From contig NZ_JACHBL010000001.1 in NCBI RefSeq assembly GCF_014200305.1, positions 1,054,001-1,118,000 on the forward strand: 64,000 nucleotides of DNA. Direction: 5' to 3'. Shown piece after piece: positions 1 to 64,000 of the stretch; positions within the stretch are counted from its first letter, which is position 1, and each line of letters opens with the position of its first letter. The DNA is from Neomicrococcus lactis. Its GTDB lineage: Bacteria > Actinomycetota > Actinomycetes > Actinomycetales > Micrococcaceae. The position numbers were made by a program, and so were the translations under genes. The notes beneath the pieces are model-generated. The model was not told where the DNA came from. It saw nothing but the letters and a program-made list of their open reading frames with translations, and ran no database searches.

Positions 1-206
1 CCAACAATTCTGTTCCCGTGGTGGCAGCCGTCTACACGGACGATGTGTATGTGGATCGTGATCTGAGCCTAGAGACCGCCAACGCCGTCAACGGTTTGAA
101 AGTCTGGGAGACCAAGGATTTCCACCATGACGGTCTCGCGGACGACGGTGCCAGCATTTTCAAGCGTCTACTCGCCATGACCAACGACGAAGACGTTACG
201 CCGTAA
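1..206 (+). CDS. alpha/beta hydrolase, C-terminal fragment (proline iminopeptidase-like)
   Basis: Only the last 67 codons are in the window; the reading frame is already open at base 3 and ends with TAA at 204-206. The visible residues carry a pattern typical of the end of actinobacterial proline-iminopeptidase-like hydrolases: a VPVVAAVYTDDVYVD strand-loop, where the acidic residue of the triad is expected, then ETANAVNGLKVWET, then DFHHDGL containing the likely catalytic His. The assignment is by family resemblance only, since the nucleophile region lies outside the window. The 3' end overlaps that of the convergent MFS gene by 11 bp. Confidence 0.6.
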   Translation, partial: NNSVPVVAAVYTDDVYVDRDLSLETANAVNGLKVWETKDFHHDGLADDGASIFKRLLAMTNDEDVTP

Positions 207-1557
207 CAGCCTGCTTCGTCCTGTCGCGCTGTGAGGACAGAATCCATAGTGCTACAGCCGCCGCAATCCCCAGCCCGATCCACGCAAGTCCCCCAAACCC
301 CCAGGTAGCCAACACCAGACCAGCTAGACCTGATCCGGCCGCTCCAGCCACGCCCATCATGGTGTCGCTCAGGCCCTGAACAGGGACGCGTGATTCTTCG
401 GTCACGGATTCGCTGACGAAAGCTGATCCTGCCACCGTGGCGAGCGACCAAGCCAAGCCCAGCAGCACCAACGCGACCGTGATGGCTGCTTCGCTATCTC
501 GACCGAACACCGCGGTCACTGCGCACAACACGAACACGGCTTGGGCCAGGAACATCGTTTTTTTGCGGCCCCATCGGTCAGCCAACATTCCAAAGACCGG
601 CGACAGCGCAAACATTCCCGCGATGTGCAACGAAATGATGAAGCCAATAACCACGAGAGTGTCCAACTGGCTTCCGGACGCATTAGCGTCAGCGCCGTGC
701 ATCGCATGCTCTTGAACCGACAGATGCTGAACATGCACCGGGGTCATCGACATGATGCCGACCATCGTCAAGTGCGCGGCAACAATGACGCCAATGCCCA
801 AGCGCGCGTCCGGTAAATGTTTGAGGGCGAGAAGCCCGTCTTTGAGAGATGAGCGACGCTGTGGCGGCTGTGAGCTCTCCACTGCGTCGTCTGATTCAGA
901 ACCAGACTGGGCGTCTCGGAGGTCTCGAGCGTAGAGCAATGGGTCGGGTCGAAGACCCACATTGAGAACAATGATTGCTGCGATCATGCCCAGCAACGAG
1001 AAGACAAAAGGTCCGCTCATATCGGGAAGACCTAAGAACGCGCCGACAGCTGCGCCTGGCCCAATAAGGTTAGGTCCCGTCACGGCTCCAATGGTGATGG
1101 CCCAAACTACGAGCCCAAGATCACGGGCTCGATGTTGAGGCAGCGCCAAGTCAGTTGCTGCGAAGCGCGCTTGGAGATTGGCAGCATTACCGACACCCAA
1201 CAAGAATGCGGACACCATGAGCAGAACGAAACTTTGGGTTGGCGGAGTGAAAATCATACCCACTGCCCCGAGCGCCGCAAGGCTATAGCCCAAGTTGAGC
1301 GAGCGTCGTCGTCCTCTCTGAACCGCAAATGACGCTAGCGGCAATGCCGAAACGGCACCCGCAACGCTAATGGCCAGCGTGGCGGCTCCCGCAAACGCTT
1401 CCGAACCAGTGACCTCAACGGCCAGAAGGGAGCCGACGGCGAGGCTCGCACCATTGCCGATGCCGCTGAGTAGCTGAGAAACGGACAAGGTACGCACGAC
1501 GCGTCGTTGCGCAGAGCTCTGCTCGATGGGAGGTGTTGATAAGGGGCTTTCCACCAC
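196..1557 (-). CDS. MFS transporter
   Basis: A 453-residue polytopic membrane protein with about twelve hydrophobic segments split by a charged central loop (about residues 205-240), the normal length and layout of a major facilitator exporter. Between segments 2 and 3 is an RRGRRRS stretch, and a loop in the second half has GMLADRWGRKKTMF, the classic MFS motif A (G-x-x-x-D-R-x-G-R-K/R). The substrate cannot be told from sequence. The start is a GTG with little sign of a Shine-Dalgarno, so a leaderless message is possible. It stands alone, with the terC terminator behind its 5' end and a convergent hydrolase at its 3' end. Confidence 0.85.
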   Translation of the reverse strand: MVESPLSTPPIEQSSAQRRVVRTLSVSQLLSGIGNGASLAVGSLLAVEVTGSEAFAGAATLAISVAGAVSALPLASFAVQRGRRRSLNLGYSLAALGAVGMIFTPPTQSFVLLMVSAFLLGVGNAANLQARFAATDLALPQHRARDLGLVVWAITIGAVTGPNLIGPGAAVGAFLGLPDMSGPFVFSLLGMIAAIIVLNVGLRPDPLLYARDLRDAQSGSESDDAVESSQPPQRRSSLKDGLLALKHLPDARLGIGVIVAAHLTMVGIMSMTPVHVQHLSVQEHAMHGADANASGSQLDTLVVIGFIISLHIAGMFALSPVFGMLADRWGRKKTMFLAQAVFVLCAVTAVFGRDSEAAITVALVLLGLAWSLATVAGSAFVSESVTEESRVPVQGLSDTMMGVAGAAGSGLAGLVLATWGFGGLAWIGLGIAAAVALWILSSQRDRTKQAVTA

Positions 1558-1612
1558 CTGAGTCTAACTGCGCCATGGCACTCGGTGAGGGATCCACTGA
1601 GCCGAAAAACAA

Positions 1613-1654
1613 GAAGGGCCGGAACGCGGTTTGTACACCACGTTCCGGCCCTTC
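1613..1654 (-). terminator. Rho-independent terminator of terC
   Basis: A perfect 14-bp stem (1613-1626 pairs with 1641-1654, GAAGGGCCGGAACG) with a 14-nt loop lies 42 bases past the terC stop. Read on the minus strand it is followed by TTGTTTTT, a proper U-tract. Confidence 0.9.
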
Positions 1655-1695
1655 GAACTCGATTTATGAAACCGAGAACTGAACCTGAAAAGGAA

Positions 1696-2724
1696 CTACT
1701 GGTCGTCGCTGAGAACGCGCTCGGCGTCGGCCTTGAGGCGCTCGTCGACGCGAGTTCCCTTGCTTGCAACAAGGCTCGCAACAATCGCGATGACCAAGAT
1801 GCCCACGATGATGCCGAGGGATACGAAGGTCGGGATTTCTGGAGCCCATTCGATGCCGTGACCGCCATTAATGAACGGAAGCTCGTTGGCGTGCATCGCA
1901 TGGAAAATGAGCTTGACGCCAATAAAAGCGAGAATCGCGGAGAGTGCGTGCTTCAGGAACACCAAACGTTCCATGAGTCCACCGAGCAAGAAGTACAACT
2001 GGCGAAGACCCATCAACGCGAAGATATTCGCGGTGAAAACAATGAACGGGCTCTGCGTCAATCCGAAGATTGCCGGGATGGAGTCGAACGCGAACATCAA
2101 GTCAGTCATACCGATGGTGATGAACACGAGCACCATCGGAGTGAACAAGCGCTTTCCGTCAACGGTGGTGCGCAGCTTGTTGCCATCGTAGTTCTCAGAA
2201 ACTGGAAGGCGCTTCGTGAGCTTGGCAATGAAGCCTGGCTCAGTTTCATCTTCTTCGTCTTCACCGGAGTCAGTCGCTTGCTTCCATGCGGTCCACAGCA
2301 AGAACACGCCGAAGAGGTAGAAGATCCAGCTCATGTGCTCGAGTGCAACAGCACCAACGGCAATGAAGATACCGCGCAGGATCAGCGCGATGATGATGCC
2401 GAACATCAAGACTTCTTGCTGGTACTTACGTGGAACAGCAAAGCGAGCCATGATGATGATGAACACGAACAAGTTGTCCACGGACAGCGAGTACTCTGTC
2501 ACCCAGCCTGCAAGGAACTGTGCGCCGTAATCCGGGCCAGCTTGCCAGAACATGAGACCGGCAAAGATCAATGCCAAGGCCACATAGAAGCCAACCCAGA
2601 GGCCGGCTTCCTTCATGGATGGTTCGTGTGGTCGCTTGACGACATATAGAAGGTCAAAAAGAAGCACAAGACCAAGCACCACAAACGTGATGATCTGGAA
2701 CTGCGCTGAAAGCTGGTCTGTCAA
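1696..2724 (-). CDS. terC: TerC family integral membrane protein (probable Mn2+ exporter)
   Basis: A 342-residue membrane protein of the TerC/Alx family, whose members export or homeostatically control manganese at the cytoplasmic membrane. Family features seen are the LLFDLLYVVKRPHEPSMKEA region after segment 1, EYSLSVDNLFVFIIIM with the acidic metal-binding residues, and TDLMFAFDSIPAIFG, the second acidic signature. The start chosen is the TTG at 2724 (LTDQLSAQFQIITFV), because AAAGG sits about 8 nt upstream and the N-terminus then matches the family. An upstream GTG would add 22 poorly conserved residues and cover the leader RNA. It is a single-gene unit with its own promoter, probable riboswitch and terminator. 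Confidence 0.88.
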   Translation of the reverse strand: MTDQLSAQFQIITFVVLGLVLLFDLLYVVKRPHEPSMKEAGLWVGFYVALALIFAGLMFWQAGPDYGAQFLAGWVTEYSLSVDNLFVFIIIMARFAVPRKYQQEVLMFGIIIALILRGIFIAVGAVALEHMSWIFYLFGVFLLWTAWKQATDSGEDEEDETEPGFIAKLTKRLPVSENYDGNKLRTTVDGKRLFTPMVLVFITIGMTDLMFAFDSIPAIFGLTQSPFIVFTANIFALMGLRQLYFLLGGLMERLVFLKHALSAILAFIGVKLIFHAMHANELPFINGGHGIEWAPEIPTFVSLGIIVGILVIAIVASLVASKGTRVDERLKADAERVLSDDQ

Positions 2725-2774
2725 AAGACTGGCCTTTCGCTCTTGGCCGCGCGACAGAAAGAATAGCGCGGGTA

Positions 2775-2900
2775 CGAATGATGGTCGCAAGTCTCTCCGC
2801 CGCTAAGAATCGCGGCTACTGCGTCCGGCTTCGCTCCACGATCAAGATCATGAGCTCAGCGTGTTGACGTTCACAGTATTGGGATACTCCCCTACGCTGT
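2775..2900 (-). promoter_or_regulatory. probable yybP-ykoY (Mn2+) riboswitch in the terC leader
   Basis: The terC leader (minus strand) begins with TAGGGGAGTATCCC (2881-2894) and, about 90 nt later, has GGCGGAGAGACTTGCGACC (2783-2801), with GC-rich paired segments between. These two purine-rich internal-loop motifs match what I know of the yybP-ykoY manganese riboswitch as found upstream of actinobacterial terC genes. The call rests on motif memory and gene context, not on a covariance model. Confidence 0.5.
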
Positions 2901-2905
2901 TGAAA

Positions 2906-2933
2906 ATCATACCCGGTTCGTCCGCGCGCAAAA
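2906..2933 (-). promoter_or_regulatory. candidate terC promoter
   Basis: On the minus strand a TATGAT -10 (2906-2911) lies 16 nt downstream of TTTTGC (2928-2933), placing transcription start just before the GGGGAGTA motif of the leader. The -10 is good and the -35 is poor. Confidence 0.4.
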
Positions 2934-3020
2934 GACATAAGTAACTAACGAACAAGCGGTTTTTGGCCACTCGTTTCGCAGTCTTTTGGCAGTATTTCCT
3001 CAGGATTCCGGCGCTGGCGG

Positions 3021-3067
3021 GCTGCGGCGTCGTACTGGAAAATTTCTTTAAACTACGACGACGCAGC
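3021..3067. repeat. dispersed palindromic element, full copy after uvrB
   Basis: An inverted repeat: the left arm GCTGCGGCGTCGTACT (3021-3036) pairs with ACTACGACGACGCAGC (3052-3067), 14 of 16 positions, around the AT-rich loop GGAAAATTTCTTTAA. It starts 8 bases after the uvrB stop codon, so in uvrB RNA it would form a terminator-like hairpin without a U-tract. It closely matches the element at 15861-15907, including flanking CTCACC, and shares its core with single copies elsewhere in the window. Confidence 0.85.
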
Positions 3068-3074
3068 TCACCTT

Positions 3075-5168
3075 TTACGCGTGGCCCGCCTTTTGCATTT
3101 GGCGAAGTTCCTTCTTGAGATCCGCAATTTCGTCGCGCAGGCGGGCGGCGAGTTCGAACTGCAAGTCCTCTGCCGCGCCATGCATCTGCTGCGAGAGCTG
3201 CTCAATGAGGTCCACGAGGTCCTCAGCGGGAACGGCAGCGAGGCCATCGCGCCTGATACCTTCGGCGGCCTTGCTGGCACTAGCGGACGATCCGCGGGAC
3301 TTCTTGTTTCCTTCGAGAAGTTCCTTCGTATCCGCATCTTCACGAGCCAACTGATCCGTGATGTCCGCGATGCGCTTGCGCAACGGCTGCGGATCGATGC
3401 CGTGCTCTTTGTTGTGGGCGACCTGGATTTCACGGCGGCGGTTGGTCTCTTCGATCGCCTTCGCCATCGAGTCCGTAATCCGGTCCGCATACATGTGGAC
3501 TTCACCAGAGACGTTACGGGCGGCACGACCAATGGTCTGGATGAGGCTCGTTGCTGAACGCAAGAAGCCTTCCTTATCCGCGTCCAAGATCGCCACGAGG
3601 CTGACTTCTGGCAAGTCGAGGCCCTCACGGAGCAGATTGATACCCACGAGGACGTCGAAGACGCCGAGGCGTAGTTCCCTCAGGAGCTCGACGCGACGAA
3701 GCGTGTCCACGTCAGAGTGCAGGTACTGGACCTTCACACCATTTTCCGTGAGGTAGTCCGTCAGGTCTTCCGCCATGCGCTTGGTTAGCGTGGTGACGAG
3801 TACGCGCTCATTCTTTTCCGTGCGCGTGCGGATCTCGTCGAGAAGGTCATCGATCTGGCCCTTTGTGGGTTTGACGATGATTTCAGGATCCACCAGACCT
3901 GTGGGACGAATGATCTGTTCAACGAAACCATCTGCTTTGGCGAGTTCGTACTTGCCAGGGGTGGCGCTCAAGTAGACGGTCTGACCGATGCGGTCCAAAA
4001 ACTCGTCCCATTTGAGTGGTCGGTTATCCATGGCGCTGGGCAGGCGGAAGCCGTGCTCAACAAGAGTGCGCTTACGGGACATGTCGCCTTCGTACATGGC
4101 ACCGATCTGCGGAACGGTCACGTGGGACTCGTCGATCACGAGGACAAAGTCATCCGGGAAGTAGTCCAAGAGACAGTGCGGCGCGCTTCCCGCGTTACGA
4201 CCATCGATGTGTCGAGAGTAGTTCTCGATGCCGTTGCAGAAGCCCATCTGCTGCATCATCTCGAGGTCATAGGTGGTGCGCATCCTGAGCCGTTGAGCTT
4301 CGACGAGCTTGTTTTGGCTTTCGAGTTCTTGGAGTCGCGTCTGAAGCTCGTCCTCGATGCTGGTGATCGCACGATTCATGCGGTCTGCGCCGGCCACGTA
4401 GTGCGACGCCGGGAACACGTACATTTCCTCTTCTTCTCGGATGATTTCACCGGTTAGAGGGTGGAGCGTGTAAATGTTTTCGATCTCGTCGCCGAAGAAT
4501 TCAATCCTGATGGCCTGCTCTTCGTACATCGGGATGATTTCAACGGTATCGCCGCGAACTCGGAACGTACCGCGGTGGAAGTCCATGTCATTGCGCGAAT
4601 ACTGCATTTGAACGAACTGCCGAAGCATGACGTCCCGATTGAGCTCGGCACCCTTTTTCAGCGTGACCATGCCCTTGATGTACTCTTCCGGCGTGCCCAA
4701 GCCGTAAATGCAAGACACGGTGGCAACGACTACGACATCGCGCCTAGTCAGAAGGGCGTTTGTGGCGGAGTGACGAAGGCGCTCAACCTCTTCGTTGATG
4801 CTCGAGTCCTTCTCAATGAAGGTGTCCGTTTGAGGAACGTAAGCTTCCGGCTGGTAGTAGTCGTAGTAGCTCACGAAGTACTCCACCGCGTTATTCGGGA
4901 GAAGTTCGCGGAACTCATTGGCCAGCTGCGCTGCCAGAGTCTTGTTCTGGACCATGACTAGCGTGGGGCGCTGAATCTTTTCGATCAACCATGCGGTGGT
5001 AGCGCTCTTACCGGTACCGGTGGCGCCCAGTAGTACAACGTCCTTCTCACCATTGTTGATGCGTTCAGCAAGTTCCTTGATGGCTTGAGGCTGATCGCCT
5101 GCCGGCTCATATTCACTAATGACCTCAAAGGGTGCAACGACGCGGTTAATCTCTTGGGCCAGACTCAT
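3075..5168 (-). CDS. uvrB: UvrABC system protein B (excinuclease subunit)
   Basis: The damage-verifying helicase subunit of bacterial nucleotide excision repair; it is loaded by UvrA and recruits UvrC. The 697 residues have family length. Visible features are Walker A GATGTGKS (residues 48-55), the beta-hairpin region with [12 protein letters not shown] that clamps DNA, helicase motifs DESH and TIGRAARN, and a C-terminal UVR coiled-coil (last 40 residues) for UvrC contact. The start gives [16 protein letters not shown], as in related actinobacteria, with AAAGG upstream. I found no clear LexA box upstream. Confidence 0.97.
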
Positions 5169-5299
5169 GTATCAAAGGCTACGCCTTTCCCCCGTTGGAG
5201 ATCCCTCACAGGTGGGGCTTTTCGCTGAGAGAGGGGAAGTTTTCCACAAAATTCTCCTGTCCTCGCTTTGGGGTTTTGATTGTGGTCAAAGCTGTTTGT

Positions 5300-7105
5300 A
5301 TGAATGGTCACGAGAACACGGAGCAGGCCGGTGAAGACTCATCCGAAAACTCATCCGCCCCTGTTGAAGACGCACTGAGCGTCGAGTTGTTCGACGAGCT
5401 ATTTGCCGCTCTTCGAGATGCGGAGGTAGCTCGCCGCAAAGCTGATGCTGCACTCTTCGGCATCACCGCTGAAATTGTCGAATTGAGCGCGCGCTATTCC
5501 TCGCAACTGAACGAACGTGGAATTCCTGACTACGAACGGCTGGCCATCCCTCCCCGACCAGGAATGGTCACCTCCGTGAAGTCCGGAGTGGGCCCCGGCC
5601 GGATCGCCGAACTCGCCGTGACGTACCACCTTGCTCAAGAGCTCGAAGTTTCGGAGTACGCCGCAGCCGCACTTATGCGGCACGCCTACACCTCCGTGCA
5701 CAAGTACCCGTTATTTCATCAGAAGATTGCGTCTGGCGATGTGCCGCGAGGCGCAGTCGAGCACGCGCTAGATGAAATCGACAAGATCACTCCCGAGGTA
5801 GTCGAACGTCCGTTGCCTGATGAGTCGGGCGACGTCAGTAGTGAACAAATGGCCGAGTACGAAAACGAGGTTCGACTTGCGGCGGAGCGCGCTGATGGCC
5901 TCAAGGAAGGGCTGGCAACGTATCTGGATCCGCGATTTGCGGGAAAGACGGCGTGGCAGGTCAAGAAGCTGGCCGAAAATTGGCGCAAGCGTCATCACCT
6001 CAAGACCCCCGCTGCCGCTCATAAGGTCGCTCGAGAGGGTCGATACGTGAATCTGCAAGCGAGTGACGATGGGATGTCATACCTCAACGCATACATTCCC
6101 ACAGTTGCTGCAGAGGCGCTTCAGCGTCGTCTCGACAAGGCCGTCGAACAATCTCGCGCTCAGGACCGCAAAGATGCACGAACCACCGATGAGATCCGCA
6201 CCGATGCCTTTCTCAATCTCCTACTGCCGCGCCCAGCAACGCGAAGAGAGCAGACAATTCAAGAGGCAGAAGGGCACGACCCTGAATGGGTCACCGACGA
6301 CTCCTGGCTCCAGCAGATCACCGCGAACATTGCCGTCTTGATCCCAGCGTCGGTGCTGAGCGAGGGAAATATGGGCTTGGAAGGTTTGAGCAAGCGAGTA
6401 TCGGCCGAGCGATTTGCAGCCGAGGGTACTGCAAACGAGGGTTCTCCAGCCAAGCATCCTGTCGACGAAGGAGCCGTGGACAAAGGTGCGGTCCATGAAC
6501 TTGTCGCAGACGAACTCGCCGCGGACCAACTCGCAGTGGACAAGTCGGGGCTTCCCGGGATGGACATTGAACGTTCAACTCTTTTGGACCATGAAATATC
6601 GCGAGCTACTAGTACTTTGCCGCAGGTTGCCTCTGTCTGGGCCGAAGGAGAACGATTTGGTGCTATCGACCCCGAGTCAGCGCGCGAACTCGCCCGACGC
6701 GCAAAGGTATGGCGCAGGCTGATCACAGATCCACTAACTGGCACGATTCGCGATGTTGATACGTACCGACCCTCGCGGGAACAACGAGAAGCGCTGGTAT
6801 GGAGAGACCGATATTGCCGCATACCTGGTTGTCAGCGACCCGGCAGATCCTGCGACGTCGACCATGTCCAAGAATTTCAGGATGGCGGACAGACAACCCT
6901 CGAGAACCTCACGCTGCTGTGTCGAAAACACCATCGGCTCAAGTCTCTAGGACACCTGCGAATCAGATTTACCGAGAATGGTGAACTACGAGTGACTGAT
7001 CGTTTTGGACTCAGCGTGGTTAGCGTGCCCTGGGAATCTGCCAACGCCGGTGGTTCGAAGGTCTTTCAGCGTCAAAGAATGAGCTCGCGAAATGAGGCCG
7101 CATAG
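5300..7105 (+). CDS. DUF222 / HNH endonuclease domain protein
   Basis: A 601-residue protein of the actinobacterial DUF222-HNH (13E12-like) family. The helical N-terminal two thirds matches DUF222, and the C-terminus carries CRIPGCQRPGRSCDVDHV followed by NLTLLCRKHH (about residues 505-545), an HNH nuclease fold with its zinc-type Cys pair and DH and HH residues. The cellular role of this family is not established; members are often multi-copy and variable between strains. Between the domains (about residues 370-415) is an expanded low-complexity stretch of short repeats of the DEGAVDKGAV / ADELAADQLAVD type. The ATG at 5300 (MNGHENTEQ) is preferred over an upstream ATG at 5195, though no strong Shine-Dalgarno is seen. 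Confidence 0.85.
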   Translation: MNGHENTEQAGEDSSENSSAPVEDALSVELFDELFAALRDAEVARRKADAALFGITAEIVELSARYSSQLNERGIPDYERLAIPPRPGMVTSVKSGVGPGRIAELAVTYHLAQELEVSEYAAAALMRHAYTSVHKYPLFHQKIASGDVPRGAVEHALDEIDKITPEVVERPLPDESGDVSSEQMAEYENEVRLAAERADGLKEGLATYLDPRFAGKTAWQVKKLAENWRKRHHLKTPAAAHKVAREGRYVNLQASDDGMSYLNAYIPTVAAEALQRRLDKAVEQSRAQDRKDARTTDEIRTDAFLNLLLPRPATRREQTIQEAEGHDPEWVTDDSWLQQITANIAVLIPASVLSEGNMGLEGLSKRVSAERFAAEGTANEGSPAKHPVDEGAVDKGAVHELVADELAADQLAVDKSGLPGMDIERSTLLDHEISRATSTLPQVASVWAEGERFGAIDPESARELARRAKVWRRLITDPLTGTIRDVDTYRPSREQREALVWRDRYCRIPGCQRPGRSCDVDHVQEFQDGGQTTLENLTLLCRKHHRLKSLGHLRIRFTENGELRVTDRFGLSVVSVPWESANAGGSKVFQRQRMSSRNEAA

Positions 7106-7122
7106 CGGCTTCGACAGGACAC

Positions 7123-7464
7123 TTAACGCGAACGCCTTTTCGAGCCCTTCGGGTTGAGGAGAGGCCCTTCTGAGAGACGTTCCATCGTGGCGCCTGCCAG
7201 ACTCTGCGCAAAGGTCAAGGCACTGGCGACAGCAAAAATGAGTCCAAGACCAGCCAAGATTGCGCTCAGGTAGACGGTGATGGAGTAAGGTCCTGGCCCA
7301 CCGACGAATTCGGCTCTTCCTCCGAGAAAGAGCCAGAAGATGAGTGCAATGGCCCAGCAAACAGTCATCGCTGTGGCGAAGCGGCGGACCCACTTCATGC
7401 TGGTCAGCTTGTAAGGTCCCGGCGCATTATTACGACCGGGCACTACTGGTTGCTGCTGGCTCAC
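7123..7464 (-). CDS. small membrane protein of unknown function
   Basis: A 113-residue protein with two clear hydrophobic segments (about residues 31-48 and 64-88) and a basic C-terminus ending KGSKRRSR. I do not recognise a family. Its ATG overlaps the coaE stop by four bases (ATGA type), so it is probably translated with coaE. Confidence 0.7.
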   Translation of the reverse strand: MSQQQPVVPGRNNAPGPYKLTSMKWVRRFATAMTVCWAIALIFWLFLGGRAEFVGGPGPYSITVYLSAILAGLGLIFAVASALTFAQSLAGATMERLSEGPLLNPKGSKRRSR

Positions 7465-8114
7465 GCGCCTTGGCTCCTTGTTTTCGACGTCTCTAAATAT
7501 TCAACAACGTGTTGGTTCCAAAAGTCGTCAACCTGTTCCAGCAGAGACTCAATTGTCGTGGAATTGTCCAAGACGACGTCCGCGACTTCGGCTCGCTCGG
7601 CGTCTGAGGCTTGAGCTTCAATCCGAGACAGCGCTGCATCGCGTGTCATCCCGCGGTCCTCGACCATACGTCGGATTCGCTCCTCGAGTGGTGCCTGGAC
7701 TACGAGCACCTTGTCGAAATTCTTTGCCTGCCCCGTCTCAACAAGAAGTGGAATGTCTTGGACAATCACCGATCCCCTTGGAGCTTCGGCGATCCGTCGA
7801 GCCGACTCGGCACGCACTCGCGGATGAACAATTGAATTGAGAGCTTCGCGTTTCTGCTCATCGGCAAAGATCAGTGCACCGAGCGCAGGACGATTTAGGT
7901 CTCCGTTCTCAGTGAGAATGTCCCGTCCGAAAACTTCAGCGATCTCTGCCAGCCCTTCGGTGCCCTTCGCCACGACCTCACGAGAAAGCTGGTCAGCATC
8001 AATGAGAACAGCCCCGAGTGACTCGAGATAGCGAGCGACAACAGACTTACCGGAAGCGATGCCACCGGTAAGGCCGATCATCAAGGGTTTCTGAATCTGA
8101 GATTCGGTATTCAC
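7461..8114 (-). CDS. coaE: dephospho-CoA kinase
   Basis: Catalyses the last step of coenzyme A synthesis, phosphorylating the 3'-hydroxyl of dephospho-CoA. The 217-residue protein shows the P-loop GLTGGIASGKS at the N-terminus, then LIDADQLSREVV with the substrate-binding Asp, HPRVRAES, and the lid region ERIRRMVEDRGMTRDAALSRI, all typical of CoaE. The GTG start at 8114 gives MNTESQIQKPLMIGLTG. It is divergent from the YigZ gene with only 17 bp between the two start codons. The downstream membrane protein is translationally coupled. Confidence 0.95.
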   Translation of the reverse strand: MNTESQIQKPLMIGLTGGIASGKSVVARYLESLGAVLIDADQLSREVVAKGTEGLAEIAEVFGRDILTENGDLNRPALGALIFADEQKREALNSIVHPRVRAESARRIAEAPRGSVIVQDIPLLVETGQAKNFDKVLVVQAPLEERIRRMVEDRGMTRDAALSRIEAQASDAERAEVADVVLDNSTTIESLLEQVDDFWNQHVVEYLETSKTRSQGA

Positions 8115-8131
8115 TCAATAGACTCTAAGGC

Positions 8132-8833
8132 ATGTCTTCTTCGAATCTTCCTGCAAGTGCGAACCTGTACTGGGTTCCGAAAGCCTACGAAGAAGTGGTC
8201 CATGAGATTGAGATCAAGCGGTCACGCTTCATTGCGTACGCAAACAGGATCGATAGTCCGGAAGATGCGAAAGACATACTTGAATGCTTGAGGCGCACCC
8301 ACTTCGACGCACGGCATCATTGCAGTGCGCTCGCAATCGGCCCGCGCCGAGAAGTGCAACGAAACTCCGACGACGGAGAGCCTTCAGGCACTGCCGGCGT
8401 TCCTATGATGGAGGCCATCATGCAGCGTGACATGCCGGATGGTTCCAATACCTTGAGCGACGTATCTGTGATCGTTGTTCGATACTTTGGAGGCACTTTG
8501 TTGGGCGCAGGCGGGCTCGTTCGTGCTTATTCAGAGGCTGTATCTCGCGTGCTAGATGGAACACCACTGGCAAAACGTGTTCTCATGCAGAAGTTCGTGG
8601 TCACCACTAATGCGGCAGATGCAGGTCGACTGAATTTCGATCTGCGGAACCACGGAATCGAAGTCTTGGACACGTCTTACGGTCCTACAAGTGTCGATAT
8701 TCAAGTCGGTGTTCTCCACCAACCTCAGGCGATATCAAAGCTCCATGAGACCGTCGCCCACGTCACGTCAGGATCCGCAGAAATCACCATGGCTGACTCC
8801 GATTGGGTCGATGAGGAAGGACAAGCAGTCTGA
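8132..8833 (+). CDS. YigZ/IMPACT (UPF0029) family protein
   Basis: A 233-residue protein matching the YigZ family: the N-terminal half has IEIKRSRFIAYA and GEPSGTAGVPMMEAI, then VVRYFGGTLLGAGGLVRAYS, the family signature. The C-terminal half is the ferredoxin-like DUF1949 region. In eukaryotes the relative IMPACT regulates Gcn2; the bacterial role is not settled. TAAGG lies just before the ATG. The stop overlaps the next gene's ATG by one base (TGATG), so the two are coupled. Confidence 0.9.
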   Translation: MSSSNLPASANLYWVPKAYEEVVHEIEIKRSRFIAYANRIDSPEDAKDILECLRRTHFDARHHCSALAIGPRREVQRNSDDGEPSGTAGVPMMEAIMQRDMPDGSNTLSDVSVIVVRYFGGTLLGAGGLVRAYSEAVSRVLDGTPLAKRVLMQKFVVTTNAADAGRLNFDLRNHGIEVLDTSYGPTSVDIQVGVLHQPQAISKLHETVAHVTSGSAEITMADSDWVDEEGQAV

Positions 8834-10086
8834 TGGTTCCTAAACCTACTGATATTGATCTTGACCTCTTTGCCAGCGATATACCGCGTGGCCAAATTTC
8901 AATGGTGTTCGATTTCGATTCGCTTCGTCGCTGGCCCGAACCGGAATCGGAAAACTTGCAAGCTCACGATGCCACCGATGAGCTACTACTGGACGCGGCT
9001 GAGGTTCTAGGTGCTTTTACCCATGCCCCAATTGATGGTCCTCTCAAGGTCGTCGCGCTCAATGACAATTTCGGTGCACTGGCCCTTCCGATCCAACAAT
9101 TTGCGGACAAGGGCGCTCTTCCCTGGCGAATCACTTCGTGGAACGATTCGCTCTCCCGTGAGCAAGCATCGAACAGTAACGCCGAAGCATTCGGCCTGCC
9201 ATCGCCAATTGCAGCGCAACCGAGCTTGCTTGAAGTCTTAAGCGGCGCCGTCGTCATCCTCATTCAGGCGCCACGCTCTCAAAGCGAACTGCGGCAGTTC
9301 ATCCAAGCAATCCACTCTGCCGCGCATCCGAATGCGTTGGTCCTGATCGGCGCAAGACTCAAATACCTCACGCCCTCCGTCAACGACATATTGGGCGAGT
9401 ACTTCACCGCGCTTCGCGCTTCCCGAGCTCGAAGCAAGTCGCGAGTGATTGTTGCCAGAGGGAAGAAGCCCACTTCGACAGCTGAATCTGCATTTCCCCT
9501 TCATGCGACAGCCAAGGACTTGGCTGGTGTCCCTTTGCAGCTAGCTTCCTACGGGGCCACCTTCGGCGGAACGAATATTGATCCGGGAACCCGATTCTTT
9601 CTGGAAACGCTCCCCCGCAAGTTTTCCGAACGAGCGAGCATCACAAACTCGATCGTCGATTTAGGTTGCGGCAACGGCACCATCTCGAGCTACGTACCTC
9701 TCAAATTCAAAGAGTTTGTTGGAACGATGATCGCTACCGATTCATCTCGTGACGCAGTGGCCGCCACCGCCGAGACGGCAAAGCGAAATGGTGTGGACAG
9801 CAGAGTTGACGTCATTCGGGATGATGCAATGTCTACTTTTGCCCCGGCATCACAGGATTTGATTCTGCTCAACCCACCATTCCATGTGGGGAACACCGTA
9901 GACCCGCAGATCGCGCTCAAACTCTTCCGGGCTTCGGCCAGAGTCCTTACCCAAGGCGGAGAGCTATGGTGTGTTTGGAATTCTCATCTTCAGTACAAGC
10001 GAGAATTGAATCGAATCGTTGGGCCGACAACAGAGGTTGCGCGAAACCGGAAGTTCACGGTGACTCGTTCCGTACGGCAGGGCTAA
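8833..10086 (+). CDS. class I SAM-dependent methyltransferase (RlmG/RsmC-like)
   Basis: A 417-residue protein with an N-terminal non-catalytic methyltransferase-like domain and a C-terminal catalytic one. The catalytic half has the SAM-binding motif IVDLGCGNGTISS (about residues 274-286) and the substrate motif LILLNPPFHVG (about residues 344-354). The NPPFH form is characteristic of the RsmC/RlmG N2-guanine rRNA methyltransferases, so an rRNA target is likely; which guanine cannot be decided here. It is coupled to the YigZ gene and overlaps the convergent DinB-like gene by four bases. Confidence 0.85.
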   Translation: MVPKPTDIDLDLFASDIPRGQISMVFDFDSLRRWPEPESENLQAHDATDELLLDAAEVLGAFTHAPIDGPLKVVALNDNFGALALPIQQFADKGALPWRITSWNDSLSREQASNSNAEAFGLPSPIAAQPSLLEVLSGAVVILIQAPRSQSELRQFIQAIHSAAHPNALVLIGARLKYLTPSVNDILGEYFTALRASRARSKSRVIVARGKKPTSTAESAFPLHATAKDLAGVPLQLASYGATFGGTNIDPGTRFFLETLPRKFSERASITNSIVDLGCGNGTISSYVPLKFKEFVGTMIATDSSRDAVAATAETAKRNGVDSRVDVIRDDAMSTFAPASQDLILLNPPFHVGNTVDPQIALKLFRASARVLTQGGELWCVWNSHLQYKRELNRIVGPTTEVARNRKFTVTRSVRQG

Positions 10087-10637
10087 TCCCCCGTCTGTCC
10101 GTCGATTCGCTCTCTAAGGAGATCCGCATGGCCGGCGTGCCTCGCGTACTCCTCGATCATGTGAACCAACACCCAACGGTAGGACATGTCTTCTTGGCCG
10201 TTGATAGGCTGTACAACTTGGGCATCCAGATCCGAAGTATCAAGTTGGACCTTCCGCGAAGCATCGACACTCTCGTCATAGAGCGCCATTATTTCTGCTC
10301 CCGTATCAGTAGCAGCTGACGACCAGTCCCAGTCAGGATCGTCGTCCCAGGGTGCACTTCGCCATGGCTCCGATGGTTCCTGTCCAAGAAGCCGAAACGA
10401 GAACCAATAGTCTTCGACGAATGCAAGATGCTTGAGAAGGCCGCCAAGCGTCATGGTGCTTGGCGAAATAGACTGCTTCAGCGCTTCATCCGATACACCT
10501 TCAACCTTCCGTCGAATCACTGCTCGGTAGTAGTCAAGAAACTCCGTAAGCATTTGACGCTCACCTGAGCCGACATTGGGATCAGGTGGCAAATCTGTGA
10601 CTTTAGGGATCGAGACTAATCCGGTTTCCTGATGCAT
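10083..10637 (-). CDS. DinB / DUF664 family protein (possible mycothiol-dependent enzyme)
   Basis: A 184-residue four-helix protein. The family pattern is seen in TLGGLLKHLAFVEDYWF (metal-binding His on helix 2) and HMIEEYARHAGHADLLRE (the paired His near the C-terminus), which together would form the usual three-histidine metal site. In actinobacteria such proteins often use mycothiol to modify small toxic molecules. The presence of mycothione reductase in the same window shows the organism makes mycothiol, but the substrate is unknown. Confidence 0.8.
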   Translation of the reverse strand: MHQETGLVSIPKVTDLPPDPNVGSGERQMLTEFLDYYRAVIRRKVEGVSDEALKQSISPSTMTLGGLLKHLAFVEDYWFSFRLLGQEPSEPWRSAPWDDDPDWDWSSAATDTGAEIMALYDESVDASRKVQLDTSDLDAQVVQPINGQEDMSYRWVLVHMIEEYARHAGHADLLRERIDGQTGD

Positions 10638-10761
10638 ATCAAGAACTCTGCATCAACGTGAGCGCATCGTCAAAAGCGAATTGAGGCACCATCCGCGCGT
10701 GCAAAGTCGAGTACAAGCACATCAAGGTCGGGCCCACCGACAAAAAGTGACCGCTTAAACG

Positions 10762-10796
10762 ATTGAGGGTCACCCGGAAACCGGATGACCCTCAAT
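10762..10796 (-). terminator. probable terminator of rpsA
   Basis: An inverted repeat 40 bases past the rpsA stop: ATTGAGGGTCA (10762-10772) pairs perfectly with 10786-10796, and CCGG/CCGG extends the stem inside. On the minus strand it is followed by CGTTTAAGCGG rather than a clean U-tract, so termination strength is uncertain. Confidence 0.65.
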
Positions 10797-10834
10797 AGAT
10801 AATTTGGAAATCTGCCTCAGCGGCAGATCAACAA

Positions 10835-12310
10835 TTAGTTGCCCGTGAGCTTCTCACGAAGTGCTGCAAGTGCCTCGTCAGATGCCAAGGTGCCCTGTTC
10901 TGCGGCTGGAGCGTCAGAAGAGTAGCTGGTCTGAGCTGGCTCGGAGGAACCGGACTCAGTCGTAGCTGCTGCTGCATCTTCAGCGAGGTGCTGTGCAACC
11001 TGCTTCTTGTGGGATTCCCAGCGTTCCTGAGCCTCAGCGTACTGCTGCTCCCAAGCTGCGCGCTGGGTCTCGAAGCCTTCGAGCCATTCGTTGGACTCTG
11101 GGTCGAAGCCTTCTGGGTACTTGTAGTTGCCCTCTTCGTCGTACTCTGCGGCCATGCCGTAGAGAGCTGGATCGAATTCGGTGCCTTCTGGATCGACGCC
11201 TTCGTTTGCCTGCTTGAGGGAAAGCGAGATGCGGCGACGCTCGAGGTCAATGTCGATAACCTTGACGAAGAGCTCGTCACCAACGGAGACAACCTGCTCA
11301 GCAAGGTCAACGTGGCGAACTGCAAGCTCGGAGATGTGAACAAGGCCTTCGATTCCGTCTTCAACGCGAACAAATGCGCCGAATGGAACGAGCTTCGTAA
11401 CCTTACCTGGAACAACCTGTCCAAGAGCGTGGGTACGAGCGAAGGTCTGCCAAGGATCTTCCTGGGTTGCCTTGAGGGAAAGCGAAACGCGCTCGCGATC
11501 CAAGTCAACCTCGAGAACCTCAACGGTAACTTCCTTGCCAACTTCGACAACCTCAGATGGGTGATCGATGTGCTTCCAGGAGAGCTCGGAAACGTGGACG
11601 AGACCGTCTACGCCGCCAAGGTCCACGAATGCACCGAAGTTGACGATGGAGGAAACGACGCCCGGACGAACCTGGCCCTTCTCAAGCTTGTTGAGGAAGG
11701 TGGAGCGAACCTCAGACTGGGTCTGCTCGAGCCATGCACGGCGGGAAAGAACAACGTTGTTGCGGTTCTTGTCGAGTTCGATGATCTTGGCGTCGATCTG
11801 CTGACCGATGTATGGATCAAGATCGCGAACGCGGCGCATCTCAACAAGCGAAGCTGGGAGGAAGCCACGAAGACCGATGTCCAGGATGAGGCCACCCTTG
11901 ACAACCTCGATAACGGTGCCGGTAACAACACCATCTTCTTCCTTGATCTTCTCGATGTCGCCCCAGGCACGCTCGTACTGTGCGCGCTTCTTGGAGAGAA
12001 TCAGGCGGCCTTCCTTGTCTTCCTTGGTAAGAACAAGGGCCTCGACGGAATCGCCGACAGCTACAACGTCATCTGGATCAACGTCGTGCTTGATGGAAAG
12101 CTCGCGGGAAGGAATAACACCCTCGGTCTTGTATCCGATGTCGAGCAGAACTTCATCGCGGTCAACCTTGACGACGGTGCCTTCGACGAGATCGCCATCA
12201 TTGAAGTACTTGATGGTTGCGTCGATGGCGGCGAGGAAGTCTTCTTCGGTTCCAATGTCGTTGACTGCGACTTGTGGAGTACCGGTCTTCTCGTTGGTGG
12301 TGATGGTCAT
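10835..12310 (-). CDS. rpsA: 30S ribosomal protein S1
   Basis: Binds mRNA on the small ribosomal subunit and helps start translation. The 491-residue protein has four S1 RNA-binding repeats in residues of roughly 35-360 (for example GTVVKVDRDEVLLDIGYKTEG, GVVSSIVNFGAFVDLGGVDG, GKVTKLVPFGAFVRVEDGIEG), as in actinobacterial S1, followed by an acidic, Gln/Glu-rich tail. The ATG at 12310 is chosen because GGAG precedes it by 10 nt and MTITTNEKTGTPQVAVNDIG matches the family; an upstream in-frame start would add 26 unrelated residues. A 454-codon open frame on the opposite strand is a shadow. Confidence 0.96.
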   Translation of the reverse strand: MTITTNEKTGTPQVAVNDIGTEEDFLAAIDATIKYFNDGDLVEGTVVKVDRDEVLLDIGYKTEGVIPSRELSIKHDVDPDDVVAVGDSVEALVLTKEDKEGRLILSKKRAQYERAWGDIEKIKEEDGVVTGTVIEVVKGGLILDIGLRGFLPASLVEMRRVRDLDPYIGQQIDAKIIELDKNRNNVVLSRRAWLEQTQSEVRSTFLNKLEKGQVRPGVVSSIVNFGAFVDLGGVDGLVHVSELSWKHIDHPSEVVEVGKEVTVEVLEVDLDRERVSLSLKATQEDPWQTFARTHALGQVVPGKVTKLVPFGAFVRVEDGIEGLVHISELAVRHVDLAEQVVSVGDELFVKVIDIDLERRRISLSLKQANEGVDPEGTEFDPALYGMAAEYDEEGNYKYPEGFDPESNEWLEGFETQRAAWEQQYAEAQERWESHKKQVAQHLAEDAAAATTESGSSEPAQTSYSSDAPAAEQGTLASDEALAALREKLTGN

Positions 12311-12426
12311 GTAGTAGGGGCTCCGATATGGATAGGATTGGTCAGTCGGTAGCCGGAAGTCCCGGCATCCCGAGGTTGGATCATGCATTGTGCACGCGCG
12401 CGAAAAGACGCACTTTGTGCCTTTCC

Positions 12427-12455
12427 AGTCTAGTTACAACTGGCAATACCCGCAA
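12427..12455 (-). promoter_or_regulatory. candidate rpsA promoter
   Basis: On the minus strand TTGCGG (12450-12455) and TAGACT (12427-12432) are separated by 17 nt, about 115 nt before the rpsA start. Both boxes are reasonable housekeeping-sigma matches. Confidence 0.45.
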
Positions 12456-12482
12456 ATCGCCAATATCCGCAATTTTCCTGAA

Positions 12483-12498
12483 TTACGACGGCGCAGCT
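12483..12498 (+). repeat. dispersed element, single copy between PKD gene and rpsA
   Basis: TTACGACGGCGCAGCT matches the core of the dispersed element with one change, and the AT-rich tract (AATTTTCCTGAA) precedes it as in the full copies. No clear left arm remains. It lies 41 bases past the stop of the PKD gene. Confidence 0.65.
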
Positions 12499-12538
12499 CG
12501 CCTCACGCGAGCCGCCGCGGACACTCAAATTGGCAGGC

Positions 12539-13564
12539 TTAGCCGTCGGTGCAGCCGATAGCTTCTGGATTCGCGATGCAGTCTTCTGCTACTAGGTATC
12601 GCTTGGTTTTCCAGACTTCCATCGACTCCGGAGCGCTGGAAACTCGAGCAACTCCGTCGATGGGAATCCAAGGTCCACCATTGACCGAAAACTGGCCCGT
12701 GTAGACCGTCGTCAGGTTGATCGGAAATGAACCGGTCTCTTCAAACTGATGCGAAGTTTCGGTCTCAACGTCGAATGGATCGCCACCGATCGCTTCTCCC
12801 GGTTTCCATGTCCGACGAGTTGTTCCGTCACCGTAATCCCAGATGTATTCAATGGGGATCGCTCGAACCCGCACGGGCTGCCCGAGAACGGTGGTGTTCA
12901 ACATCTTCACGCCGGCGTTTGCATAGATATTCGTGTGAGCAGTACGGAGCGTATTTCCACCTGTGTCCAGCTTGATCGTGGAAGGCGGGATAACGAGTCG
13001 CTGGAAATCAGCAGCCGTCACCACGATCACGACAGGGGGTGCAGTAGTTCCCGTTGCTCCAGCGTTTCCGCCAGCCGGAGCTGCAGCCGCTGTTGCTCCG
13101 CCAGTGCAACCATAAGAACCCGTCTCTGAAGCGACACCAGCAGCATCGATCGAAAGAATCGCGCCGTAGTACTCACCAGGAGGACAAACATCTGGCGCAG
13201 CTACCGCGCAGGCAATGCTGATGTTTCCGGAGGAATTATCGGCGCAGAGATGTCGCCAGGTATATGTTTCCTCCGTTCCACCGGCACTTTCGCTCGCTGC
13301 CGGTGCACCGGTATTGCCGACTGTATCGACGATGCTGTCTTTGGGTCTTGTGCCAGCTGCACCTGGGGAGACTTGAGTTTGATTCGAAAGGTGTCCACTA
13401 ACTTCGATGCCGTTATCGTGGGCGACACCACCCCATGAACTATCTCCGTTTTCAGCTACGGAACTGTTTGAAAAAGTGACAGCTATCCCAACGATGAGGA
13501 TCGAAACCAGAAGAAAACTTAAGAGGCGGTGCGCACGGTTTGGGAGCAATATGGTCGAATTCAT
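12539..13564 (-). CDS. secreted PKD-domain protein
   Basis: A 341-residue exported protein: an N-terminal hydrophobic signal (LLSFLLVSILIVGIAVTFSNSSVAE), a low-complexity Gly/Ala-rich centre, and a C-terminal beta-rich region with YIWDYGDGTTRRTWKPGEA and SHQFEETGSFPINLTTVYTG, the WDFGDG and YTV patterns of a PKD fold. Several Cys pairs (CADNSSGNISIAC, CPPGEYYG, C-x6-C at the C-terminus) suggest disulfides outside the cell. Its ATG overlaps the stop of the DUF6318 lipoprotein gene by four bases, so the two proteins probably act together. Function is unknown. Confidence 0.75.
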   Translation of the reverse strand: MNSTILLPNRAHRLLSFLLVSILIVGIAVTFSNSSVAENGDSSWGGVAHDNGIEVSGHLSNQTQVSPGAAGTRPKDSIVDTVGNTGAPAASESAGGTEETYTWRHLCADNSSGNISIACAVAAPDVCPPGEYYGAILSIDAAGVASETGSYGCTGGATAAAAPAGGNAGATGTTAPPVVIVVTAADFQRLVIPPSTIKLDTGGNTLRTAHTNIYANAGVKMLNTTVLGQPVRVRAIPIEYIWDYGDGTTRRTWKPGEAIGGDPFDVETETSHQFEETGSFPINLTTVYTGQFSVNGGPWIPIDGVARVSSAPESMEVWKTKRYLVAEDCIANPEAIGCTDG

Positions 13565-14256
13565 TTTTTGTATTCAACGCCAGCGATTGACTTTATGCCC
13601 AAGTACTTCCACGAGCCGTTGTCCCAGTATGAATAGGACTCAAAATGATCCTTACTAGCTGGACGATCAGCTTCGGGGACGTGACCGTGACTCTGATAGA
13701 CCGTACGCGCCCGTTGATCAAGTTCAACAAGTGCATGGATGTAACCGCCTGGTGTCTTATTCATCTGGGTATAAAGCGTGCCGATATGCGCGTCGCCGCC
13801 AGTCATCCACGCTTTACGATCTGAAAACTGGTCGATCGACTTTTTTCGTTCCTCACAAAATGCACTGTCTTCAATACAAAGCGCCATCATTTGCTTGGTG
13901 TCGCCGGTTTTTTGCGCGTAGTTGTGAACCTCGAACCAGTACCTCGTAAACGCCTCCAGACCCTTAGCCGAATGCTCTTTCGCTTCCTTCGGCATGACAG
14001 GCTCCGGAATGTTCTTCGCCGGCGAAGTTGGCGTGGCTTCTTGCGGCGAAGCAAAAGCGGTGCTGGAAGAAGCGGCACTGGATGCAACCCCGGAAGACAA
14101 AGCACTCGCGTGACTTGAACCATTCGATGCAGCGCTGGTTGGGTTCTCCCCGTTCGCACTGGCGCTGCACCCGGTCAGGGCCACAGCACCACAAAGTGCA
14201 AGTACAGAACCAATAGGCACGAAATTCTTGCTGGCCGCATGTTTTAGAGACGTCAC
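13561..14256 (-). CDS. DUF6318-like lipoprotein
   Basis: A 231-residue lipoprotein: lipobox LTGC at residues 27-30, then a Ser/Ala/Thr-rich tether, then a compact domain starting GLEAFTRYWFEVHNYAQKTGDT and including CIEDSAFCEERKKSI. This resembles the actinobacterial DUF6318 family, whose role is not known. The GTG start at 14256 follows a strong GGGGAGGGG Shine-Dalgarno. It is the first gene of a two-gene unit with the PKD protein; a perfect DnaA-box sequence lies 70 bases upstream. Confidence 0.75.
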   Translation of the reverse strand: MTSLKHAASKNFVPIGSVLALCGAVALTGCSASANGENPTSAASNGSSHASALSSGVASSAASSSTAFASPQEATPTSPAKNIPEPVMPKEAKEHSAKGLEAFTRYWFEVHNYAQKTGDTKQMMALCIEDSAFCEERKKSIDQFSDRKAWMTGGDAHIGTLYTQMNKTPGGYIHALVELDQRARTVYQSHGHVPEADRPASKDHFESYSYWDNGSWKYLGIKSIAGVEYKK

Positions 14257-14325
14257 GCGAGCCCCTCCCCTAATTCGGAATCGATGACCCTTTCACGGTA
14301 TCGGAACCAATTGGAGAAAAAGGAG

Positions 14326-14334
14326 TTATCCACA
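14326..14334 (+). other. isolated DnaA-box sequence (TTATCCACA)
   Basis: A perfect TTATCCACA match in the 200-bp gap upstream of the DUF6318 operon. There is no second box nearby and no AT-rich unwinding region, so it is not an origin. It could be a DnaA regulatory site or chance. Confidence 0.35.
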
Positions 14335-14457
14335 GGACATCAAAGAAAGTTCGGAAAGAATCCGCCTGTGAGTTACCTAGAGTTCACCTACGAAGCAACA
14401 AACAACTGCGAGTCACTAGCGGCGCATTCTCGCGCCCTAGAAGCAATAGCCAAACGT

Positions 14458-15807
14458 CTAAAAACCGGTGCTGCAGAACGGACGACGAAGCGTCGACCAC
14501 ATCATGTCCAATTCACGAACAGATCCAGCTACGGAAACAAGCCCAGCCCGAACCAATTGGCTGATGCTAACTTCGCCTAGCAAAAGCGATCCCAAAGCGG
14601 ATATGTCAAGAGACATATCCGCCTGACGCTCATCGCCAGATTCAAGCGAGACAGTCGCAACGCCATCAAGCACGGAAACGACATAGAACCCCGCCGCATA
14701 GTCCAACGAGTCCTGGACAGAAAGGCTGAACGTGCCATCCCGGAGCCAAGAACGTGAAGACAAAGTCCGCGGTACGTCCAGCACGCGCACCCAAAGATCG
14801 TGACCCACAGACACGGTGCCCAAAGCTTCGGAATCCTCCAATGCATGGAAGAGTGCCGTATCAACCGGCCCCTTCGGCCACACGACCTTCTCAATCAGAT
14901 CCATGTTGGTCAGATACCGGAACAGTTCACGCTCGGCCGTATCGCTCGCCGCCACAAGATTTCGGATAGATACCGTCGGCGGCTTCCAGCCCCAGCCGTT
15001 GAAGGCGTAGGTGGCTAAGCCCTCCGGCGCACCGGACTCGCCGCGATAGATGAGGGCCCTCAAGGACTTGTTAGGCATCGTGATGTCGTCGCTCCACGCA
15101 CCGGTCTTGTACTCGCGGTACGACGATTGACGGTCAACGGAACCCGGAGTCGCGGCGTGATAAGCCGCAAAAATCTCAGCAGCAACATCGCCGATCTTCG
15201 AAGGGTCCACATTAGAAACAGTTCCTACACGCGGAGCTTTGAAACCCAATCCGCGCGCAGTGCTGAGTTCGTACTTCGCCGCACGCGTCGCGATTCCAAA
15301 ACCAAACCGCCCGTAAATCACGGATTCCGAGGCCGTCAGAAGAGCGACAGGCCGATCAGCTGCAACAGCCGTCTCAAGACTTTCGCGCATCATAGCTGAC
15401 AGAATCCCCTGACGCCGATGCGTTGCGGCAACCGTCACTTCGGTAATCAAATGCGCCGGGATCAGCGATTCGCCACCAACGTTGAAGGACTTTTCATAGT
15501 GACCGAACGTCGAAATCGGATACGGCCCCGGGTAGGAAAATTCTTCGGCTTCGTGAAAAGCGTCATCGTAGACAGCAATGAATTCCAACGAATCCTTGGA
15601 CAGCGCAACAGCCTTCCGGCGCATCTCTTCTTGAGAAGGCTGCTTTTCGTGGAACCCGGCGCGCATGGCTCGGATCAGCCCCACGGTTTTCTCGGTAGGT
15701 TGCCCATCCGCTTGGAACTCCATACCGAGTTTCTCTAGCCGCAGACCCTCACGGAGCGCTGGCTGAGATGAGTTGTTGGCAAAATCTTGGGTGGTCTTTT
15801 CGGTCAT
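14458..15807 (-). CDS. Eis-type GNAT N-acetyltransferase
   Basis: A 449-residue enzyme with the three-part build of the Eis family: an N-terminal GNAT domain with acetyl-CoA-binding VAATHRRQGILSAMM (V-x-x-x-x-R-x-x-G), a central GNAT-like domain, and a C-terminal SCP2-like domain ending in the free carboxylate STGF that serves as catalytic base in Eis. Family members acetylate amines including aminoglycosides; the natural substrate here is unknown. The ATG at 15807 is preferred (GAGGA 10 nt upstream) over a start 33 bases earlier. Confidence 0.85.
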   Translation of the reverse strand: MTEKTTQDFANNSSQPALREGLRLEKLGMEFQADGQPTEKTVGLIRAMRAGFHEKQPSQEEMRRKAVALSKDSLEFIAVYDDAFHEAEEFSYPGPYPISTFGHYEKSFNVGGESLIPAHLITEVTVAATHRRQGILSAMMRESLETAVAADRPVALLTASESVIYGRFGFGIATRAAKYELSTARGLGFKAPRVGTVSNVDPSKIGDVAAEIFAAYHAATPGSVDRQSSYREYKTGAWSDDITMPNKSLRALIYRGESGAPEGLATYAFNGWGWKPPTVSIRNLVAASDTAERELFRYLTNMDLIEKVVWPKGPVDTALFHALEDSEALGTVSVGHDLWVRVLDVPRTLSSRSWLRDGTFSLSVQDSLDYAAGFYVVSVLDGVATVSLESGDERQADMSLDISALGSLLLGEVSISQLVRAGLVSVAGSVRELDMMWSTLRRPFCSTGF

Positions 15808-15860
15808 TTCTGAAATTTCCTCAATCCTCATCATTCGCAAATCTGCCTACGGAACGGAAG

Positions 15861-15907
15861 CGGCGGCGTCGTACTGAAAATTTTTGAGCACGACGCCGCA
15901 GCTCACC
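15861..15907. repeat. dispersed palindromic element, full copy after polA
   Basis: GCGGCGTCGTACT (15863-15875) pairs with AGCACGACGCCGC (15887-15899), 12 of 13 positions, around GAAAATTTTTG. It lies 46 bases past the polA stop and 54 before the acetyltransferase start. The loop composition and the trailing AGCTCACC match the copy at 3021-3067. Confidence 0.85.
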
Positions 15908-15952
15908 AAAGTGCCCAACCTTAGTTGAAAGCTACCTGCGACGGTAAAGGCT

Positions 15953-18673
15953 TTAGTGCCCTGCCGCGTTCCAGTTCTTGCCGATTCCAATATGCACTTC
16001 GAGCGGAACGGAAATCTCCACGGCATCACCCATTTTGGCGGTGACGATTTCGCGAATCTGTTCCAGCTCGCCTGGTGCAATCTCGAATACCAATTCGTCA
16101 TGGACCTGAAGAAGCATGCGCGACTTCACTTGCTGCGCGTCAAATTCCTTCTGAATGTGCAACATCGCGAGCTTGATGACATCCGCGGCGGAACCCTGAA
16201 TTGGCGAGTTCAATGCCACGCGCTCGGCAATTTCGCGAAGCTGGCGGTTGTCGCTCGTGAGGTCCGGAAGATAACGACGGCGGCCCAAGATGGTCTCCGT
16301 GTACCCCTCAGAACGAGCCTTCTCAACGCCGGAGCGGAGGAAGTCCCTCACGCCACCGAAGCGCTGGAAGTAGTCCTTCTGCAAAGTGCGCGCTTCGTCG
16401 ACAGAGATGCGCAGCTGCTTGCTGAGACCGAACGAGCTCAAGCCATACGCCAAGCCGTAGGACATGGCCTTGACCTTGGAACGCATCGCCGGAGTAACCT
16501 CGTCAGGCGAAACATTGAACACACGCGAACCCACGAAGCGGTGCAAGTCCTCGCCGGAGCGGAACGCCTCAATCAGGCCCTCGTCTCCTGAGAGGTGCGC
16601 CATGATGCGCATTTCAATCTGCGAGTAGTCGGCGGTCAGCAGAGTTTCGTAACCTTCGCCGGCCACGAAGATTTCGCGGATGCGTCGGCCTTCTTCGCTA
16701 CGCACCGGAATGTTCTGCAGATTCGGGTTCAGCGATGACAAACGTCCGGTCGCTGCAATGGTCTGCCCATACGTGGTATGAATGCGCTTGTCATCGGCGA
16801 TGGCCTTGGCCAAACCGTCAACCGTCTGCTTCAACTTCGTGGCGTCGCGGTAGTCCATCAAAGCACCCAAGAACGGGTGGTTCGTCTGGGCATAGAGCTC
16901 AGTGAGAGACTCAGCGTCCGTGGTGTAGCCGGTCTTGATCTTCTTCGTCTTCGGAAGTTCAAGCTCCTCAAAGAGCACCACCTGAAGCTGCTTCGGCGAT
17001 CCCAAGTTCACTTCGTGGCCAATCGCCTCAAACGCCCGAGACTTCGCATCGTCAATAACCTTGGTGAAGTCCTTGTTCAGCACCTCGAGCTGCGGCAAAT
17101 CAATGGCGATGCCTGCCCGCTCCATACGCGCCAGAACGCGAGACAACGGGAGCTCAAGATCATCAAGCAAGCTCGCAGCGTTTCGCTCCGAAACCTGTCC
17201 GGCAAGCATCAGGCTCAGTTGACGCACCACAAAAGCGGCACGCGTCGCCTGTGCCGAGTAGTCCTTGGTCTCGAGTCCGAGGTCCAGTTCGCCCTTGCTC
17301 TCCGCTTCGGAGAGGTCCAGGGACATCTTCAAGTAGTGCTGAGCAACGTCCGGCAAAGCGTGGCTTCGGCGGTCAGGTGCAATCAGGTACGCGGAGATCA
17401 TGGTGTCATCCACCACGCCGCCCAAGGTCAAGCCGCGCTCCTGAAGTTGCTTGTACGCGAGCTTGTAGTCGTGTACAGCCTTCTTGTAGCTGGCCGATTC
17501 CAATGCAGAAGCAAGAGCCTCATCTGCTGCAGGATCCAAGTCCGCGAGCTTGATGTACGCGAGCTGATCTTCAGACGCAAGGCCCAAAGCAAAAACATCA
17601 TCCGGCATTCCCGGGTTGTTCTCGGCGGGCGCCTCCGTCACGAGATGCACGCCAATGACGTGGGAGCCCTCGGTGTGGAACCACTGAGAAATCTCATCGG
17701 CCGTTGTCAGCGTCTGAGGCTCTGGAAGTTCCTCTTCTTCAACCTCTTCTTCTGGCTCAGTAAAGACATCCCAAATGCGCTTTCGAAGTGAGTTGAATTC
17801 CAGCGTGTCGAAGATTTCCTCAATCGCCTCGCGGTTTGGTGCTTCCAGCTCAAGCGCTTCGAGCGACACCGGCAAGTCAAGATCACGCAAGAGATGGTTC
17901 AAGCGGCGGTTTCGCTTGACGTTGTCGAGGTGCTCGCGGAGCGAGTCGCCGACCTTGCCCTTGATCTCGTCGACGTTCTCCAGAATTCCTTCGAGTCCGC
18001 CGTAGAGGTTGATCCACTTTGCGGCCGTCTTTGGACCCACACCGGGAACGCCCGGAAGGTTGTCCGCAGTTTCGCCAACGAGTGCGGCAAGATCCGAATA
18101 CTGGTGAGGCTGAACGAAATACTTCTTTTCGATAGCTGCTGCATCCATCGGCGGAATCTGCGAGACACCCTTGGTTGGATACAGAACCGTGGTCTTCTCG
18201 GTGATCAGCTGGAAAGCGTCGCGGTCACCGGAAACCACCAGTACCTTCAAGTCTGCAGCCTCGCCAATGGTGGCAAGCGTCGCGATGATGTCGTCAGCTT
18301 CATACCCGTCCATCGAAATGGTGGGGATGTTCATGGCCTCAAGAACCTTGCGGATCAGGTCAATCTGGCCCTTGAACTCTTCTGGAGTCTTGTTACGGCC
18401 AGCCTTGTATTCGTCATATTCCTGTGAACGGAACGTCGGAGTATCAAGGTCAAAAGCCACGCCGACATAGGTGGGATGATGCTCGCGAATCATGGTCAGC
18501 AGCATGGAAATAAAGCCATGCACGGCGTTGGTGTACTGGCCTGACGCGGTTAAGAAACTCTCCACTGGCAAGGCATAGAACGCCCTGAATGCCATGGAAT
18601 GACCGTCAATCACGATCATTTTCTGTGTCTTCTGGTCCGCTTCTTGAATTTCCGGTTTTGCTACATCACTCAC
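15953..18673 (-). CDS. polA: DNA polymerase I
   Basis: Repair and Okazaki-fragment polymerase, 906 residues. Domains in order: an N-terminal 5'-3' exonuclease (IVIDGHSMAFRAFYALP, DGYEADDIIATLA, and GVGPKTAAKWI of the helix-3-turn motif), a degenerate 3'-5' exonuclease-like domain as in other actinobacterial PolA, and the polymerase domain with motif A (DYSQIEMRI), motif B (RSKVKAMSYGLAYG) and motif C (QVHDELVFE). The GTG at 18673 (MSDVAKPEIQ) is preferred, with AGG 9 nt upstream; it leaves 19 bp to the divergent thioesterase start. Confidence 0.97.
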   Translation of the reverse strand: MSDVAKPEIQEADQKTQKMIVIDGHSMAFRAFYALPVESFLTASGQYTNAVHGFISMLLTMIREHHPTYVGVAFDLDTPTFRSQEYDEYKAGRNKTPEEFKGQIDLIRKVLEAMNIPTISMDGYEADDIIATLATIGEAADLKVLVVSGDRDAFQLITEKTTVLYPTKGVSQIPPMDAAAIEKKYFVQPHQYSDLAALVGETADNLPGVPGVGPKTAAKWINLYGGLEGILENVDEIKGKVGDSLREHLDNVKRNRRLNHLLRDLDLPVSLEALELEAPNREAIEEIFDTLEFNSLRKRIWDVFTEPEEEVEEEELPEPQTLTTADEISQWFHTEGSHVIGVHLVTEAPAENNPGMPDDVFALGLASEDQLAYIKLADLDPAADEALASALESASYKKAVHDYKLAYKQLQERGLTLGGVVDDTMISAYLIAPDRRSHALPDVAQHYLKMSLDLSEAESKGELDLGLETKDYSAQATRAAFVVRQLSLMLAGQVSERNAASLLDDLELPLSRVLARMERAGIAIDLPQLEVLNKDFTKVIDDAKSRAFEAIGHEVNLGSPKQLQVVLFEELELPKTKKIKTGYTTDAESLTELYAQTNHPFLGALMDYRDATKLKQTVDGLAKAIADDKRIHTTYGQTIAATGRLSSLNPNLQNIPVRSEEGRRIREIFVAGEGYETLLTADYSQIEMRIMAHLSGDEGLIEAFRSGEDLHRFVGSRVFNVSPDEVTPAMRSKVKAMSYGLAYGLSSFGLSKQLRISVDEARTLQKDYFQRFGGVRDFLRSGVEKARSEGYTETILGRRRYLPDLTSDNRQLREIAERVALNSPIQGSAADVIKLAMLHIQKEFDAQQVKSRMLLQVHDELVFEIAPGELEQIREIVTAKMGDAVEISVPLEVHIGIGKNWNAAGH

Positions 18674-18692
18674 AAGTGCAAGCCTAGTTGTC

Positions 18693-19232
18693 ATGAGCAA
18701 GAATCACACGACCGCCCCAGAGGCCAACGAACTTTCGTCTTCGGAGCACGCTTCAGAAGTTTCCACAGATTCCAGTACGACGGCGCAGCATCCGTTCGCG
18801 GATCAGCTCACTTACCACGGGGTTCCGGAAGAAATGTGGACCCGGTTCTCAAAGTTCGGTGTGGGCACCCTCGTGCCGAAGCTCGACATTATCTTCAAGG
18901 AGATGACCGCGGATCGCGTGGTCGCCACAATGCCCGTTGAAGGCAATACTCAGGTTGCTGGAATTCTTCACGGTGGAGCGAGCGCGGCACTCGCGGAAAC
19001 CTTGGGTTCTTTCGGCGCAGCACTGCATGTCATGGACCGTGGAATGAACAAGAAGCCGGTTGGCGTGGATTTGAACTCAACGCATCACCGTGCCGGCGTT
19101 TCAGGCCTCGTGACCGGCGTCTGCACGCCAATCTTCTTGGGCTCCCGCATCACCACTCACGAGATCGTGATCACCGATGAATCAGGCAAGCGAGTCTGCA
19201 CGAGCCGCATCACCAACATGCTGATCGACTAA
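18693..19232 (+). CDS. hotdog-fold thioesterase (PaaI/YbdB-like)
   Basis: A 179-residue protein with a PaaI-type hotdog domain from about residue 45: HGGASAALAETLGSFGA is the HGG-x-x-x-x-L/E catalytic helix, then VGVDLNSTHHRAG, and a conserved strand end. Members hydrolyse acyl-CoA thioesters; the acyl group is not predictable. The first 45 residues are polar and variable and include a copy of the dispersed element. No Shine-Dalgarno precedes the ATG, so a leaderless message or a later start is possible. Confidence 0.83.
   Translation: MSKNHTTAPEANELSSSEHASEVSTDSSTTAQHPFADQLTYHGVPEEMWTRFSKFGVGTLVPKLDIIFKEMTADRVVATMPVEGNTQVAGILHGGASAALAETLGSFGAALHVMDRGMNKKPVGVDLNSTHHRAGVSGLVTGVCTPIFLGSRITTHEIVITDESGKRVCTSRITNMLID
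18774..18789 (+). repeat. dispersed element, single copy inside thioesterase gene
   Basis: AGTACGACGGCGCAGC lies in codons of the variable N-terminal region and reads STTAQ in frame. It differs from the core by one base, the same C-to-G change as the copy at 12483. Confidence 0.5.
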
Positions 19233-19348
19233 GGCTGATCGACTGAGATAGATCCACTGAGTAGAACTAACGAGATCAACTCAGTCGTCTGCGCCCAATC
19301 AGCAGATTAGGCACCCACTCAATGTAGGCAGTCACTCAATGTCGCCGC

Positions 19349-20467
19349 CTACTCAGCGTCAGCGTTGCGCTGGTTGGCGCGCCAGCGGATGCCTGCGTCG
19401 ATGAAGTCGTCGATCTCGCCGTCGAAGACAGCCGAGGTGTTACCAACTTCATGATCCGTACGCAGGTCCTTGACCATTTGGTAAGGGTTCAGCACGTAGG
19501 AGCGCATCTGGTCGCCCCAGCTTGCCTTCACGTCGCCGGCTAGGGCTTTCTTCTCCGCGTTTTCTTCTTCTTGCTTCAGCAAGAGCAAACGCGACTGGAG
19601 CACGCGCATGGCGGCAGCACGATTTTGAAGCTGGGACTTTTCGTTCTGCATCGACACCACGGTGCCCGTAGGGATGTGGGTCAAACGAACAGCCGAGTCA
19701 GTCGTGTTCACGGACTGACCGCCAGGACCCGACGAACGGAAGACATCTACGCGGATCTCGTTTTCTGGAATCTCGATAGAGTCCGTTGATTCGATGAGTG
19801 GAACTACTTCCACAGCGGCGAAGCTGGTCTGGCGACGTCCCTGATTGTCAAAGGGGCTGATGCGAACCAAACGGTGCGTACCGGCTTCGACAGACAATGT
19901 GCCGAAAGCGTAAGGCGCGTTGACTTCAAAGGTGGCGGACTTCAAGCCAGCTTCTTCGGCATAGGACGTATCCATGATTTTCACGCTAAAGCCGTGCTTT
20001 TCGGCCCAACGCGTGTACATGCGCAGGAGCATTTCTGCAAAGTCAGCGGCATCGACGCCGCCCGCGCCTGAACGAATGGTGACCACGGCTTCGCGCTCGT
20101 CGTATTCGCCGGAAAGCAACGTGACAACTTCCAATTCGGCAAGCGCCTTTTGGAGACTTGTCAGTTCCTTTTCCGCATCACGCAAGGCTTCGTCGTCGTC
20201 ATCCTCTTCGGAAAGCTCGACCATCAGCTCGACGTCGTCAATGCGCTCTTCGAGCTTCTCAAGGCGTTCGAGCTCCGACTGCCGGTGTGAGAGCTTTGAA
20301 GTCACCACCTGAGCGCTGGCCGGATCATCCCAGAGGTTTGGCACGCCAGCCTGAGCGGAAAGTTCAGCGATGTCCGCTTTGATCTTGTCTATGTCTGAGA
20401 CTGCCAGAATCGATGCGTACGTATTTCGAAGAGCCGCGATCTCCGCGGGAAAATCAATGGAAGCCAT
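19349..20467 (-). CDS. prfB: peptide chain release factor 2
   Basis: Recognises UGA and UAA stop codons and triggers peptide release. The 372-residue protein has the coiled-coil N-terminal domain, the codon-recognition region with a SPF-type tripeptide ([16 protein letters not shown]), and the catalytic GGQ in [21 protein letters not shown]. The frame is continuous from the ATG, so the programmed frameshift of E. coli prfB is absent. In many relatives prfB is followed by ftsE-ftsX; here it is followed by the convergent thioesterase gene. Confidence 0.96.
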
Positions 20468-20547
20468 GGTCTAACTAGGTTACGCCACTGCCTAGGTGTT
20501 TATCACTTAGGTGTTGGTCATGTGGATGTTGCTCACCCAGTGGTTGC

Positions 20548-20640
20548 CCGCGCAGGTGCAACTCACGCTGGCGATACCCCGCGCAGGTGCAACTCACGCT
20601 GTCGATACCCCGCGAAGTTGCGACTCACGCACGCTTTACG
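20548..20640. repeat. 31-bp tandem repeat, three units
   Basis: Units at 20548-20578, 20579-20609 and 20610-20640 all begin CCGCG and share GCAACTCACGC-like cores. The first two differ at one base and the third is diverged. They fill most of the gap between the prfB start and the end of the TadG-like gene. The units are contiguous with no spacers, so this is not a CRISPR array. Confidence 0.8.
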
Positions 20641-20656
20641 TCTGGAAGTTCGCGAC

Positions 20657-21133
20657 TCATTGTTCGAGATGCACTCGCGCATCTGACTCAACGCTGACGG
20701 TCACGCCTTCCGGGACAATCCAGTTGACTAGCGGCGGGTGAACTCGAGCGCTGAGTTTAAGGTGCGCGGTGCGCCCGTCCGGACTGGCCGAGGCTTCTTG
20801 AATACTCAAACCAGAAAAGTAGGTACCCGCTCTCGTTTGAGAAAGGTACTTAGCAGCGGACTCTCGGACGGTTGCATCTGTCAGTTTGAGGCTTAGATCT
20901 CCGCCGCTCAGTTGGACCAGATAGTCATCGGCAGCAGCTGTGGACGCGCCATCGGCGACTCCAAGAAGACGCCTGGCCTGACCGTTGATCTGGGTGGCTG
21001 CCAGCATGACGGTCACAGCCAAGAGAGCAACAGCGATCAGACCAATGATCAGCGGTGTCGCTTGACCAGATTCATTGGTACCCACTTCGCCGTTGCAGTG
21101 CTCATTAGTGTCCGTCTTTTGGGGTTGCATCAT
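20657..21133 (-). CDS. TadG/Rv3654c-like pilus-associated protein
   Basis: A 158-residue protein with a single N-terminal membrane segment after ESGQATPLIIGLIAVALLAV and a predicted extracytoplasmic domain. It resembles the small TadE/TadG-like proteins that close actinobacterial tad loci (as in the Mycobacterium Rv3654c neighbourhood). The position +5 Glu of true pseudopilins is missing (GQATPL). Its start overlaps the preceding TadE gene by four bases, so it belongs to the pilus operon. Confidence 0.72.
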   Translation of the reverse strand: MMQPQKTDTNEHCNGEVGTNESGQATPLIIGLIAVALLAVTVMLAATQINGQARRLLGVADGASTAAADDYLVQLSGGDLSLKLTDATVRESAAKYLSQTRAGTYFSGLSIQEASASPDGRTAHLKLSARVHPPLVNWIVPEGVTVSVESDARVHLEQ

Positions 21134-21561
21134 CCGAACCGATCTACTCGGTGCGTTGCCTCTGAGCTGGTGGTCATGACGCTAGCTCCCACACCTTCCG
21201 GCAACATCGGCAACGGAACGTTGATATGAACTGAGACTGTGACGGTGCTTCCCGGCTCTAGACATGCTTCTGAACAAGAAATCGACGTGGTCGCATTTTC
21301 AGCCGGAACGCCCATATTCGTCAGTGCTGTTGAGACAGCGGAGGAGGCTCGTGCTCTTGCTTCTCCCTCATTTTCTGCGCCAACAAACACCTTGGCTGCG
21401 TGATCAGCCGCACCGATAGCCGCGAGTGAGGACGCTTGAAGCTGAGCGACGGACAGAATGACGTAAATGATGGGGATCATCAGACCTATGGAAAGGAAGA
21501 TGAATTCGACAACAGCCGACCCTTCTTCGTCGTCTCGTAGTCGCTCCGCTAGTGACATCAC
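21130..21561 (-). CDS. TadE-family minor pseudopilin (second)
   Basis: A 143-residue protein with a type IV pilin-like N-terminus: DDEEGSAVVEF followed by a hydrophobic helix (IFLSIGLMIPIIYVILSVAQL), fitting prepilin peptidase cleavage after Gly with Glu at +5 and Phe at +6. The rest is a predicted extracytoplasmic domain with one Cys pair (CSEAC). It overlaps both neighbours by four bases. Confidence 0.8.
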   Translation of the reverse strand: MMSLAERLRDDEEGSAVVEFIFLSIGLMIPIIYVILSVAQLQASSLAAIGAADHAAKVFVGAENEGEARARASSAVSTALTNMGVPAENATTSISCSEACLEPGSTVTVSVHINVPLPMLPEGVGASVMTTSSEATHRVDRFG

Positions 21562-21989
21562 TCGTACCTGACAGCCTCTCCCACCACGCTGATCTCTCCG
21601 CCGACGGAGAAAAACCCCAACAAAGGGAATCCCGCAGAAATGTGAATCTGAAGGCCCGGCTGTCCCCCGACACTGGTTTCTTGGGCCCCGATGTTCGCGG
21701 CGAATCCAGATCCGAGCGACGTGCTGAGAAGCTCGCGAGTCCGCTGCGAGCCATCTGAGGCGTTTCGGTCTGCAAGAGTTCCGTAGCGCGCTCCGGTTGC
21801 AGCGGCATCCAACATGACGTTTCGGACGTGAAGAACCAGCGTTAGCTGAAGGATTGAGATGAAGAGGGCAATGATGAGCGTGCTTACCATGACGAACTCA
21901 GGGATGCTTGATCCCTCTTCATCTCGAATCGCGAGGTGCCTGTCTGCTCGCTTTGCAAAGAGAGAACGAGGAGCCTGAATCTTCATCAC
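21558..21989 (-). CDS. TadE-family minor pseudopilin (first)
   Basis: A 143-residue protein with DEEGSSIPEFVMVSTLIIALFISIL near the N-terminus: Gly cleavage site, Glu +5, Phe +6, then the pilin helix. These proteins prime or stabilise Flp pili in Tad systems. It follows the pilin gene by 21 bases and overlaps the next tadE by four bases. Confidence 0.8.
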   Translation of the reverse strand: MMKIQAPRSLFAKRADRHLAIRDEEGSSIPEFVMVSTLIIALFISILQLTLVLHVRNVMLDAAATGARYGTLADRNASDGSQRTRELLSTSLGSGFAANIGAQETSVGGQPGLQIHISAGFPLLGFFSVGGEISVVGEAVRYE

Positions 21990-22010
21990 GTTTTGGAGCG
22001 AACAGGGTGT

Positions 22011-22244
22011 CTAGCCCAAGCCCGCTACGTTGTCGATGGCCTGGTTGAAGAGCTGGATCAAACGTGGTCCGGCGATGGCCAAGAGACCGGCAACGAGCAA
22101 TGCGGACATGATTGCCAACATCACCCAGCCCGGCACGTCGCCGCGTTCCTGGGTGCGAACTTCGTTCGAGGTTCCCTCGATAAATACTCGGATAGAAGCA
22201 AGTACTGCTAGGAATGCGACTGACAACTTTTGAAACGTAACCAT
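22011..22244 (-). CDS. Flp-like pilin (major pilin candidate)
   Basis: A 77-residue protein whose C-terminal half is a single hydrophobic helix after QERGDVPGWVMLAIMSALL. Size and position (between tadC and tadE) fit the Flp pilin. If Gly is the cleavage site, +5 and +6 are Trp and Val instead of the usual Glu and Tyr, as in a divergent actinobacterial pilin class. GGGGGA lies 6 nt before the ATG, a strong Shine-Dalgarno that fits a highly expressed pilin. Confidence 0.7.
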   Translation of the reverse strand: MVTFQKLSVAFLAVLASIRVFIEGTSNEVRTQERGDVPGWVMLAIMSALLVAGLLAIAGPRLIQLFNQAIDNVAGLG

Positions 22245-22579
22245 GATGGTCCCCCGTGGTTTCTGATGGTGTGAGAGCAGTAAATTGATGTGGTTTCTGA
22301 AGTGGATGCGTGGCGTATTTGCCAGACTTCACGAACCTATCGATCAAAGGTTAAGTTTTGGCAAACTAATAAATAATCTTCGGCAACTAAGTGGTTGGTT
22401 CGCGTGAATTATGGGCATTTAGCCATACCCACGCGCTGACGTTCATAGGCTATTGAAGAAATCGAACTCGCGCTTGAGGAACTCTAAAACTGTGGATAAG
22501 TCACTTTCCGACTTCGGTTCACTGCCCCTGCGCGTGAAACAGTCCCCCTGCGATGTAGCTAAACAGCATCGGCAACTTC
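22245..22579. other. 335-bp gap between tadC and the pilin gene
   Basis: No plausible gene is seen. The middle is AT-rich (about 22340-22400) and probably holds the promoter for the pilin-tadE unit on the minus strand; TTGCCA with TAGGTT 19 nt later is one weak candidate. A perfect DnaA-box sequence TGTGGATAA is at 22491-22499. The gap suggests the pilin genes form a transcript separate from cpaF-tadBC. Confidence 0.5.
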
Positions 22580-23518
22580 TTAGAAGCTGAAGTCAAACAA
22601 CGTAATTCCAGGGAAGACCGCGAAGATGACCGTCAGCGGAAGAATTCCGAAGACCACGGGAAAGAGCATGCTGAGCTCCTTCTTGCCGGCCGTTTCCATG
22701 AGTTCGCGTTTGGCCGCATCTCGCACATCTTGCGCTTGGTCACGCATGACCTGAGCCAAAGGTGTTCCACGATCAGTGGCCACCAGCATCGCATCGACAA
22801 AACGCGTCATGATGTCCTGATCCACACGCTTGGCCATTGATCTGAGTGCTTCACCTAAACCTCGTCCGGACCGAACGTCTGCCAGCACTCTTCCGAACTC
22901 TTCAGAAAGTTCGCCGTCGGTGCTTCGCCTGACTCGTTCGAGTGCTCCAAGCGTGGACTCTCCCGCAGCAACGGATAGCGCCATCAATTCGGCGACGTTG
23001 GGAAACTGCCCCAGGATCTTCTGGGCGCGGCGAGAAATGGTCTCCCCCAACCACCAGTCCCTGAGCAAGAAGCCGCAGATGGGCAAACCAATGACGAGCA
23101 CGAGCGAGAGCATCGGGTTGAAGTTCTGATTGGGGACCGAGACGATCGTGAAGAAGATCGCTAGCCCCAGTCCGATGCCTGCCCACATCAACTGCTGGGC
23201 ACGGAACTCGGAGACTGAAAGTTCTAGTCCAGCCTTTGCGATCCGCCGTTTGAGCTGTTCGCCCATCGGACTTATGCCCGACGACCGGCGAATCAGGTCC
23301 TGAACGAATGGGGCAAGAATTCGACCTAGCGGTCCGAATGATCCGCCCACGTCGCGACTGCTGAGCAACGCGGAGTGCATTCTGCCGGCACGAAGTTGGG
23401 GTGCGATTCTGTCCGCAAAAGTTGACCGACGGAAGCGTGGAATCCGTGTCAGGAACAGAAACAGACCAGACCCAAGACCAAGACCGCACAGCAGCCCGGC
23501 AAATTCGTTTGCGCTCAC
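22580..23518 (-). CDS. tadC: type II/IV secretion inner-membrane protein TadC
   Basis: A 312-residue GspF/TadC-family platform protein. It has an N-terminal membrane segment, two central segments (about residues 110-150), the cytoplasmic helical domain with LMALSVAAGESTLGALERV and GRGLGEALRSMAKRVD, and a C-terminal segment (LSMLFPVVFGILPLTVIFAVFPGI). Together with TadB it anchors the CpaF ATPase and drives pilin assembly. The start overlaps the tadB stop by four bases. Confidence 0.85.
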   Translation of the reverse strand: MSANEFAGLLCGLGLGSGLFLFLTRIPRFRRSTFADRIAPQLRAGRMHSALLSSRDVGGSFGPLGRILAPFVQDLIRRSSGISPMGEQLKRRIAKAGLELSVSEFRAQQLMWAGIGLGLAIFFTIVSVPNQNFNPMLSLVLVIGLPICGFLLRDWWLGETISRRAQKILGQFPNVAELMALSVAAGESTLGALERVRRSTDGELSEEFGRVLADVRSGRGLGEALRSMAKRVDQDIMTRFVDAMLVATDRGTPLAQVMRDQAQDVRDAAKRELMETAGKKELSMLFPVVFGILPLTVIFAVFPGITLFDFSF

Positions 23519-24369
23519 TTGAGGATCCTTTCCTCGTCAGGCAGTTCGCCAAGTCGGATCATGAGCTGATAGCAGACCACCGAGACAATGAGTCCGCTGA
23601 TCAGCACCAACCCGCCGAAGCCACTCGAGTAAGCTTCAGCGACTGGCCGTTGAGTGGACATCAACAACAGAACAATCCATGGCGCTGCCACCGAAAGTCT
23701 GGCGGCATTCACGGTCCACGACTGACGTGCCTCCAACTCCCCACGCGTTCGAACGTTGTCGCGGAGAAACTGTGCGAGTGTCGTCAGCATGTGTCCCAAG
23801 TCGGACCCACCAACCTCACGTGTCAGCTTCAACGCGCTCACGATCTTGTCGGCGACGGGATCAGCAAGACGGATGCGCAGGTTTTCGATCGACGTATCGA
23901 AGCGACCGCTCACGCGATAGTCTCGCGCGAACTCGTCAAAGGCTGGCCGCAATGCCACGGGTCCTTGCTCGCTCAGCTGCGATAGCGCCTCTGGCAATGA
24001 CATTCCTGCTCGGACGCCGGAACGAAGATGATCCACAACGTCCGGCCATACTTCGCGCAGGCTCTTGGTGCGCTGATGTGCCCGCCAATTGACCAGAACC
24101 AACGGCAGAGCAGCCCCGAAGATGCCAAAGATCAGTGAAATGAGCGGCGCGCCCGTGAAGATGAAGACCACCAGCATCGTGATGAAGCTGGCGATTCCGC
24201 AGGCCATCATGAGCCCAGATGGCGTGACATTGTCCAATCCGGCTCGGAGCAAGAGATTTCGGACTCGTTGGCTCTTTGCACGCGTCGACTCGGGCTGAGG
24301 CTCGTGCCAAAAGGACCAATAGACAAGAAACAAACCTAGGCCGAGGGTGAGTCCAAGTAAGGCACTCAT
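23515..24369 (-). CDS. tadB: type II/IV secretion inner-membrane protein TadB
   Basis: A 284-residue partner of TadC with the same build: N-terminal hydrophobic segment, paired segments near residues 55-95, the cytoplasmic F domain with VVDHLRSGVRAGMSLPEALSQL and ALKLTREVGGSDLGHMLTTLAQFLRDN, and a C-terminal membrane pair. It overlaps cpaF by four bases. Confidence 0.85.
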   Translation of the reverse strand: MSALLGLTLGLGLFLVYWSFWHEPQPESTRAKSQRVRNLLLRAGLDNVTPSGLMMACGIASFITMLVVFIFTGAPLISLIFGIFGAALPLVLVNWRAHQRTKSLREVWPDVVDHLRSGVRAGMSLPEALSQLSEQGPVALRPAFDEFARDYRVSGRFDTSIENLRIRLADPVADKIVSALKLTREVGGSDLGHMLTTLAQFLRDNVRTRGELEARQSWTVNAARLSVAAPWIVLLLMSTQRPVAEAYSSGFGGLVLISGLIVSVVCYQLMIRLGELPDEERILK

Positions 24370-25646
24370 GCAGCCTCCCGCAGGATGGAGTTGACGTCAT
24401 ATCCAGCATGAGAGAACTTCTCGATGGGCACGTCCGCAGAGTCCTTGAGGACCAACTCACCATCTTCTCGCCCAAAAATGATGGAGGTTTCGATAATGCC
24501 GTTTTCGACTCGTTTGCCCAAGGCCAAGATCTCAGAGATTCGACGTTGTCCCGTCCGCGAGCGCTCACAGTGAATGACTAGGTCAATGCTGGAGGCGACT
24601 GTTTGCGTAACGAAGTGAGGCGAGATGTTGTCGCCGGCGAGCAGCGGGAGAGTGCAGATCTTGGTTACTGCGTCGTGTGCACTGTTGGCGTGCACACTTG
24701 CCATTCCAGGTAATCCTGAATTCAGTGCGATCAGCATGTCCAAGCTCTCCGCTTCGCGGACTTCGCCAACGATGAGCCGGTCCGGCCTCATGCGGAGGGA
24801 CTCTTTGACGAGCCGTCGCATGGAGATCTCGCCTTCGCCTTCAAGATTGGGCTGCCTGCACTGGAGGCCCACGACATCTCGAAGGGGCACTTGAAGCTCA
24901 AAGATCTCTTCCACGGTAATTACTCGTTCGCGACTTCCGATCGACGCTGATAGGCAGTTCAGCATCGTTGTCTTGCCGGCCTGAGTTGCACCGGACACCA
25001 GGATATTGAGCCCGGAAGCTACCGCAGCATCGAGGAAGGCCGCGGCTTGTGGAGTCATTGATCCCAGCTTCACGAGCTGCTTGAGCGAAGCTGCTCGCGC
25101 AATGAACTTTCGGATGTTGACTGCCCAGTCCTTCCGCGTGACATCCGGGATGGCGACGTGCAGTCGGGAACCGTCCGGAAGAGCCGCATCAACGAACGGC
25201 GAGCTCAGGTCCAGCCGTCGTCCAGAACTCTTGAGCATTCGCTCCACAAGAAGACGTACGTTCTCTTCTTCGAGCCGGATCGACGTCAGCTCGGAGGCGC
25301 CGCGCCGTGCGGAGAAGATCTCCTTCGGTGAGTTGATCCAGATTTCTTCAACTTCCGGATCATCAAGTAGTGGTTGGAGCGGCCCAAAACCTGCGACGGA
25401 ATCAAAGATCAGCTGAATAGTCTGATCAAAGTCGATGATTGGCGGCAGATTGCTGCGGAGCGTGCGCTCTTCGTAGTCCAGGGCAGCTGCCAAGATCAGG
25501 GATCGTACATCGTCCGGTTGTGTGAATGGATCCAGTCCGCGCCGACGCAGGATCTCGCGAACTTCCTCTTCCAACCATTCAATTGCTTCCACGTATCCCC
25601 CTCGATGGATTACCCGATCGTCGAGCAGCGAGTTCAGACCCGTCAC
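24366..25646 (-). CDS. cpaF: Tad pilus assembly ATPase CpaF/TadA
   Basis: The secretion ATPase that powers Flp pilus assembly. The 426 residues contain an N-terminal helical domain and the RecA-like core with Walker A SGATQAGKTT (about residues 217-226), the Asp box, Walker B RPDRLIVGEVRE, and the His box region ASVHANSAHDAVTK. It is the first gene of the cpaF-tadB-tadC unit. The usual upstream CpaE/Ssd gene is absent, its place being taken by the divergent FtsK-like gene. Confidence 0.93.
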   Translation of the reverse strand: MTGLNSLLDDRVIHRGGYVEAIEWLEEEVREILRRRGLDPFTQPDDVRSLILAAALDYEERTLRSNLPPIIDFDQTIQLIFDSVAGFGPLQPLLDDPEVEEIWINSPKEIFSARRGASELTSIRLEEENVRLLVERMLKSSGRRLDLSSPFVDAALPDGSRLHVAIPDVTRKDWAVNIRKFIARAASLKQLVKLGSMTPQAAAFLDAAVASGLNILVSGATQAGKTTMLNCLSASIGSRERVITVEEIFELQVPLRDVVGLQCRQPNLEGEGEISMRRLVKESLRMRPDRLIVGEVREAESLDMLIALNSGLPGMASVHANSAHDAVTKICTLPLLAGDNISPHFVTQTVASSIDLVIHCERSRTGQRRISEILALGKRVENGIIETSIIFGREDGELVLKDSADVPIEKFSHAGYDVNSILREAA

Positions 25647-25689
25647 TCGGTGTCACGCTAGATGACTATTTCGGATGCTCTCAACCCCA

Positions 25690-25703
25690 CACAGAATTCT
25701 GTG
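25690..25703. promoter_or_regulatory. 14-bp perfect palindrome between cpaF and the FtsK-like gene
   Basis: CACAGAATTCTGTG is a perfect palindrome in the 160-bp divergent promoter region. Two near-DnaA boxes follow (TGTGGACAA at 25700-25708 and TTATCAACA at 25722-25730). The position suits an operator acting on both transcripts, but no regulator can be named. Confidence 0.35.
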
Positions 25704-25806
25704 GACAAGTGAATGAACGAGTTATCAACAGAAAGTGAATTATTGGAAAATCAATCTTGAGTTCGCCCTATCCTCAAGCTAGGTCGTCACAGTGGAAAGG
25801 ATATTT

Positions 25807-28800
25807 GTGCGAACTTTGGTAATGATCCGCGATTCGGATCCGCGAACGAGCGATCCGCAGTTCGTGGAGATTGTTGGCGAGCATGCGCCTCTCCCCCGCG
25901 CGGCCCTTTCACTTGCACTGCAAAATGACGACGACGCAACTGACGAACACGGTCAGCTCTATTGGGGGCGTATTTCGGAATCTCTTCCTGATCCGTTGCC
26001 TTCAAGCGGTTTGATTGATCTAGATCTAGCGCCCGAGTGGAACTCCACTAGCCCGGCTGATTCTGACTCTTCGATCGGGTCATCGCGTTCTGACCGTAGC
26101 GTGTGTTTGCTGACAATTTCGGGACCTGACGCTGGTCGACGCTTTCATTTGCCACGGGGAACATTCACCGTTGGCCGTCGGGCAGCCGATATTTGTGTTC
26201 GGGACGTATCAATCCCGGCGCAAGCTGGCGTCGTCGTACATTCGGCGCAAGGATTCAGCGTAAGCGAATTCGAAACCACCACCGACGGCGTACAACCCGG
26301 AGCACCCAAGAAACGACACCTCGTCTTTGGAGAGTCATTTCGACTCGGCGAGACCGTCTTTCGGCTTGAAGACACCAGCACACCACTCGATGATGCTAAT
26401 GATCTGGGAAGCTGCGCGTGGCCGCCTCCGCCGCTCAAAGTGACGGGAGCTCAGCGTCCCGGTCGCCCATTCATGATGCTCACCGCAGCGCTTATGCCAG
26501 TAGTTCTGGGACTCATACTGGCCATGGTCATGGGTTCGTGGCTATTTATGCTTTTTAGCCTGATGAGCGTTGTGACAGGCGGCGTGCCGGCAATCCTTCA
26601 ATGGCGCGACAAGAAAAAGCTAGAGCGGCAGATCGACGACGCGCTGGCGCAGGATCGACGGCACAGAGAGCACTCGGCCCCCGATTGGGGAATGGTGAGG
26701 CGGAGTCTTACGTCCAATCCTGCGTCCTACTTCGCTTCTCCCCGCATGCCCTCACCACAAAGTGTTCCTAGCTCTGCGGCCGCAGTAGCAGGAAAGCGTC
26801 CGGCCGATGTTCAACCGTCCTGGGCCTTGCCGCTTGGAATGGCATCGGAAATTCATGTGTCCGTTGACCTTGGATCCGCCAATGAACTGCGAGCGCGAAC
26901 CCATGTGAACGTCCCGGCCATCGCGACTCTTTCTCCACTTTATCGAACACTTATTCGAGGTAGGCTTTCGAGAGCGACCGATGTTGCACGGGCGATGGTG
27001 GTGCGAGCCCTACTACTGGCACATTCTCACCGAATCAATGTCGGTGTTCTTGGCGACGGATCCTGGGTACCAACACCCGTCCGGGCGCTACGTTGCTTTG
27101 AGTACTTCAGCGATGTCCCACAACTCCTGCAGTTTCTTGAGGCAAGCCCTGACATCCCACTGATTCTCTTTACGAGTCGTGGAATGGACTGTGAGTATTT
27201 GGCTGGGTCCGCTATCTCGGCTCACCGTGACGCGTTAGCAAGATTGATCCTGGTTGAGATCGACCACGTGGAAGACGAAGCTTGGGGCTCAACGTCTCCA
27301 TCCAGCGATCAGGAATCAGGGGGTTTCGATGATCTGGACCACCGGTATTCACACGAGATACTGGTGGATTTGGGGGTTTGGCGAGAAGAGACATCCAACG
27401 GTGAGACGCAGGACATCTTGACCGACGTCGACTTCGATGGCCTGTCATTCGAGACTGCCCAGGTACTGATCGAACATATGGCAATGATCGCCCTGCCCAG
27501 CACCGTTGGTGGCAGCACTGGTCGAGTTCTCGATTCAGGTACTGCCAGCGCGATGTTGGTTCAAAGTGGCGACAATGCGAATAATCACGCGGCTGTATCG
27601 ACGCATCAAACAGCGTCCTATTTGTTAGTCGATACCGGGACACTGCTTTCGGCGGACAGCGGCGCCACGAGACCTGACGACGTCCTATTCACGGGTGGTT
27701 CCGCATCACCCGATAGTGGATCAGTGGTCACCATCGACTTGGTGGCGGACGGCCCTCACATGTTGATTGCGGGCACTACGGGTTCGGGTAAGTCTGAGGC
27801 TCTCAAGTCCATGTTGTGGTCCATCGTCAATCGCTATGCGCCAGAAGAGGTCTCCTTCTTGCACTTTGATTTCAAGGGTGGCTCCACGCTTGGCGAATTC
27901 GCCTCCCTTCCCCACACCATCTCCGTGGAGACTGACCTGACACATGCAGATGCCGCTCGCATGTTGCGTGGAATCAGAGCGGAGTTGTCCCGCCGCGAGT
28001 CGATCTTCCAAGGGATTGGGGCCAGCGACTATTCGAGCTGGCGTTCGCTCTCGGCCGGTGACGACTCGCTTCCTCATATTGCCCGCTTGGTCATCGTTGT
28101 TGATGAGGTGCGCATGTTGTTGTCGGCGCTGCCTGAGGCAATGATGGAATTGGCGTCTATCGCCACGATCGGCCGTTCATTGGGAGTTCACCTCGTCTTG
28201 TCGACCCAACGCCCGCTGGGTGTCATCTCCCCTGAGATACGGGCCAATATTGGCGTGTGCGTGCTGCTGCGGGTCGCAAGTGTTCAGGAATCGCAGGACG
28301 TCTTGGGATCTTCGGCGGCGGTGTCTATTTCTCACAAGAATCCGGGCCGAGCGTTTATCAAGGCCGGCGCTACGGTTCCCCTACCTGTGCAGTTTCCCTC
28401 GCCACTCGGTGCTCGCAGGAGCTGGGTTATTCATCGATATGGCGCCAGGCTTGGTCCCCCTAGTGCGTCCCTCTTGCTCTCAAGCGAAAACGAAGAGAAG
28501 AGCCCGTACGAGCGCTGGCTTCGAACTCACGGACACATGCAGCATCGACGCGCACCGCAGACAGCCTTTCCTGCCAGACTGCCCGAATCAGTGCATCAGG
28601 AAGACCTCAACAACGTGGCGGCGCAAACTTCAGATGATTCGATGCCCTTCGAAGCAGGACTGGTTGAATCGAGCCCTAATCTTCTCGACCAAAGAGGACA
28701 CCTCGGATTGGGGATCGGCAACCACCCCACCCTGGGGCATCTAGAAGTTGTGGCATGGAATCCGGAGACGCTCTCCCGCTTCGCCATCATTGCGGGCCGT

Positions 28801-30267
28801 GATTCCGGCGCAGAAGAGTTGGCAGCCGGCCTCATCAATCAGCATCAAAGTATCGGCGGCACAACGTGCATTATCGACGGCAGTGGCCTGCTCGCTGGAT
28901 ATGAGAAATTGCGAACCGTATTCGCCTACGGATCCCTCGATGACGCGCTCTCAATTTCCGAGATCCTGAACCATCTCCTGAACGAACTCCAGACGGAGGC
29001 ATCACGACTTTCAGATTCAGATACAGCTACATCCTCCGACTCAGGTTTAGACTCCGAATCCGACTCGGCCCCACACATAGACCCTTTGTCGGGCGGTATT
29101 CGTCCCGCAGTTCGACGTCTGGTGGTCATCACCGGCTGGAGCCATATCCTGACGCGAGTCGGACCCCATGAGGCAGCAGCGCTCGAGCAAATGATGACGT
29201 CTCTCATGAGAGCTACCAGTGCTCAGAACCTGGCAATCGTCGCGATCGGAGCCAGAGATCTCACCGGAACATCGCTATTCACTCTCCTGGAAACACGCCT
29301 CTATCTTCCGTTTGGTCTCGGGCCGGAAATCACCGCGTTGTGGCCACGGATCGTTGAAGTTCCCGAACATCGTGGACGTGGTGTACTCATGATTCCCGGA
29401 GAGAGTCCTCAAGGCCGCGAAATCCAATGCCTTCAGGCAAGCCCCGATGAGCTCGAAAGATCATCCATGCATGAGCATGCCAATCCCGCGGAAGTGCTCC
29501 GTGGACTTCCACGAAGAGTCTCCGGCGAAACAAGAGCGGCGATAGTTCATGACCTGCAGCTCAGTACTGAGCTCGCCACAGCGCAGACACATGGACTGTC
29601 GGAATCCGATGGACTCGTGTTGGGAGTCTCTTCGCCGGATGGTTCCCCTTTCACCTGGCATCCGAAACAGATCGGGTTGATCATCGGAGGACCTGGGAGC
29701 GGCAAGACCCGATTGCTGGAGAACATGGTGGACATGATCAACGGCGTATCGAAGAGTGCGGTCAACAAGAGCGAAACGAACGAGAAGAACTGGGCGGCTG
29801 AGAAGAGCGGTACTACGGAGAAGAACGCATCAGCTGAGAAGACCTGTTCAGCCGAGGAGACCTGTTCAGCCGAGGAGAAAGAGGCGGCAACTGAACTGAA
29901 TCGTTGCAAACTCGTCAACGGGCCCGATCTTGATGCCAACGACATTTCGCAGCTTCAAGACGCTACCCCGCGAATTCTGCTCGTCGACAACGCAGACATG
30001 GTCGAAGATTCGCTCAAACCAGCACTCGAACGATTAGTCGATTCGGGAACACAGTTGATCATGACCGTGAGCGCGACCTTCAAGTCAATTCAGCGCATTC
30101 CGTGTGCGCATCGCCAGCGAGGTGAAGGCAGCGAAATCTTGCTCAGCCCTCGGACTCCGCAAGAGGCCGACGTACTGGGATGGCACGGCTGTCCAGTTGA
30201 TCCTGTACCGGGTCGCGGAATTGTGAGATTCCACGGTGGGTTCAGACGTTTTCAGGCTTGGGGCTGA
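25807..30267 (+). CDS. FHA-FtsK/SpoIIIE multi-ATPase (EssC/EccC-like)
   Basis: A 1486-residue protein built like the motor of Gram-positive type VII secretion. There is an N-terminal FHA domain (about residues 95-190, with TFTVGRRAADICVRDVSI), two membrane segments (about 220-265), then RecA-like modules. Module 1 has Walker A AGTTGSGKS (about 655) and IVVDEVRMLL. Module 2 is degenerate (IIAGRDSGAEELAA, no GKS/T). Module 3 has GGPGSGKTRLL (about 1295) and ILLVDNADM. A low-complexity insert of EK/AE-rich repeats follows the third P-loop (about 1315-1360). The GTG at 25807 is chosen because GGAAAGG ends 6 nt before it; an earlier GTG at 25792 overlaps that site. No WXG100, EccB/D or EsaA-like partners are in the window. 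Confidence 0.85.
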   Translation: MRTLVMIRDSDPRTSDPQFVEIVGEHAPLPRAALSLALQNDDDATDEHGQLYWGRISESLPDPLPSSGLIDLDLAPEWNSTSPADSDSSIGSSRSDRSVCLLTISGPDAGRRFHLPRGTFTVGRRAADICVRDVSIPAQAGVVVHSAQGFSVSEFETTTDGVQPGAPKKRHLVFGESFRLGETVFRLEDTSTPLDDANDLGSCAWPPPPLKVTGAQRPGRPFMMLTAALMPVVLGLILAMVMGSWLFMLFSLMSVVTGGVPAILQWRDKKKLERQIDDALAQDRRHREHSAPDWGMVRRSLTSNPASYFASPRMPSPQSVPSSAAAVAGKRPADVQPSWALPLGMASEIHVSVDLGSANELRARTHVNVPAIATLSPLYRTLIRGRLSRATDVARAMVVRALLLAHSHRINVGVLGDGSWVPTPVRALRCFEYFSDVPQLLQFLEASPDIPLILFTSRGMDCEYLAGSAISAHRDALARLILVEIDHVEDEAWGSTSPSSDQESGGFDDLDHRYSHEILVDLGVWREETSNGETQDILTDVDFDGLSFETAQVLIEHMAMIALPSTVGGSTGRVLDSGTASAMLVQSGDNANNHAAVSTHQTASYLLVDTGTLLSADSGATRPDDVLFTGGSASPDSGSVVTIDLVADGPHMLIAGTTGSGKSEALKSMLWSIVNRYAPEEVSFLHFDFKGGSTLGEFASLPHTISVETDLTHADAARMLRGIRAELSRRESIFQGIGASDYSSWRSLSAGDDSLPHIARLVIVVDEVRMLLSALPEAMMELASIATIGRSLGVHLVLSTQRPLGVISPEIRANIGVCVLLRVASVQESQDVLGSSAAVSISHKNPGRAFIKAGATVPLPVQFPSPLGARRSWVIHRYGARLGPPSASLLLSSENEEKSPYERWLRTHGHMQHRRAPQTAFPARLPESVHQEDLNNVAAQTSDDSMPFEAGLVESSPNLLDQRGHLGLGIGNHPTLGHLEVVAWNPETLSRFAIIAGRDSGAEELAAGLINQHQSIGGTTCIIDGSGLLAGYEKLRTVFAYGSLDDALSISEILNHLLNELQTEASRLSDSDTATSSDSGLDSESDSAPHIDPLSGGIRPAVRRLVVITGWSHILTRVGPHEAAALEQMMTSLMRATSAQNLAIVAIGARDLTGTSLFTLLETRLYLPFGLGPEITALWPRIVEVPEHRGRGVLMIPGESPQGREIQCLQASPDELERSSMHEHANPAEVLRGLPRRVSGETRAAIVHDLQLSTELATAQTHGLSESDGLVLGVSSPDGSPFTWHPKQIGLIIGGPGSGKTRLLENMVDMINGVSKSAVNKSETNEKNWAAEKSGTTEKNASAEKTCSAEETCSAEEKEAATELNRCKLVNGPDLDANDISQLQDATPRILLVDNADMVEDSLKPALERLVDSGTQLIMTVSATFKSIQRIPCAHRQRGEGSEILLSPRTPQEADVLGWHGCPVDPVPGRGIVRFHGGFRRFQAWG
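29842..29877 (+). repeat. 18-bp tandem duplication inside the FtsK-like gene
   Basis: ACCTGTTCAGCCGAGGAG occurs twice in a row (one base different from a third upstream AACGCATCAGCTGAGAAG-type unit). It encodes the TCSAEETCSAEE part of the low-complexity insert in the third ATPase module, a likely site of replication slippage. Confidence 0.65.
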
Positions 30268-30785
30268 ATACCGTCCAAGTTCGCGGCAAAGAAGTCATGG
30301 GTCGGCTTGATAAACATCAACAACAAGGCCAACGCCGCAGGAATGATCAGGAACAGACCAATCGGCCAGTCGAGAGAGAACAAGATTTGCGTGGCAAGAA
30401 TAGTTTGAAAGAGGTGCCACATCACGATGAACGCCCGAGTCCAACGTCGGGCCTTCAAGATCTTGAGTCCTGACAGTGCAGCAAACACTCCGGCAGCGAG
30501 TGGCAACAGCAAGAAGAAAATTCGACCACCCATCGGGATGGGGCTGCTGGACGAGAAATCCAGAACATACAAAACGACAACTGCCAACATGACAAGCGCC
30601 ATGAGGAACATGACGCCCGAAATCACCTTGACCGTCCACGGTGGGCTCATCAGAAGCTGCTCTTCTTGCCGAGCACCACTTGGCTCTGCCGAGTTTTGCC
30701 GGGCACCATGTGCTCCAAGCCCGTCGCGATTCGCCTGCACACGGCTATTCGGCTTCTTTGTCGAATTATTCTCCTGAGAACTCAC
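30252..30785 (-). CDS. four-helix membrane protein of unknown function
   Basis: A 177-residue protein: about 45 polar N-terminal residues, then four hydrophobic segments (about 52-72, 86-105, 115-133 and 138-158) and a short tail. I do not recognise the family. Its 3' end overlaps the convergent FtsK-like gene by 16 bp, so the two units constrain each other's ends. Confidence 0.7.
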   Translation of the reverse strand: MSSQENNSTKKPNSRVQANRDGLGAHGARQNSAEPSGARQEEQLLMSPPWTVKVISGVMFLMALVMLAVVVLYVLDFSSSSPIPMGGRIFFLLLPLAAGVFAALSGLKILKARRWTRAFIVMWHLFQTILATQILFSLDWPIGLFLIIPAALALLLMFIKPTHDFFAANLDGIQPQA

Positions 30786-30948
30786 ACTGAAAACCTACCC
30801 GAACTTCCTGACAGCCACTGTGGAAACGGCCGGAATTCTAAGCCCAAAGATGCTCTGGTGACAAAAACCACACAAAGATTCAACATATTTCTGTGTGAAA
30901 CCTCTTGATTACATCATCAAGTCATGAAACCCTAGTTTGGCAGTTGAC

Positions 30949-30969
30949 GCGGGAGTAGCAAGCTCCCGC
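30949..30969. other. small hairpin upstream of the whiB1 promoter
   Basis: GCGGGAG (30949-30955) pairs with CTCCCGC (30963-30969) around TAGCAAG, followed on the plus strand by TTTCGCG. It lies before the candidate whiB1 promoter and could insulate it from read-through. Confidence 0.35.
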
Positions 30970-31011
30970 TTTCGCGTGTTTGAGGCAATGTGCATCAAAC
31001 AAACGAACTCC

Positions 31012-31038
31012 GGGAATACTTCGGAGCAACTATGAGTT
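31012..31038 (+). promoter_or_regulatory. SigR/SigH-type promoter of whiB1
   Basis: GGGAAT (31012-31017), exactly 18 nt, then GTT (31036-31038), about 48 bases before the whiB1 start. This equals the consensus GGGAAT-N18-GTT of the thiol-oxidation sigma factor SigR (Streptomyces) / SigH (Mycobacterium, Corynebacterium). The whiB1 orthologues wblE and whcE are known members of those regulons, which supports the call. Confidence 0.7.
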
Positions 31039-31085
31039 TTCACGTTCTACGTAATTACTGACCATCAGAAGGAGCACTAACGAGC

Positions 31086-31334
31086 ATGAGTTGGCGTAGC
31101 CGCGCAGCATGCCTGGACAAGGATCCCGAACTCTTTTTCCCTGTGGGAAACACGGGTCCGGCATTGCTCCAGATTGAAGAAGCTAAAGCTGTTTGTCGCA
31201 CGTGTCCTGTCATTGACACTTGCCTCCAGTGGGCCATCGAAACCGGCCAGGACGCGGGCGTCTGGGGCGGAATGAGCGAAGACGAGCGTCGCGCTTTGAA
31301 GCGTCGCGCTGCCCGCGCACGCCGCGCTTCTTAA
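31086..31334 (+). CDS. whiB1: WhiB1-type iron-sulfur transcription factor
   Basis: An 82-residue Wbl protein. The four cluster-binding cysteines are seen (C9, then C-R-T-C and a further C in VCRTCPVIDTC), followed by the GVWGG turn and a basic C-terminal helix (ALKRRAARARR). WhiB1-type proteins bind a [4Fe-4S] cluster sensitive to nitric oxide and associate with the primary sigma factor. AGAAGGAG lies before the ATG. It has its own terminator, so it is monocistronic. Confidence 0.93.
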   Translation: MSWRSRAACLDKDPELFFPVGNTGPALLQIEEAKAVCRTCPVIDTCLQWAIETGQDAGVWGGMSEDERRALKRRAARARRAS

Positions 31335-31420
31335 GGGGTCAAACCCAAGGTTCATCCGTTTGAACCACACTTGAAAACGAATATAGCGATAGCTTCAACG
31401 AAGTTGTCGACTCGCTATCA

Positions 31421-31455
31421 GGGCGGGGCTGAACCGTGTTGCTTCAGCCCCGCCC
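31421..31455 (+). terminator. terminator of whiB1
   Basis: A 13-bp GC-rich stem, GGGCGGGGCTGAA (31421-31433) with its complement at 31443-31455, lies 87 bases past the whiB1 stop and 41 before the kinase start. It is followed by TTGCG only, so the U-tract is short. Confidence 0.7.
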
Positions 31456-31496
31456 TTGCGTATCTGGCTACTATCGGAAAGGTGGAAGAGAGAACC

Positions 31497-33668
31497 GTGG
31501 ATCCGCTTGAAGGCCAGCTCATAGATGGCCGGTACCGTGTTCGTCGTCGACTCGCTCGCGGCGGCATGTCTACCGTCTATTTGGCTACCGACGAACGTCT
31601 CCACCGTGATGTCGCCTTGAAAGCGCTCTACCCCTACCTCGCGGAAGACCAACGAGTGGTCCGTCGTTTCGAGGAAGAAGCCATCACTGCAGCAAAGCTT
31701 TCCCACCCTCATGTCGTCAACGTTCTAGATCAAGGCGTTGATGGGGACACCGCGTACCTCGTCATGGAATACCTGAAGGGCAAGACCCTCCGCCACGTCC
31801 TAGAACAACAAGGGCGTCTCACGCCGCGTCAAGCACTCAAGGTGCTCGAAGAAATTCTTGACGGACTCGCAGCCGCTCATAGCGCCGGACTCGTGCATCG
31901 CGACATGAAGCCGGAAAACGTTTTGCTGACCGAAACGGGTCGCGTCAAGGTGGCTGATTTCGGTTTGGCGCGCGCGGCATCCAACCACACGCAATCAGGA
32001 ACGCTCGTAGGAACAGTGGCGTACGTCAGCCCCGAACTCGTGACCGGCGGCAAAGCCGACAAGCGCAGCGACCTTTATGCCATCGGCATCATGCTCTTCG
32101 AAATGCTCACAGGTGATCAGCCATTCCGCGGCGAGAGCTCTATGTCCATTGCTTTCAAACACGTCAGCGAAACGGTTCCGCCGCCCTCACGATTGATTCC
32201 CGAGCTCTCTCAAGATCTCGACGAATTGGTGGAATGGTGCACGGCGAAGGATCCTGAAGCTCGACCCGTCGACGCGAGCGCACTCTTGGGCGAATTGCGT
32301 CATGTGCGCGCCGCCTTGAGCGAAGATCAGCTGGATCTGGGGGCTGCCGAGATTGCCACTTCGCAAAAAAATTACGACGCCGCAGCTGCCGCAGCCGCTC
32401 CAGTCTCGGTTGATCGTGACGTGGAGGAAAAGTTCGCAGGGTATTGGGATGATAGCGAGCAGGCGCCGTCGTACTCCGAAGAAGCGGACGTAGACGAGGA
32501 CGCGACCACCGTTATCCCCACGCACCACAACGAAACCCAAGCTTTTTCGCGGCTCGACGAACCGGACGTGGCGCCAAATCAGTACACCGAAATTATCGAT
32601 GCTCATGACATCCCGGCTCATGAGACTGGCGAGATTTCCGCGGTGACCAAAGCTGCGCCGGCCCCGCGGCCGCTCAGCCCAGCCGCTGCCGCGAAGCAAG
32701 CCAAGAAGGACGCGAAGATCGCGCAGCGCGAATGGAAGCGAGATGCGCAAAAGCCTCTCGTCAATCTAGACAAGAAGGGCTCGCGCGTTCGCAGGTGGAT
32801 CCTGGCGATCGTCCTGGTGATGCTCGTGGCGTTGGTGGCCGCCGCTGGCTGGTTCTTTGGCTTAGGGCCAGGTGCGCCGGTGAGTTTGCCGAGCGTATCG
32901 GGGCAAACCGTCGCGCAGGCGACGCAAACCCTCGACAACGTGGGGGTAGCAGCGCGCCCAAAAGAAGTATTCAGTGACGATGTAGAGCGCGGGCTCGTCG
33001 TCGGCACTGAGCCGAGTGATGGCACCACCATTCGCCGCTTCGAAGGCGCCGATCTCCTGGTATCTAAGGGTCCTGAACTCTTCGAAGTACCTAAACTTGC
33101 GCAATTGACCACTGCGGAGGCGAACGAGCAGCTCGATGAGCGGTCTTTAGCGCTCGGGAAAGTCACTGAGGAATATAGCGAGACGATCGACGACGGAAAG
33201 ATCGTCGAGCAATCTGTGAATGTCGGCACTCAAGTGCGTCGCGGCACGGCCATCAACGTCACCGTATCCAAGGGCCCTGCACCCGTTGCCGTTCCTGACC
33301 TCAGCGGTATGACGGTCGAGGAAGCGAGCGCCGCACTGGAAGAGATCGGGCTTTCGTTGACGGAAGACGGCGAAGAATTTTCCGCCAAGGTCCCAGCAGG
33401 CGACGTGTCCTCACAAGGTGTGAAGACGGGCGAGAAAGTGAATCGGGGAACCGAGATCCCGGTGACGGTTTCGAAGGGACCGCGCATGGTTGAAGTGCCG
33501 CGCGTGGTGGGACAGCAGCTCGACGAAGCGAGTGCCACCCTCGAGGAGCTCGGCTTCAAAGTAGAGGTCAAGTACCCGCTGGGCAACATCTTCGGAACCG
33601 TTCACGGACAGAGCGTTTTCGGTGAAGAGGTACCTGAAGGATCAACGATCGTTCTGACGGTGGTCTAG
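31497..33668 (+). CDS. PASTA-domain Ser/Thr protein kinase (PknB/Stk-like)
   Basis: A 723-residue membrane kinase. The cytoplasmic kinase domain (about residues 8-275) has the glycine loop (ARGGMSTVYLA), ATP-binding Lys (VALKALYPYL), catalytic HRDMKPENVLL, DFG and SPEL. A disordered acidic linker follows, then one membrane segment (about 433-456) and four PASTA repeats (about 460-723), which in this family sense peptidoglycan fragments and lipid II. The GTG at 31497 (MDPLEGQLIDGRY) follows GGAAGAGAG and matches the family start; an ATG at 31371 would run through the whiB1 terminator. The FHA protein at 48.8 kb is a likely substrate type for such kinases. Confidence 0.92.
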   Translation: MDPLEGQLIDGRYRVRRRLARGGMSTVYLATDERLHRDVALKALYPYLAEDQRVVRRFEEEAITAAKLSHPHVVNVLDQGVDGDTAYLVMEYLKGKTLRHVLEQQGRLTPRQALKVLEEILDGLAAAHSAGLVHRDMKPENVLLTETGRVKVADFGLARAASNHTQSGTLVGTVAYVSPELVTGGKADKRSDLYAIGIMLFEMLTGDQPFRGESSMSIAFKHVSETVPPPSRLIPELSQDLDELVEWCTAKDPEARPVDASALLGELRHVRAALSEDQLDLGAAEIATSQKNYDAAAAAAAPVSVDRDVEEKFAGYWDDSEQAPSYSEEADVDEDATTVIPTHHNETQAFSRLDEPDVAPNQYTEIIDAHDIPAHETGEISAVTKAAPAPRPLSPAAAAKQAKKDAKIAQREWKRDAQKPLVNLDKKGSRVRRWILAIVLVMLVALVAAAGWFFGLGPGAPVSLPSVSGQTVAQATQTLDNVGVAARPKEVFSDDVERGLVVGTEPSDGTTIRRFEGADLLVSKGPELFEVPKLAQLTTAEANEQLDERSLALGKVTEEYSETIDDGKIVEQSVNVGTQVRRGTAINVTVSKGPAPVAVPDLSGMTVEEASAALEEIGLSLTEDGEEFSAKVPAGDVSSQGVKTGEKVNRGTEIPVTVSKGPRMVEVPRVVGQQLDEASATLEELGFKVEVKYPLGNIFGTVHGQSVFGEEVPEGSTIVLTVV
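32372..32387 (+). repeat. dispersed element, copy inside the PASTA kinase linker
   Basis: TTACGACGCCGCAGCT, an exact core preceded by AAAAAAA, codes for NYDAAAAA in the disordered linker. A reversed degenerate copy (GGCGCCGTCGTACT) is at 32462-32475, about 75 bp on, within the same linker. Confidence 0.6.
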
Positions 33669-33680
33669 GCAGGACAAAAA

Positions 33681-33716
33681 GAAGGGCTGGAACCGAATAA
33701 CGGTTTCAGCCCTTCT
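33681..33716. terminator. bidirectional terminator between kinase and aroG
   Basis: GAAGGGCTGGAACCG at 33681-33695 pairs with CGGTTTCAGCCCTTC ending at 33715 with one mismatch, between two converging genes. A-rich sequence on the left (ACAAAAA) supplies a U-tract for the minus strand. Confidence 0.8.
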
Positions 33717-33733
33717 AGGTTTAAGAGATCAAC

Positions 33734-35134
33734 CTACTTGCGGTGTGCCAACGAATCAGCAACCAAGAACGCCATCTCCAGAGACTGGCGGTGGTTCAAG
33801 CGAGGATCGCAGACGGACTCGTAGAGTGCGTCGAACTGGTCTTCGCGGATTGGGTCGGAGCCGCCGAGGCACTCGGCTACATCGTCGCCGGTCATCTCAA
33901 CGTGCAAGCCGCCAGCCACAGAGCCAAGCGAGTTGTGGACTTCGAAGAAGCCAGCAACTTCGTCCATGACATCGTCGAAGCGACGAGTCTTGTAGCCGTT
34001 CTGGCTGGTCACGGTGTTGCCATGCATTGGGTCCGTCACCCAGACAACCTTCGCGCCTTCGCGCTGGACTGCCTCAACGATTGCCGGAAGCTTCTCGCGG
34101 ATGTTGCCGGCGCCCATGCGAGTAATGAAGGTCAAACGACCTGGCTCGCGGTTTGGATCCAGCTTGTTGATCAAAGCGATAGCGTCATCACCAGTGGTGG
34201 TTGGGCCAAGCTTCACGCCGATCGGGTTGCGCACGCGAGACAGGAAGTCCACGTGAGCAGCGTCGAGCTGGCGCGTACGCTCGCCGATCCACAAGAAGTG
34301 TGCGGAGGTGTCGTACGGAAGTCCCGTGCGGGAATCGGTGCGCGTCAAGGCACGCTCGTAGTCCAGCAACAGAGCTTCGTGAGCGGCGAAGAATTCAGTG
34401 CGCTTGAGTGCTTCGAAGTCAGCGCCGCATGCAGCCATGAAGCTCACCGCCCGGTCGATTTCGCCTGCGAGATCGTCGTACTTGGAGTGAGCAGGGTTGG
34501 CCATGAAGCCTTGATTCCACTGGTGCACCGAACGTAAATCGGCGAAGCCGCCCTGCGTGAAGGCACGGATCAAGTTCAAGGTGGAGGCAGCTGTGTGGTA
34601 CGCCTGCACCATGCGCTTCGGGTCATGGCGGCGAGATTCTTCGGTGAATTCGTAGCCGTTCACAATATCGCCACGGAAAGCTGGCAACGTCACGCCATCG
34701 CGGGTCTCGACGTCGGAAGAGCGAGGCTTCGCAAACTGTCCGGCCATGCGGCCCATCTTGATGACGGGCATGGATGCGCCATAAGTAAGGACTACAGCCA
34801 TCTGCAAGATGGTTTTGATACGCGCAGAGATCTTATCTGCCGTTGCGCCGGCAAACGTCTCGGCGCAGTCACCACCTTGCAACAGGAATGCTTTGCCTTC
34901 AGCTGCGGCTGCCAAGCGCTCTCGCAAAACGTCCACTTCACCGGCGAAAACCAGTGGTGGGAGTGATCCGAGTTCGGCGACAGCCTGCTCATACTCTTCC
35001 GTGCCGTGCCACGAGGGCTGCTGGGCGATAGGAAGATTGCGCCAGAGATCGAGCTGTGGGTCTGCGGCTGGTCCGGAAACCGTGCCGGTTGGCGAAGAAG
35101 ATGAGATGTCGAATTGAGGTGCTGTCTGAGTCAC
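33734..35134 (-). CDS. aroG: 3-deoxy-7-phosphoheptulonate synthase, class II (DAHP synthase)
   Basis: Condenses phosphoenolpyruvate and erythrose 4-phosphate in the first step of the shikimate pathway. The 466-residue protein is of the class II (plant/actinobacterial AroA-II) type: GGDCAETF, MPVIKMGRMAGQFAKPRS, HFLWIGERTRQLDAAHVDF, NPIGVKLGPTTT, TDPMHGNT with the metal-binding His, and GGLHVEMTGDDVAECLGG. Monocistronic. Confidence 0.96.
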   Translation of the reverse strand: MTQTAPQFDISSSSPTGTVSGPAADPQLDLWRNLPIAQQPSWHGTEEYEQAVAELGSLPPLVFAGEVDVLRERLAAAAEGKAFLLQGGDCAETFAGATADKISARIKTILQMAVVLTYGASMPVIKMGRMAGQFAKPRSSDVETRDGVTLPAFRGDIVNGYEFTEESRRHDPKRMVQAYHTAASTLNLIRAFTQGGFADLRSVHQWNQGFMANPAHSKYDDLAGEIDRAVSFMAACGADFEALKRTEFFAAHEALLLDYERALTRTDSRTGLPYDTSAHFLWIGERTRQLDAAHVDFLSRVRNPIGVKLGPTTTGDDAIALINKLDPNREPGRLTFITRMGAGNIREKLPAIVEAVQREGAKVVWVTDPMHGNTVTSQNGYKTRRFDDVMDEVAGFFEVHNSLGSVAGGLHVEMTGDDVAECLGGSDPIREDQFDALYESVCDPRLNHRQSLEMAFLVADSLAHRK

Positions 35135-35215
35135 CCCTCAAGGGTAATGGTCAGCACTTCACACTCCTAAAGCATGTCCACAGAATGAACAATGCGAAGT
35201 CATACGGAGCGGGCT

Positions 35216-35911
35216 TTAGCCCCGCTTGTGTCCGTGTGCCGCGCGTGCCTTGATCTTCTGCGCGTACTCGTCAACGTACTCTTGGCCGCTCAAACGCATG
35301 ATGGCGTCCATGATTTTGTCCGTGACTTCGCGCTGGGCAAAGCGGTCTTCTTCGCGTCCTGCATACGCAGAGAAGTCCAACGGCTCGCCCACAATCATGC
35401 CCACTCGGCGAATATTCGGAACCGTCTTGCCAATTGGCTGAACCTTATCCGTTCCGATCATCGCGATAGGAATGACGGGCACACCCGTGGCGATCGCCAG
35501 GCGAGCAACGCCGACTTTGCCCTTGTGAAGCTTTCCATCAGGGCTGCGCGTACCTTCCGGGTAGATGCCTAGGAGCTTTCCTTCACGAAGCGCTTGCTCG
35601 CCAGCCGCCAGTGAATTCATGGACGCGGTTCCGCCGGAGCGGTCCATCGGCAGCTGGTTGCTCAAGCGGAAGAACGCAGCGGTCAGGCGACCCTTGAGAC
35701 CCTTGCCAGTGAAGTACTCCATCTTCGCAAGGAAGACCACGGGGCGATCTACGGCAACCGGGAGGAACACCGAGTCGGAGACTGACAAGTGGTTAGACGC
35801 CAGGATGGCGGCGCCTTCCTTGGGGATGTTGTCCAACCCTTTCACCCAGGGGCGAAACAGCACGTTAGTAACAGGGGCAACGACGAACGTCTTCATAAAC
35901 CAGTAGAACAC
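35216..35911 (-). CDS. plsC: 1-acyl-sn-glycerol-3-phosphate acyltransferase
   Basis: Makes phosphatidic acid from lysophosphatidate at the membrane. The 231-residue protein has the acyltransferase motif NHLSVSD (NH-x4-D), FLAKMEYF, and YPEGTRS (the E-G-T/S motif), with a membrane-associating N-terminus. The GTG at 35911 (MFYWFMKTFVV) is preferred from family comparison, since the 37 upstream codons are Cys-rich nonsense overlapping the divergent esterase gene. With this start, 67 bp separate the two genes. Confidence 0.9.
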   Translation of the reverse strand: MFYWFMKTFVVAPVTNVLFRPWVKGLDNIPKEGAAILASNHLSVSDSVFLPVAVDRPVVFLAKMEYFTGKGLKGRLTAAFFRLSNQLPMDRSGGTASMNSLAAGEQALREGKLLGIYPEGTRSPDGKLHKGKVGVARLAIATGVPVIPIAMIGTDKVQPIGKTVPNIRRVGMIVGEPLDFSAYAGREEDRFAQREVTDKIMDAIMRLSGQEYVDEYAQKIKARAAHGHKRG

Positions 35912-35978
35912 TCTGCAAGAATACTGGGCAGGGCAGTAAAACGCTGGCTTCTGACCCACCAAGCTGACAGGACATGGA

Positions 35979-36761
35979 ATGGCAACGCCTCTTCCCCAAC
36001 AACAACCGCCACTTGACCCCACTCAACCCTTCACGGTGTTGCGGCCCGGCGACACGGCTGTCCTGGTCATTCATGGCTTCACCGGCTCACCGTTGTCCAT
36101 GCGCCCACTCGCGAATGCTTTTCTCGACGCTGGCTACAGTGTGAGCCTTCCGTTGCTTCCCGGGCACGGCACGAAGTGGGAGGACCTCAGCAAAACCAGC
36201 CACAAGGCACTGTTGAATTCCGTCACGTCGAATTTTGATCGTCTCCAGCGGGAGCATCAGCACGTGTTCGTCGTCGGTTTGTCGATGGGCGGAACGCTCG
36301 CGCTGCGTCTCGGCGAAGTCCGCGAGCCCGCCGGCATCATCGTCATCAATCCTGCACTGACGTTCGCCTCCCCCGTGGCGCACTTTTCGCCGGTTCTGCG
36401 GCACTTCGTGAAGTCCGTGGACGCAATCCGCGATGACATCTCCAAGCCAGGCATGACGGAGAACGCGTACCCGCGCACGCCGGTGGGTGGCGTTGCTGAA
36501 ATCAAGGCACTCATGGCGCTGACGCGCAAACATTTGAGCGAAATTAAGGCACCCATCTTGGCCTTCCGCTCCGCGACGGATCACATAGTTCCGGATTCCA
36601 GCATGAAGGCGCTGAGCCGCGGCCTCGCCAAAAATACGGCGAAGGGCAGCAACATCACGGTGCAGCCGCTGGAGAACAGCTTCCACGTTGCTACCTTGGA
36701 TTACGACGCCGCAGCTATCGAAAGCGGCTCCGTAGAGTTCGTGAGGGGTTTGATTAAGTGA
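35979..36761 (+). CDS. alpha/beta hydrolase (carboxylesterase/monoacylglycerol lipase-like)
   Basis: A 260-residue serine hydrolase with oxyanion loop HGFTGSP (about residues 32-38), nucleophile elbow GLSMGG, acidic residue in SATDHIVP, and catalytic His in NSFHVATLDYD near the end. The size and motifs fit the Est30-type esterase family; an acylglycerol substrate is plausible beside plsC but not shown. Its stop overlaps the GTG of the next gene, so the two are coupled. Codons just after the His contain the dispersed element core, but YDAAAI also fits the protein family there. Confidence 0.88.
   Translation: MATPLPQQQPPLDPTQPFTVLRPGDTAVLVIHGFTGSPLSMRPLANAFLDAGYSVSLPLLPGHGTKWEDLSKTSHKALLNSVTSNFDRLQREHQHVFVVGLSMGGTLALRLGEVREPAGIIVINPALTFASPVAHFSPVLRHFVKSVDAIRDDISKPGMTENAYPRTPVGGVAEIKALMALTRKHLSEIKAPILAFRSATDHIVPDSSMKALSRGLAKNTAKGSNITVQPLENSFHVATLDYDAAAIESGSVEFVRGLIK
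36701..36716 (+). repeat. dispersed element core inside the esterase gene
   Basis: TTACGACGCCGCAGCT, an exact core, coding for YDAAA. LDYDA is also expected at this point in the esterase family, so this copy may be a coding coincidence. Confidence 0.4.
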
Positions 36762-37237
36762 CGCAGGGTCGCTCACCGTCAGATGACGAGTGGAACGATT
36801 TGGTTCAACGATTCTTTGAGTCCTCGGACGAATCACCTGAATCGCGCGGCTCGCACAGAGAAAATGAGCCATCACCACAACGTGATCTCTCGGAGTATTT
36901 TGCGGACCAGAACTCGCTGGCCGGCGAACCGGAGCAACTGCGTGGGCAGTCGGAATTGCAGGAGCCTGCTGAGCTCGAGGAATACCCAGACGAACTGGAA
37001 GAGCACTTCATCCCACCTGAGCCACGGCCCTTAGGAACGGGAAATCCGTTGACTGTTCTCGCCTGGATCGGTGCCGCGGGCGGACCGTTGCTCTTGGTGC
37101 TCTTCGCCATCGCATGGCGATCAGCTCCGTTTGTGGCGTGGTTTGGCGCCATCGCCGTCGGAATCGCTGGCATCGCCTATTTGTGGTGGAGCCTTCCCGC
37201 CGAAAGAGATGATTACGGAAACGGCGCCCAACTCTAA
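36758..37237 (+). CDS. acidic N-terminus membrane protein, unknown function
   Basis: A 159-residue protein: about 95 polar, Glu-rich residues then two hydrophobic segments (about 99-121 and 124-145). No family recognised. The GTG start overlaps the esterase stop (GTGA), marking a two-gene operon. Confidence 0.68.
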   Translation: MTQGRSPSDDEWNDLVQRFFESSDESPESRGSHRENEPSPQRDLSEYFADQNSLAGEPEQLRGQSELQEPAELEEYPDELEEHFIPPEPRPLGTGNPLTVLAWIGAAGGPLLLVLFAIAWRSAPFVAWFGAIAVGIAGIAYLWWSLPAERDDYGNGAQL

Positions 37238-37280
37238 TTAAGTGGGCCCTGACGCGAACTCACGAGAGTTCCAAGAGATC

Positions 37281-38270
37281 TTAGATTTCCAAGAGCGAAA
37301 GCAAAGCCGCTCCCAGAGCACCAGCCTCCGCACCGAGTTGAGCAACTTCGATACCCACAATCGGTCGAGACTCCGGATGAGGTGCGAGTTGCGCATACTG
37401 GCGACGCAGGGTCTCCAAGAAGTACTCAGAAGCGGACCCAAATCCTCCACCGATGACCAGAACGCCTGAGTCCAAAGCACCCACCACCATCGTGAGCGCT
37501 TGAGCCAACGGCGCAGCGACTTCGTCGAGAACCGCTTGAGCGTCACTCCGGCCAGCCGCGGCCGCAGCCACGAGCTCGCGCCCTGTCATGGTTCGCTGGG
37601 AATCAACATCGCTGAGTAGTCCTGCCCGCTGCGCCGCCCGCTCAGCACCAGTTCCTGAAGAGAAGATTTCGAGGCACCCGGTTCCACCGCACGGGCACTG
37701 CGGCCCGGCAGGATCAATACAGATGTGGCCCAGTTCGCCAGCCATTCCTAGATGTCCGCGAACCAACGTGCCGCCCGCGATGATGGCCGAACCCAACCCC
37801 GTTCCCAAGGTGAGGCACGCGGCGTCGTCGTACTCGCGCGCAGCGCCCAACTGGAATTCCGCCCAACCGGCAGCGTCCGCGTCATTCGCAACCACCACGG
37901 GACGCCCCAGCTGAGCTTCCAGCTCGGCACGGATGTGAACGCCGGTCAGCGGCAAGTGCGGGCTGAATCGCACGTAGGTGCTCTCGCGGTTGAGCCAACC
38001 TGCCACGGCAACCCCAATACCGCACTGCGCGCGCATCTCGAGCGGCACACTTTCAAGCAAACTGAGCGCCATGCCGGAAATCGTGGTCAGCAAGGCATCC
38101 GTGGAATCTTTCGCCACGAGGACTGTAGCGCGGGTCACAATTTCTTTGTTACCATCGAGTAACAAACCTGCGATCTTGGTTCCACCAACGTCGATCCCTA
38201 TAGAGAATCGCTCGTCCGCTTCTTGCGGAAGATCGATTCTTTGTGCGTGAATTTCGTGGTTCTTTATCAT
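37281..38270 (-). CDS. glk: ROK-family glucokinase
   Basis: Phosphorylates glucose at position 6. The 329-residue protein shows the ATP-binding GIDVGGTKIAG, the sugar-binding VANDADAAGWAEF and ELGHICID, the ROK zinc motif CPCGGTGCLE, and a C-terminal VIGGGFG. Other ROK sugar kinases cannot be excluded. The ATG at 38270 is preferred (GGA 10 nt upstream; MIKNHEIHAQ). It is divergent from the acyl-CoA synthetase. Confidence 0.87.
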   Translation of the reverse strand: MIKNHEIHAQRIDLPQEADERFSIGIDVGGTKIAGLLLDGNKEIVTRATVLVAKDSTDALLTTISGMALSLLESVPLEMRAQCGIGVAVAGWLNRESTYVRFSPHLPLTGVHIRAELEAQLGRPVVVANDADAAGWAEFQLGAAREYDDAACLTLGTGLGSAIIAGGTLVRGHLGMAGELGHICIDPAGPQCPCGGTGCLEIFSSGTGAERAAQRAGLLSDVDSQRTMTGRELVAAAAAGRSDAQAVLDEVAAPLAQALTMVVGALDSGVLVIGGGFGSASEYFLETLRRQYAQLAPHPESRPIVGIEVAQLGAEAGALGAALLSLLEI

Positions 38271-38374
38271 GCTGTGATCCAAGACATATAGGGTTAGATA
38301 AACGGCATTGCAGGTTCCCATTTCCCGCCAATGCACCAACGCTGACAGCACCGCCAGTGACAAAAGGAGACCCC

Positions 38375-40198
38375 GTGCGCGAATTCAGAGTACCCGCCCT
38401 GATTGAGTCCTCGCCTGAATCTAACGCCACCGACTTCGTGTTGGTTCATGCGCGAAAAACCCCAGACCTCACGTTGTTCTCCGTCCGCAAGACGCAGGCC
38501 ACGCCAGGCGAGTCCGAGTGGTCCCCAATTTCTGCGGTGCAATTTCGCGACGACGCGATCGCCATCGCCAAGGGCCTGATCGCCAGCGGCATTGAACGGG
38601 GCGCACGCATCGCCATCATGTCTCGCACGCGCTACGAGTGGGCACTCGTCGACTTCGCTGTCTGGTTCGCCGGCTGCACGTCCGTTCCCATCTACGAGAC
38701 CAGCTCACCAACGCAGGTGGCGTGGATCGTTGGAGACTCCGGCGCAGTGGCTGCCATCGTGGAATCCGGAAAGCACGAGAACGTAGTGCGCACCGCCGCG
38801 CACAACGAAGGCTTGGATCACCTCAAGCACGTGTGGCTCATGGAAGACAATGGCCTGGATATGCTCCGCGAAGCTGGCAAGGACGTCAGCGACGAAGAGC
38901 TCGAAGCACGACGCACCTCCATCAAGCTTGATTCGCTCGCCACCATCATTTACACCTCCGGCACTACCGGACGCCCTAAGGGTTGCGAGCTCACCCACAA
39001 GAACTTCGTGGATCTATCCAAGAACGCGCAGCTCGAGTTGCCTGAAGCGGTCAACTCTAATGCGTCCACCATCATGTTCTTGCCGCTCGCACACGTCTTT
39101 GCGCGCTTCATCTCCGTGCTCGCTGTCGCAGCCGGCGTCAACGTGGCGCATACGCCTGACGTCAAGAACCTGTTGCCTGATTTGCAGAGCTTCTCGCCTA
39201 CGTTCATCCTCGCCGTGCCCCGCGTCTTCGAGAAGGTCTACAACTCCTCGATGCTCAAGGCCGAGGACGGCGGCAAGGGCAAGATCTTCCACGCCGCTGC
39301 AGACACCGCAATCGAGTGGTCCCGTGCCACCGAAAAGGGCTCCGTGCCACTTGGCCTGAAGCTCAAGCACGCGGTGTTCGACAAGCTCGTGTACGGCAAG
39401 ATCCGCGAAGCCATGGGCGGCCGCGTGAAGTACGCGGTGTCCGGCGGCGGCCCGTTGGGTGAGCGCTTGGGCCACTTCTTCCACGGCATAGGCTTGCTTG
39501 TTCTGGAAGGCTATGGACTGACGGAAACCACTGCGCCTATCACGGTGAACACTCCAAAGCGCATCAAGATTGGCACCGTCGGCAAGCCGCTTCCGGGCAA
39601 CGGCGTGAAGATCGCTGACGACGGCGAAATTCTCGCCACCGGCGTCTGCGTCATGCGCGGTTACTACAACCGCCCCGACCTTCAAGACGAGACGTTTGAC
39701 GGCGAATGGTTCCGCACCGGCGATATTGGCTCGCTCGATGAAGACGGCTTCTTGAAGATCACAGGCCGCAAGAAGGAAATCATCGTCACCGCCTCCGGCA
39801 AGAACGTGGTTCCGTCCATGCTCGAAGACCAGATCCGCGCCGACGCTCTCGTGTCCCAGTGTGTGGTGATTGGTGACAACCAGCCGTTCATCTCGGCGCT
39901 CATCACCCTTGATCCTGAAGCACTTCCGGGCTGGTTGCAGCGCCACAACATTCCAAGCATGTCTGTGGCTGAAGCGTCCAAGTTGCCTCAGGTTCGCGCA
40001 GAGCTCCAGACGCTCATCAACAAGGCCAACGAGACCGTCTCACGCGCTGAAGGCATCCGCGAGTTCCGCGTTGTGGAATCGGACTTCACGGAAGAGTCCG
40101 GCCACCTGACGCCGTCGCTCAAGATCAAGCGCGCCCAGGTCCTCAAGGACTACCAAGCTGAGGTTGACGCGATCTACGGAGCGCAGTCCAAGGAATAG
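38375..40198 (+). CDS. long-chain fatty-acid--CoA ligase (AMP-binding)
   Basis: A 607-residue member of the acyl-adenylate family that activates fatty acids to CoA esters. Visible motifs are the P-loop IIYTSGTTGRPKGCELTH, EGYGLTETTAP, WFRTGDIGSLDEDGFLKITGRKKEIIVTASGKN, and the C-terminal catalytic Lys region. It resembles FadD15-type enzymes. AAAGGAGA sits 4 nt before the GTG at 38375, a strong reason for that start over the ATG at 38243. Confidence 0.92.
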   Translation: MREFRVPALIESSPESNATDFVLVHARKTPDLTLFSVRKTQATPGESEWSPISAVQFRDDAIAIAKGLIASGIERGARIAIMSRTRYEWALVDFAVWFAGCTSVPIYETSSPTQVAWIVGDSGAVAAIVESGKHENVVRTAAHNEGLDHLKHVWLMEDNGLDMLREAGKDVSDEELEARRTSIKLDSLATIIYTSGTTGRPKGCELTHKNFVDLSKNAQLELPEAVNSNASTIMFLPLAHVFARFISVLAVAAGVNVAHTPDVKNLLPDLQSFSPTFILAVPRVFEKVYNSSMLKAEDGGKGKIFHAAADTAIEWSRATEKGSVPLGLKLKHAVFDKLVYGKIREAMGGRVKYAVSGGGPLGERLGHFFHGIGLLVLEGYGLTETTAPITVNTPKRIKIGTVGKPLPGNGVKIADDGEILATGVCVMRGYYNRPDLQDETFDGEWFRTGDIGSLDEDGFLKITGRKKEIIVTASGKNVVPSMLEDQIRADALVSQCVVIGDNQPFISALITLDPEALPGWLQRHNIPSMSVAEASKLPQVRAELQTLINKANETVSRAEGIREFRVVESDFTEESGHLTPSLKIKRAQVLKDYQAEVDAIYGAQSKE

Positions 40199-40213
40199 TA
40201 GCTAGCTAGAAAC

Positions 40214-40256
40214 GATTCCGGGGAACTGGGGCGAGAGCCTACAGGGCCCCGGAATC
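40214..40256. terminator. terminator between fadD-like gene and mtr
   Basis: GATTCCGGGG (40214-40223) pairs with CCCCGGAATC (40247-40256), followed on the plus strand by TTTCG. The right arm lies inside the last codons of the convergent mtr gene. Confidence 0.7.
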
Positions 40257-41666
40257 TTTCGTATTCAGCGAAAGAAGCGCGTTCTCCACGACCTCCATGA
40301 GGGCAGGGTGGATCCAGAATGGTGCGCGCGCAAGCGAATGTGCGTCCGTGCCGAAGACCATGGCCTGAACGAGTGGCTGAATCAGGTTCGACGCTTCATG
40401 ACCCATGAGGTGCGCACCGAGAATCTCGCCCGTTGAGCGACGGGCAATGAGCTTCACGAAACCAGTCTGATCCTCCATCGCCCACCCATAAGCGGTGGAT
40501 CCGTAATCCTGAACGGCAATCGCGAGTTCACCCTCGGGCCATTGCTCTTGGGCTGCGAGCTCTCGCGCTTGCGGCTCGGTCAGCCCGACGCTCGCAACCT
40601 GCGGATGCGTAAAGACGGCCGATGGGACAGCCCGGTGATCCGTGGCACGCAAGTCATCGGGGTGCTCCAGATTGTGAATGACCACGCGAGCTTCGCGGTT
40701 GGCAACGTGCTTGAGCTGGTAATCATTGGAGACATCGCCGAGCGCAAAGACGCCCTCGAGCGGTTCTCCATTAGAAAGCACGCGCTGGAAGTCATCGACG
40801 CTCAGGATGCCGTCGGCGACATCGAAGCCCGCGGCTTCTGGATCAATTCGATCCACGTTGGAAACGCGGCCAGTAGCGAAAAGAACCACGTCAGCGGGAA
40901 TTTCGCTCGCCTGGCTTGCGCCGTCGCTGGGGTCTTCATACCGTACGACGACGCTGCCATCCGTTGCGCTCTCAATGGCAGTGGGCGTTGCGTGACGTAC
41001 GGACCAGCGCTTGCTGGCATCGGCCGTGTAGCGCTCGGAAATGAGTGGATCGTGACCGCGTAGGAGCTGGCCGGAGCGCGACAGCTGAGTGACGTTGGCG
41101 CCGAGGCTGTGGAAGATATTGGCGAACTCCGCCGCGATAAAACCTGAACCCACCACCACAACGCGCTGCGGGAAGTCCACTCGCATGATGGTGTCAGACG
41201 TGTGAACTTGAGGCAGATCGATGCCCGGAATATCTGGCAAGACTGCGCGTGAACCCGCAGCAATGACTACCTTGTCTGCCGTGATCTCTTTGCCGGTGGC
41301 GGTGACCATCGACTTTGGCGAGGTGAAGGTGGCGAACTCGGCGTAGAGGTCAACGTTCTCAAGCTCTACGCGATACTTCCGGCCGCCTTCGGAAATCGCG
41401 TCAATGCGTCCGAAAATGCGGTCTCGGATCTCTTCCCAGCGGGCGCCTTTGAACTCAAGATCGACGCCCAATCGCTTAGCTTCAGCCGTGCTGCCAGCCA
41501 GCTGCGCTGGGTATACGAACATCTTGGTGGGGATGCATCCCACGTTGAGGCACGTACCGCCGAAGATGCCCCCGTCTACGATCGCTACTTTCTTGTCGTC
41601 CCAGTACGGGGTGATCAATGAGTTTCCTGAACCGGATCCAAGGATGAGCAAATCGTAGTGAGTCAT
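40239..41666 (-). CDS. mtr: mycothione reductase
   Basis: NADPH-dependent flavoenzyme that reduces mycothiol disulfide, the actinobacterial counterpart of glutathione reductase. The 475 residues include the FAD site LLILGSGSGNSLI, the redox-active cysteines in GGTCLNVGCIPTKM, the NADPH site VVVGSGFIAAEFA, GRVSNVDRI, and the C-terminal dimer domain with HPQVASVGLTE and the His-Glu pair (HPALMEVVENAL). The lack of the usual GxGxxG spacing in the first motif (GSGSGN) is normal for Mtr. The start codon directly follows the U-tract of the pyc terminator. Confidence 0.95.
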   Translation of the reverse strand: MTHYDLLILGSGSGNSLITPYWDDKKVAIVDGGIFGGTCLNVGCIPTKMFVYPAQLAGSTAEAKRLGVDLEFKGARWEEIRDRIFGRIDAISEGGRKYRVELENVDLYAEFATFTSPKSMVTATGKEITADKVVIAAGSRAVLPDIPGIDLPQVHTSDTIMRVDFPQRVVVVGSGFIAAEFANIFHSLGANVTQLSRSGQLLRGHDPLISERYTADASKRWSVRHATPTAIESATDGSVVVRYEDPSDGASQASEIPADVVLFATGRVSNVDRIDPEAAGFDVADGILSVDDFQRVLSNGEPLEGVFALGDVSNDYQLKHVANREARVVIHNLEHPDDLRATDHRAVPSAVFTHPQVASVGLTEPQARELAAQEQWPEGELAIAVQDYGSTAYGWAMEDQTGFVKLIARRSTGEILGAHLMGHEASNLIQPLVQAMVFGTDAHSLARAPFWIHPALMEVVENALLSLNTKDSGAL

Positions 41667-41710
41667 AAAAATAGGCTAGCCGCCTCTCGCGAAAGAGGCG
41701 GCTAGCCTAT
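41667..41710 (-). terminator. pyc terminator ending at the mtr start codon
   Basis: A near-perfect stem (TAGGCTAGCCGCCTCT paired with AGAGGCGGCTAGCCTA, loop about 5 nt, 41672-41709) is followed on the minus strand by TTTTT (41667-41671) and then at once by the ATG of mtr. It is a textbook intrinsic terminator for pyc, but leaves mtr no room for a free ribosome site except inside the stem. Confidence 0.88.
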
Positions 41711-41774
41711 GACATCGTGACGCTCAAATTTTCTTGAAGCGTAACCTGTGATCTCTTGTGTTGCTGGTCAGCGT

Positions 41775-44700
41775 CTACTCGACCACGAGGATCAAATCGC
41801 CACCTTGCACCGGTTGCGTTCCGGAGATGGCGATACGCTGCACCGTTCCACCGGTCGAGCACGTGATAGCAGCTTCCATCTTCATGGCTTCGATCGTCGC
41901 GATCGTGCCGCCTGGAGCCACCACGTCACCCTCAGCAACAGTCACAGTGACGGCACCCGCGAACGGAGCAGCCACATGGTTCTTGTTGTTGGTGTCAGCC
42001 TTCTCAGCGGACTTGACGGTGGACTCGACCGAGCGGTCACGCACGGTGATCTGACGCATCTGGCCGTTGAGCGTGAGCATGACTGTACGCATGCCCTTCT
42101 CGTCGGGTTCGGAAATTGCCTGCATCGTAGCCAACAAGCGAATGCCCTTGCCCAGCGAAATCACGTGCTCGCGGTTCTTCGTCAGGCCGTAAAGGTAGTC
42201 GCGCGTGTGGAGCACGGAGATGTCACCGAAGTCGGCCACCGTCTTCTCGTAGTCCCGCGTTGGGCCAGGGAAGAGCAAACGGTTCAGGGTGGCTCGGATC
42301 GTCTCCGAATCACCGTTGAGCGCAGCAGAATCCTCTGGGGAGAGCTCTTCGACGTGCGGCTTGATGGTGCGGCCTTCAAGCGCCTTCGAACGGAATGGCT
42401 CGGGCCATCCTCCCGGAGGATCGCCCAGCTCGCCCGAAAGGAACTGGATGACGGAATCCGGAATATCGAATGCTTGCGGATTTGCCTCAAACTCGGCAGG
42501 ATCCACGTTCATGCCCACGAGCTGCAAAGCAAGGTCGCCAACGACCTTGGACGAAGGCGTCACCTTCACCACGTTGCCCAGCATCTTGTTAGCGGCCGTG
42601 TACATGTCCTCGATAGCTTCGAAGCGCTCGCCCAAGCCAAGTGCAATCGCCTGCTGACGCAGATTGGACAATTGTCCACCTGGGATCTCGTGACGGTACA
42701 CGCGACCAGTTGGGGACGTTAGGCCGGACTCAAACGGCTTGTAGATGGTGCGCACGGTCTCCCAGTACGGCTCCAAAGAAGCAGCGGCGTCCAAATCAAT
42801 GCCTGTATCGCGTTCGGTATTGGCAAGTGCCGCAACCAGCGCGGAGGAGCTGACCTGCGACGTCGTACCCGCCATAGAGGCAACGGCAACGTCAACCGCG
42901 TCAACGCCCGCATCAATCGCGGCCATCAACGTAGCGAGCTGTCCGCCAGCGGTGTCATGCGTGTGCAAGTGCACCGGGAGGTCGAAGCGCTCCCGCAGAG
43001 CAGTGACGAGCTTCTTCGCAGCCATCGGGCGAAGCAAGCCAGCCATGTCCTTGATCGCCAAGATGTGCGCGCCGGCCTCGACAATCTGATCCGCAAGATT
43101 TAGGTAGTAATCCAGCGTGTACAGCGCCTCGTTGGGGTCCAACAGATTGCCGGTGTAGCAGAGCGCAACCTCAGCAACCGCGGTGCCGGTCTCGCGAACG
43201 GCCTTGATCGCCGGAGCCATCTGGTTCACGTCATTGAGAGCATCGAAGATACGGAAAATATCGATTCCGGACTTCGTGGCTTCCTTGACGAACGCGTCGG
43301 TAACCTCGGTGGGGTACGGCGTGTAGCCCACCGTGTTACGGCCACGCAAAAGCATCTGAAGCGGGATGTTAGGAAGTTCAGCGCGCAAGAGCTCGAGTCG
43401 CTTCCACGGGTCCTCGCCCAAGAAGCGCAAGGAGACGTCATACGTTGCCCCTCCCCAGACTTCCATCGAGAACAGCTGAGGCATCACGTGAGCGTACGCT
43501 GGAGCTGCAGCGAGGAGCTCACGCGTACGAACGCGCGTGGCCAAGAGCGACTGGTGCGCGTCGCGGAACGTGGTGTCCGTGACGGCAACGGCGGTCTGCT
43601 CGCGCAGTGCCTGCGCGAATCCTTCAGGACCCAGCTCATCGAGCTTTTGCTTCCAGCCCGCTGGTGGCACGTGGGTGGACGGGCCATCGAATGGGCTGCG
43701 GTCCGGCTCGTCGCGCTTGTCGCCTGGGTAGTGCGGAAGCTTGTCGCGCGGGTCAATGCCTTCTACGCGATCACCGTTCGGCTTGTTCACGGTGACATCG
43801 GCCAAGAACTGCAGAGCCTTAGTACCGCGGTCTTGAGACCTGTTGCCTTCCAACAGATCCGGGCGAGAGTCGATGAAGTCCGTTGCCACATCGCCGGCCA
43901 CGAACTGAGGATCGCTCAGCACGTTCTGCAAGAACGGGATATTGGTGGACACGCCACGCACGCGGAACTCGGCCAGCGCACGGCGGGCACGGGCCACAGC
44001 CGTCTGGTAGTCGCGCCCACGGCAAGACAGTTTGACCAGCATGGAGTCGAAATGAGGGGAAACTTCAGCGCCTGCGTAGATGGTGCCACCGTCGAGGCGC
44101 ACACCGGAACCGCCAGCAGAGCGGTAAGCGGTAATGGTTCCCACATCTGGGCGGAAACCGTTCTGTGGATCCTCGGTGGTGATACGGCACTGGAGGGCCG
44201 CGCCGCGGATGCGAAGATCCTCTTGGCGAATGCCCAAGTCTTCGAGAGACTCGCCAGCGGCAATGCGCATCTGAGCGGCCACCAAGTCAACGTCCGTGAT
44301 TTCCTCGGTGACAGTGTGCTCCACCTGGATGCGTGGGTTCATCTCGATGAACACGTGCTGTCCAGCGCGCTCACCCACGGTGTCCACCAAGAACTCCACG
44401 GTGCCGGCGTTCTGGTAACCCAGTGCCTTTGCGAACTTCACGGCATCGGCGTAGAGCGCCTGGCGAATGTTCTCGTCAAGGTTTGGTGCCGGAGCAATTT
44501 CAATGACCTTCTGGTGGCGACGCTGCAAAGAGCAGTCGCGCTCGAAAAGGTGCACCACGTTGCCCTGCTTGTCAGCAAGGATCTGAACCTCAATGTGGCG
44601 AGGGCGCAGGACAGCCTGCTCCAAGAACACGGTGGGGTCACCGAAAGCGGAATCCGCTTCGCGCATGGCAGCGGCGAGAGATTCTGGCAGAGCGTCGCGA

Positions 44701-45218
44701 GTGTCCACTCGGCGCATGCCACGTCCGCCACCGCCTGCAACAGCCTTGACGAAGATGGGGAAACCAATCTTGTCCGCTTCAGCGATCAGGAAGTCGGTGT
44801 CTTTACTGGGTTCAGAGGATTCCAGCACTGGAATGCCGGCTTGGCGCGCAGCTTTGAGCGCCGCCACCTTGTTTCCCGCCAGTTCAAGAACTTCTGCAGG
44901 CGGACCCACAAAAGTGATCCCAGCTTCAGCGGCAGTACGCGCGAGATCTGGATTCTCGGAAAGGAATCCGTATCCCGGATAAATAGCGTCTGCCCCAGAC
45001 TCCTTGGCAACACGAACAATCTCGTTCACATCGAGATAAGCGCGGACCGGGTGCCCTTCTTCGCCAATGCGGTAGGCCTCGTCGGCCTTCTGGCGGTGGA
45101 TGGAATTACGGTCTTCATAAGGAAAGACGGCTACCGTCTTGGATCCTAGTTCGTAGGCTGCACGGAAAGCACGGATTGCGATTTCTCCGCGGTTTGCAAC
45201 CAAGATCTTGGAAAACAT
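41775..45218 (-). CDS. pyc: pyruvate carboxylase
   Basis: Biotin enzyme that makes oxaloacetate from pyruvate and bicarbonate to refill the TCA cycle. The single 1147-residue chain has the biotin carboxylase domain (KAVAGGGGRGMRRV, EMNPRIQVEHTVTEE), the carboxyltransferase domain (TTFRDAHQSLLATRVRT, IKDMAGLLRP, LHTHDTAGG), the allosteric/linker region, and a C-terminal biotin carrier domain with the biotinylated Lys in IEAMKMEAAI. Monocistronic with a strong terminator. Confidence 0.97.
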   Translation of the reverse strand: MFSKILVANRGEIAIRAFRAAYELGSKTVAVFPYEDRNSIHRQKADEAYRIGEEGHPVRAYLDVNEIVRVAKESGADAIYPGYGFLSENPDLARTAAEAGITFVGPPAEVLELAGNKVAALKAARQAGIPVLESSEPSKDTDFLIAEADKIGFPIFVKAVAGGGGRGMRRVDTRDALPESLAAAMREADSAFGDPTVFLEQAVLRPRHIEVQILADKQGNVVHLFERDCSLQRRHQKVIEIAPAPNLDENIRQALYADAVKFAKALGYQNAGTVEFLVDTVGERAGQHVFIEMNPRIQVEHTVTEEITDVDLVAAQMRIAAGESLEDLGIRQEDLRIRGAALQCRITTEDPQNGFRPDVGTITAYRSAGGSGVRLDGGTIYAGAEVSPHFDSMLVKLSCRGRDYQTAVARARRALAEFRVRGVSTNIPFLQNVLSDPQFVAGDVATDFIDSRPDLLEGNRSQDRGTKALQFLADVTVNKPNGDRVEGIDPRDKLPHYPGDKRDEPDRSPFDGPSTHVPPAGWKQKLDELGPEGFAQALREQTAVAVTDTTFRDAHQSLLATRVRTRELLAAAPAYAHVMPQLFSMEVWGGATYDVSLRFLGEDPWKRLELLRAELPNIPLQMLLRGRNTVGYTPYPTEVTDAFVKEATKSGIDIFRIFDALNDVNQMAPAIKAVRETGTAVAEVALCYTGNLLDPNEALYTLDYYLNLADQIVEAGAHILAIKDMAGLLRPMAAKKLVTALRERFDLPVHLHTHDTAGGQLATLMAAIDAGVDAVDVAVASMAGTTSQVSSSALVAALANTERDTGIDLDAAASLEPYWETVRTIYKPFESGLTSPTGRVYRHEIPGGQLSNLRQQAIALGLGERFEAIEDMYTAANKMLGNVVKVTPSSKVVGDLALQLVGMNVDPAEFEANPQAFDIPDSVIQFLSGELGDPPGGWPEPFRSKALEGRTIKPHVEELSPEDSAALNGDSETIRATLNRLLFPGPTRDYEKTVADFGDISVLHTRDYLYGLTKNREHVISLGKGIRLLATMQAISEPDEKGMRTVMLTLNGQMRQITVRDRSVESTVKSAEKADTNNKNHVAAPFAGAVTVTVAEGDVVAPGGTIATIEAMKMEAAITCSTGGTVQRIAISGTQPVQGGDLILVVE

Positions 45219-45549
45219 ATGTCCCCTAAGGTCTGGAGTCTCAATATTTGCATCAACGCGTTTACGCCCTGTTGGGTCGTCATTGATCCCTGCACAGGCG
45301 GGAGCCTAGTGCTTCCAGTCACGTTATCGCGTCAGCCGGATCACACCTATTTCATTGCGTCGCTTGTTACACGGCAGACACTTTGCCCGTCTCGTCCCGG
45401 GCTTATCAGAGGCTAATGAGAGGAAGAACTCGCGAAACGACCCGAGAATTTCCCTCGAAATGCGCGGCGCCATGACTACCATGGGGAAGGTTTATCTGTG
45501 AACGTCCCGCGATATTGGCGGGTTCCAAGCGAAGGGCGTGGTTTATCCC
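45219..45549. other. 331-bp divergent region between pyc and the ParA-like gene
   Basis: No gene is supported; a 65-codon frame at its left end lacks a Shine-Dalgarno and family features. It should hold promoters for both neighbours. A small hairpin (CCCGC 45506-45510 with GCGGG 45518-45522) lies in the leader of the ParA-like gene. Confidence 0.45.
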
Positions 45550-46434
45550 GTGCAGGTTGTTAGCATTTCGAGTCTCAAAGGCGGAGTCGGCAAGACGTCC
45601 GTGACCCTCGGCTTAGCATCTGCAGCTCTTGATGCTGGTCTGCGAACCCTGGTTGTTGACCTTGATCCGCATGCGGATGCAAGCACCGGCTTGGGCATCA
45701 ATCCTGCAGGCCGCGAGCCCATTGGCCTGATGCTGAAGAACGTTCGCCGTTCTTCGATCAACGCCAACGCCGTTCCGAGTTCGTGGACTGAGCGTCATCA
45801 GGAAATCGTGCGCTCCGTTCAGGCGAGCCAGTCGGATTCAAAGGACGACGCCGCAGCTTCAGACAGCGAAGAAGCTGCCGCTGGCGAGTCCAAGACTGCC
45901 GGATTGGCCGAGGGCCGTTTGGATGTCGCTTACGGTTCCGCTTTCACCGGCATCTACGATCGCCCGGACCTGCGTTTGCGTGATTTGAAGCGTCTCAAGA
46001 CCGTACTCTCGCGAGTGACCGGTTACGACTTGGTGCTCATCGACTGCCCACCGTCACTCAATGGCCTGACCCGCATGGCGTGGTACGCATCTGACAAGGT
46101 GCTGCTGGTAGCTGAGACGTCCTTGTTCTCGGTAGCTGGAACCGAGCGCACCATGCGTGCATTGAACATGTTCCGCCGCGAATTCGCGCCAAGCATTCAG
46201 ACTGCCGGCGTCGTGGCCAACAAGTACCGCCCGGAGTCCGGTGAACACCAGTTCCGTCTTCAGGAAATGTCAACCATGTTTGGCGATGCCCTGCTCTCCC
46301 CTGTTCTTCCAGACATCCCAGACTGGCAGCAGATCCAGGGCGCTGCGCACGCAGTGCACCAGTGGCCTACCGAGTCCGCCCGACTGAGCGCCGTACTGTT
46401 GAGCGAGCTGCTCGAGGCTGTACGCAACAAGTAA
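45550..46434 (+). CDS. ParA/MinD-family ATPase
   Basis: A 294-residue P-loop ATPase with the deviant Walker A KGGVGKTS near the N-terminus, VVDLDPHADAS (switch I/Walker A'), and VLIDCPPSLNGL (Walker B/switch II). It is not next to parB, so it is an orphan ParA-like protein rather than the chromosome segregation parA. The GTG at 45550 (MQVVSISSLKGG) fits the family; an earlier GTG at 45538 adds four residues and neither has an ideal Shine-Dalgarno. Residues about 85-125 form an acidic insert that includes the dispersed element. Confidence 0.85.
   Translation: MQVVSISSLKGGVGKTSVTLGLASAALDAGLRTLVVDLDPHADASTGLGINPAGREPIGLMLKNVRRSSINANAVPSSWTERHQEIVRSVQASQSDSKDDAAASDSEEAAAGESKTAGLAEGRLDVAYGSAFTGIYDRPDLRLRDLKRLKTVLSRVTGYDLVLIDCPPSLNGLTRMAWYASDKVLLVAETSLFSVAGTERTMRALNMFRREFAPSIQTAGVVANKYRPESGEHQFRLQEMSTMFGDALLSPVLPDIPDWQQIQGAAHAVHQWPTESARLSAVLLSELLEAVRNK
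45844..45858 (+). repeat. dispersed element core inside the ParA-like gene
   Basis: GACGACGCCGCAGCT (one base off the core at the first position) encodes DDAAA within a variable acidic insert. Confidence 0.45.
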
Positions 46435-46461
46435 TTTTCAGCCCGCATCTTTGCGGAATAG

Positions 46462-46507
46462 AAAAACCGCCGATCACCTGCGATGTGCAGAGGATCGGCG
46501 GTTTTTT
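46462..46507. terminator. bidirectional terminator
   Basis: AAAAACCGCCGATC (46462-46475) pairs with GATCGGCGGTTTTT (46493-46506), between two converging genes. A-tract and T-tract on opposite sides make it active in both directions. Confidence 0.92.
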
Positions 46508-46540
46508 GTTAAGTCTTGAATTCGCTCTAGCGCGTTTGAC

Positions 46541-47155
46541 TTAGCTCGCGGACTTCTTCGCCGCGCGGCGCTTCGAGAGTTCGTCTTCTGGGTATTCCTG
46601 AATTCCTTCGGCGTCTACGCGCTCGGAAGGAAGCTCAGCAAGGGTACCTTCAACTTCACGCCAGACGCGGCCCACGGCAATGCCGAAAACGCCCTGGCCA
46701 CCCTGCACGAGGTCGATGACTTCGTTGGCGGACGTGCACTCGTAGACCGAGGCACCATCGCTCATGAGCGTGATCTGCGCAAGATCTTCAACGCCGCGTT
46801 CGCGCAAGTGGAAGACAGCGGTACGAATCTGCTGCAGAGATACTCCGGTGTCCAAGAGTCGCTTGACGACCTTGAGCACCAAGATGTCGCGGAAGCTGTA
46901 CAAGCGCTGCGATCCAGAGCCCTGTGCGTTGCGAACGGTGGGTTCTACCAACCCGGTGCGTGCCCAATAGTCCAGCTGTCGGTACGTGATTCCGGCAGCG
47001 CGGCACGCCGTTGGTCCGCGGTAGCCAGCAGTCTCATCCAAGTCAGGAAGGTCGTTATCGAACAACAGGCCTTGGCCGTTGCTCAAGCGCACTGGGACCA
47101 ATTCAGGCACGGTAGGGCCGTTCTCAGTGCCGCGTGTGCCATCCGTGGGACTCAC
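46541..47155 (-). CDS. MerR-family regulator (Rv1828-like)
   Basis: A 204-residue DNA-binding protein: winged-helix N-terminal region with YRGPTACRAAGITYRQLDYWARTGLV and the YSFRDILVLKVVKRLLDTG motif, then a C-terminal effector-type domain. It matches the Rv1828 protein of mycobacteria in sequence pattern and gene order. The GTG start follows a perfect AAAGGAGG. No metal-binding Cys set is seen. Confidence 0.88.
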   Translation of the reverse strand: MSPTDGTRGTENGPTVPELVPVRLSNGQGLLFDNDLPDLDETAGYRGPTACRAAGITYRQLDYWARTGLVEPTVRNAQGSGSQRLYSFRDILVLKVVKRLLDTGVSLQQIRTAVFHLRERGVEDLAQITLMSDGASVYECTSANEVIDLVQGGQGVFGIAVGRVWREVEGTLAELPSERVDAEGIQEYPEDELSKRRAAKKSAS

Positions 47156-47345
47156 GTGGACCTCCTTTGTTGGCTCTTCTAAGGCTTCGCCTGAAGCTTT
47201 CGTCTAAACATTCACCCAGTCAGGTGTGGTAATGCAATTACTAATAAAGACGGTAAGCTCCTTTGGGCCTTCCGTCAAAGACCTTCGACCTTAACTTGAA
47301 GGCGTGTCGCTCACAAAAGTCAGCGGGCACCGAATTTGGCCACAT

Positions 47346-47828
47346 TTACGACGCGAAATCGTCCGGATCGATCGTGTCCAAAAACTCGCGAAATTCCTTG
47401 AGTTTCTCTTCATCTTCAATCACGTCGTCACTCACATGCTCTGGGACGATGCCCGTTTCTTCCATGACCTCCTCGTCACAGAACACCGGAATATCTCCAC
47501 GCAGAGCGAGCGCCAACGCGTCTGAGGTTCTTGAGTCTACGCGCGCACCATTGGTCAGCACGAGAGATGAGTAGAAAACGGCGCCCTCGACGCGCGTGAT
47601 CTCAACCCGCTCAATGGTCACGCCCGTGGCGGCCAGGGTGGTGATAAAAAGGTCATGGGTCAGCGGGCGCTCGGTTTCAATGCCCTGCTGCGCCATGGCA
47701 ATCGCAGACGCTTCAGGAGCACCAATCCAGATCGGGATCTGACGCTCGCCGTCAGCCTCTCCCACCAAAACGACAGGTTGAGTAGAGGGCAGTTCCACCC
47801 GGACACCGGTGACATTGACGCGAATCAT
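47346..47828 (-). CDS. DUF151 bifunctional nuclease family protein
   Basis: A 160-residue protein of the DUF151 family (Rv1829-like): PVVLVGEADGERQIPIWIGAPEASAIAMA and RVDSRTSDALALALRGDIPVF are the conserved blocks. Plant homologues have DNase/RNase activity, but the bacterial role is unproven. It keeps the same position between the two MerR genes as in other actinobacteria. No Shine-Dalgarno is seen before the ATG. Confidence 0.88.
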   Translation of the reverse strand: MIRVNVTGVRVELPSTQPVVLVGEADGERQIPIWIGAPEASAIAMAQQGIETERPLTHDLFITTLAATGVTIERVEITRVEGAVFYSSLVLTNGARVDSRTSDALALALRGDIPVFCDEEVMEETGIVPEHVSDDVIEDEEKLKEFREFLDTIDPDDFAS

Positions 47829-47901
47829 GCTCTAAGTCTGCCGCTTAATGGGGTTCTGTCGCTAGCGACACCGTGCCAGCAGACCAGAACCTTGCGCGAA
47901 A

Positions 47902-48675
47902 TCAGTGATCCAGCTCTGAAATGGCAGAATCCACGAGCGACGAGTGGATGGTCAAGAAGGCTTCGCTGATTTCACGAGCCGTTTCCGCAGTGCGTGCGCG
48001 TGAGGCGACGTCGCGGCGGCCGGCCAACGGAGTCACAGCGTGCTGCACGAGGGCCACTTCGCGGTCCGCGGACTGGCGGAAGATACCCAAGTGGCGCGGC
48101 TCAATTCCGTGCTGCACCAAAGCGACACAGGAACGCGTGATCTTCACCGAATACTCGCTGAAGCGCCCTTCAGGCGTCTCCTTGATCAAGCGGTACTGCA
48201 AGAGTGCGTCGACCAGGTCTCCGGTGGCGTTAGTGGCCCCGATCAGTTCTGAGCGTGTCAGATCACGACGGCGCTCGGTTGCTTCTTGAGCGATCGTTTC
48301 CGTGACAGATTGCGGGCTGAGCTTCAAGCCGCCTGGAAGCTGCTCGGGCTCTTCGCCACGATCAACTGCATCGAGGTAGTCCTTGATGACGCGCAACGGC
48401 AAGTACTGGTCCCGCTGAAGGGCAAGAATGAAACGCAAGCGATCGGCGTCGTTCTTGGTGTATTTGCGGTACCCAGCAGCCGTGCGCTGCGGAATAATCA
48501 GACCCTTTTCCTCAAGGAATCGGATCTTGGACGCCGTGATCTGCGGAAAGTCCTCTGCCAGAAGGGAGAGGACTTCACCAATATTCAGTACGGAATTTTT
48601 GGACGCGATAGCGCCTTGGGATGCGGCGCTCGCGTGGCGCCCGCGAGCCGCAGCAGAAGAACCCATAGTGGCCAT
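47902..48675 (-). CDS. FtsR-like MerR-family regulator
   Basis: A 257-residue MerR-type protein with LNIGEVLSLLAEDFPQITASKIRFLEEKGLI and RTAAGYRKYTKNDADRLRFILALQRD. This is the pattern of the regulator called FtsR in Corynebacterium glutamicum, where it activates ftsZ. The start may be the ATG at 48675 (GGGGGCGAG just before) or a TTG at 48696. It sits between the garA-like gene and the DUF151 gene in the order conserved in actinobacteria. Confidence 0.87.
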   Translation of the reverse strand: MATMGSSAAARGRHASAASQGAIASKNSVLNIGEVLSLLAEDFPQITASKIRFLEEKGLIIPQRTAAGYRKYTKNDADRLRFILALQRDQYLPLRVIKDYLDAVDRGEEPEQLPGGLKLSPQSVTETIAQEATERRRDLTRSELIGATNATGDLVDALLQYRLIKETPEGRFSEYSVKITRSCVALVQHGIEPRHLGIFRQSADREVALVQHAVTPLAGRRDVASRARTAETAREISEAFLTIHSSLVDSAISELDH

Positions 48676-48719
48676 CTCGCCCCCGTTTCTGAACAAAATA
48701 AATAACAGCGCTGACTAAC

Positions 48720-48757
48720 AACGCACAAAGGCACACCCCATGCCCTTGGCGTTGCGA
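48720..48757 (-). terminator. possible terminator of the garA-like gene
   Basis: CAACGC and CAA-GGC segments pair with GCC-TTG and GCGTTG across an 8-nt loop downstream of the FHA gene. The minus-strand tail (TTAGTC) is not U-rich, so this may only be an RNA-stabilising hairpin. Confidence 0.35.
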
Positions 48758-48806
48758 AAAAGAAAAGATCTAGCTATGAACCAGCGTAGGAATCGCTGGA
48801 CTCATT

Positions 48807-49283
48807 CTAGCCGTTGACGACACCCTGACGTGCGGGACGAGTTCCCACGTAGAACGTCAAACGGAACTTGCCGATCTGCACTTCAGCACCCGTGCGCAAT
48901 CGTGCCGCATCAACGCGGTCGTGGTTGACGTACGTGCCATTGAGCGAACCGGAATCAACTACTTCGAACTGGCCATTTTCGCGGCGGAACTCTGCGTGAC
49001 GGCGGGACACCGTGACATCGTCCAAGAAGATGTCAGCAGATGGATGACGACCAGCACTTGTAATGTCCTGGTCCAACAAGAAGCGAGCACCGCGGTTAGG
49101 ACCAGAGTGCGCAATCAACAACGCCGAACCTTCGGACAAAGCGGCAACGAACTCGCGCTCAGATGGTGAGAGCTGGTAGTCAGCAACCTCTTCTTCCTGA
49201 TGAAAAGGAGGCAAGGAAATGCTGGTGGTCTCGGAGGCGCTTTCGGGGCTCACGGCCGAGTTGCCGTAAGTCTCTTCGCTCAT
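48807..49283 (-). CDS. garA: FHA-domain regulator (GarA/OdhI-like)
   Basis: A 158-residue protein with one C-terminal FHA domain (ITSAGRHPSADIFLDDVTVSRRHAEF and SGSLNGTYVN hold the phosphothreonine-binding Arg, Ser and Asn). A SETTS motif near the N-terminus matches the phosphorylation site of GarA/OdhI. In relatives, the unphosphorylated form inhibits 2-oxoglutarate dehydrogenase and modulates glutamate metabolism, and kinases such as PknB/PknG relieve this. The ATG at 49283 (AAAGGA before it) gives family length. The frame stays open to an ATG at 49499 behind a stronger AAAGGAGGT, giving a form 72 residues longer. Confidence 0.85.
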   Translation of the reverse strand: MSEETYGNSAVSPESASETTSISLPPFHQEEEVADYQLSPSEREFVAALSEGSALLIAHSGPNRGARFLLDQDITSAGRHPSADIFLDDVTVSRRHAEFRRENGQFEVVDSGSLNGTYVNHDRVDAARLRTGAEVQIGKFRLTFYVGTRPARQGVVNG

Positions 49284-49630
49284 GATGTGCTGTCCTTTCC
49301 CCGCTGCGGGGGCTTGTCCTTGAGATGATTCGGTGGTGCGCTCATGCGGCATCACAGAACGTGGCGTCTTATCACCGGAGGCTTTATTGGCAGGTGGTAC
49401 AGGCCAACAATCCGTGATGTTTGTTTCCCAGCCCTCCTTGACCTCTGGAGCGGGGTCTTTCGGGACGAGTTTGAGCTCTTTATTGTCCTGCGAATCCATC
49501 AACGTATGCTACCTCCTTTACCGGAATGTTACCTAAGAACAGCGCGTCGTGAACACCCTTGTGGAAAGCAATTTTCGATTGCCGTCCAAATATCAATCCG
49601 AATTAGAGATCGTTCTGCAAGAATTTGAGT

Positions 49631-50338
49631 ATGACTCAAGGCTCAGCACAGTCCTCAGGCGCATCGACGCCACCAGCTCGCGAACCCCGAACTAACTGGG
49701 GAATGCGCATCATTATCGGCATCGTCTTGGTAGTTTTCGCCGCGATAGCCTTCTGGCTGCTGTCGGCGTTCCTACCGATTTGGTGGGCAAACACCATTGC
49801 ACAGCAAGTCGGTGGAAATCTGGGCGGCGGCGTTTTGCTCGGTTTGATCTACGGCTTCGCTTTCACCTTCGTGCCCTTGTTGGTCCTGTGGCAGATTCGG
49901 CACCGTCGCGTATCCTGGGCGTGGAAGGGTGTGCTCACCGTTCTGGCGGTACTGCTCTCTTCGCCTAACCTGCTCACGCTCGGCATCATGGTGGGCAACT
50001 CGGAAGCTGCTCACAACGCCCAGCGCATCATCGGCACCAGCGCAACGTGGTTCCCACAGTGGACCATGACCGGCGCCATTATCGCCGGCGTCTTGTTCTT
50101 CATCTTCATGATCTGGTCGCTCATGTGGTCCAAGCGTGGCCGCGATATGCGCAAGCTCAAGGAGCAGAAGCACGCCGCCGAGCGAGATCGCGATGAACTC
50201 CGCGCTAGCGTAGCCACCCGAGAGGAATCTGCACCCACCACGGCGCTCCCGGAAACGCAGACGCGCCCAGATACGGCCCGTAACAGTGGATCGCCGTCGG
50301 CTTCAGATTCCGCGCCTCAGCGCGACATTGAACTCTAG
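49631..50338 (+). CDS. membrane protein of unknown function
   Basis: A 235-residue protein with four hydrophobic segments (about residues 24-46, 62-88, 96-118 and 140-162), followed by a highly charged helix (KEQKHAAERDRDELRAS) and a disordered Pro/Ser/Thr tail. I do not recognise a function. The ATG at 49631 or a TTG at 49625 could be used; neither has a strong Shine-Dalgarno. Confidence 0.7.
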   Translation: MTQGSAQSSGASTPPAREPRTNWGMRIIIGIVLVVFAAIAFWLLSAFLPIWWANTIAQQVGGNLGGGVLLGLIYGFAFTFVPLLVLWQIRHRRVSWAWKGVLTVLAVLLSSPNLLTLGIMVGNSEAAHNAQRIIGTSATWFPQWTMTGAIIAGVLFFIFMIWSLMWSKRGRDMRKLKEQKHAAERDRDELRASVATREESAPTTALPETQTRPDTARNSGSPSASDSAPQRDIEL

Positions 50339-50445
50339 CCTGCTCCCGAAATATGGCTCGAAGCTGGTCCACCTGAGGTGAACGCTTAGTTCGCAGCTCG
50401 CCTCAGCGCTTCGTTCACAGAACGAACCCAGCCTCACCTTGCTGG

Positions 50446-50491
50446 AATACCCCGTCCATCCTTGGTAAACCTGAACCATGGGCGGGGTATT
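50446..50491 (+). promoter_or_regulatory. hairpin covering the start codon of the P1B ATPase
   Basis: AATACCCCGTCCAT (50446-50459) pairs with ATGGGCGGGGTATT (50478-50491), 13 of 14 positions with an 18-nt loop. The right arm is the first five codons of the ATPase, including its ATG, and is followed by TTCATTTCTC. It could terminate the upstream gene, hide the start codon, or be an operator. Confidence 0.6.
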
Positions 50492-52388
50492 TTCATTTCT
50501 CAAGCGGTATCCATTCGTGCTTGCCACAGTGCTGGTAGCGATTTTCGCTGGGATTCTTGCTGTTGGCCCAGCCGCTGAAGTTGTTCCATGGGTCCTAGGG
50601 ACTTTCGCGCTCTTGATGGCTGGCCGCTCTTTCGTTGGCATGGTGCGGGAGCTTCGGTCGGGCTCCTTCGGAGTAGACCTTCTCGCGATCACGGCCATCT
50701 CGGCCGCCGTGGCCGTGGGCGAATACTGGGCGGCTCTCGTGATTGTCCTCATGCTGACCGGTGGCGAAGCGCTTGAAGACTATGCCGCGCATCGCGCTAA
50801 GAAAGACCTCACCGCTCTACTCTCAAAATCCCCGCAGTCCGCCTCGCGAATCAACGCGGACGGGAGCGTGTCCGTAGTACCCATCAATGAACTTGCCCCC
50901 GGAGACGAAGTCCTGGTTCGCGCTAACGAGGTAGTCCCCGTTGACGGAACACTGACCTCCGCGACAGGCGAGTTCAACGAATCATCGCTCACCGGCGAAA
51001 GCTTGCCGGTTGAGTTTGTCCGAGGCGAAGAAGTACTTTCCGGCGTCGTCAACGGTTCTGGCTCCGTCACGTTGATCGCCACGCGCGCCGCAAAAGACAG
51101 TCAATACCAACAGATTGCTGCGCTCGTCGAAGAAGCTGCAGCCAGCAAAGCACCGATGGTGCGACTTGCCGACCGATTCGCGGTTCCTTTCACGCTCATC
51201 TCTTTGCTCATCGCAGGACTTGCCTGGTGGTTCTCTGGTGATCCGGTGCGCTTCGCCGAAGTCCTGGTGGTTGCCACGCCTTGCCCGCTGATCATCGCTG
51301 CGCCGGTGGCATTTATGGCTGGCATGAGTCGCTCCGCCCGAGGCGGCGCGATCGTCAAGAGTTCGGCCACTTTAGAGAAGTTCCACCGCGCCCGCTCGAT
51401 CGCCTTCGATAAGACCGGCACCCTGACCTATGGTCAGCCGTCGTTGACGGCAGTCCGAACCACGCTGGCACAGTTCGGGGCAGGCATGAGCGAGAATCGT
51501 TTGCTGCAATTGGCGGCCTCTGCCGAGCAGACCTCCGCTCACACCCTCGCCGCTGCCGTCACTCGTGGCGCGAAAGATCGTGGCATTTCTTTGATCACGC
51601 CCGAGAAGTCAGAGGAGTCGACCGCCAACGGCGTCATTTCCGTCATTGATGGCCATGACGTGTGGGTAGGAAAACGCTCGTTTATCGAAGAAAAAGTTGG
51701 AAAACCCCTGACCCGCACGGAGCTGGTCCCCGGTGAGCTCGCCATTTACGTTGCGGTCGATCGTCAACACGCAGGCGCGCTCGTGTTAAAAGACGAGGTG
51801 CGGGAAAACTCTGGCTCCACGCTGGAAGTCCTCAAAGACCAAGGTATTGAGCACTTCACGATGCTTACGGGTGATGACCAAGCCACCGCGAAGCATGTGG
51901 CCGCCGAACTGGGAATTGACCGAGTTCAAGCGAACTGTCTCCCAGCAGACAAGGTAGCCGCAGTCCACGGCATCAAAGAGCGTCCCGTGATCATGGTGGG
52001 CGACGGGGTCAATGACGCCCCCGTTCTTGCCGCAGCGGATGTTGGCGTGGCGATGGGCGCCCGCGGCGCCACAGCGGCCAGTGAGTCTGCGGACGTGGTG
52101 ATCCTAAGAGACGACATTTCCCGTGTTGCCCACGCGGTGGTCGTGGGCCGCGAGACCGTCAATGTCGCACTGCAGGCCATCGCGGTGGGAATCCTGCTGA
52201 GCCTGGTCTTCATGACGATCGCTGCGTTCGGTAATCTCCCGGCAATTGTTGGCGCATGGATGCAAGAAGTCGTGGACGTGGTCGCGATCTTGTGGGCGCT
52301 TCGCGCTTCGCGTGGCAAGGAAGTGGTCCCCGAGCTCAAAGCGTCCTCCTGGAAGAGTCCGGCTGTCACTTCTCAACCAAAAGTTTGA
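50478..52388 (+). CDS. heavy-metal-translocating P1B-type ATPase
   Basis: A 636-residue ion pump that moves a transition metal across the cytoplasmic membrane. It has the A-domain loop (LTGES), the metal-site helix with ATPCPL, the phosphorylation motif DKTGTLT, the nucleotide-binding region, the hinge GDGVNDAPVLAAADVGVAMG, and eight expected membrane segments. The N-terminal metal-binding HMA domain is absent. The TPC in place of CPC or SPC makes copper or zinc assignment unsafe. No Shine-Dalgarno is visible before the ATG, which lies in a hairpin. Confidence 0.9.
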   Translation: MGGVFSFLKRYPFVLATVLVAIFAGILAVGPAAEVVPWVLGTFALLMAGRSFVGMVRELRSGSFGVDLLAITAISAAVAVGEYWAALVIVLMLTGGEALEDYAAHRAKKDLTALLSKSPQSASRINADGSVSVVPINELAPGDEVLVRANEVVPVDGTLTSATGEFNESSLTGESLPVEFVRGEEVLSGVVNGSGSVTLIATRAAKDSQYQQIAALVEEAAASKAPMVRLADRFAVPFTLISLLIAGLAWWFSGDPVRFAEVLVVATPCPLIIAAPVAFMAGMSRSARGGAIVKSSATLEKFHRARSIAFDKTGTLTYGQPSLTAVRTTLAQFGAGMSENRLLQLAASAEQTSAHTLAAAVTRGAKDRGISLITPEKSEESTANGVISVIDGHDVWVGKRSFIEEKVGKPLTRTELVPGELAIYVAVDRQHAGALVLKDEVRENSGSTLEVLKDQGIEHFTMLTGDDQATAKHVAAELGIDRVQANCLPADKVAAVHGIKERPVIMVGDGVNDAPVLAAADVGVAMGARGATAASESADVVILRDDISRVAHAVVVGRETVNVALQAIAVGILLSLVFMTIAAFGNLPAIVGAWMQEVVDVVAILWALRASRGKEVVPELKASSWKSPAVTSQPKV

Positions 52389-52447
52389 TCGCAAGAACCA
52401 CCACCTAGGCGATGTTTGGGACACCGATTTTCGGTGGAATTGAAAGC

Positions 52448-55400
52448 ATGGAAAAACTACGTGCTCTCCCCCGGACACTCTCGTCCAAGCGCGGATCTTG
52501 GATCTGGCTAGGAATCGTCCTCATTGTCTTCGTCGCGATGTTCGGCGCCTTTGGCCGCGCCACCGCGCCAGCCCTCAACGCCACCGCGCCGGCGAACTCG
52601 GAATCAACGCAAGTCGCTGAACTGCTCAAGCAATTCCCGAACGCTGACCAGCAATCCGTCATTGTGGTCAGTACCGCGAACGACGGCGCCGCGCTCAGTC
52701 CCGCTCACTTGTCGGCTATGAAGGGCTTGCTCCCCGCTATCGAAAAGGAAACGGGACTTGCGCCGAGCGGCCCGGTTCCCAGCGAAGACGGCAAGGCTGC
52801 GGTCATCATCGCACCGATGACGCTGACCTCTGACAACTCGGAGAATGCCGATCACCTCAAGGCACTGCGCGCGGTGATCGCAGATAAGAAGACCTCCTCA
52901 TCAGACTTGAACGCCATGCAGCTTCAAGTCACCGGCGGCCCCGCCTTCGGCGCGGACATTGCCGGAGCGTTTGAAGGTGCAGACATCCAGTTGCTCTTGG
53001 TCACGATCGCGATCGTCGCCGTGCTGTTGATGCTCACCTACCGCTCCCCCGTTTTGTGGCTCATTCCGCTCATCGTGGTGGCATTCGCTGATCAGCTCGC
53101 GGGCAAAGTCACCGCATGGCTCGGTACTCAAGCAAGCTTGCAGTTTGATACCGGAATCATCAGCGTTCTGGTCTTCGGCGCCGGCACCAACTACGCCCTG
53201 TTGTTCATCTCTCGGTACCGTGAAGAACTCCCCCGCTTCGCCGACCACCGTCAGGCGCTGGCAGAAGCATGGAAGCGAACGGCACCCGCAATTCTCGCTT
53301 CCAACGTCACCGTCGTAATCGCGCTGGCCACCTTGGTCTTTGCGGCAATTCCCGGCACGCGCGGACTGGGCATCGCCTCGGCCGTCGGTCTCCTCATCGC
53401 CCTTGCCGCGGTGCTCTTTGCCCTTCCACCAGTCCTGGCGATCTTCGGACGCAAGATCTTCTGGCCATTCATTCCACGCTTCACCGAGTCCACGGTTGAA
53501 TCCGTAGTCGAGCTCCCTGGCGAACTTCAGGAAGAGAAGCCAAAGGAGTTGGGTAAGCTCTGGCGCTCCATTGCCACCAACGTGGTTCGCCGACCGGTAG
53601 TCTGCTTGACGGCAGCACTTGCCCTCTTGGCCATCATGGCGACAGGTCTGATCGGCTCATCCGTAGGCCTGAACCAGATCGAGAAGTTCCGCGTTCAGTC
53701 TGAATCTGCCACGGGCCTTCAGGTTCTTTCGGAGCACTTCTCACCCGGCGAAGCGCAGCCGATGATGATCGTTTCCAATTCAGCCCAAGCGAAAGCTGTC
53801 GCTGATCGCGCGGCTGAAGTTGGCGGCGTCGTACGCTCCCAGATTGCGGGAGAAACGGAAGACGGAAAGCTCACCAAGATCATGGTCACCAGCGAATACG
53901 CCCCGGGCACCCCGGAGAGCTTGGCCCAGGTGAATGACCTGCGCAACGCTGTTCATGATGTTCCGGAGGCGAACGCGCTAGTTGGTGGAGCCGTGGCGAC
54001 GGACGCCGATGCTCGCACGGGTAACATTGCAGACTTCCTCTTGGTAGCGCCCCTTGTCCTCGGTGTCAGCTTCTTGGTCCTGCTCATCCTCTTGCGGTCG
54101 CTCGTGGCTCCGGTCTTGTTGTTGGCAGCAAACATCGTCAGCGCAACGGCAGCAATTGGAGCCGGCGCATGGTTGAGCCGCTCGCTCTTCAACCAGCCCG
54201 CTTTGGATCTGCAGGTTCCGCTGTTGGCCTTCTTGTTCTTGGTTGCCCTCGGCATCGACTACACGATCTTCTTGGTGCACCGCGCTAAGACGGAGGCCGC
54301 TACCCACGGAACCCGAGAAGGCATGGTTCGTGCCGTGGCGAGCACGGGCGGCGTCATTACGAGCGCCGGAATCGTGTTGGCAGGCGTCTTCGCAGCCCTC
54401 GGTATCCTGCCGCTCGTGACGCTTGGACAGTTGGGCCTCATCGTGGGCATCGGCGTAGTGGTGGACACCCTCGTGGTCCGCACCGTCTTGGTGCCCGCCA
54501 TCTTCAGCCTGCTTGGTGACAAGATCTGGTGGCCAGGCAAGGTGCCGGCACAGGCAGTCGACGCTGAGGAAGCATCCGCTCCATTAGGCTCAAATGCAAA
54601 CCTGACCGCAGCTCGCAGCGCTCACCCCGCCGCAGCAAACGAATGGATACGCAGTCCCATGACGAGTCCGCGCGAACCAGTGAGTTCATTGACCGCTAAG
54701 AATGCGCATACTGCTGTCACCAGCACCGTGACGCCGTCCGCGCCCTCCTCCCAGGGCCGGGCGGTGTCCGCCATGCAGTGGGGTCAGCACGTCATCGCAG
54801 TGGTGCTCTCATCCGTTGCCGCGATCCGCGCCGTCACCGATGGCACGCATCCGGGGCTGGCCATCGGCGCAGCCGTCGCCTTGCTCGCGTGGTACGCCGT
54901 GGGTATTTTGAACACCCGATTCCGTCAGGACCGCAAAGCCTCTCAAATCTGGTTGCTGGTCTTTACCGCGATCTGGGCCGGCGGCGTAGTGGTGTCAGCT
55001 GAGTTCATTTGGCTGGCCTTCTTGTTGTGGTTGTTGGCTGGGCATTTGTTCCGGTGGCGTTCGTCCATTTGGTACGCGTTGGTGGTCTTTGCCGTGGTGG
55101 TCCTGGCGCCCGTCATGCACCACGGCACCACGAGCTACGCGAATGTCCTGGGCCCTCTGATTGGCGGCATCTTTGCACTCGCTATTTCGCGCGGATACCT
55201 CGAGCTCCTCAAGGACGCCCGCGAGCGCGAAGCGTTGGTAGCTGCCCTGCAGCGCACGCATCATGAGCTATTGGATGTTCAAGACGAGTTGGCTCTCTCG
55301 CAGCACCATGCTGGCGCGATTGCCGAACGTACCCGCATTTCGCGCGACATCCATGACACTGTGGCGCAGTCGTTGACCTCTATCCGCATGCTGGCGTTGG

Positions 55401-55957
55401 CGCAGGGCACGAAGCTCGCGGACGCCGATGGTGCCTCTGCAGAAGCTCGGGCGACGCTCCAGCAGATCGAGACGATTTCACGCGAGAGCATCGCTGACGT
55501 GCGACGTATCGTGGCAGCGCTGGCTCCGGCCGAGCTCGAACACAACGCGCTCGGTGAAGCGCTCGAGCGCATTGTGTCGCGATTCCGCGAGGAGACCGGC
55601 CTCCGCGCCGATCTCACCATCGACGCAACGCTCCCCGCTCTTTCTACGGAATACGACGTCGCGCTCTTGCGTGTCGCCCAATCAGCCCTCGCGAATGTGA
55701 GGCTCCATGCGAAGGCGAGCCGCGTCGTCGTCAGCTTGCTTGATTCTGATGACAGCGTGCGCCTCGATATTCTTGACGATGGTCAGGGAATGGACGTTTC
55801 GTCGGTGAATAATGCGCCGAGAGATGCCGATTCCAGTTTTGGTTTGGGATTTATTCGCGCCCGTTTGCGCGAGTTGAGTGGCGGTTTGGACCTCGAGAGT
55901 ACACCCGGCGAGGGCACTGTCCTGAGCGCCCATTTGCCGTTGCGGAGGGAGTTTTAA
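52448..55957 (+). CDS. MMPL transporter fused to a sensor histidine kinase
   Basis: One uninterrupted 1169-residue frame with two complete modules. Residues 1 to about 700 are an MMPL/RND-type transporter: two sets of membrane segments with two extracytoplasmic loops, and motifs such as FGAGTNYALLFISRYREEL and LGIDYTIFLVHRAK. After a 75-residue Ser/Thr/Ala linker come four or five new membrane segments (about 780-915), a coiled coil, and a NarL-group histidine kinase. That kinase has the H-box in TRISRDIHDTVAQSL (His about 968), the N-region QSALANVRLHA, and G-boxes LDILDDGQGMD and FGLGFIRARL. The ATG at 52448 has GGAA upstream. TAATG couples it to the response regulator. Separate MMPL and kinase genes are the norm. 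Confidence 0.88.
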   Translation: MEKLRALPRTLSSKRGSWIWLGIVLIVFVAMFGAFGRATAPALNATAPANSESTQVAELLKQFPNADQQSVIVVSTANDGAALSPAHLSAMKGLLPAIEKETGLAPSGPVPSEDGKAAVIIAPMTLTSDNSENADHLKALRAVIADKKTSSSDLNAMQLQVTGGPAFGADIAGAFEGADIQLLLVTIAIVAVLLMLTYRSPVLWLIPLIVVAFADQLAGKVTAWLGTQASLQFDTGIISVLVFGAGTNYALLFISRYREELPRFADHRQALAEAWKRTAPAILASNVTVVIALATLVFAAIPGTRGLGIASAVGLLIALAAVLFALPPVLAIFGRKIFWPFIPRFTESTVESVVELPGELQEEKPKELGKLWRSIATNVVRRPVVCLTAALALLAIMATGLIGSSVGLNQIEKFRVQSESATGLQVLSEHFSPGEAQPMMIVSNSAQAKAVADRAAEVGGVVRSQIAGETEDGKLTKIMVTSEYAPGTPESLAQVNDLRNAVHDVPEANALVGGAVATDADARTGNIADFLLVAPLVLGVSFLVLLILLRSLVAPVLLLAANIVSATAAIGAGAWLSRSLFNQPALDLQVPLLAFLFLVALGIDYTIFLVHRAKTEAATHGTREGMVRAVASTGGVITSAGIVLAGVFAALGILPLVTLGQLGLIVGIGVVVDTLVVRTVLVPAIFSLLGDKIWWPGKVPAQAVDAEEASAPLGSNANLTAARSAHPAAANEWIRSPMTSPREPVSSLTAKNAHTAVTSTVTPSAPSSQGRAVSAMQWGQHVIAVVLSSVAAIRAVTDGTHPGLAIGAAVALLAWYAVGILNTRFRQDRKASQIWLLVFTAIWAGGVVVSAEFIWLAFLLWLLAGHLFRWRSSIWYALVVFAVVVLAPVMHHGTTSYANVLGPLIGGIFALAISRGYLELLKDAREREALVAALQRTHHELLDVQDELALSQHHAGAIAERTRISRDIHDTVAQSLTSIRMLALAQGTKLADADGASAEARATLQQIETISRESIADVRRIVAALAPAELEHNALGEALERIVSRFREETGLRADLTIDATLPALSTEYDVALLRVAQSALANVRLHAKASRVVVSLLDSDDSVRLDILDDGQGMDVSSVNNAPRDADSSFGLGFIRARLRELSGGLDLESTPGEGTVLSAHLPLRREF

Positions 55958-56577
55958 TGTCCGCGAAAGTCATGTTGGTCGATGACCACCCGGTGGTGCG
56001 CACGGGATTGCGCGCCGTGATTGAGTCGCACGAATCCGTGATCGTGGTGGGAGAAGCCAGCACGGGCGAGGAAGCGATTGAACTCGCGCGCGAGGTCCTT
56101 CCGGACGTCGTGCTTTGCGACCTGCGCTTGGGGGAGGGTATTGACGGAATTACGACGACGGCCGCCTTGCGTGCGCTGCCTCATCCCCCGGCCGTGCTCA
56201 TCCTGACGACGTTCGATCGTGATGCCGAGGTGCTCGGTGCCATCGAGGCCGGTGCCGCCGGGTACCTTCTCAAGGATGTGCCGCCGGAGACGATCATCCG
56301 GGCTATCGAGGTCGCAGCACGCGGCGAGGTCTATATGCCGCCGGAACTTGCGAGCCGCGTCATGCGTGGACTGCGGTCGCCGTTGCCGAAGCTTACCGAT
56401 CGCGAGCTCGAGGTGCTGCGGCATCTGGAGCAAGGCAAGTCCAACCGCGATATCGCGAAGGCGCTCTTCGTATCCGAAGCCACGGTGAAGAGCCACTTGG
56501 TGCACATCTTCACGAAGCTCGATGTGGACAGCCGTGCCCGCGCCATCCGCGTCGCCCACGACACCGGCCTACTCTAG
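55957..56577 (+). CDS. LuxR/NarL-family response regulator
   Basis: A 206-residue two-component regulator: the receiver domain (VDDHPVVRTGLRAVIE with the acidic pocket, phospho-acceptor in VLCDLRLGEG, and a Lys in YLLKDVP) and a C-terminal LuxR helix-turn-helix (LTDRELEVLRHLEQGKSNRDIAKALFVSEATVKSHLVHIFTKL). It overlaps the kinase fusion by one base and is followed without a gap by the permease gene, so it most likely receives phosphate from the fused kinase and may control this operon. Confidence 0.95.
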   Translation: MSAKVMLVDDHPVVRTGLRAVIESHESVIVVGEASTGEEAIELAREVLPDVVLCDLRLGEGIDGITTTAALRALPHPPAVLILTTFDRDAEVLGAIEAGAAGYLLKDVPPETIIRAIEVAARGEVYMPPELASRVMRGLRSPLPKLTDRELEVLRHLEQGKSNRDIAKALFVSEATVKSHLVHIFTKLDVDSRARAIRVAHDTGLL

Positions 56578-57534
56578 GTGTCCGAATCCCTGAAAGACCG
56601 CCTCGAGGCGCACCATGTGTGGGTGTATCTCCTCGGGGCGGCTTGCGGAGTGGGATTGTCACTCCTGTTCCCCGGGTTCTCTGCCGTGGCGGACTTCCTG
56701 GTGTGGCCACTTCTCGCAGTGCTCTTGCTGGCGACCTTCGCGCAGACCCCGCTCGAACGAATCCCCGAAGCGTTCACGCACCGGAAGTTCTTAGCAACAG
56801 CACTGCTCGCGAATTTCGTCCTGGTGCCCGCATTCGTCTGGATACTGCTGCGGTTGATGCCCGCCGATCCGGCGATTCGATTAGGCCTCGCATTGGTTCT
56901 GGTGGTGCCCTGCACCGACTGGTTCCTGACGTTCACCCAATTGGGCAAAGGGAACATGCCGCTTGCCCTCTCCCTCACGCCGGTGAATCTTGTGGTGCAG
57001 CTGCTCCTGCTGCCGCTCTACGTTCCACTCCTCGTTGGAGAGGACCTGCCGCCGCTAGATCTGTCCGTCATTCTTCCCGCGGTCTTGGTACTTCTGATAC
57101 CGCTGGCCGCATCAGTCCTTGCAGAATTCACCCTCTTCAAGACACCCGCTGGTGCGTCCGTCCGAGAAGGACTCAGCTGGCTGCCCGTCCCGCTACTTGC
57201 TGTGGTCTTAGCTTGTGTCACGGGCGCGAATGCGTCACGGTTGCCCCTCGCGGCAAGTGCCGCGCCCTCTGTGGTGGTGGCAACCGTGACGTTCGCTCTC
57301 TTCGCCGTCGTGGCGGGTGTGGCGCTGACGAAAACGCTGCGTTTGCAGGCTTCTCACGGGCGCACGTTGACCTTCACGCTCATGAGTAGGAACTCCTTTG
57401 TGGTGCTACCGATCGCACTCGCACTCCCGGCAGGCTGGGAGCTGACGAGTTTGACGATCGTGACGCAGTCCTTTGTAGAGCTCTTCGCGCTAGCGCTCGC
57501 CGTTCACCTCATTCCACGCTTCATCAAGGCGTAG
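56578..57534 (+). CDS. bile acid:sodium symporter / ACR3-like permease
   Basis: A 318-residue protein with about ten membrane segments. The layout and the LVPCTDWFLTFTQLGKGN and MSRNSFVVLPIALALPAGWE segments resemble the ACR3/arsenic-resistance and bile acid:Na+ symporter superfamily. The GTG start directly follows the response regulator stop (TAG then GTG). The substrate is unknown; no ars genes are nearby. Confidence 0.78.
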   Translation: MSESLKDRLEAHHVWVYLLGAACGVGLSLLFPGFSAVADFLVWPLLAVLLLATFAQTPLERIPEAFTHRKFLATALLANFVLVPAFVWILLRLMPADPAIRLGLALVLVVPCTDWFLTFTQLGKGNMPLALSLTPVNLVVQLLLLPLYVPLLVGEDLPPLDLSVILPAVLVLLIPLAASVLAEFTLFKTPAGASVREGLSWLPVPLLAVVLACVTGANASRLPLAASAAPSVVVATVTFALFAVVAGVALTKTLRLQASHGRTLTFTLMSRNSFVVLPIALALPAGWELTSLTIVTQSFVELFALALAVHLIPRFIKA

Positions 57535-58780
57535 CACCGGACGTAGAGTCTTCGGCGAATAGCGTCTCCCCTACGAAGCCACCCTCCTGACAGCCCGGAA
57601 GAATCGCGAAGACTGCGGACCCTACAGGCGCGGTCCACTGATTCAGCAGATCCAGCTCATCCAGTCGCCGTTGAATCGGCACATATTGCCGGTCCACATC
57701 CGCTTGGAAAGAAACGAAGATCAAGCCTGCGTCAGAGATCTGCGAACCGGTGGCGGCGTCGTCGTAGTTGTAACCGCGACGCAGGATCCGCTCACCTGGA
57801 TCCGAACTGCGCGACCGGGCCACATGCGAAAATTCCGGAATGATTTTCAGGCCGCCCGCTGTTGTCGCGTCGAAGTCCGGCGCATCAAACTCCGCCTCGG
57901 GTGCCTCCGGTGAACTCGTTAGCGGCGCCCCGTTGGAGAGGTACCGCCCCACGGATTGTTCGCGGCCGTGCCGGTCCAGTTCGTCCCACGTGTCCAGATT
58001 CATCTGAATTTTGCGTACGACGACGCTGGTTCCGCCCCGTAGCCAACCTTGCGGTTCCCATATGAGTGAGTCAAAATTCGGGTCACTCGGTTGCGGGTTG
58101 CTAGTGCCGTCCACTTGTCCGAAGAGATTGCGCATAGTGGTCCCGGACGCGTGCGATCCGTATGCCTGCCGGAATCCGCGGTGAGACCATTTGATGGTTG
58201 CGAAACTTCTCGCATCCTTGAGCAACATGCGCGCGGCGTGGGAAAGCGTCACAGGGTCATCTGAGCAAATCTGGATGAAGACGTCGCCGCCGGAAAGATC
58301 CTCATCAAGCTTGTCGATGCTGAACTTCGGTAGCGGCTTGAGCCAGGTCGGCACCTGTTGGCCCGCCAGTTCCACTGCTTTGGACCCCACACCGAACGTC
58401 ACCGTGAGATTCGCCGGTGTCGTCGCCAGCTCCGGTTCGGAGTCCGCAAGAGCGCTGCGGCCTTGCGTCAAGGTGGCGGCGTCGCCGGAGAGCACTTTGA
58501 ACATGCGCCGCACGGAGTCCTTATCCGCGTCTGGAAGCAAATTCAGTCCAATGAAGAGCGCGTGCGCCGGTGCCGCGATGGTGATCCCCGCTTGATGTTC
58601 TCCGTAGAACGGGACTGTCCCAGCCCCATTCAGCTCCGGCTGCGTCGCAACGGCCTCAGCTGTCGAAACGAGTTGGTGAATTCCTAGCGCTGCGACGGCG
58701 CCGAGGCCGGCAGCTCCTCCTCCCACAAGGAGCTGACGGCGCGACGTTCCACGACGAATGGGGGTGTTACTTGGTGCCAT
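57524..58780 (-). CDS. Tat-exported Dyp-type peroxidase (EfeB-like)
   Basis: A 418-residue haem peroxidase. The N-terminus RRGTSRRQLLVGGGAAGLGA is a twin-arginine signal. The core has the DyP motif GQVDGTSNP (G-x-x-D-G) and the proximal haem His in FSHVARSR. EfeB-type enzymes work with iron uptake or oxidise phenolics, but efeU and efeO are absent here. The ATG at 58780 is chosen so the Tat signal has normal length; it overlaps the PCuAC gene's 3' end by 14 bp. Confidence 0.92.
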   Translation of the reverse strand: MAPSNTPIRRGTSRRQLLVGGGAAGLGAVAALGIHQLVSTAEAVATQPELNGAGTVPFYGEHQAGITIAAPAHALFIGLNLLPDADKDSVRRMFKVLSGDAATLTQGRSALADSEPELATTPANLTVTFGVGSKAVELAGQQVPTWLKPLPKFSIDKLDEDLSGGDVFIQICSDDPVTLSHAARMLLKDARSFATIKWSHRGFRQAYGSHASGTTMRNLFGQVDGTSNPQPSDPNFDSLIWEPQGWLRGGTSVVVRKIQMNLDTWDELDRHGREQSVGRYLSNGAPLTSSPEAPEAEFDAPDFDATTAGGLKIIPEFSHVARSRSSDPGERILRRGYNYDDAATGSQISDAGLIFVSFQADVDRQYVPIQRRLDELDLLNQWTAPVGSAVFAILPGCQEGGFVGETLFAEDSTSGATP

Positions 58781-59339
58781 GGGAGTACGACTCGTTCGCA
58801 CCGGCAAAGTCCTTGACCGGGGCCGTGAACTCGAACGTTGACGCATCAGCAAATTCAAGGGTGACGGTGACGTCATCGCCTGGCTTGAGCGCCGTCTTCA
58901 CGCCCATGAACATCAAGTGATTCGCGCCTGGCTCCAGGGTCAACGTGCCATGGGCAGGGATGGTGAAACCGCCTTTGACTTCGCTCATCATCATGGCGCC
59001 GTTGGAGTCGGGCTTGGTTTCGTGAAGTTGCACTTCTCCGGCCGCGCTCGAGCGAGCGGCGACAACCTGTATTGGCTGATCGCTCGAATTCTCGATCTCG
59101 CCGAAGGCCGCAGTCATGCCACTGCTTGCCGCCTTCACCCACGCGTTGTGAATGACAAGAGCGGCCGTCTTGTCCGCTGCGGCAACAGTCGTAGATGCCG
59201 TAGATGGTGAGGCCTGCTCACTCGACGCAGCTCCACATGCCGTCAACGCGAACGCAGCTGCCGTCGCCAATCCCAACACTCGAACGAGTCGCGAAGGACG
59301 GGAAACAGTGGTGCCTGAATTGATATTGAAGTACTGCAA
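58767..59339 (-). CDS. PCuAC-family copper chaperone lipoprotein
   Basis: A 190-residue exported protein with a lipobox (LTACG, Cys about residue 35) and the PCuAC (DUF461) domain. The Cu(I) ligands expected of the family are seen as LHETKPDSNGAMMM and, later, ANHLMFMG (H-x-M). Such proteins deliver copper outside the cell, for example to cytochrome oxidase. The TTG start has GAAAGG 7 nt upstream. It is likely cotranscribed with the DyP gene. Confidence 0.88.
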   Translation of the reverse strand: MQYFNINSGTTVSRPSRLVRVLGLATAAAFALTACGAASSEQASPSTASTTVAAADKTAALVIHNAWVKAASSGMTAAFGEIENSSDQPIQVVAARSSAAGEVQLHETKPDSNGAMMMSEVKGGFTIPAHGTLTLEPGANHLMFMGVKTALKPGDDVTVTLEFADASTFEFTAPVKDFAGANESYSHGTK

Positions 59340-59443
59340 GGTAATGCCTTTCGCAAAGTTTTTGGCGCACCAAAGAGAGAAATGTATGTGGTGCGTTTTA
59401 GCCAGAAGAAGATGTGACTAAATGGAAATAACGTGTACGGAAA

Positions 59444-60070
59444 TTAAGCCGCGAGTGCGAAAGGTGGGCCGCGGCGTCGTACTGCATGAAAAACGTCTTG
59501 AGACGTCAGCGGGTGTTCTGCAAACTTCGAGTGTGCGCGGGGAATCGTAGGAACTGGAGTTACCACTAGCACTACGAGCCAGCGGAGGTCCGCCAGCAAA
59601 TCGCGCAGGCCAAGAGCAAGACGCTTGACGTGCATCGCCAGCTGAGCACCGCAGTGAAGGTACGCCACGGTGATTATTCCCGCAATGACGTGCCACAACC
59701 ACATGACCGCGCCAGCGTGAAGCAAATTGACCGAGCCCTCCGGAAGGCCTGGATAATAGGCCGCGTGGTGCGCGTGCTGTTCCAGCAATGCTGCGCGAAC
59801 AGCCGAAGCAGGAGGCAAAGGCGTACCCAGCACAAACAGACTGTGGAAGAGACCTTGACTTACTGCAACCGCAAGGGACAGCCGGAAAAGAGATAGTTTC
59901 TTGACAGTTAATGCCAAACAGAAGGGCAGAGAAATGACCAGCGGAATAATGATGCCCGCAGGCCCCGGCAAGTCACCGCCGCCAAGAATGTGAGAAACGA
60001 GCGCTACAAATGTCGCTCCGAAGGCAGTGACGAACCCACGAAACACTCGAGGGGACGTCGCTGATTGCAC
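59444..60070 (-). CDS. membrane protein associated with the copper module
   Basis: A 208-residue protein with about five hydrophobic segments (roughly residues 12-30, 36-55, 60-85, 112-140 and 155-172) and several histidines (LLEQHAHHAAYYPG, LLHAGAVMWLWHVIAG) that could bind metal in the membrane. I do not know a named family, but similar proteins accompany PCuAC genes in related actinobacteria. The C-terminal tail contains a dispersed-element copy (RRRGPP). Confidence 0.68.
   Translation of the reverse strand: MQSATSPRVFRGFVTAFGATFVALVSHILGGGDLPGPAGIIIPLVISLPFCLALTVKKLSLFRLSLAVAVSQGLFHSLFVLGTPLPPASAVRAALLEQHAHHAAYYPGLPEGSVNLLHAGAVMWLWHVIAGIITVAYLHCGAQLAMHVKRLALGLRDLLADLRWLVVLVVTPVPTIPRAHSKFAEHPLTSQDVFHAVRRRGPPFALAA
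59469..59484 (-). repeat. dispersed element, single copy at the 3' end of the copper-module membrane gene
   Basis: On the minus strand CAGTACGACGCCGCGG, one base short of the core, preceded by an AT-rich stretch (TTTTTCATG). It lies within the last 14 codons of the gene and is the only single copy reading on the minus strand. Confidence 0.55.
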
Positions 60071-60174
60071 ACGAATATTATTCCAAAGAAATTCCCACTA
60101 CCGAAATTGCGAATTGTTACATGTCGAACCGTGAGTGACGCGTCCATCCTTCGGCGTCGAGGCACACGGATCGC

Positions 60175-61065
60175 CTACAGCAAACCGAGTTTCTGCATGG
60201 CGCGGCGAACGGCTTCCCGGTCATCGCCTTGCAACCCACGGATGGGCAACGGCAAGCATGGCGAGGACACCAGGTCTAGCTCTTCAGCAATCGCTGCGAT
60301 GACGCGCAGGCTGCCGAAGCGCGCGTTGAGATCCCACAGCGGCTGAAGCTGTTGCGACGCCTTGACGGCACCTTCAACATCCCCTTGCGCAGCGGCGCGC
60401 ACGATAGGCACGGCGAGGTCCGGCAGCGTAGCGGCCATAGAGGAATACCAGGCATCGCAGCCCGCGTTCAGGCCAGTTGCTGCGAACATGTCGCCCGAGA
60501 CACCGAGCGTCACGTCTTCTGGCAAGATGCTCCGCAAGTGGTCGATTCGTGCCTTGGCTTGAGCGGCGTCTTCCGGGACTCCCGGAATTTTGAAGGATCC
60601 GACATTCTTGAGCGCCGCGATAGATGCATAAAGCTCATCGGTGAAAGTGAAGTGCGTGGTGGTCGGGTTGTCATACACAATGACCGGCACGGAGACCGCG
60701 GCGTTCACATCGGAGAACAGCCCGAAGACATCGTCATTTGTAAGAACTTGGTAGGAGACGGGAGCCAGCAGCAACGCGTTCGCGCCAGCTGCCTGCGCGG
60801 ACTCAGCGTTCTTCAATACGTCCTTGGTCCGCAACGCTCCGATTCCCACGATGAGAGGCTTCTCACCCACATTCTGAGCGGCAATTTGCGCCACCTCAGC
60901 GCGTTCGTCGGGGTTCAAATACGTGTAGGAACCGGTGGATCCCAAGACAGCGATCGAATCGACTCCGGATGCAGCTGCTCGGTTCACGAGCCCAGCGAAA
61001 GCTGCCTTATCAACACCGTGACCGTCGAAGGGCGTTAAGGAGAAAGCACTTAGTCCAGTGAGCAT
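60175..61065 (-). CDS. dihydrodipicolinate synthase/N-acetylneuraminate lyase family enzyme
   Basis: A 296-residue TIM-barrel aldolase with LGSTGSYTYLNPDERAEV (the GxxGE/S-type substrate loop), VIVYDNPTTTHF with the catalytic Tyr, and VGSFKIPG with the Schiff-base Lys. The Gly-Ser in place of the usual Gly-Glu suggests it is not the lysine-pathway DapA but a related aldolase or dehydratase. The ATG at 61065 follows GGAAGGA. Confidence 0.85.
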   Translation of the reverse strand: MLTGLSAFSLTPFDGHGVDKAAFAGLVNRAAASGVDSIAVLGSTGSYTYLNPDERAEVAQIAAQNVGEKPLIVGIGALRTKDVLKNAESAQAAGANALLLAPVSYQVLTNDDVFGLFSDVNAAVSVPVIVYDNPTTTHFTFTDELYASIAALKNVGSFKIPGVPEDAAQAKARIDHLRSILPEDVTLGVSGDMFAATGLNAGCDAWYSSMAATLPDLAVPIVRAAAQGDVEGAVKASQQLQPLWDLNARFGSLRVIAAIAEELDLVSSPCLPLPIRGLQGDDREAVRRAMQKLGLL

Positions 61066-61105
61066 TCGGGATCCTTCCAGAGTTTCCATGTTAGTAGTAC
61101 AACAC

Positions 61106-61122
61106 AGTACGACGCCGCAGCT
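61106..61122 (+). repeat. dispersed element, single copy at the monooxygenase stop
   Basis: AGTACGACGCCGCAGCT, an exact core, overlaps the monooxygenase stop codon by two bases (the TAG is read from GCTAG). It lies in the 55-bp gap before the DapA-family gene. Confidence 0.7.
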
Positions 61123-62338
61123 AGGGTCGTGCGGTTCGGTCTAGGGAGCGCTCGGGTGACGGAGCGGAGTCTTGAGTCGCCGGCTGGACCGAGTTGCGGT
61201 GCTTGAGTTCCCGAACGACCGTGGCGACCGCCGCGCGGCCGGCCCGGTTAGCACCGACGGTCGAGGAGGACGGGCCGAAGCCAATCAGGTGAATGAGTGG
61301 CTCGCTCACGGGGTGAGTGCCCTCAAGGTGAATCCCGCCGCGTTCATTCGTCAGTTGGAGTGGTTCCAGATGTTTGATGGAAGGTTTGAAACCGGTGGCC
61401 CAAATAATCGCGTCAACGCTCGTGAACGTCCCGTCCGCTTCGCGCACGCCAGAGGGTTCAATCGCCACGAACATAGGACGCCAATTGAGTGCGCCATTGG
61501 CCTGCGCTTGTTTTGCGTAGCGGTTTTGGAGCGAGAGTCCTGTGTATGAAACAACGCTTCCGGTGGGTTTTCCTTGCTCGACATCCGCCACAACTTTCGC
61601 GATGGTCTCGCGGCCTGCGAATTCTGACTCAAATTTTCCCGTGCGGAAGTTAGGTGGCCTACGGACGTACCAGAGCGTCGTCGTCATCTCTGAAACCTCC
61701 GCAAGATGTTCAACCGCTGAAATTCCTGCCCCGACGATGGCAACGCGTTTGCCGCGGAAGTGCTCGGCTGAGACGTACTCGCGGGTGTGGAACTGTTCGC
61801 CGGTGAACGATTCGGCTCCCGGGACGGAGGGACGAATGGGGTTATCCCACGTTCCCGTGGCGTTGATGATGGCCTGCGTGCGCCAAGTGCCATGTGAGGT
61901 TTCCACGATGAATTCGGCCTCTGGTGAGTCCCCTTCACGAGTGACGTTCAGGACCTTCACCGGCCGCTCGATCGGTAGCTGGAATTCCTTTTCGAAAGCT
62001 TCAAAGTAAGCAGGAACGGCTTGGTTGCTCGGGGTCTGCGGATCCACCGGTGGTTTGGGGTATCCGGGGAGATCGAAAATTCCGTTCACGGTGTCCATGA
62101 GAAGTGAGTCCCACCGGTGCTGCCACGCTCCGCCTGGTCGTGAGCCGGCATCGAACATGACGAATTTTCGCTCCGAATGCTGAACCGCGTTATTCAGGAT
62201 CGCATTCGTCTGAGGCACAAGCGCGCTGACGAAGCCACGCTTCTTGAGGTGATAGCCCGCCGAAAGTCCAGCTTGGCCAGCGCCAATAACAATGACCGTG
62301 GCAAAGCGGACAGGTTCATTCGACGATTGAGACTCCAC
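61121..62338 (-). CDS. flavin-containing monooxygenase-like oxidoreductase
   Basis: A 405-residue NAD(P)/FAD enzyme with FAD site VIVIGAGQAGLSAGY, a central ATGTWDNP segment, the NADPH site VAIVGAGISAVEHLAE and a C-terminal ATGFKPSIKHL. It resembles YhhY/FMO-like oxidoreductases that hydroxylate small molecules; the substrate is unknown. The GTG start lacks a strong Shine-Dalgarno. Confidence 0.83.
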   Translation of the reverse strand: MESQSSNEPVRFATVIVIGAGQAGLSAGYHLKKRGFVSALVPQTNAILNNAVQHSERKFVMFDAGSRPGGAWQHRWDSLLMDTVNGIFDLPGYPKPPVDPQTPSNQAVPAYFEAFEKEFQLPIERPVKVLNVTREGDSPEAEFIVETSHGTWRTQAIINATGTWDNPIRPSVPGAESFTGEQFHTREYVSAEHFRGKRVAIVGAGISAVEHLAEVSEMTTTLWYVRRPPNFRTGKFESEFAGRETIAKVVADVEQGKPTGSVVSYTGLSLQNRYAKQAQANGALNWRPMFVAIEPSGVREADGTFTSVDAIIWATGFKPSIKHLEPLQLTNERGGIHLEGTHPVSEPLIHLIGFGPSSSTVGANRAGRAAVATVVRELKHRNSVQPATQDSAPSPERSLDRTARP

Positions 62339-62439
62339 GAGTCGAGGTTATGTCATCGGGAATGAAATTGAGTGGTGCGGCGCTTTTGAGTGCGTGGCAT
62401 AGTAATCCCAAACGCTCGCCTCCGATTAAAGGAAAACCC

Positions 62440-62826
62440 ATGACCGTTGTTGCGTTTATTCTCGTGGCCATCGCCGCACTCTTGCACGTCTATATCTTCA
62501 CGATGGAATCGGTGACGTGGACGCAACCAAAGACCCGGAAAACTTTTGGACTCACGGAAACCCAAGCCGAAGCCACGAAAGAAATGGCGTTCAACCAGGG
62601 CTTCTACAACTTGTTCCTAGCCATCGTTGCAGGCGCAGGCGTGGTGTTTTACATGGTGGGCAAGACCGACGTGGGCATTGCCCTCATCTTTGCCGGTGCG
62701 GGATCGATGCTTGCCGCGGCTCTCGTGCTGGTGTTGTCCAGCCCAGACAAAGCCGCGGCAGCCATCAAGCAGGGAACCATCCCTCTCTTGGGATTGGTAG
62801 CCCTGACGATCTCCCTGTTGGTCTAA
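62440..62826 (+). CDS. DUF1304 family membrane protein
   Basis: A 128-residue protein with four hydrophobic segments and the DUF1304 pattern HVYIFTMESVTW, KEMAFNQGFYNLFLAIVA. The ATG at 62440 has AAAGGA 7 nt upstream. Function of the family is unknown. Confidence 0.88.
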   Translation: MTVVAFILVAIAALLHVYIFTMESVTWTQPKTRKTFGLTETQAEATKEMAFNQGFYNLFLAIVAGAGVVFYMVGKTDVGIALIFAGAGSMLAAALVLVLSSPDKAAAAIKQGTIPLLGLVALTISLLV

Positions 62827-62842
62827 AGACCGTCACGCGTGC

Positions 62843-64000
62843 TTACGGGCAAGGCTTCCATGTTTGTCCGCCTGGCGCGTAGCAACGAGGTCCCGTGTAA
62901 CCCGGGTACGGGTTGCTGCTGGACTTCTTCGGCTTCTGCTGCTGTTGCTGGCGCGCCTTTCGCTGCGCCTCTGCACGAGCCGCTGCCTTTCGGTTTGCCT
63001 CGGCAACAGCCGCCTTACGAGCAGCTTCCGCCTTCGCGGCCTTACGGGCGGCTTCAGCTTGAGCCGACTTGCGGGCTGCCTCAGCCTTAGCCGCCTTACG
63101 GGTTGCCTCAGCCTGAGCGGACTTTCGTTCTGCCTCCGCCTGAGCTGCTTTTCGATTGGCTTCCGCTTGTTCTGCCTTCCGGCTAGCCTCAGCTGCTGCT
63201 GCCTTGCGCTCAGCCTCATCCTTCATGGCTTGCTCAGCCGATTTAAGTTGCGTCAGCTTCGCATCCAAATTGACACGCTTCTCACGGGCCTGTTCAAGTG
63301 CCTTCTCAAGGTTCTTGGAGTCTGTCCCCTTGAGCGCTTGGTGCACCCAATACAACGGACCATTCTTGGCATCGATGTTCGGAACGACCTTGCCAATGAG
63401 TCCTAGCAACTTATTGCCGCTCGCGATAGCCGCATTTAAGGACGCGAGTGCGGCAATGGTGCCTGCGATGTCCGCTGGATCCACCGGCGGCTCCGTCAAA
63501 GGTGCCAGCGGGCCTGCAAGCTGACCTGGCAAGGTGCACTCAATTGCAGGGTTGAAGAGCCCCTGTAATTGATCCTTCGCCTTGTTTTGTGCGTCCAAGA
63601 CCTGCTGGTAGAACCGCTTGTTGGGCTCGAAAAGAACGGCCACACCCAAACCCATCGCGGCGATATCAGCGTTGACAAGCGAGTTCGATTCGTAAACTCC
63701 GGCGAGCGTTCGGCCGTAGCGATCAAGGCGCTCGATGTCATATTCGAGGCCAATCTCATCGCCTGGCTCGAGACGGCTCTCCAAGTACGCAGTCGCTTCA
63801 GGACCCAAGCACTGAATCGGCTCGTTTGGATGCTTAGTCTCTGGAGTATCGATGTTGAGCAGACGGATGGTCTTCTCTTCACCGTTCACCGTTGCGGCGA
63901 TCGTGTCGCCGTCGATCACGCGAACAACTACGCCAGTATCGGCATAGTTTTGCTGATTGTTGTTTGCAGATTTCTGTTCTCCTGCAAGTGCTGCCGCAGA
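62843..64000 (-). CDS. staphylococcal-type nuclease with coiled-coil repeats (5' end cut)
   Basis: The frame is open to the window edge, so the N-terminus and any signal peptide are missing. Visible parts in order: a polar stretch, the SNase domain (VIDGDTIAATVNGEE, RLLNIDTPE, GPEATAYLESRL, LDRYGRTLAGVY with its catalytic Arg, GLGV), a helical linker, a long AEAxRKAAQ-type coiled coil (about residues 255-345), and a C-terminal PGYTGPRCYAPGGQTWKPCP with a Cys pair. The coiled coil and tail suggest an envelope-attached or secreted nuclease. The C-terminal motif is not an excalibur motif. Confidence 0.85.
   Translation of the reverse strand, partial: SAAALAGEQKSANNNQQNYADTGVVVRVIDGDTIAATVNGEEKTIRLLNIDTPETKHPNEPIQCLGPEATAYLESRLEPGDEIGLEYDIERLDRYGRTLAGVYESNSLVNADIAAMGLGVAVLFEPNKRFYQQVLDAQNKAKDQLQGLFNPAIECTLPGQLAGPLAPLTEPPVDPADIAGTIAALASLNAAIASGNKLLGLIGKVVPNIDAKNGPLYWVHQALKGTDSKNLEKALEQAREKRVNLDAKLTQLKSAEQAMKDEAERKAAAAEASRKAEQAEANRKAAQAEAERKSAQAEATRKAAKAEAARKSAQAEAARKAAKAEAARKAAVAEANRKAAARAEAQRKARQQQQQKPKKSSSNPYPGYTGPRCYAPGGQTWKPCP
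62970..63222 (-). repeat. 21-bp degenerate tandem repeats in the nuclease gene
   Basis: About twelve units encode the seven-residue pattern AEAxRKA. DNA conservation among units such as GCCTTACGGGCGGCTTCAGC on the plus strand suggests recent expansion or recombination. Confidence 0.8.

What the first reader, a model, noticed from the sequence alone, without database searches (positions are those of the whole stretch)
25807..30267. Orphan EssC-like motor divergent from a Tad cluster
A full FHA-FtsK protein of type VII secretion layout stands alone: no WXG100 substrate, no EccB/D-like or EsaA-like genes in the window. Its middle ATPase module has lost the P-loop Lys/Thr. It shares a divergent promoter region with the pilus operon, containing a 14-bp palindrome. 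It may be an orphan motor or a sign of a reduced secretion system with distant parts.
Basis: partly seen in the sequence, partly recalled or inferred. Interest (0 to 1): 0.5.

Follow-up and report, generated by a model that had tools for sequence, protein, structure and literature searches.

The report
Dispersed type VII motor beside pilus
A protein-export motor that looked orphaned beside a pilus operon is, in nearly all related bacteria sampled, kept together with a far-away small partner gene, often shares a rare promoter word with it, and its apparent equivalent in Micrococcus luteus is needed for taking up DNA.

Summary
The ORF is real and is an EssC/EccC-type motor (FHA-like domain, two membrane helices, three tandem ATPase modules). 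It is orphaned only locally. In 120 Micrococcaceae genomes this "type-1" motor is present in 107, and all 107 have a WXG100 match; in 105 it was seen beside mprB or groEL (about 569 kb away in the window's genome). Thirteen genomes lack the motor: eight lack this WXG100 too, and five keep it but are YukD-positive. EccB and YukD/EccD are absent from the window's genome; EssB/EsaA were not searched. The 9-mer TTRTCCACA, present three times between this genome's dnaN and dnaA, lies at the motor's start in 26/46 relatives' loci and upstream of the WXG100 in 47/109 (50 of 51 sites found); reversed and permuted words give 0-3 loci. A tad homologue lies near the motor in 27/46. A published M. luteus mutant in Mlut_07490, divergent from tadA, which I identify with this motor by synteny, loses at least 1000-fold transformability. 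Against: ComEC is in 120/120 genomes. I read this as a minimal, dispersed, Tad-linked T7SS; export, DnaA control and the transformation step are untested.

The parts
25807..30267 (+). EssC/EccC-type motor ('type-1 EssC'), 1486 aa; upstream in-frame alternative start at 25792
   Evidence: start supported by G001 alignment
26116..26373 (+). FHA-like domain (residues 104-189). Many orthologues keep DPxLSRxHA; this genome and G001 do not (RDVSIPAQAG, RDPAMPTQAG), so phosphothreonine binding is doubtful here
   Evidence: (sub-threshold), alignment
26467..26601 (+). Two predicted membrane helices (about residues 221-265)
   Evidence: AlphaFold helices and hydrophobic sequence read by eye; no TM predictor run
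27715..28380 (+). ATPase module D1 (residues 637-858), Walker A GTTGSGKS at 27772-27795; most conserved part, GK[ST] in 34/34 rows
28570..29490 (+). ATPase module D2 (about residues 922-1228), P-loop lost (GRDSGAEEL at 28795-28821); FtsK/EssC-like fold retained in the model
29644..30264 (+). ATPase module D3 (about residues 1280-1486), P-loop GGPGSGKT; GK[ST] altered or missing in 13 of 34 rows
25697..25733 (.). Conserved inverted repeat in the motor/tadA intergenic region, arms 25697-25708 and 25722-25733, holding TTGTCCACA (25700-25708, minus) and TTATCAACA (25722-25730, plus): DnaA-box-like
25690..25703 (.).
24366..25646 (-). tadA, Tad/Flp pilus ATPase, divergent from the motor
20657..24369 (-). 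Rest of the tad operon: tadB 23515-24369, tadC 22580-23518, flp-like 22011-22244, TadE 21558-21989, TadE/F-like 21130-21561, TadG-like 20657-21133
   Evidence: Pfam for tadB, tadC, TadE; the other three named by position and look, no Pfam match
22491..22499 (-). TTATCCACA upstream of the flp-like gene; equivalent site in G001
30252..30785 (-). orf177: small membrane protein (four hydrophobic stretches by eye), convergent with the motor; homologue found in 21 of 33 type-1 stretches; candidate accessory part
   Evidence: no Pfam or NCBIfam match
31086..31334 (+). WhiB-family regulator
31371..33668 (+). PASTA Ser/Thr kinase, seen near the motor in several tad-type loci; possible regulator, not claimed as a component

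Best explanation
The protein is the inner-membrane motor of a minimal, dispersed type VII secretion system of Micrococcaceae. Its partner is the single WXG100 protein encoded beside mprAB and groEL. Shown here by computation: the EssC/EccC architecture, the joint retention and joint loss of the two distant genes, the shared rare 9-mer at their starts, and the recurrent linkage to tad genes. Inferred: D1 is the only obligatory ATP-burning module, since D2 has lost its P-loop and D3 is altered or missing in several genera; the WXG100, which ends in a YDDAE stretch of the YxxxD/E type (motif recalled), engages the motor and is exported or primes it; and the system works with the Tad/Flp pilus in DNA uptake. 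The last point rests on the published M. luteus mutant in Mlut_07490, which I identify as this gene from its divergent position next to tadA, its P-loop and its two membrane helices. DnaA, or a factor reading the same site, may co-regulate motor, WXG100 and in some genomes tad.
For: (1) Fold and layout: the D2-D3 model aligns with EssC ATPases 2-3 over both modules (4lya Z 22.4, rmsd 5.3, 437 aligned); FtsK chains reach the same Z but over one module (6t8b 276 aligned). (2) Co-occurrence over 120 genomes: type-1 motor in 107, all with a WXG100 match; absent in 13, of which 8 also lack the mprB-type WXG100 and 5 keep it, all 5 YukD-positive (Fisher p 1.5e-9, or 1.3e-8 if frameshifted G103 counts as lacking it; not corrected for relatedness). 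Joint absence occurs in three genera. In six of the eight a locus with the mprB-like kinase was read and holds no WXG100. (3) TTRTCCACA: 26 of 46 motor loci of relatives and 47 of 109 WXG100 loci, with 50 of 51 sites in the upstream 200 bp; 3 of 365 other gene starts in 33 motor stretches have it, and 0 of 6 type-2/3 motor loci. (4) Tad: 27 of 46 motor stretches hold a tad homologue; 22 of 78 wider actinobacterial loci have at least two within 8 kb. (5) M. luteus Mlut_07490 '<' next to TadA1 Mlut_07500 '>'; missense G327E cuts transformability at least 1000-fold (PMC8467076).
Against: No secretion, binding or DnaA experiment on this pair was found. ComEC is present in 120/120 genomes, including those that lost the pair, so the pair does not track the DNA-uptake channel. 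Five genomes keep the WXG100 without this motor. In 19 of 46 motor stretches no tad homologue was found. The exact 9-mer is missing at 20 of 46 motor starts and 62 of 109 WXG100 upstream regions, including the five of g15, the Micrococcus genus. G103 keeps the motor while its WXG100 is frameshifted. The co-directional Brevibacterium motors group outside the Micrococcaceae type-1 clade. The protein is far below the curated EssC/EccC cut-offs. Mlut_07490 was identified by synteny, not by its sequence, and G327E did not directly repress the comEA/EC promoter.
Confidence: 0.6

Rival explanations
1. The protein is a DNA translocase, not a secretion motor: an FtsK-superfamily pump that pulls transforming DNA through the membrane beside Tad and ComEC. 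The WXG100 association is indirect.
For: D1 resembles FtsK motors at 24-30% identity and D2 matches FtsK chains at the same Z as EssC. The M. luteus authors annotated Mlut_07490 as a DNA translocase (PMC8467076). The 2015 survey of M. luteus found ComEA, ComEC and DprA but no further recognised competence genes (PMC4322843). Recurrent Tad linkage.
Against: The model matches EssC/EccC over both D2 and D3; joint retention and loss with a WXG100 gene; no FtsK gamma domain among the 24 Pfam hits at E <= 0.1.
Confidence: 0.15
2. Motor and WXG100 form a working T7SS, but its role (for example cell-envelope or competition) has nothing to do with Tad or transformation. Adjacency is historical, and the G327E effect is indirect.
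For: ComEC in 120/120 genomes including the eight without the pair; no tad homologue in 19 of 46 motor stretches; in L044 the divergent neighbours are glf, GlfT2 and an O-acyltransferase instead, and by gene sizes other stretches look alike.
Against: Tad linkage recurs in several actinobacterial families in two orientations; the flp-like gene in this genus, and the start of tadA in L046, carry the same 9-mer; the M. luteus mutant.
Confidence: 0.17
3. The boxes are DnaA titration or replication-control sites that sit near these genes for reasons unrelated to their expression, and the gene co-occurrence reflects shared ancestry.
For: The 9-mer occurs three times between dnaN and dnaA of this genome and also near genes such as L155, a DUF222/HNH gene. 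Genomes are related, so counts overstate independence.
Against: Two loci hundreds of kb apart in this genome hold the sites at a gene start across many genera, with variable distance and orientation at the motor; reversed and permuted words do so in 0-3 loci.
Confidence: 0.06
4. The gene is a decaying orphan remnant of an ESX-type system.
For: Dead D2 P-loop, altered or missing D3 P-loop in 13 of 34 rows, fast-evolving N- and C-terminal parts.
Against: D1 Walker A intact in 34 of 34 rows; type-1 matches in 107 of 120 genomes, four of them only split or contig-edge.
Confidence: 0.02

Closest known systems
M. luteus Mlut_07490, 'FtsK/SpoIIIE DNA translocase' next to tad-1 (PMC8467076)
   Same: Divergent from TadA1, P-loop GTTGSGKS, two membrane helices, same family; needed for transformation
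   Different: Published reading is a DNA translocase or signalling protein; the terms type VII and WXG100 do not occur in the paper's main text; sequence not available here
T7SSg and T7SSh (Garrett, Higginson, Palmer 2024, PMC11217815)
   Same: EssC-type motor plus WXG100 encoded beside Tad genes; the authors state that it is unclear whether Tad and T7SS are linked
   Different: Bacillota only; WXG100 and ubiquitin-like TsxB at the locus; motors without FHA
T7SSd (same paper)
   Same: Actinomycetota, FHA-bearing motor, no ubiquitin-like protein, one WXG100
   Different: WXG100, kinase TsdD, TsdH and TsdI clustered at the locus; here the WXG100 is far away and TsdH/TsdI were not identified
T7SSa/ESX EccC and T7SSb EssC
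   Same: Membrane-anchored motor with tandem FtsK-like ATPase modules; WXG100 partner
   Different: No EccB, no YukD/EccD in this genome; D2 P-loop dead
Type-2 EssC loci of relatives (L059, L061-L063)
   Same: Motor of the same superfamily with FHA; EccB absent from these genomes
   Different: Own operon with kinase, PP2C and FHA proteins and an adjacent WXG100 (Pfam done on L063 only); intact D2 P-loop; no TTRTCCACA at the start

Membership tests
EssC/EccC motor (TsxC) superfamily | Three tandem FtsK-like ATPase modules behind N-terminal membrane helices | tested here: met
   (4lya Z 22.4, rmsd 5.3, over 437 residues of D2-D3); helices read from the model, no TM predictor
EssC/EccC motor (TsxC) superfamily | Curated NCBIfam cut-offs for EssC, EccCa or EccCb | tested here: not met
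   195.6 vs 778.4, 162.3 vs 509.15, 121.5 vs 346.55 bits
EssC/EccC motor (TsxC) superfamily | P-loop Lys in the middle module | tested here: not met
   0 of 34 type-1 rows
T7SSa (ESX) | EccB | tested here: not met
   PF05108: none in G000; 1 of 120 genomes
T7SSa (ESX) | EccD / ubiquitin-like domain | tested here: not met
   PF08817: none in G000; 36 of 120 genomes
T7SSa (ESX) | Paired WXG100 genes at the motor locus | tested here: not met
   One PF06013 match in the genome, about 569 kb away
T7SSb (Ess/Yuk) | YukD/EsaB | tested here: not met
T7SSb (Ess/Yuk) | EssB and EsaA | not tested
T7SSd | FHA-bearing motor without a ubiquitin-like protein | tested here: met
   (FHA match sub-threshold)
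T7SSd | WXG100 gene at the motor locus | tested here: not met
T7SSd | Ser/Thr kinase TsdD and large envelope protein TsdI at the locus | tested here: inconclusive
   A PASTA kinase lies downstream in several tad-type loci; the 1611-aa neighbour in L044 is glutamate dehydrogenase; no TsdI model was available to search with
T7SSg/h | Motor beside Tad genes | tested here: met
   27 of 46 type-1 stretches of relatives, and the window itself
T7SSg/h | WXG100 and ubiquitin-like protein at the locus | tested here: not met
WXG100 (distant partner) | Curated WXG100 models passed | tested here: met
   TIGR03930 71.0 vs 44.85 bits; PF06013 71.8 vs 27.3
FtsK/SpoIIIE DNA translocase | C-terminal DNA-reading gamma domain | tested here: not met
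   No gamma-domain family among the Pfam hits at E <= 0.1
Secretion system | Motor-dependent export of the WXG100 protein | not testable with these tools
   Needs an experiment
DnaA-controlled promoter | The 9-mer is this organism's DnaA box | tested here: inconclusive
   Three copies between dnaN and dnaA; the E. coli consensus is recalled; binding untested

The most novel reading that the evidence does not exclude
Actinobacterial Flp/Tad-dependent natural transformation uses a type VII motor and its WXG100 protein as a third module beside the pilus and ComEA/EC, and the parts are tied to the replication cycle through DnaA boxes in their promoters. This would explain the Tad-T7SS co-location that was left open for T7SSg/h.
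Probability: 0.3. Interest if true: 0.87.

Novelty: new variant of a known kind. Interest (0 to 1): 0.7.

Why it matters
Garrett, Higginson and Palmer (2024, PMC11217815) wrote that it is not clear whether Tad pili and the T7SSs encoded beside them share regulation or function or are together by coincidence. Here two distant T7SS genes share a promoter word, a tad homologue lies near the motor in 27 of 46 loci of relatives, and a transformation mutant already exists next to tad-1 in M. luteus, so the question can be tested directly in a tractable laboratory strain. It also shows that T7SS surveys based on gene neighbourhoods can miss a system whose WXG100 gene is elsewhere, and it offers a candidate component for actinobacterial DNA uptake.

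Tried and rejected
Orphan motor: rejected, because a distant WXG100 gene follows the motor. The 14-bp palindrome as the regulatory element: rejected, changed in G001 while the overlapping boxes are kept. Loss of the D2 P-loop as recent decay: rejected, in all 34 rows. A competence profile using ComEC: no discrimination (120/120). My first contingency table (107/1/6/6) was revised after more loci were read: G014 proved type-1 positive (L303), and G054 and G076 proved type-1 negative without an mprB-type WXG100; the final table is 107/0/5/8, or 106/1/5/8 if frameshifted G103 counts as lacking WXG100. The first genome-contig scan with the window protein found no relative. Rfam: no match in the window. 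Sigma-70 scan of 25400-31400: 2 found, 2.4 expected.

Rows dropped or unsure: L060 (fetched as a second motor locus, no motor called) was left out; L077 (a second, motor-adjacent WXG100 of G040), L099 (G076), L102 (G014, groEL but no mprB match) and L387 (G054) are outside the 109 mprB-neighbour loci; 'mprB' there means a tblastn match to this genome's MprB-like kinase at E <= 1e-10. G019 and G029 WXG100 neighbourhoods were not fetched. G038, G040, G066 and G086 have only split or contig-edge motor matches and are counted as type-1 on score and genus. For 46 of the 107 type-1 genomes (the window's own not counted) the motor's surroundings were read; they were chosen by best hit, genus spread and, for 13, doubtful class. 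Several called motor starts are probably too far upstream (L049, L055, L066, L072, L291, L303, L307); sites inside those called ORFs were not counted. In one search one permuted word reached 3 of 109 loci. Structure rows: only a capped list was seen; absence of others means nothing.

Papers: PMC8467076 - passages and section 4.2; PMC4322843 - passages; PMC11217815 - abstract, outline, passages, sections 'T7SSh and T7SSi' and Discussion; all others only in search listings. Searches for prior mention: 'Mlut_07490' (1 paper), WXG100+Micrococcus (1 review, not read), DnaA box + type VII secretion + promoter (0), type VII secretion + Micrococcales (5 listed, none read), Arthrobacter+WXG100+type VII secretion (2 listed, none read). 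The library holds open-licence papers only.

Full report
What is there. The window is G000:C1:1054001-1118000 of a 2.70-Mb genome. Named relatives place the family as Micrococcaceae: L205 (Micrococcus sp. EYE_212) matches the g15 sequence L067 at 100%, and L243 (Tersicoccus phoenicis) lies on a contig of the same length as that of G016. The ORF at 25807-30267 (+) encodes an FHA-like domain, two membrane helices (read from sequence and model) and an FtsK/SpoIIIE module. By sequence its best solved relatives are T. curvata EccC and mycobacterial EccC5. AlphaFold models from family alignments (A5: 22 rows, mean pLDDT 77.9; A6: 18 rows, 73.5) show D2-D3 matching EssC/EccC ATPases 2-3 as a pair (4lya Z 22.4, rmsd 5.3, 437 aligned; 4n1a Z 21.4, rmsd 5.6, 440 aligned). 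FtsK chains reach the same Z (6t8b 22.4, rmsd 5.6) but over 276 residues, one module. So I class it as an EssC/EccC-type motor, although it is far below the curated cut-offs.

Which module works. Across 34 type-1 rows D1 keeps GK[ST] in 34, D2 in 0, and D3 in 21; in six rows D3 has a gap there. D1 is 41-50% identical to the window protein in the type-1 members beyond G001, against 14-28% for the flanking regions. I infer that D1 is the only obligatory engine. The FHA core DPxLSRxHA, kept by many orthologues, is lost in this genus.

Not an orphan in the genome. P0001 finds itself and one other locus in the genome, a presumed FtsK (30% over about 250 aa). There is one WXG100 match, at C1:1653533-1653787. 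The WXG100 lies between an MprAB-like two-component system and a DUF4031 gene, followed by groEL (mprA and groEL recognised by eye). It passes the curated WXG100 models. EccB (PF05108) is in 1 of 120 family genomes and YukD/EccD (PF08817) in 36 of 120, neither in G000 nor G001. EssB and EsaA were not searched.

Co-occurrence. A profile of 29 type-1 motors was run over 120 genomes, as was PF06013 (matches in 115 of 120). A tree of D1 separates type-1 from type-2 (L059, L061-L063) and type-3 (L057, L058). Doubtful genomes were read locus by locus, and 113 WXG100 loci were read, 109 with an mprB-like kinase beside them. Result: type-1 present in 107, each with a WXG100 match (104 beside mprB, G014 beside groEL, G019 and G029 not read; G103's is frameshifted). 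Type-1 absent in 13. Five of these keep the mprB-type WXG100 (G002, G021, G048, G079, G091), and all five are YukD-positive. Eight lack it (G027, G036, G054, G076, G077, G096, G113, G119), and none of them is YukD-positive. For six of the eight (not G054, G076) a locus with the mprB-like kinase was read and holds no WXG100 match by tblastn; in G036 groEL is beside it. Five of the eight (G027, G054, G076, G096, G113) still have motors of the type-2/3 side of the tree, so those do not seem to substitute. Fisher p is 1.5e-9. This ignores relatedness; joint absence falls in three genera (g6, g27, g28).

Promoter word. The intergenic region between tadA and the motor is strongly conserved between G000 and G001 around an inverted repeat that carries TTGTCCACA and TTATCAACA. 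TTRTCCACA lies within -300..+60 of the called motor start in 21 of 33 stretches of relatives (23 of the 33 sites in 657 kb), against 0, 0, 1 and 0 stretches for the reversed and three permuted words, in 3 of 365 other gene starts of these stretches and in 0 of 6 type-2/3 motors. Thirteen further type-1 loci add 5, giving 26 of 46. Outside named Micrococcaceae it lies near the motor start in 6 of 68 fetched loci (L217, L220, L222, L226, L229, L242). At the WXG100 gene the same word lies in the upstream 200 bp in 47 of 109 loci; 50 of 51 sites in 364 kb are there, against 0, 0, 3 and 0 loci for the controls. None of the five genomes that keep WXG100 without the type-1 motor has it, which is suggestive but few. 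In G000 the word occurs 46 times against 14 for the reversed word, three times between dnaN and dnaA, and upstream of the flp-like gene (22491) with an equivalent in G001. It is most simply the DnaA box (E. coli consensus recalled); that DnaA acts here is inference.

Tad. A tad homologue lies in 17 of 33 plus 10 of 13 type-1 stretches. Among 78 wider loci with a called motor, fetched with a Micrococcus query and so not a random sample, 22 have at least two tad homologues within 8 kb; in 7 Brevibacterium loci a related motor, outside the Micrococcaceae clade, follows the tad genes on the same strand. In L044 the divergent neighbours are instead glf, GlfT2 and an acyltransferase, and gene sizes suggest the same in other stretches. 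A small membrane protein, orf177, has a homologue in 21 of 33 type-1 stretches.

Published genetics. In M. luteus, tad-1 (Mlut_07500-07560) and tad-2 are needed for Flp pili and transformation (PMC4322843, passages). Mlut_07490, opposite in orientation to TadA1 Mlut_07500, carries G327E in strain 2-R33, at least 1000-fold less transformable, while comEA/EC promoter activity was not directly repressed (PMC8467076). L065 and L067, of the Micrococcus genus g15, show the same divergent arrangement. I therefore identify Mlut_07490 as a type-1 motor, without having its sequence. The paper's main text does not mention type VII or WXG100.

Against. ComEC is in 120/120 genomes, 19 of 46 motor stretches have no tad homologue, the exact word is absent at 20 of 46 and 62 of 109 starts (including all five g15 WXG100 loci), and no export has been shown. 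The tie to transformation is thus weaker than the tie between motor and WXG100.

Verdict. A new variant of a known kind: a minimal, dispersed, Tad-linked T7SS. Garrett, Higginson and Palmer (PMC11217815) described T7SSc-j, reported Tad genes beside T7SSg/h with unclear meaning, and their main text has no match for Micrococc-, Arthrobacter or Brevibacterium. T7SSd is the nearest by motor and absence of a ubiquitin-like protein but has its WXG100 at the locus.

Noticed in passing
window 12539-14256 (-), site 14326-14334: A DUF6318 lipoprotein and a protein with a weak PKD match, with a TTATCCACA upstream; both genes and site have equivalents in G001 (L133).
   Followed up: partly
L158:1842-2803: Six DnaA-box-like 9-mers in and around the gap between an MFS transporter and a rhomboid gene, about 15 kb from the dnaA-dnaN boxes; a similar cluster in G001 (L175).
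   Followed up: no
L148, L155, L162: Three related genes (DUF222/HNH by Pfam on L155 only), each with TTATCCACA close by.
   Followed up: no
L059, L061-L063, L300-L302: Type-2 motors in operons with FHA, kinase and other genes, with an adjacent WXG100 in L063, L301 and L302: T7SSd-like clusters without EccB or, where searched, YukD.
   Followed up: partly
L057, L058: Third motor type; in L057 beside a 1092-aa coiled-coil-like protein and a 444-aa protein.
   Followed up: no
L249, L250, L256, L257 and similar Bifidobacterium loci: Short EssC-like proteins of about 650 aa; in L256 between LytR-CpsA-Psr genes and whiB.
   Followed up: no
L188:995-1278 (G103): mprB-adjacent WXG100 reading frame is shifted in the middle although the motor is intact; pseudogene or assembly error.
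   Followed up: partly
window 25690-25703: The palindrome has an EcoRI-site core and overlaps the conserved box; not conserved as a palindrome in the sister species.
   Followed up: yes
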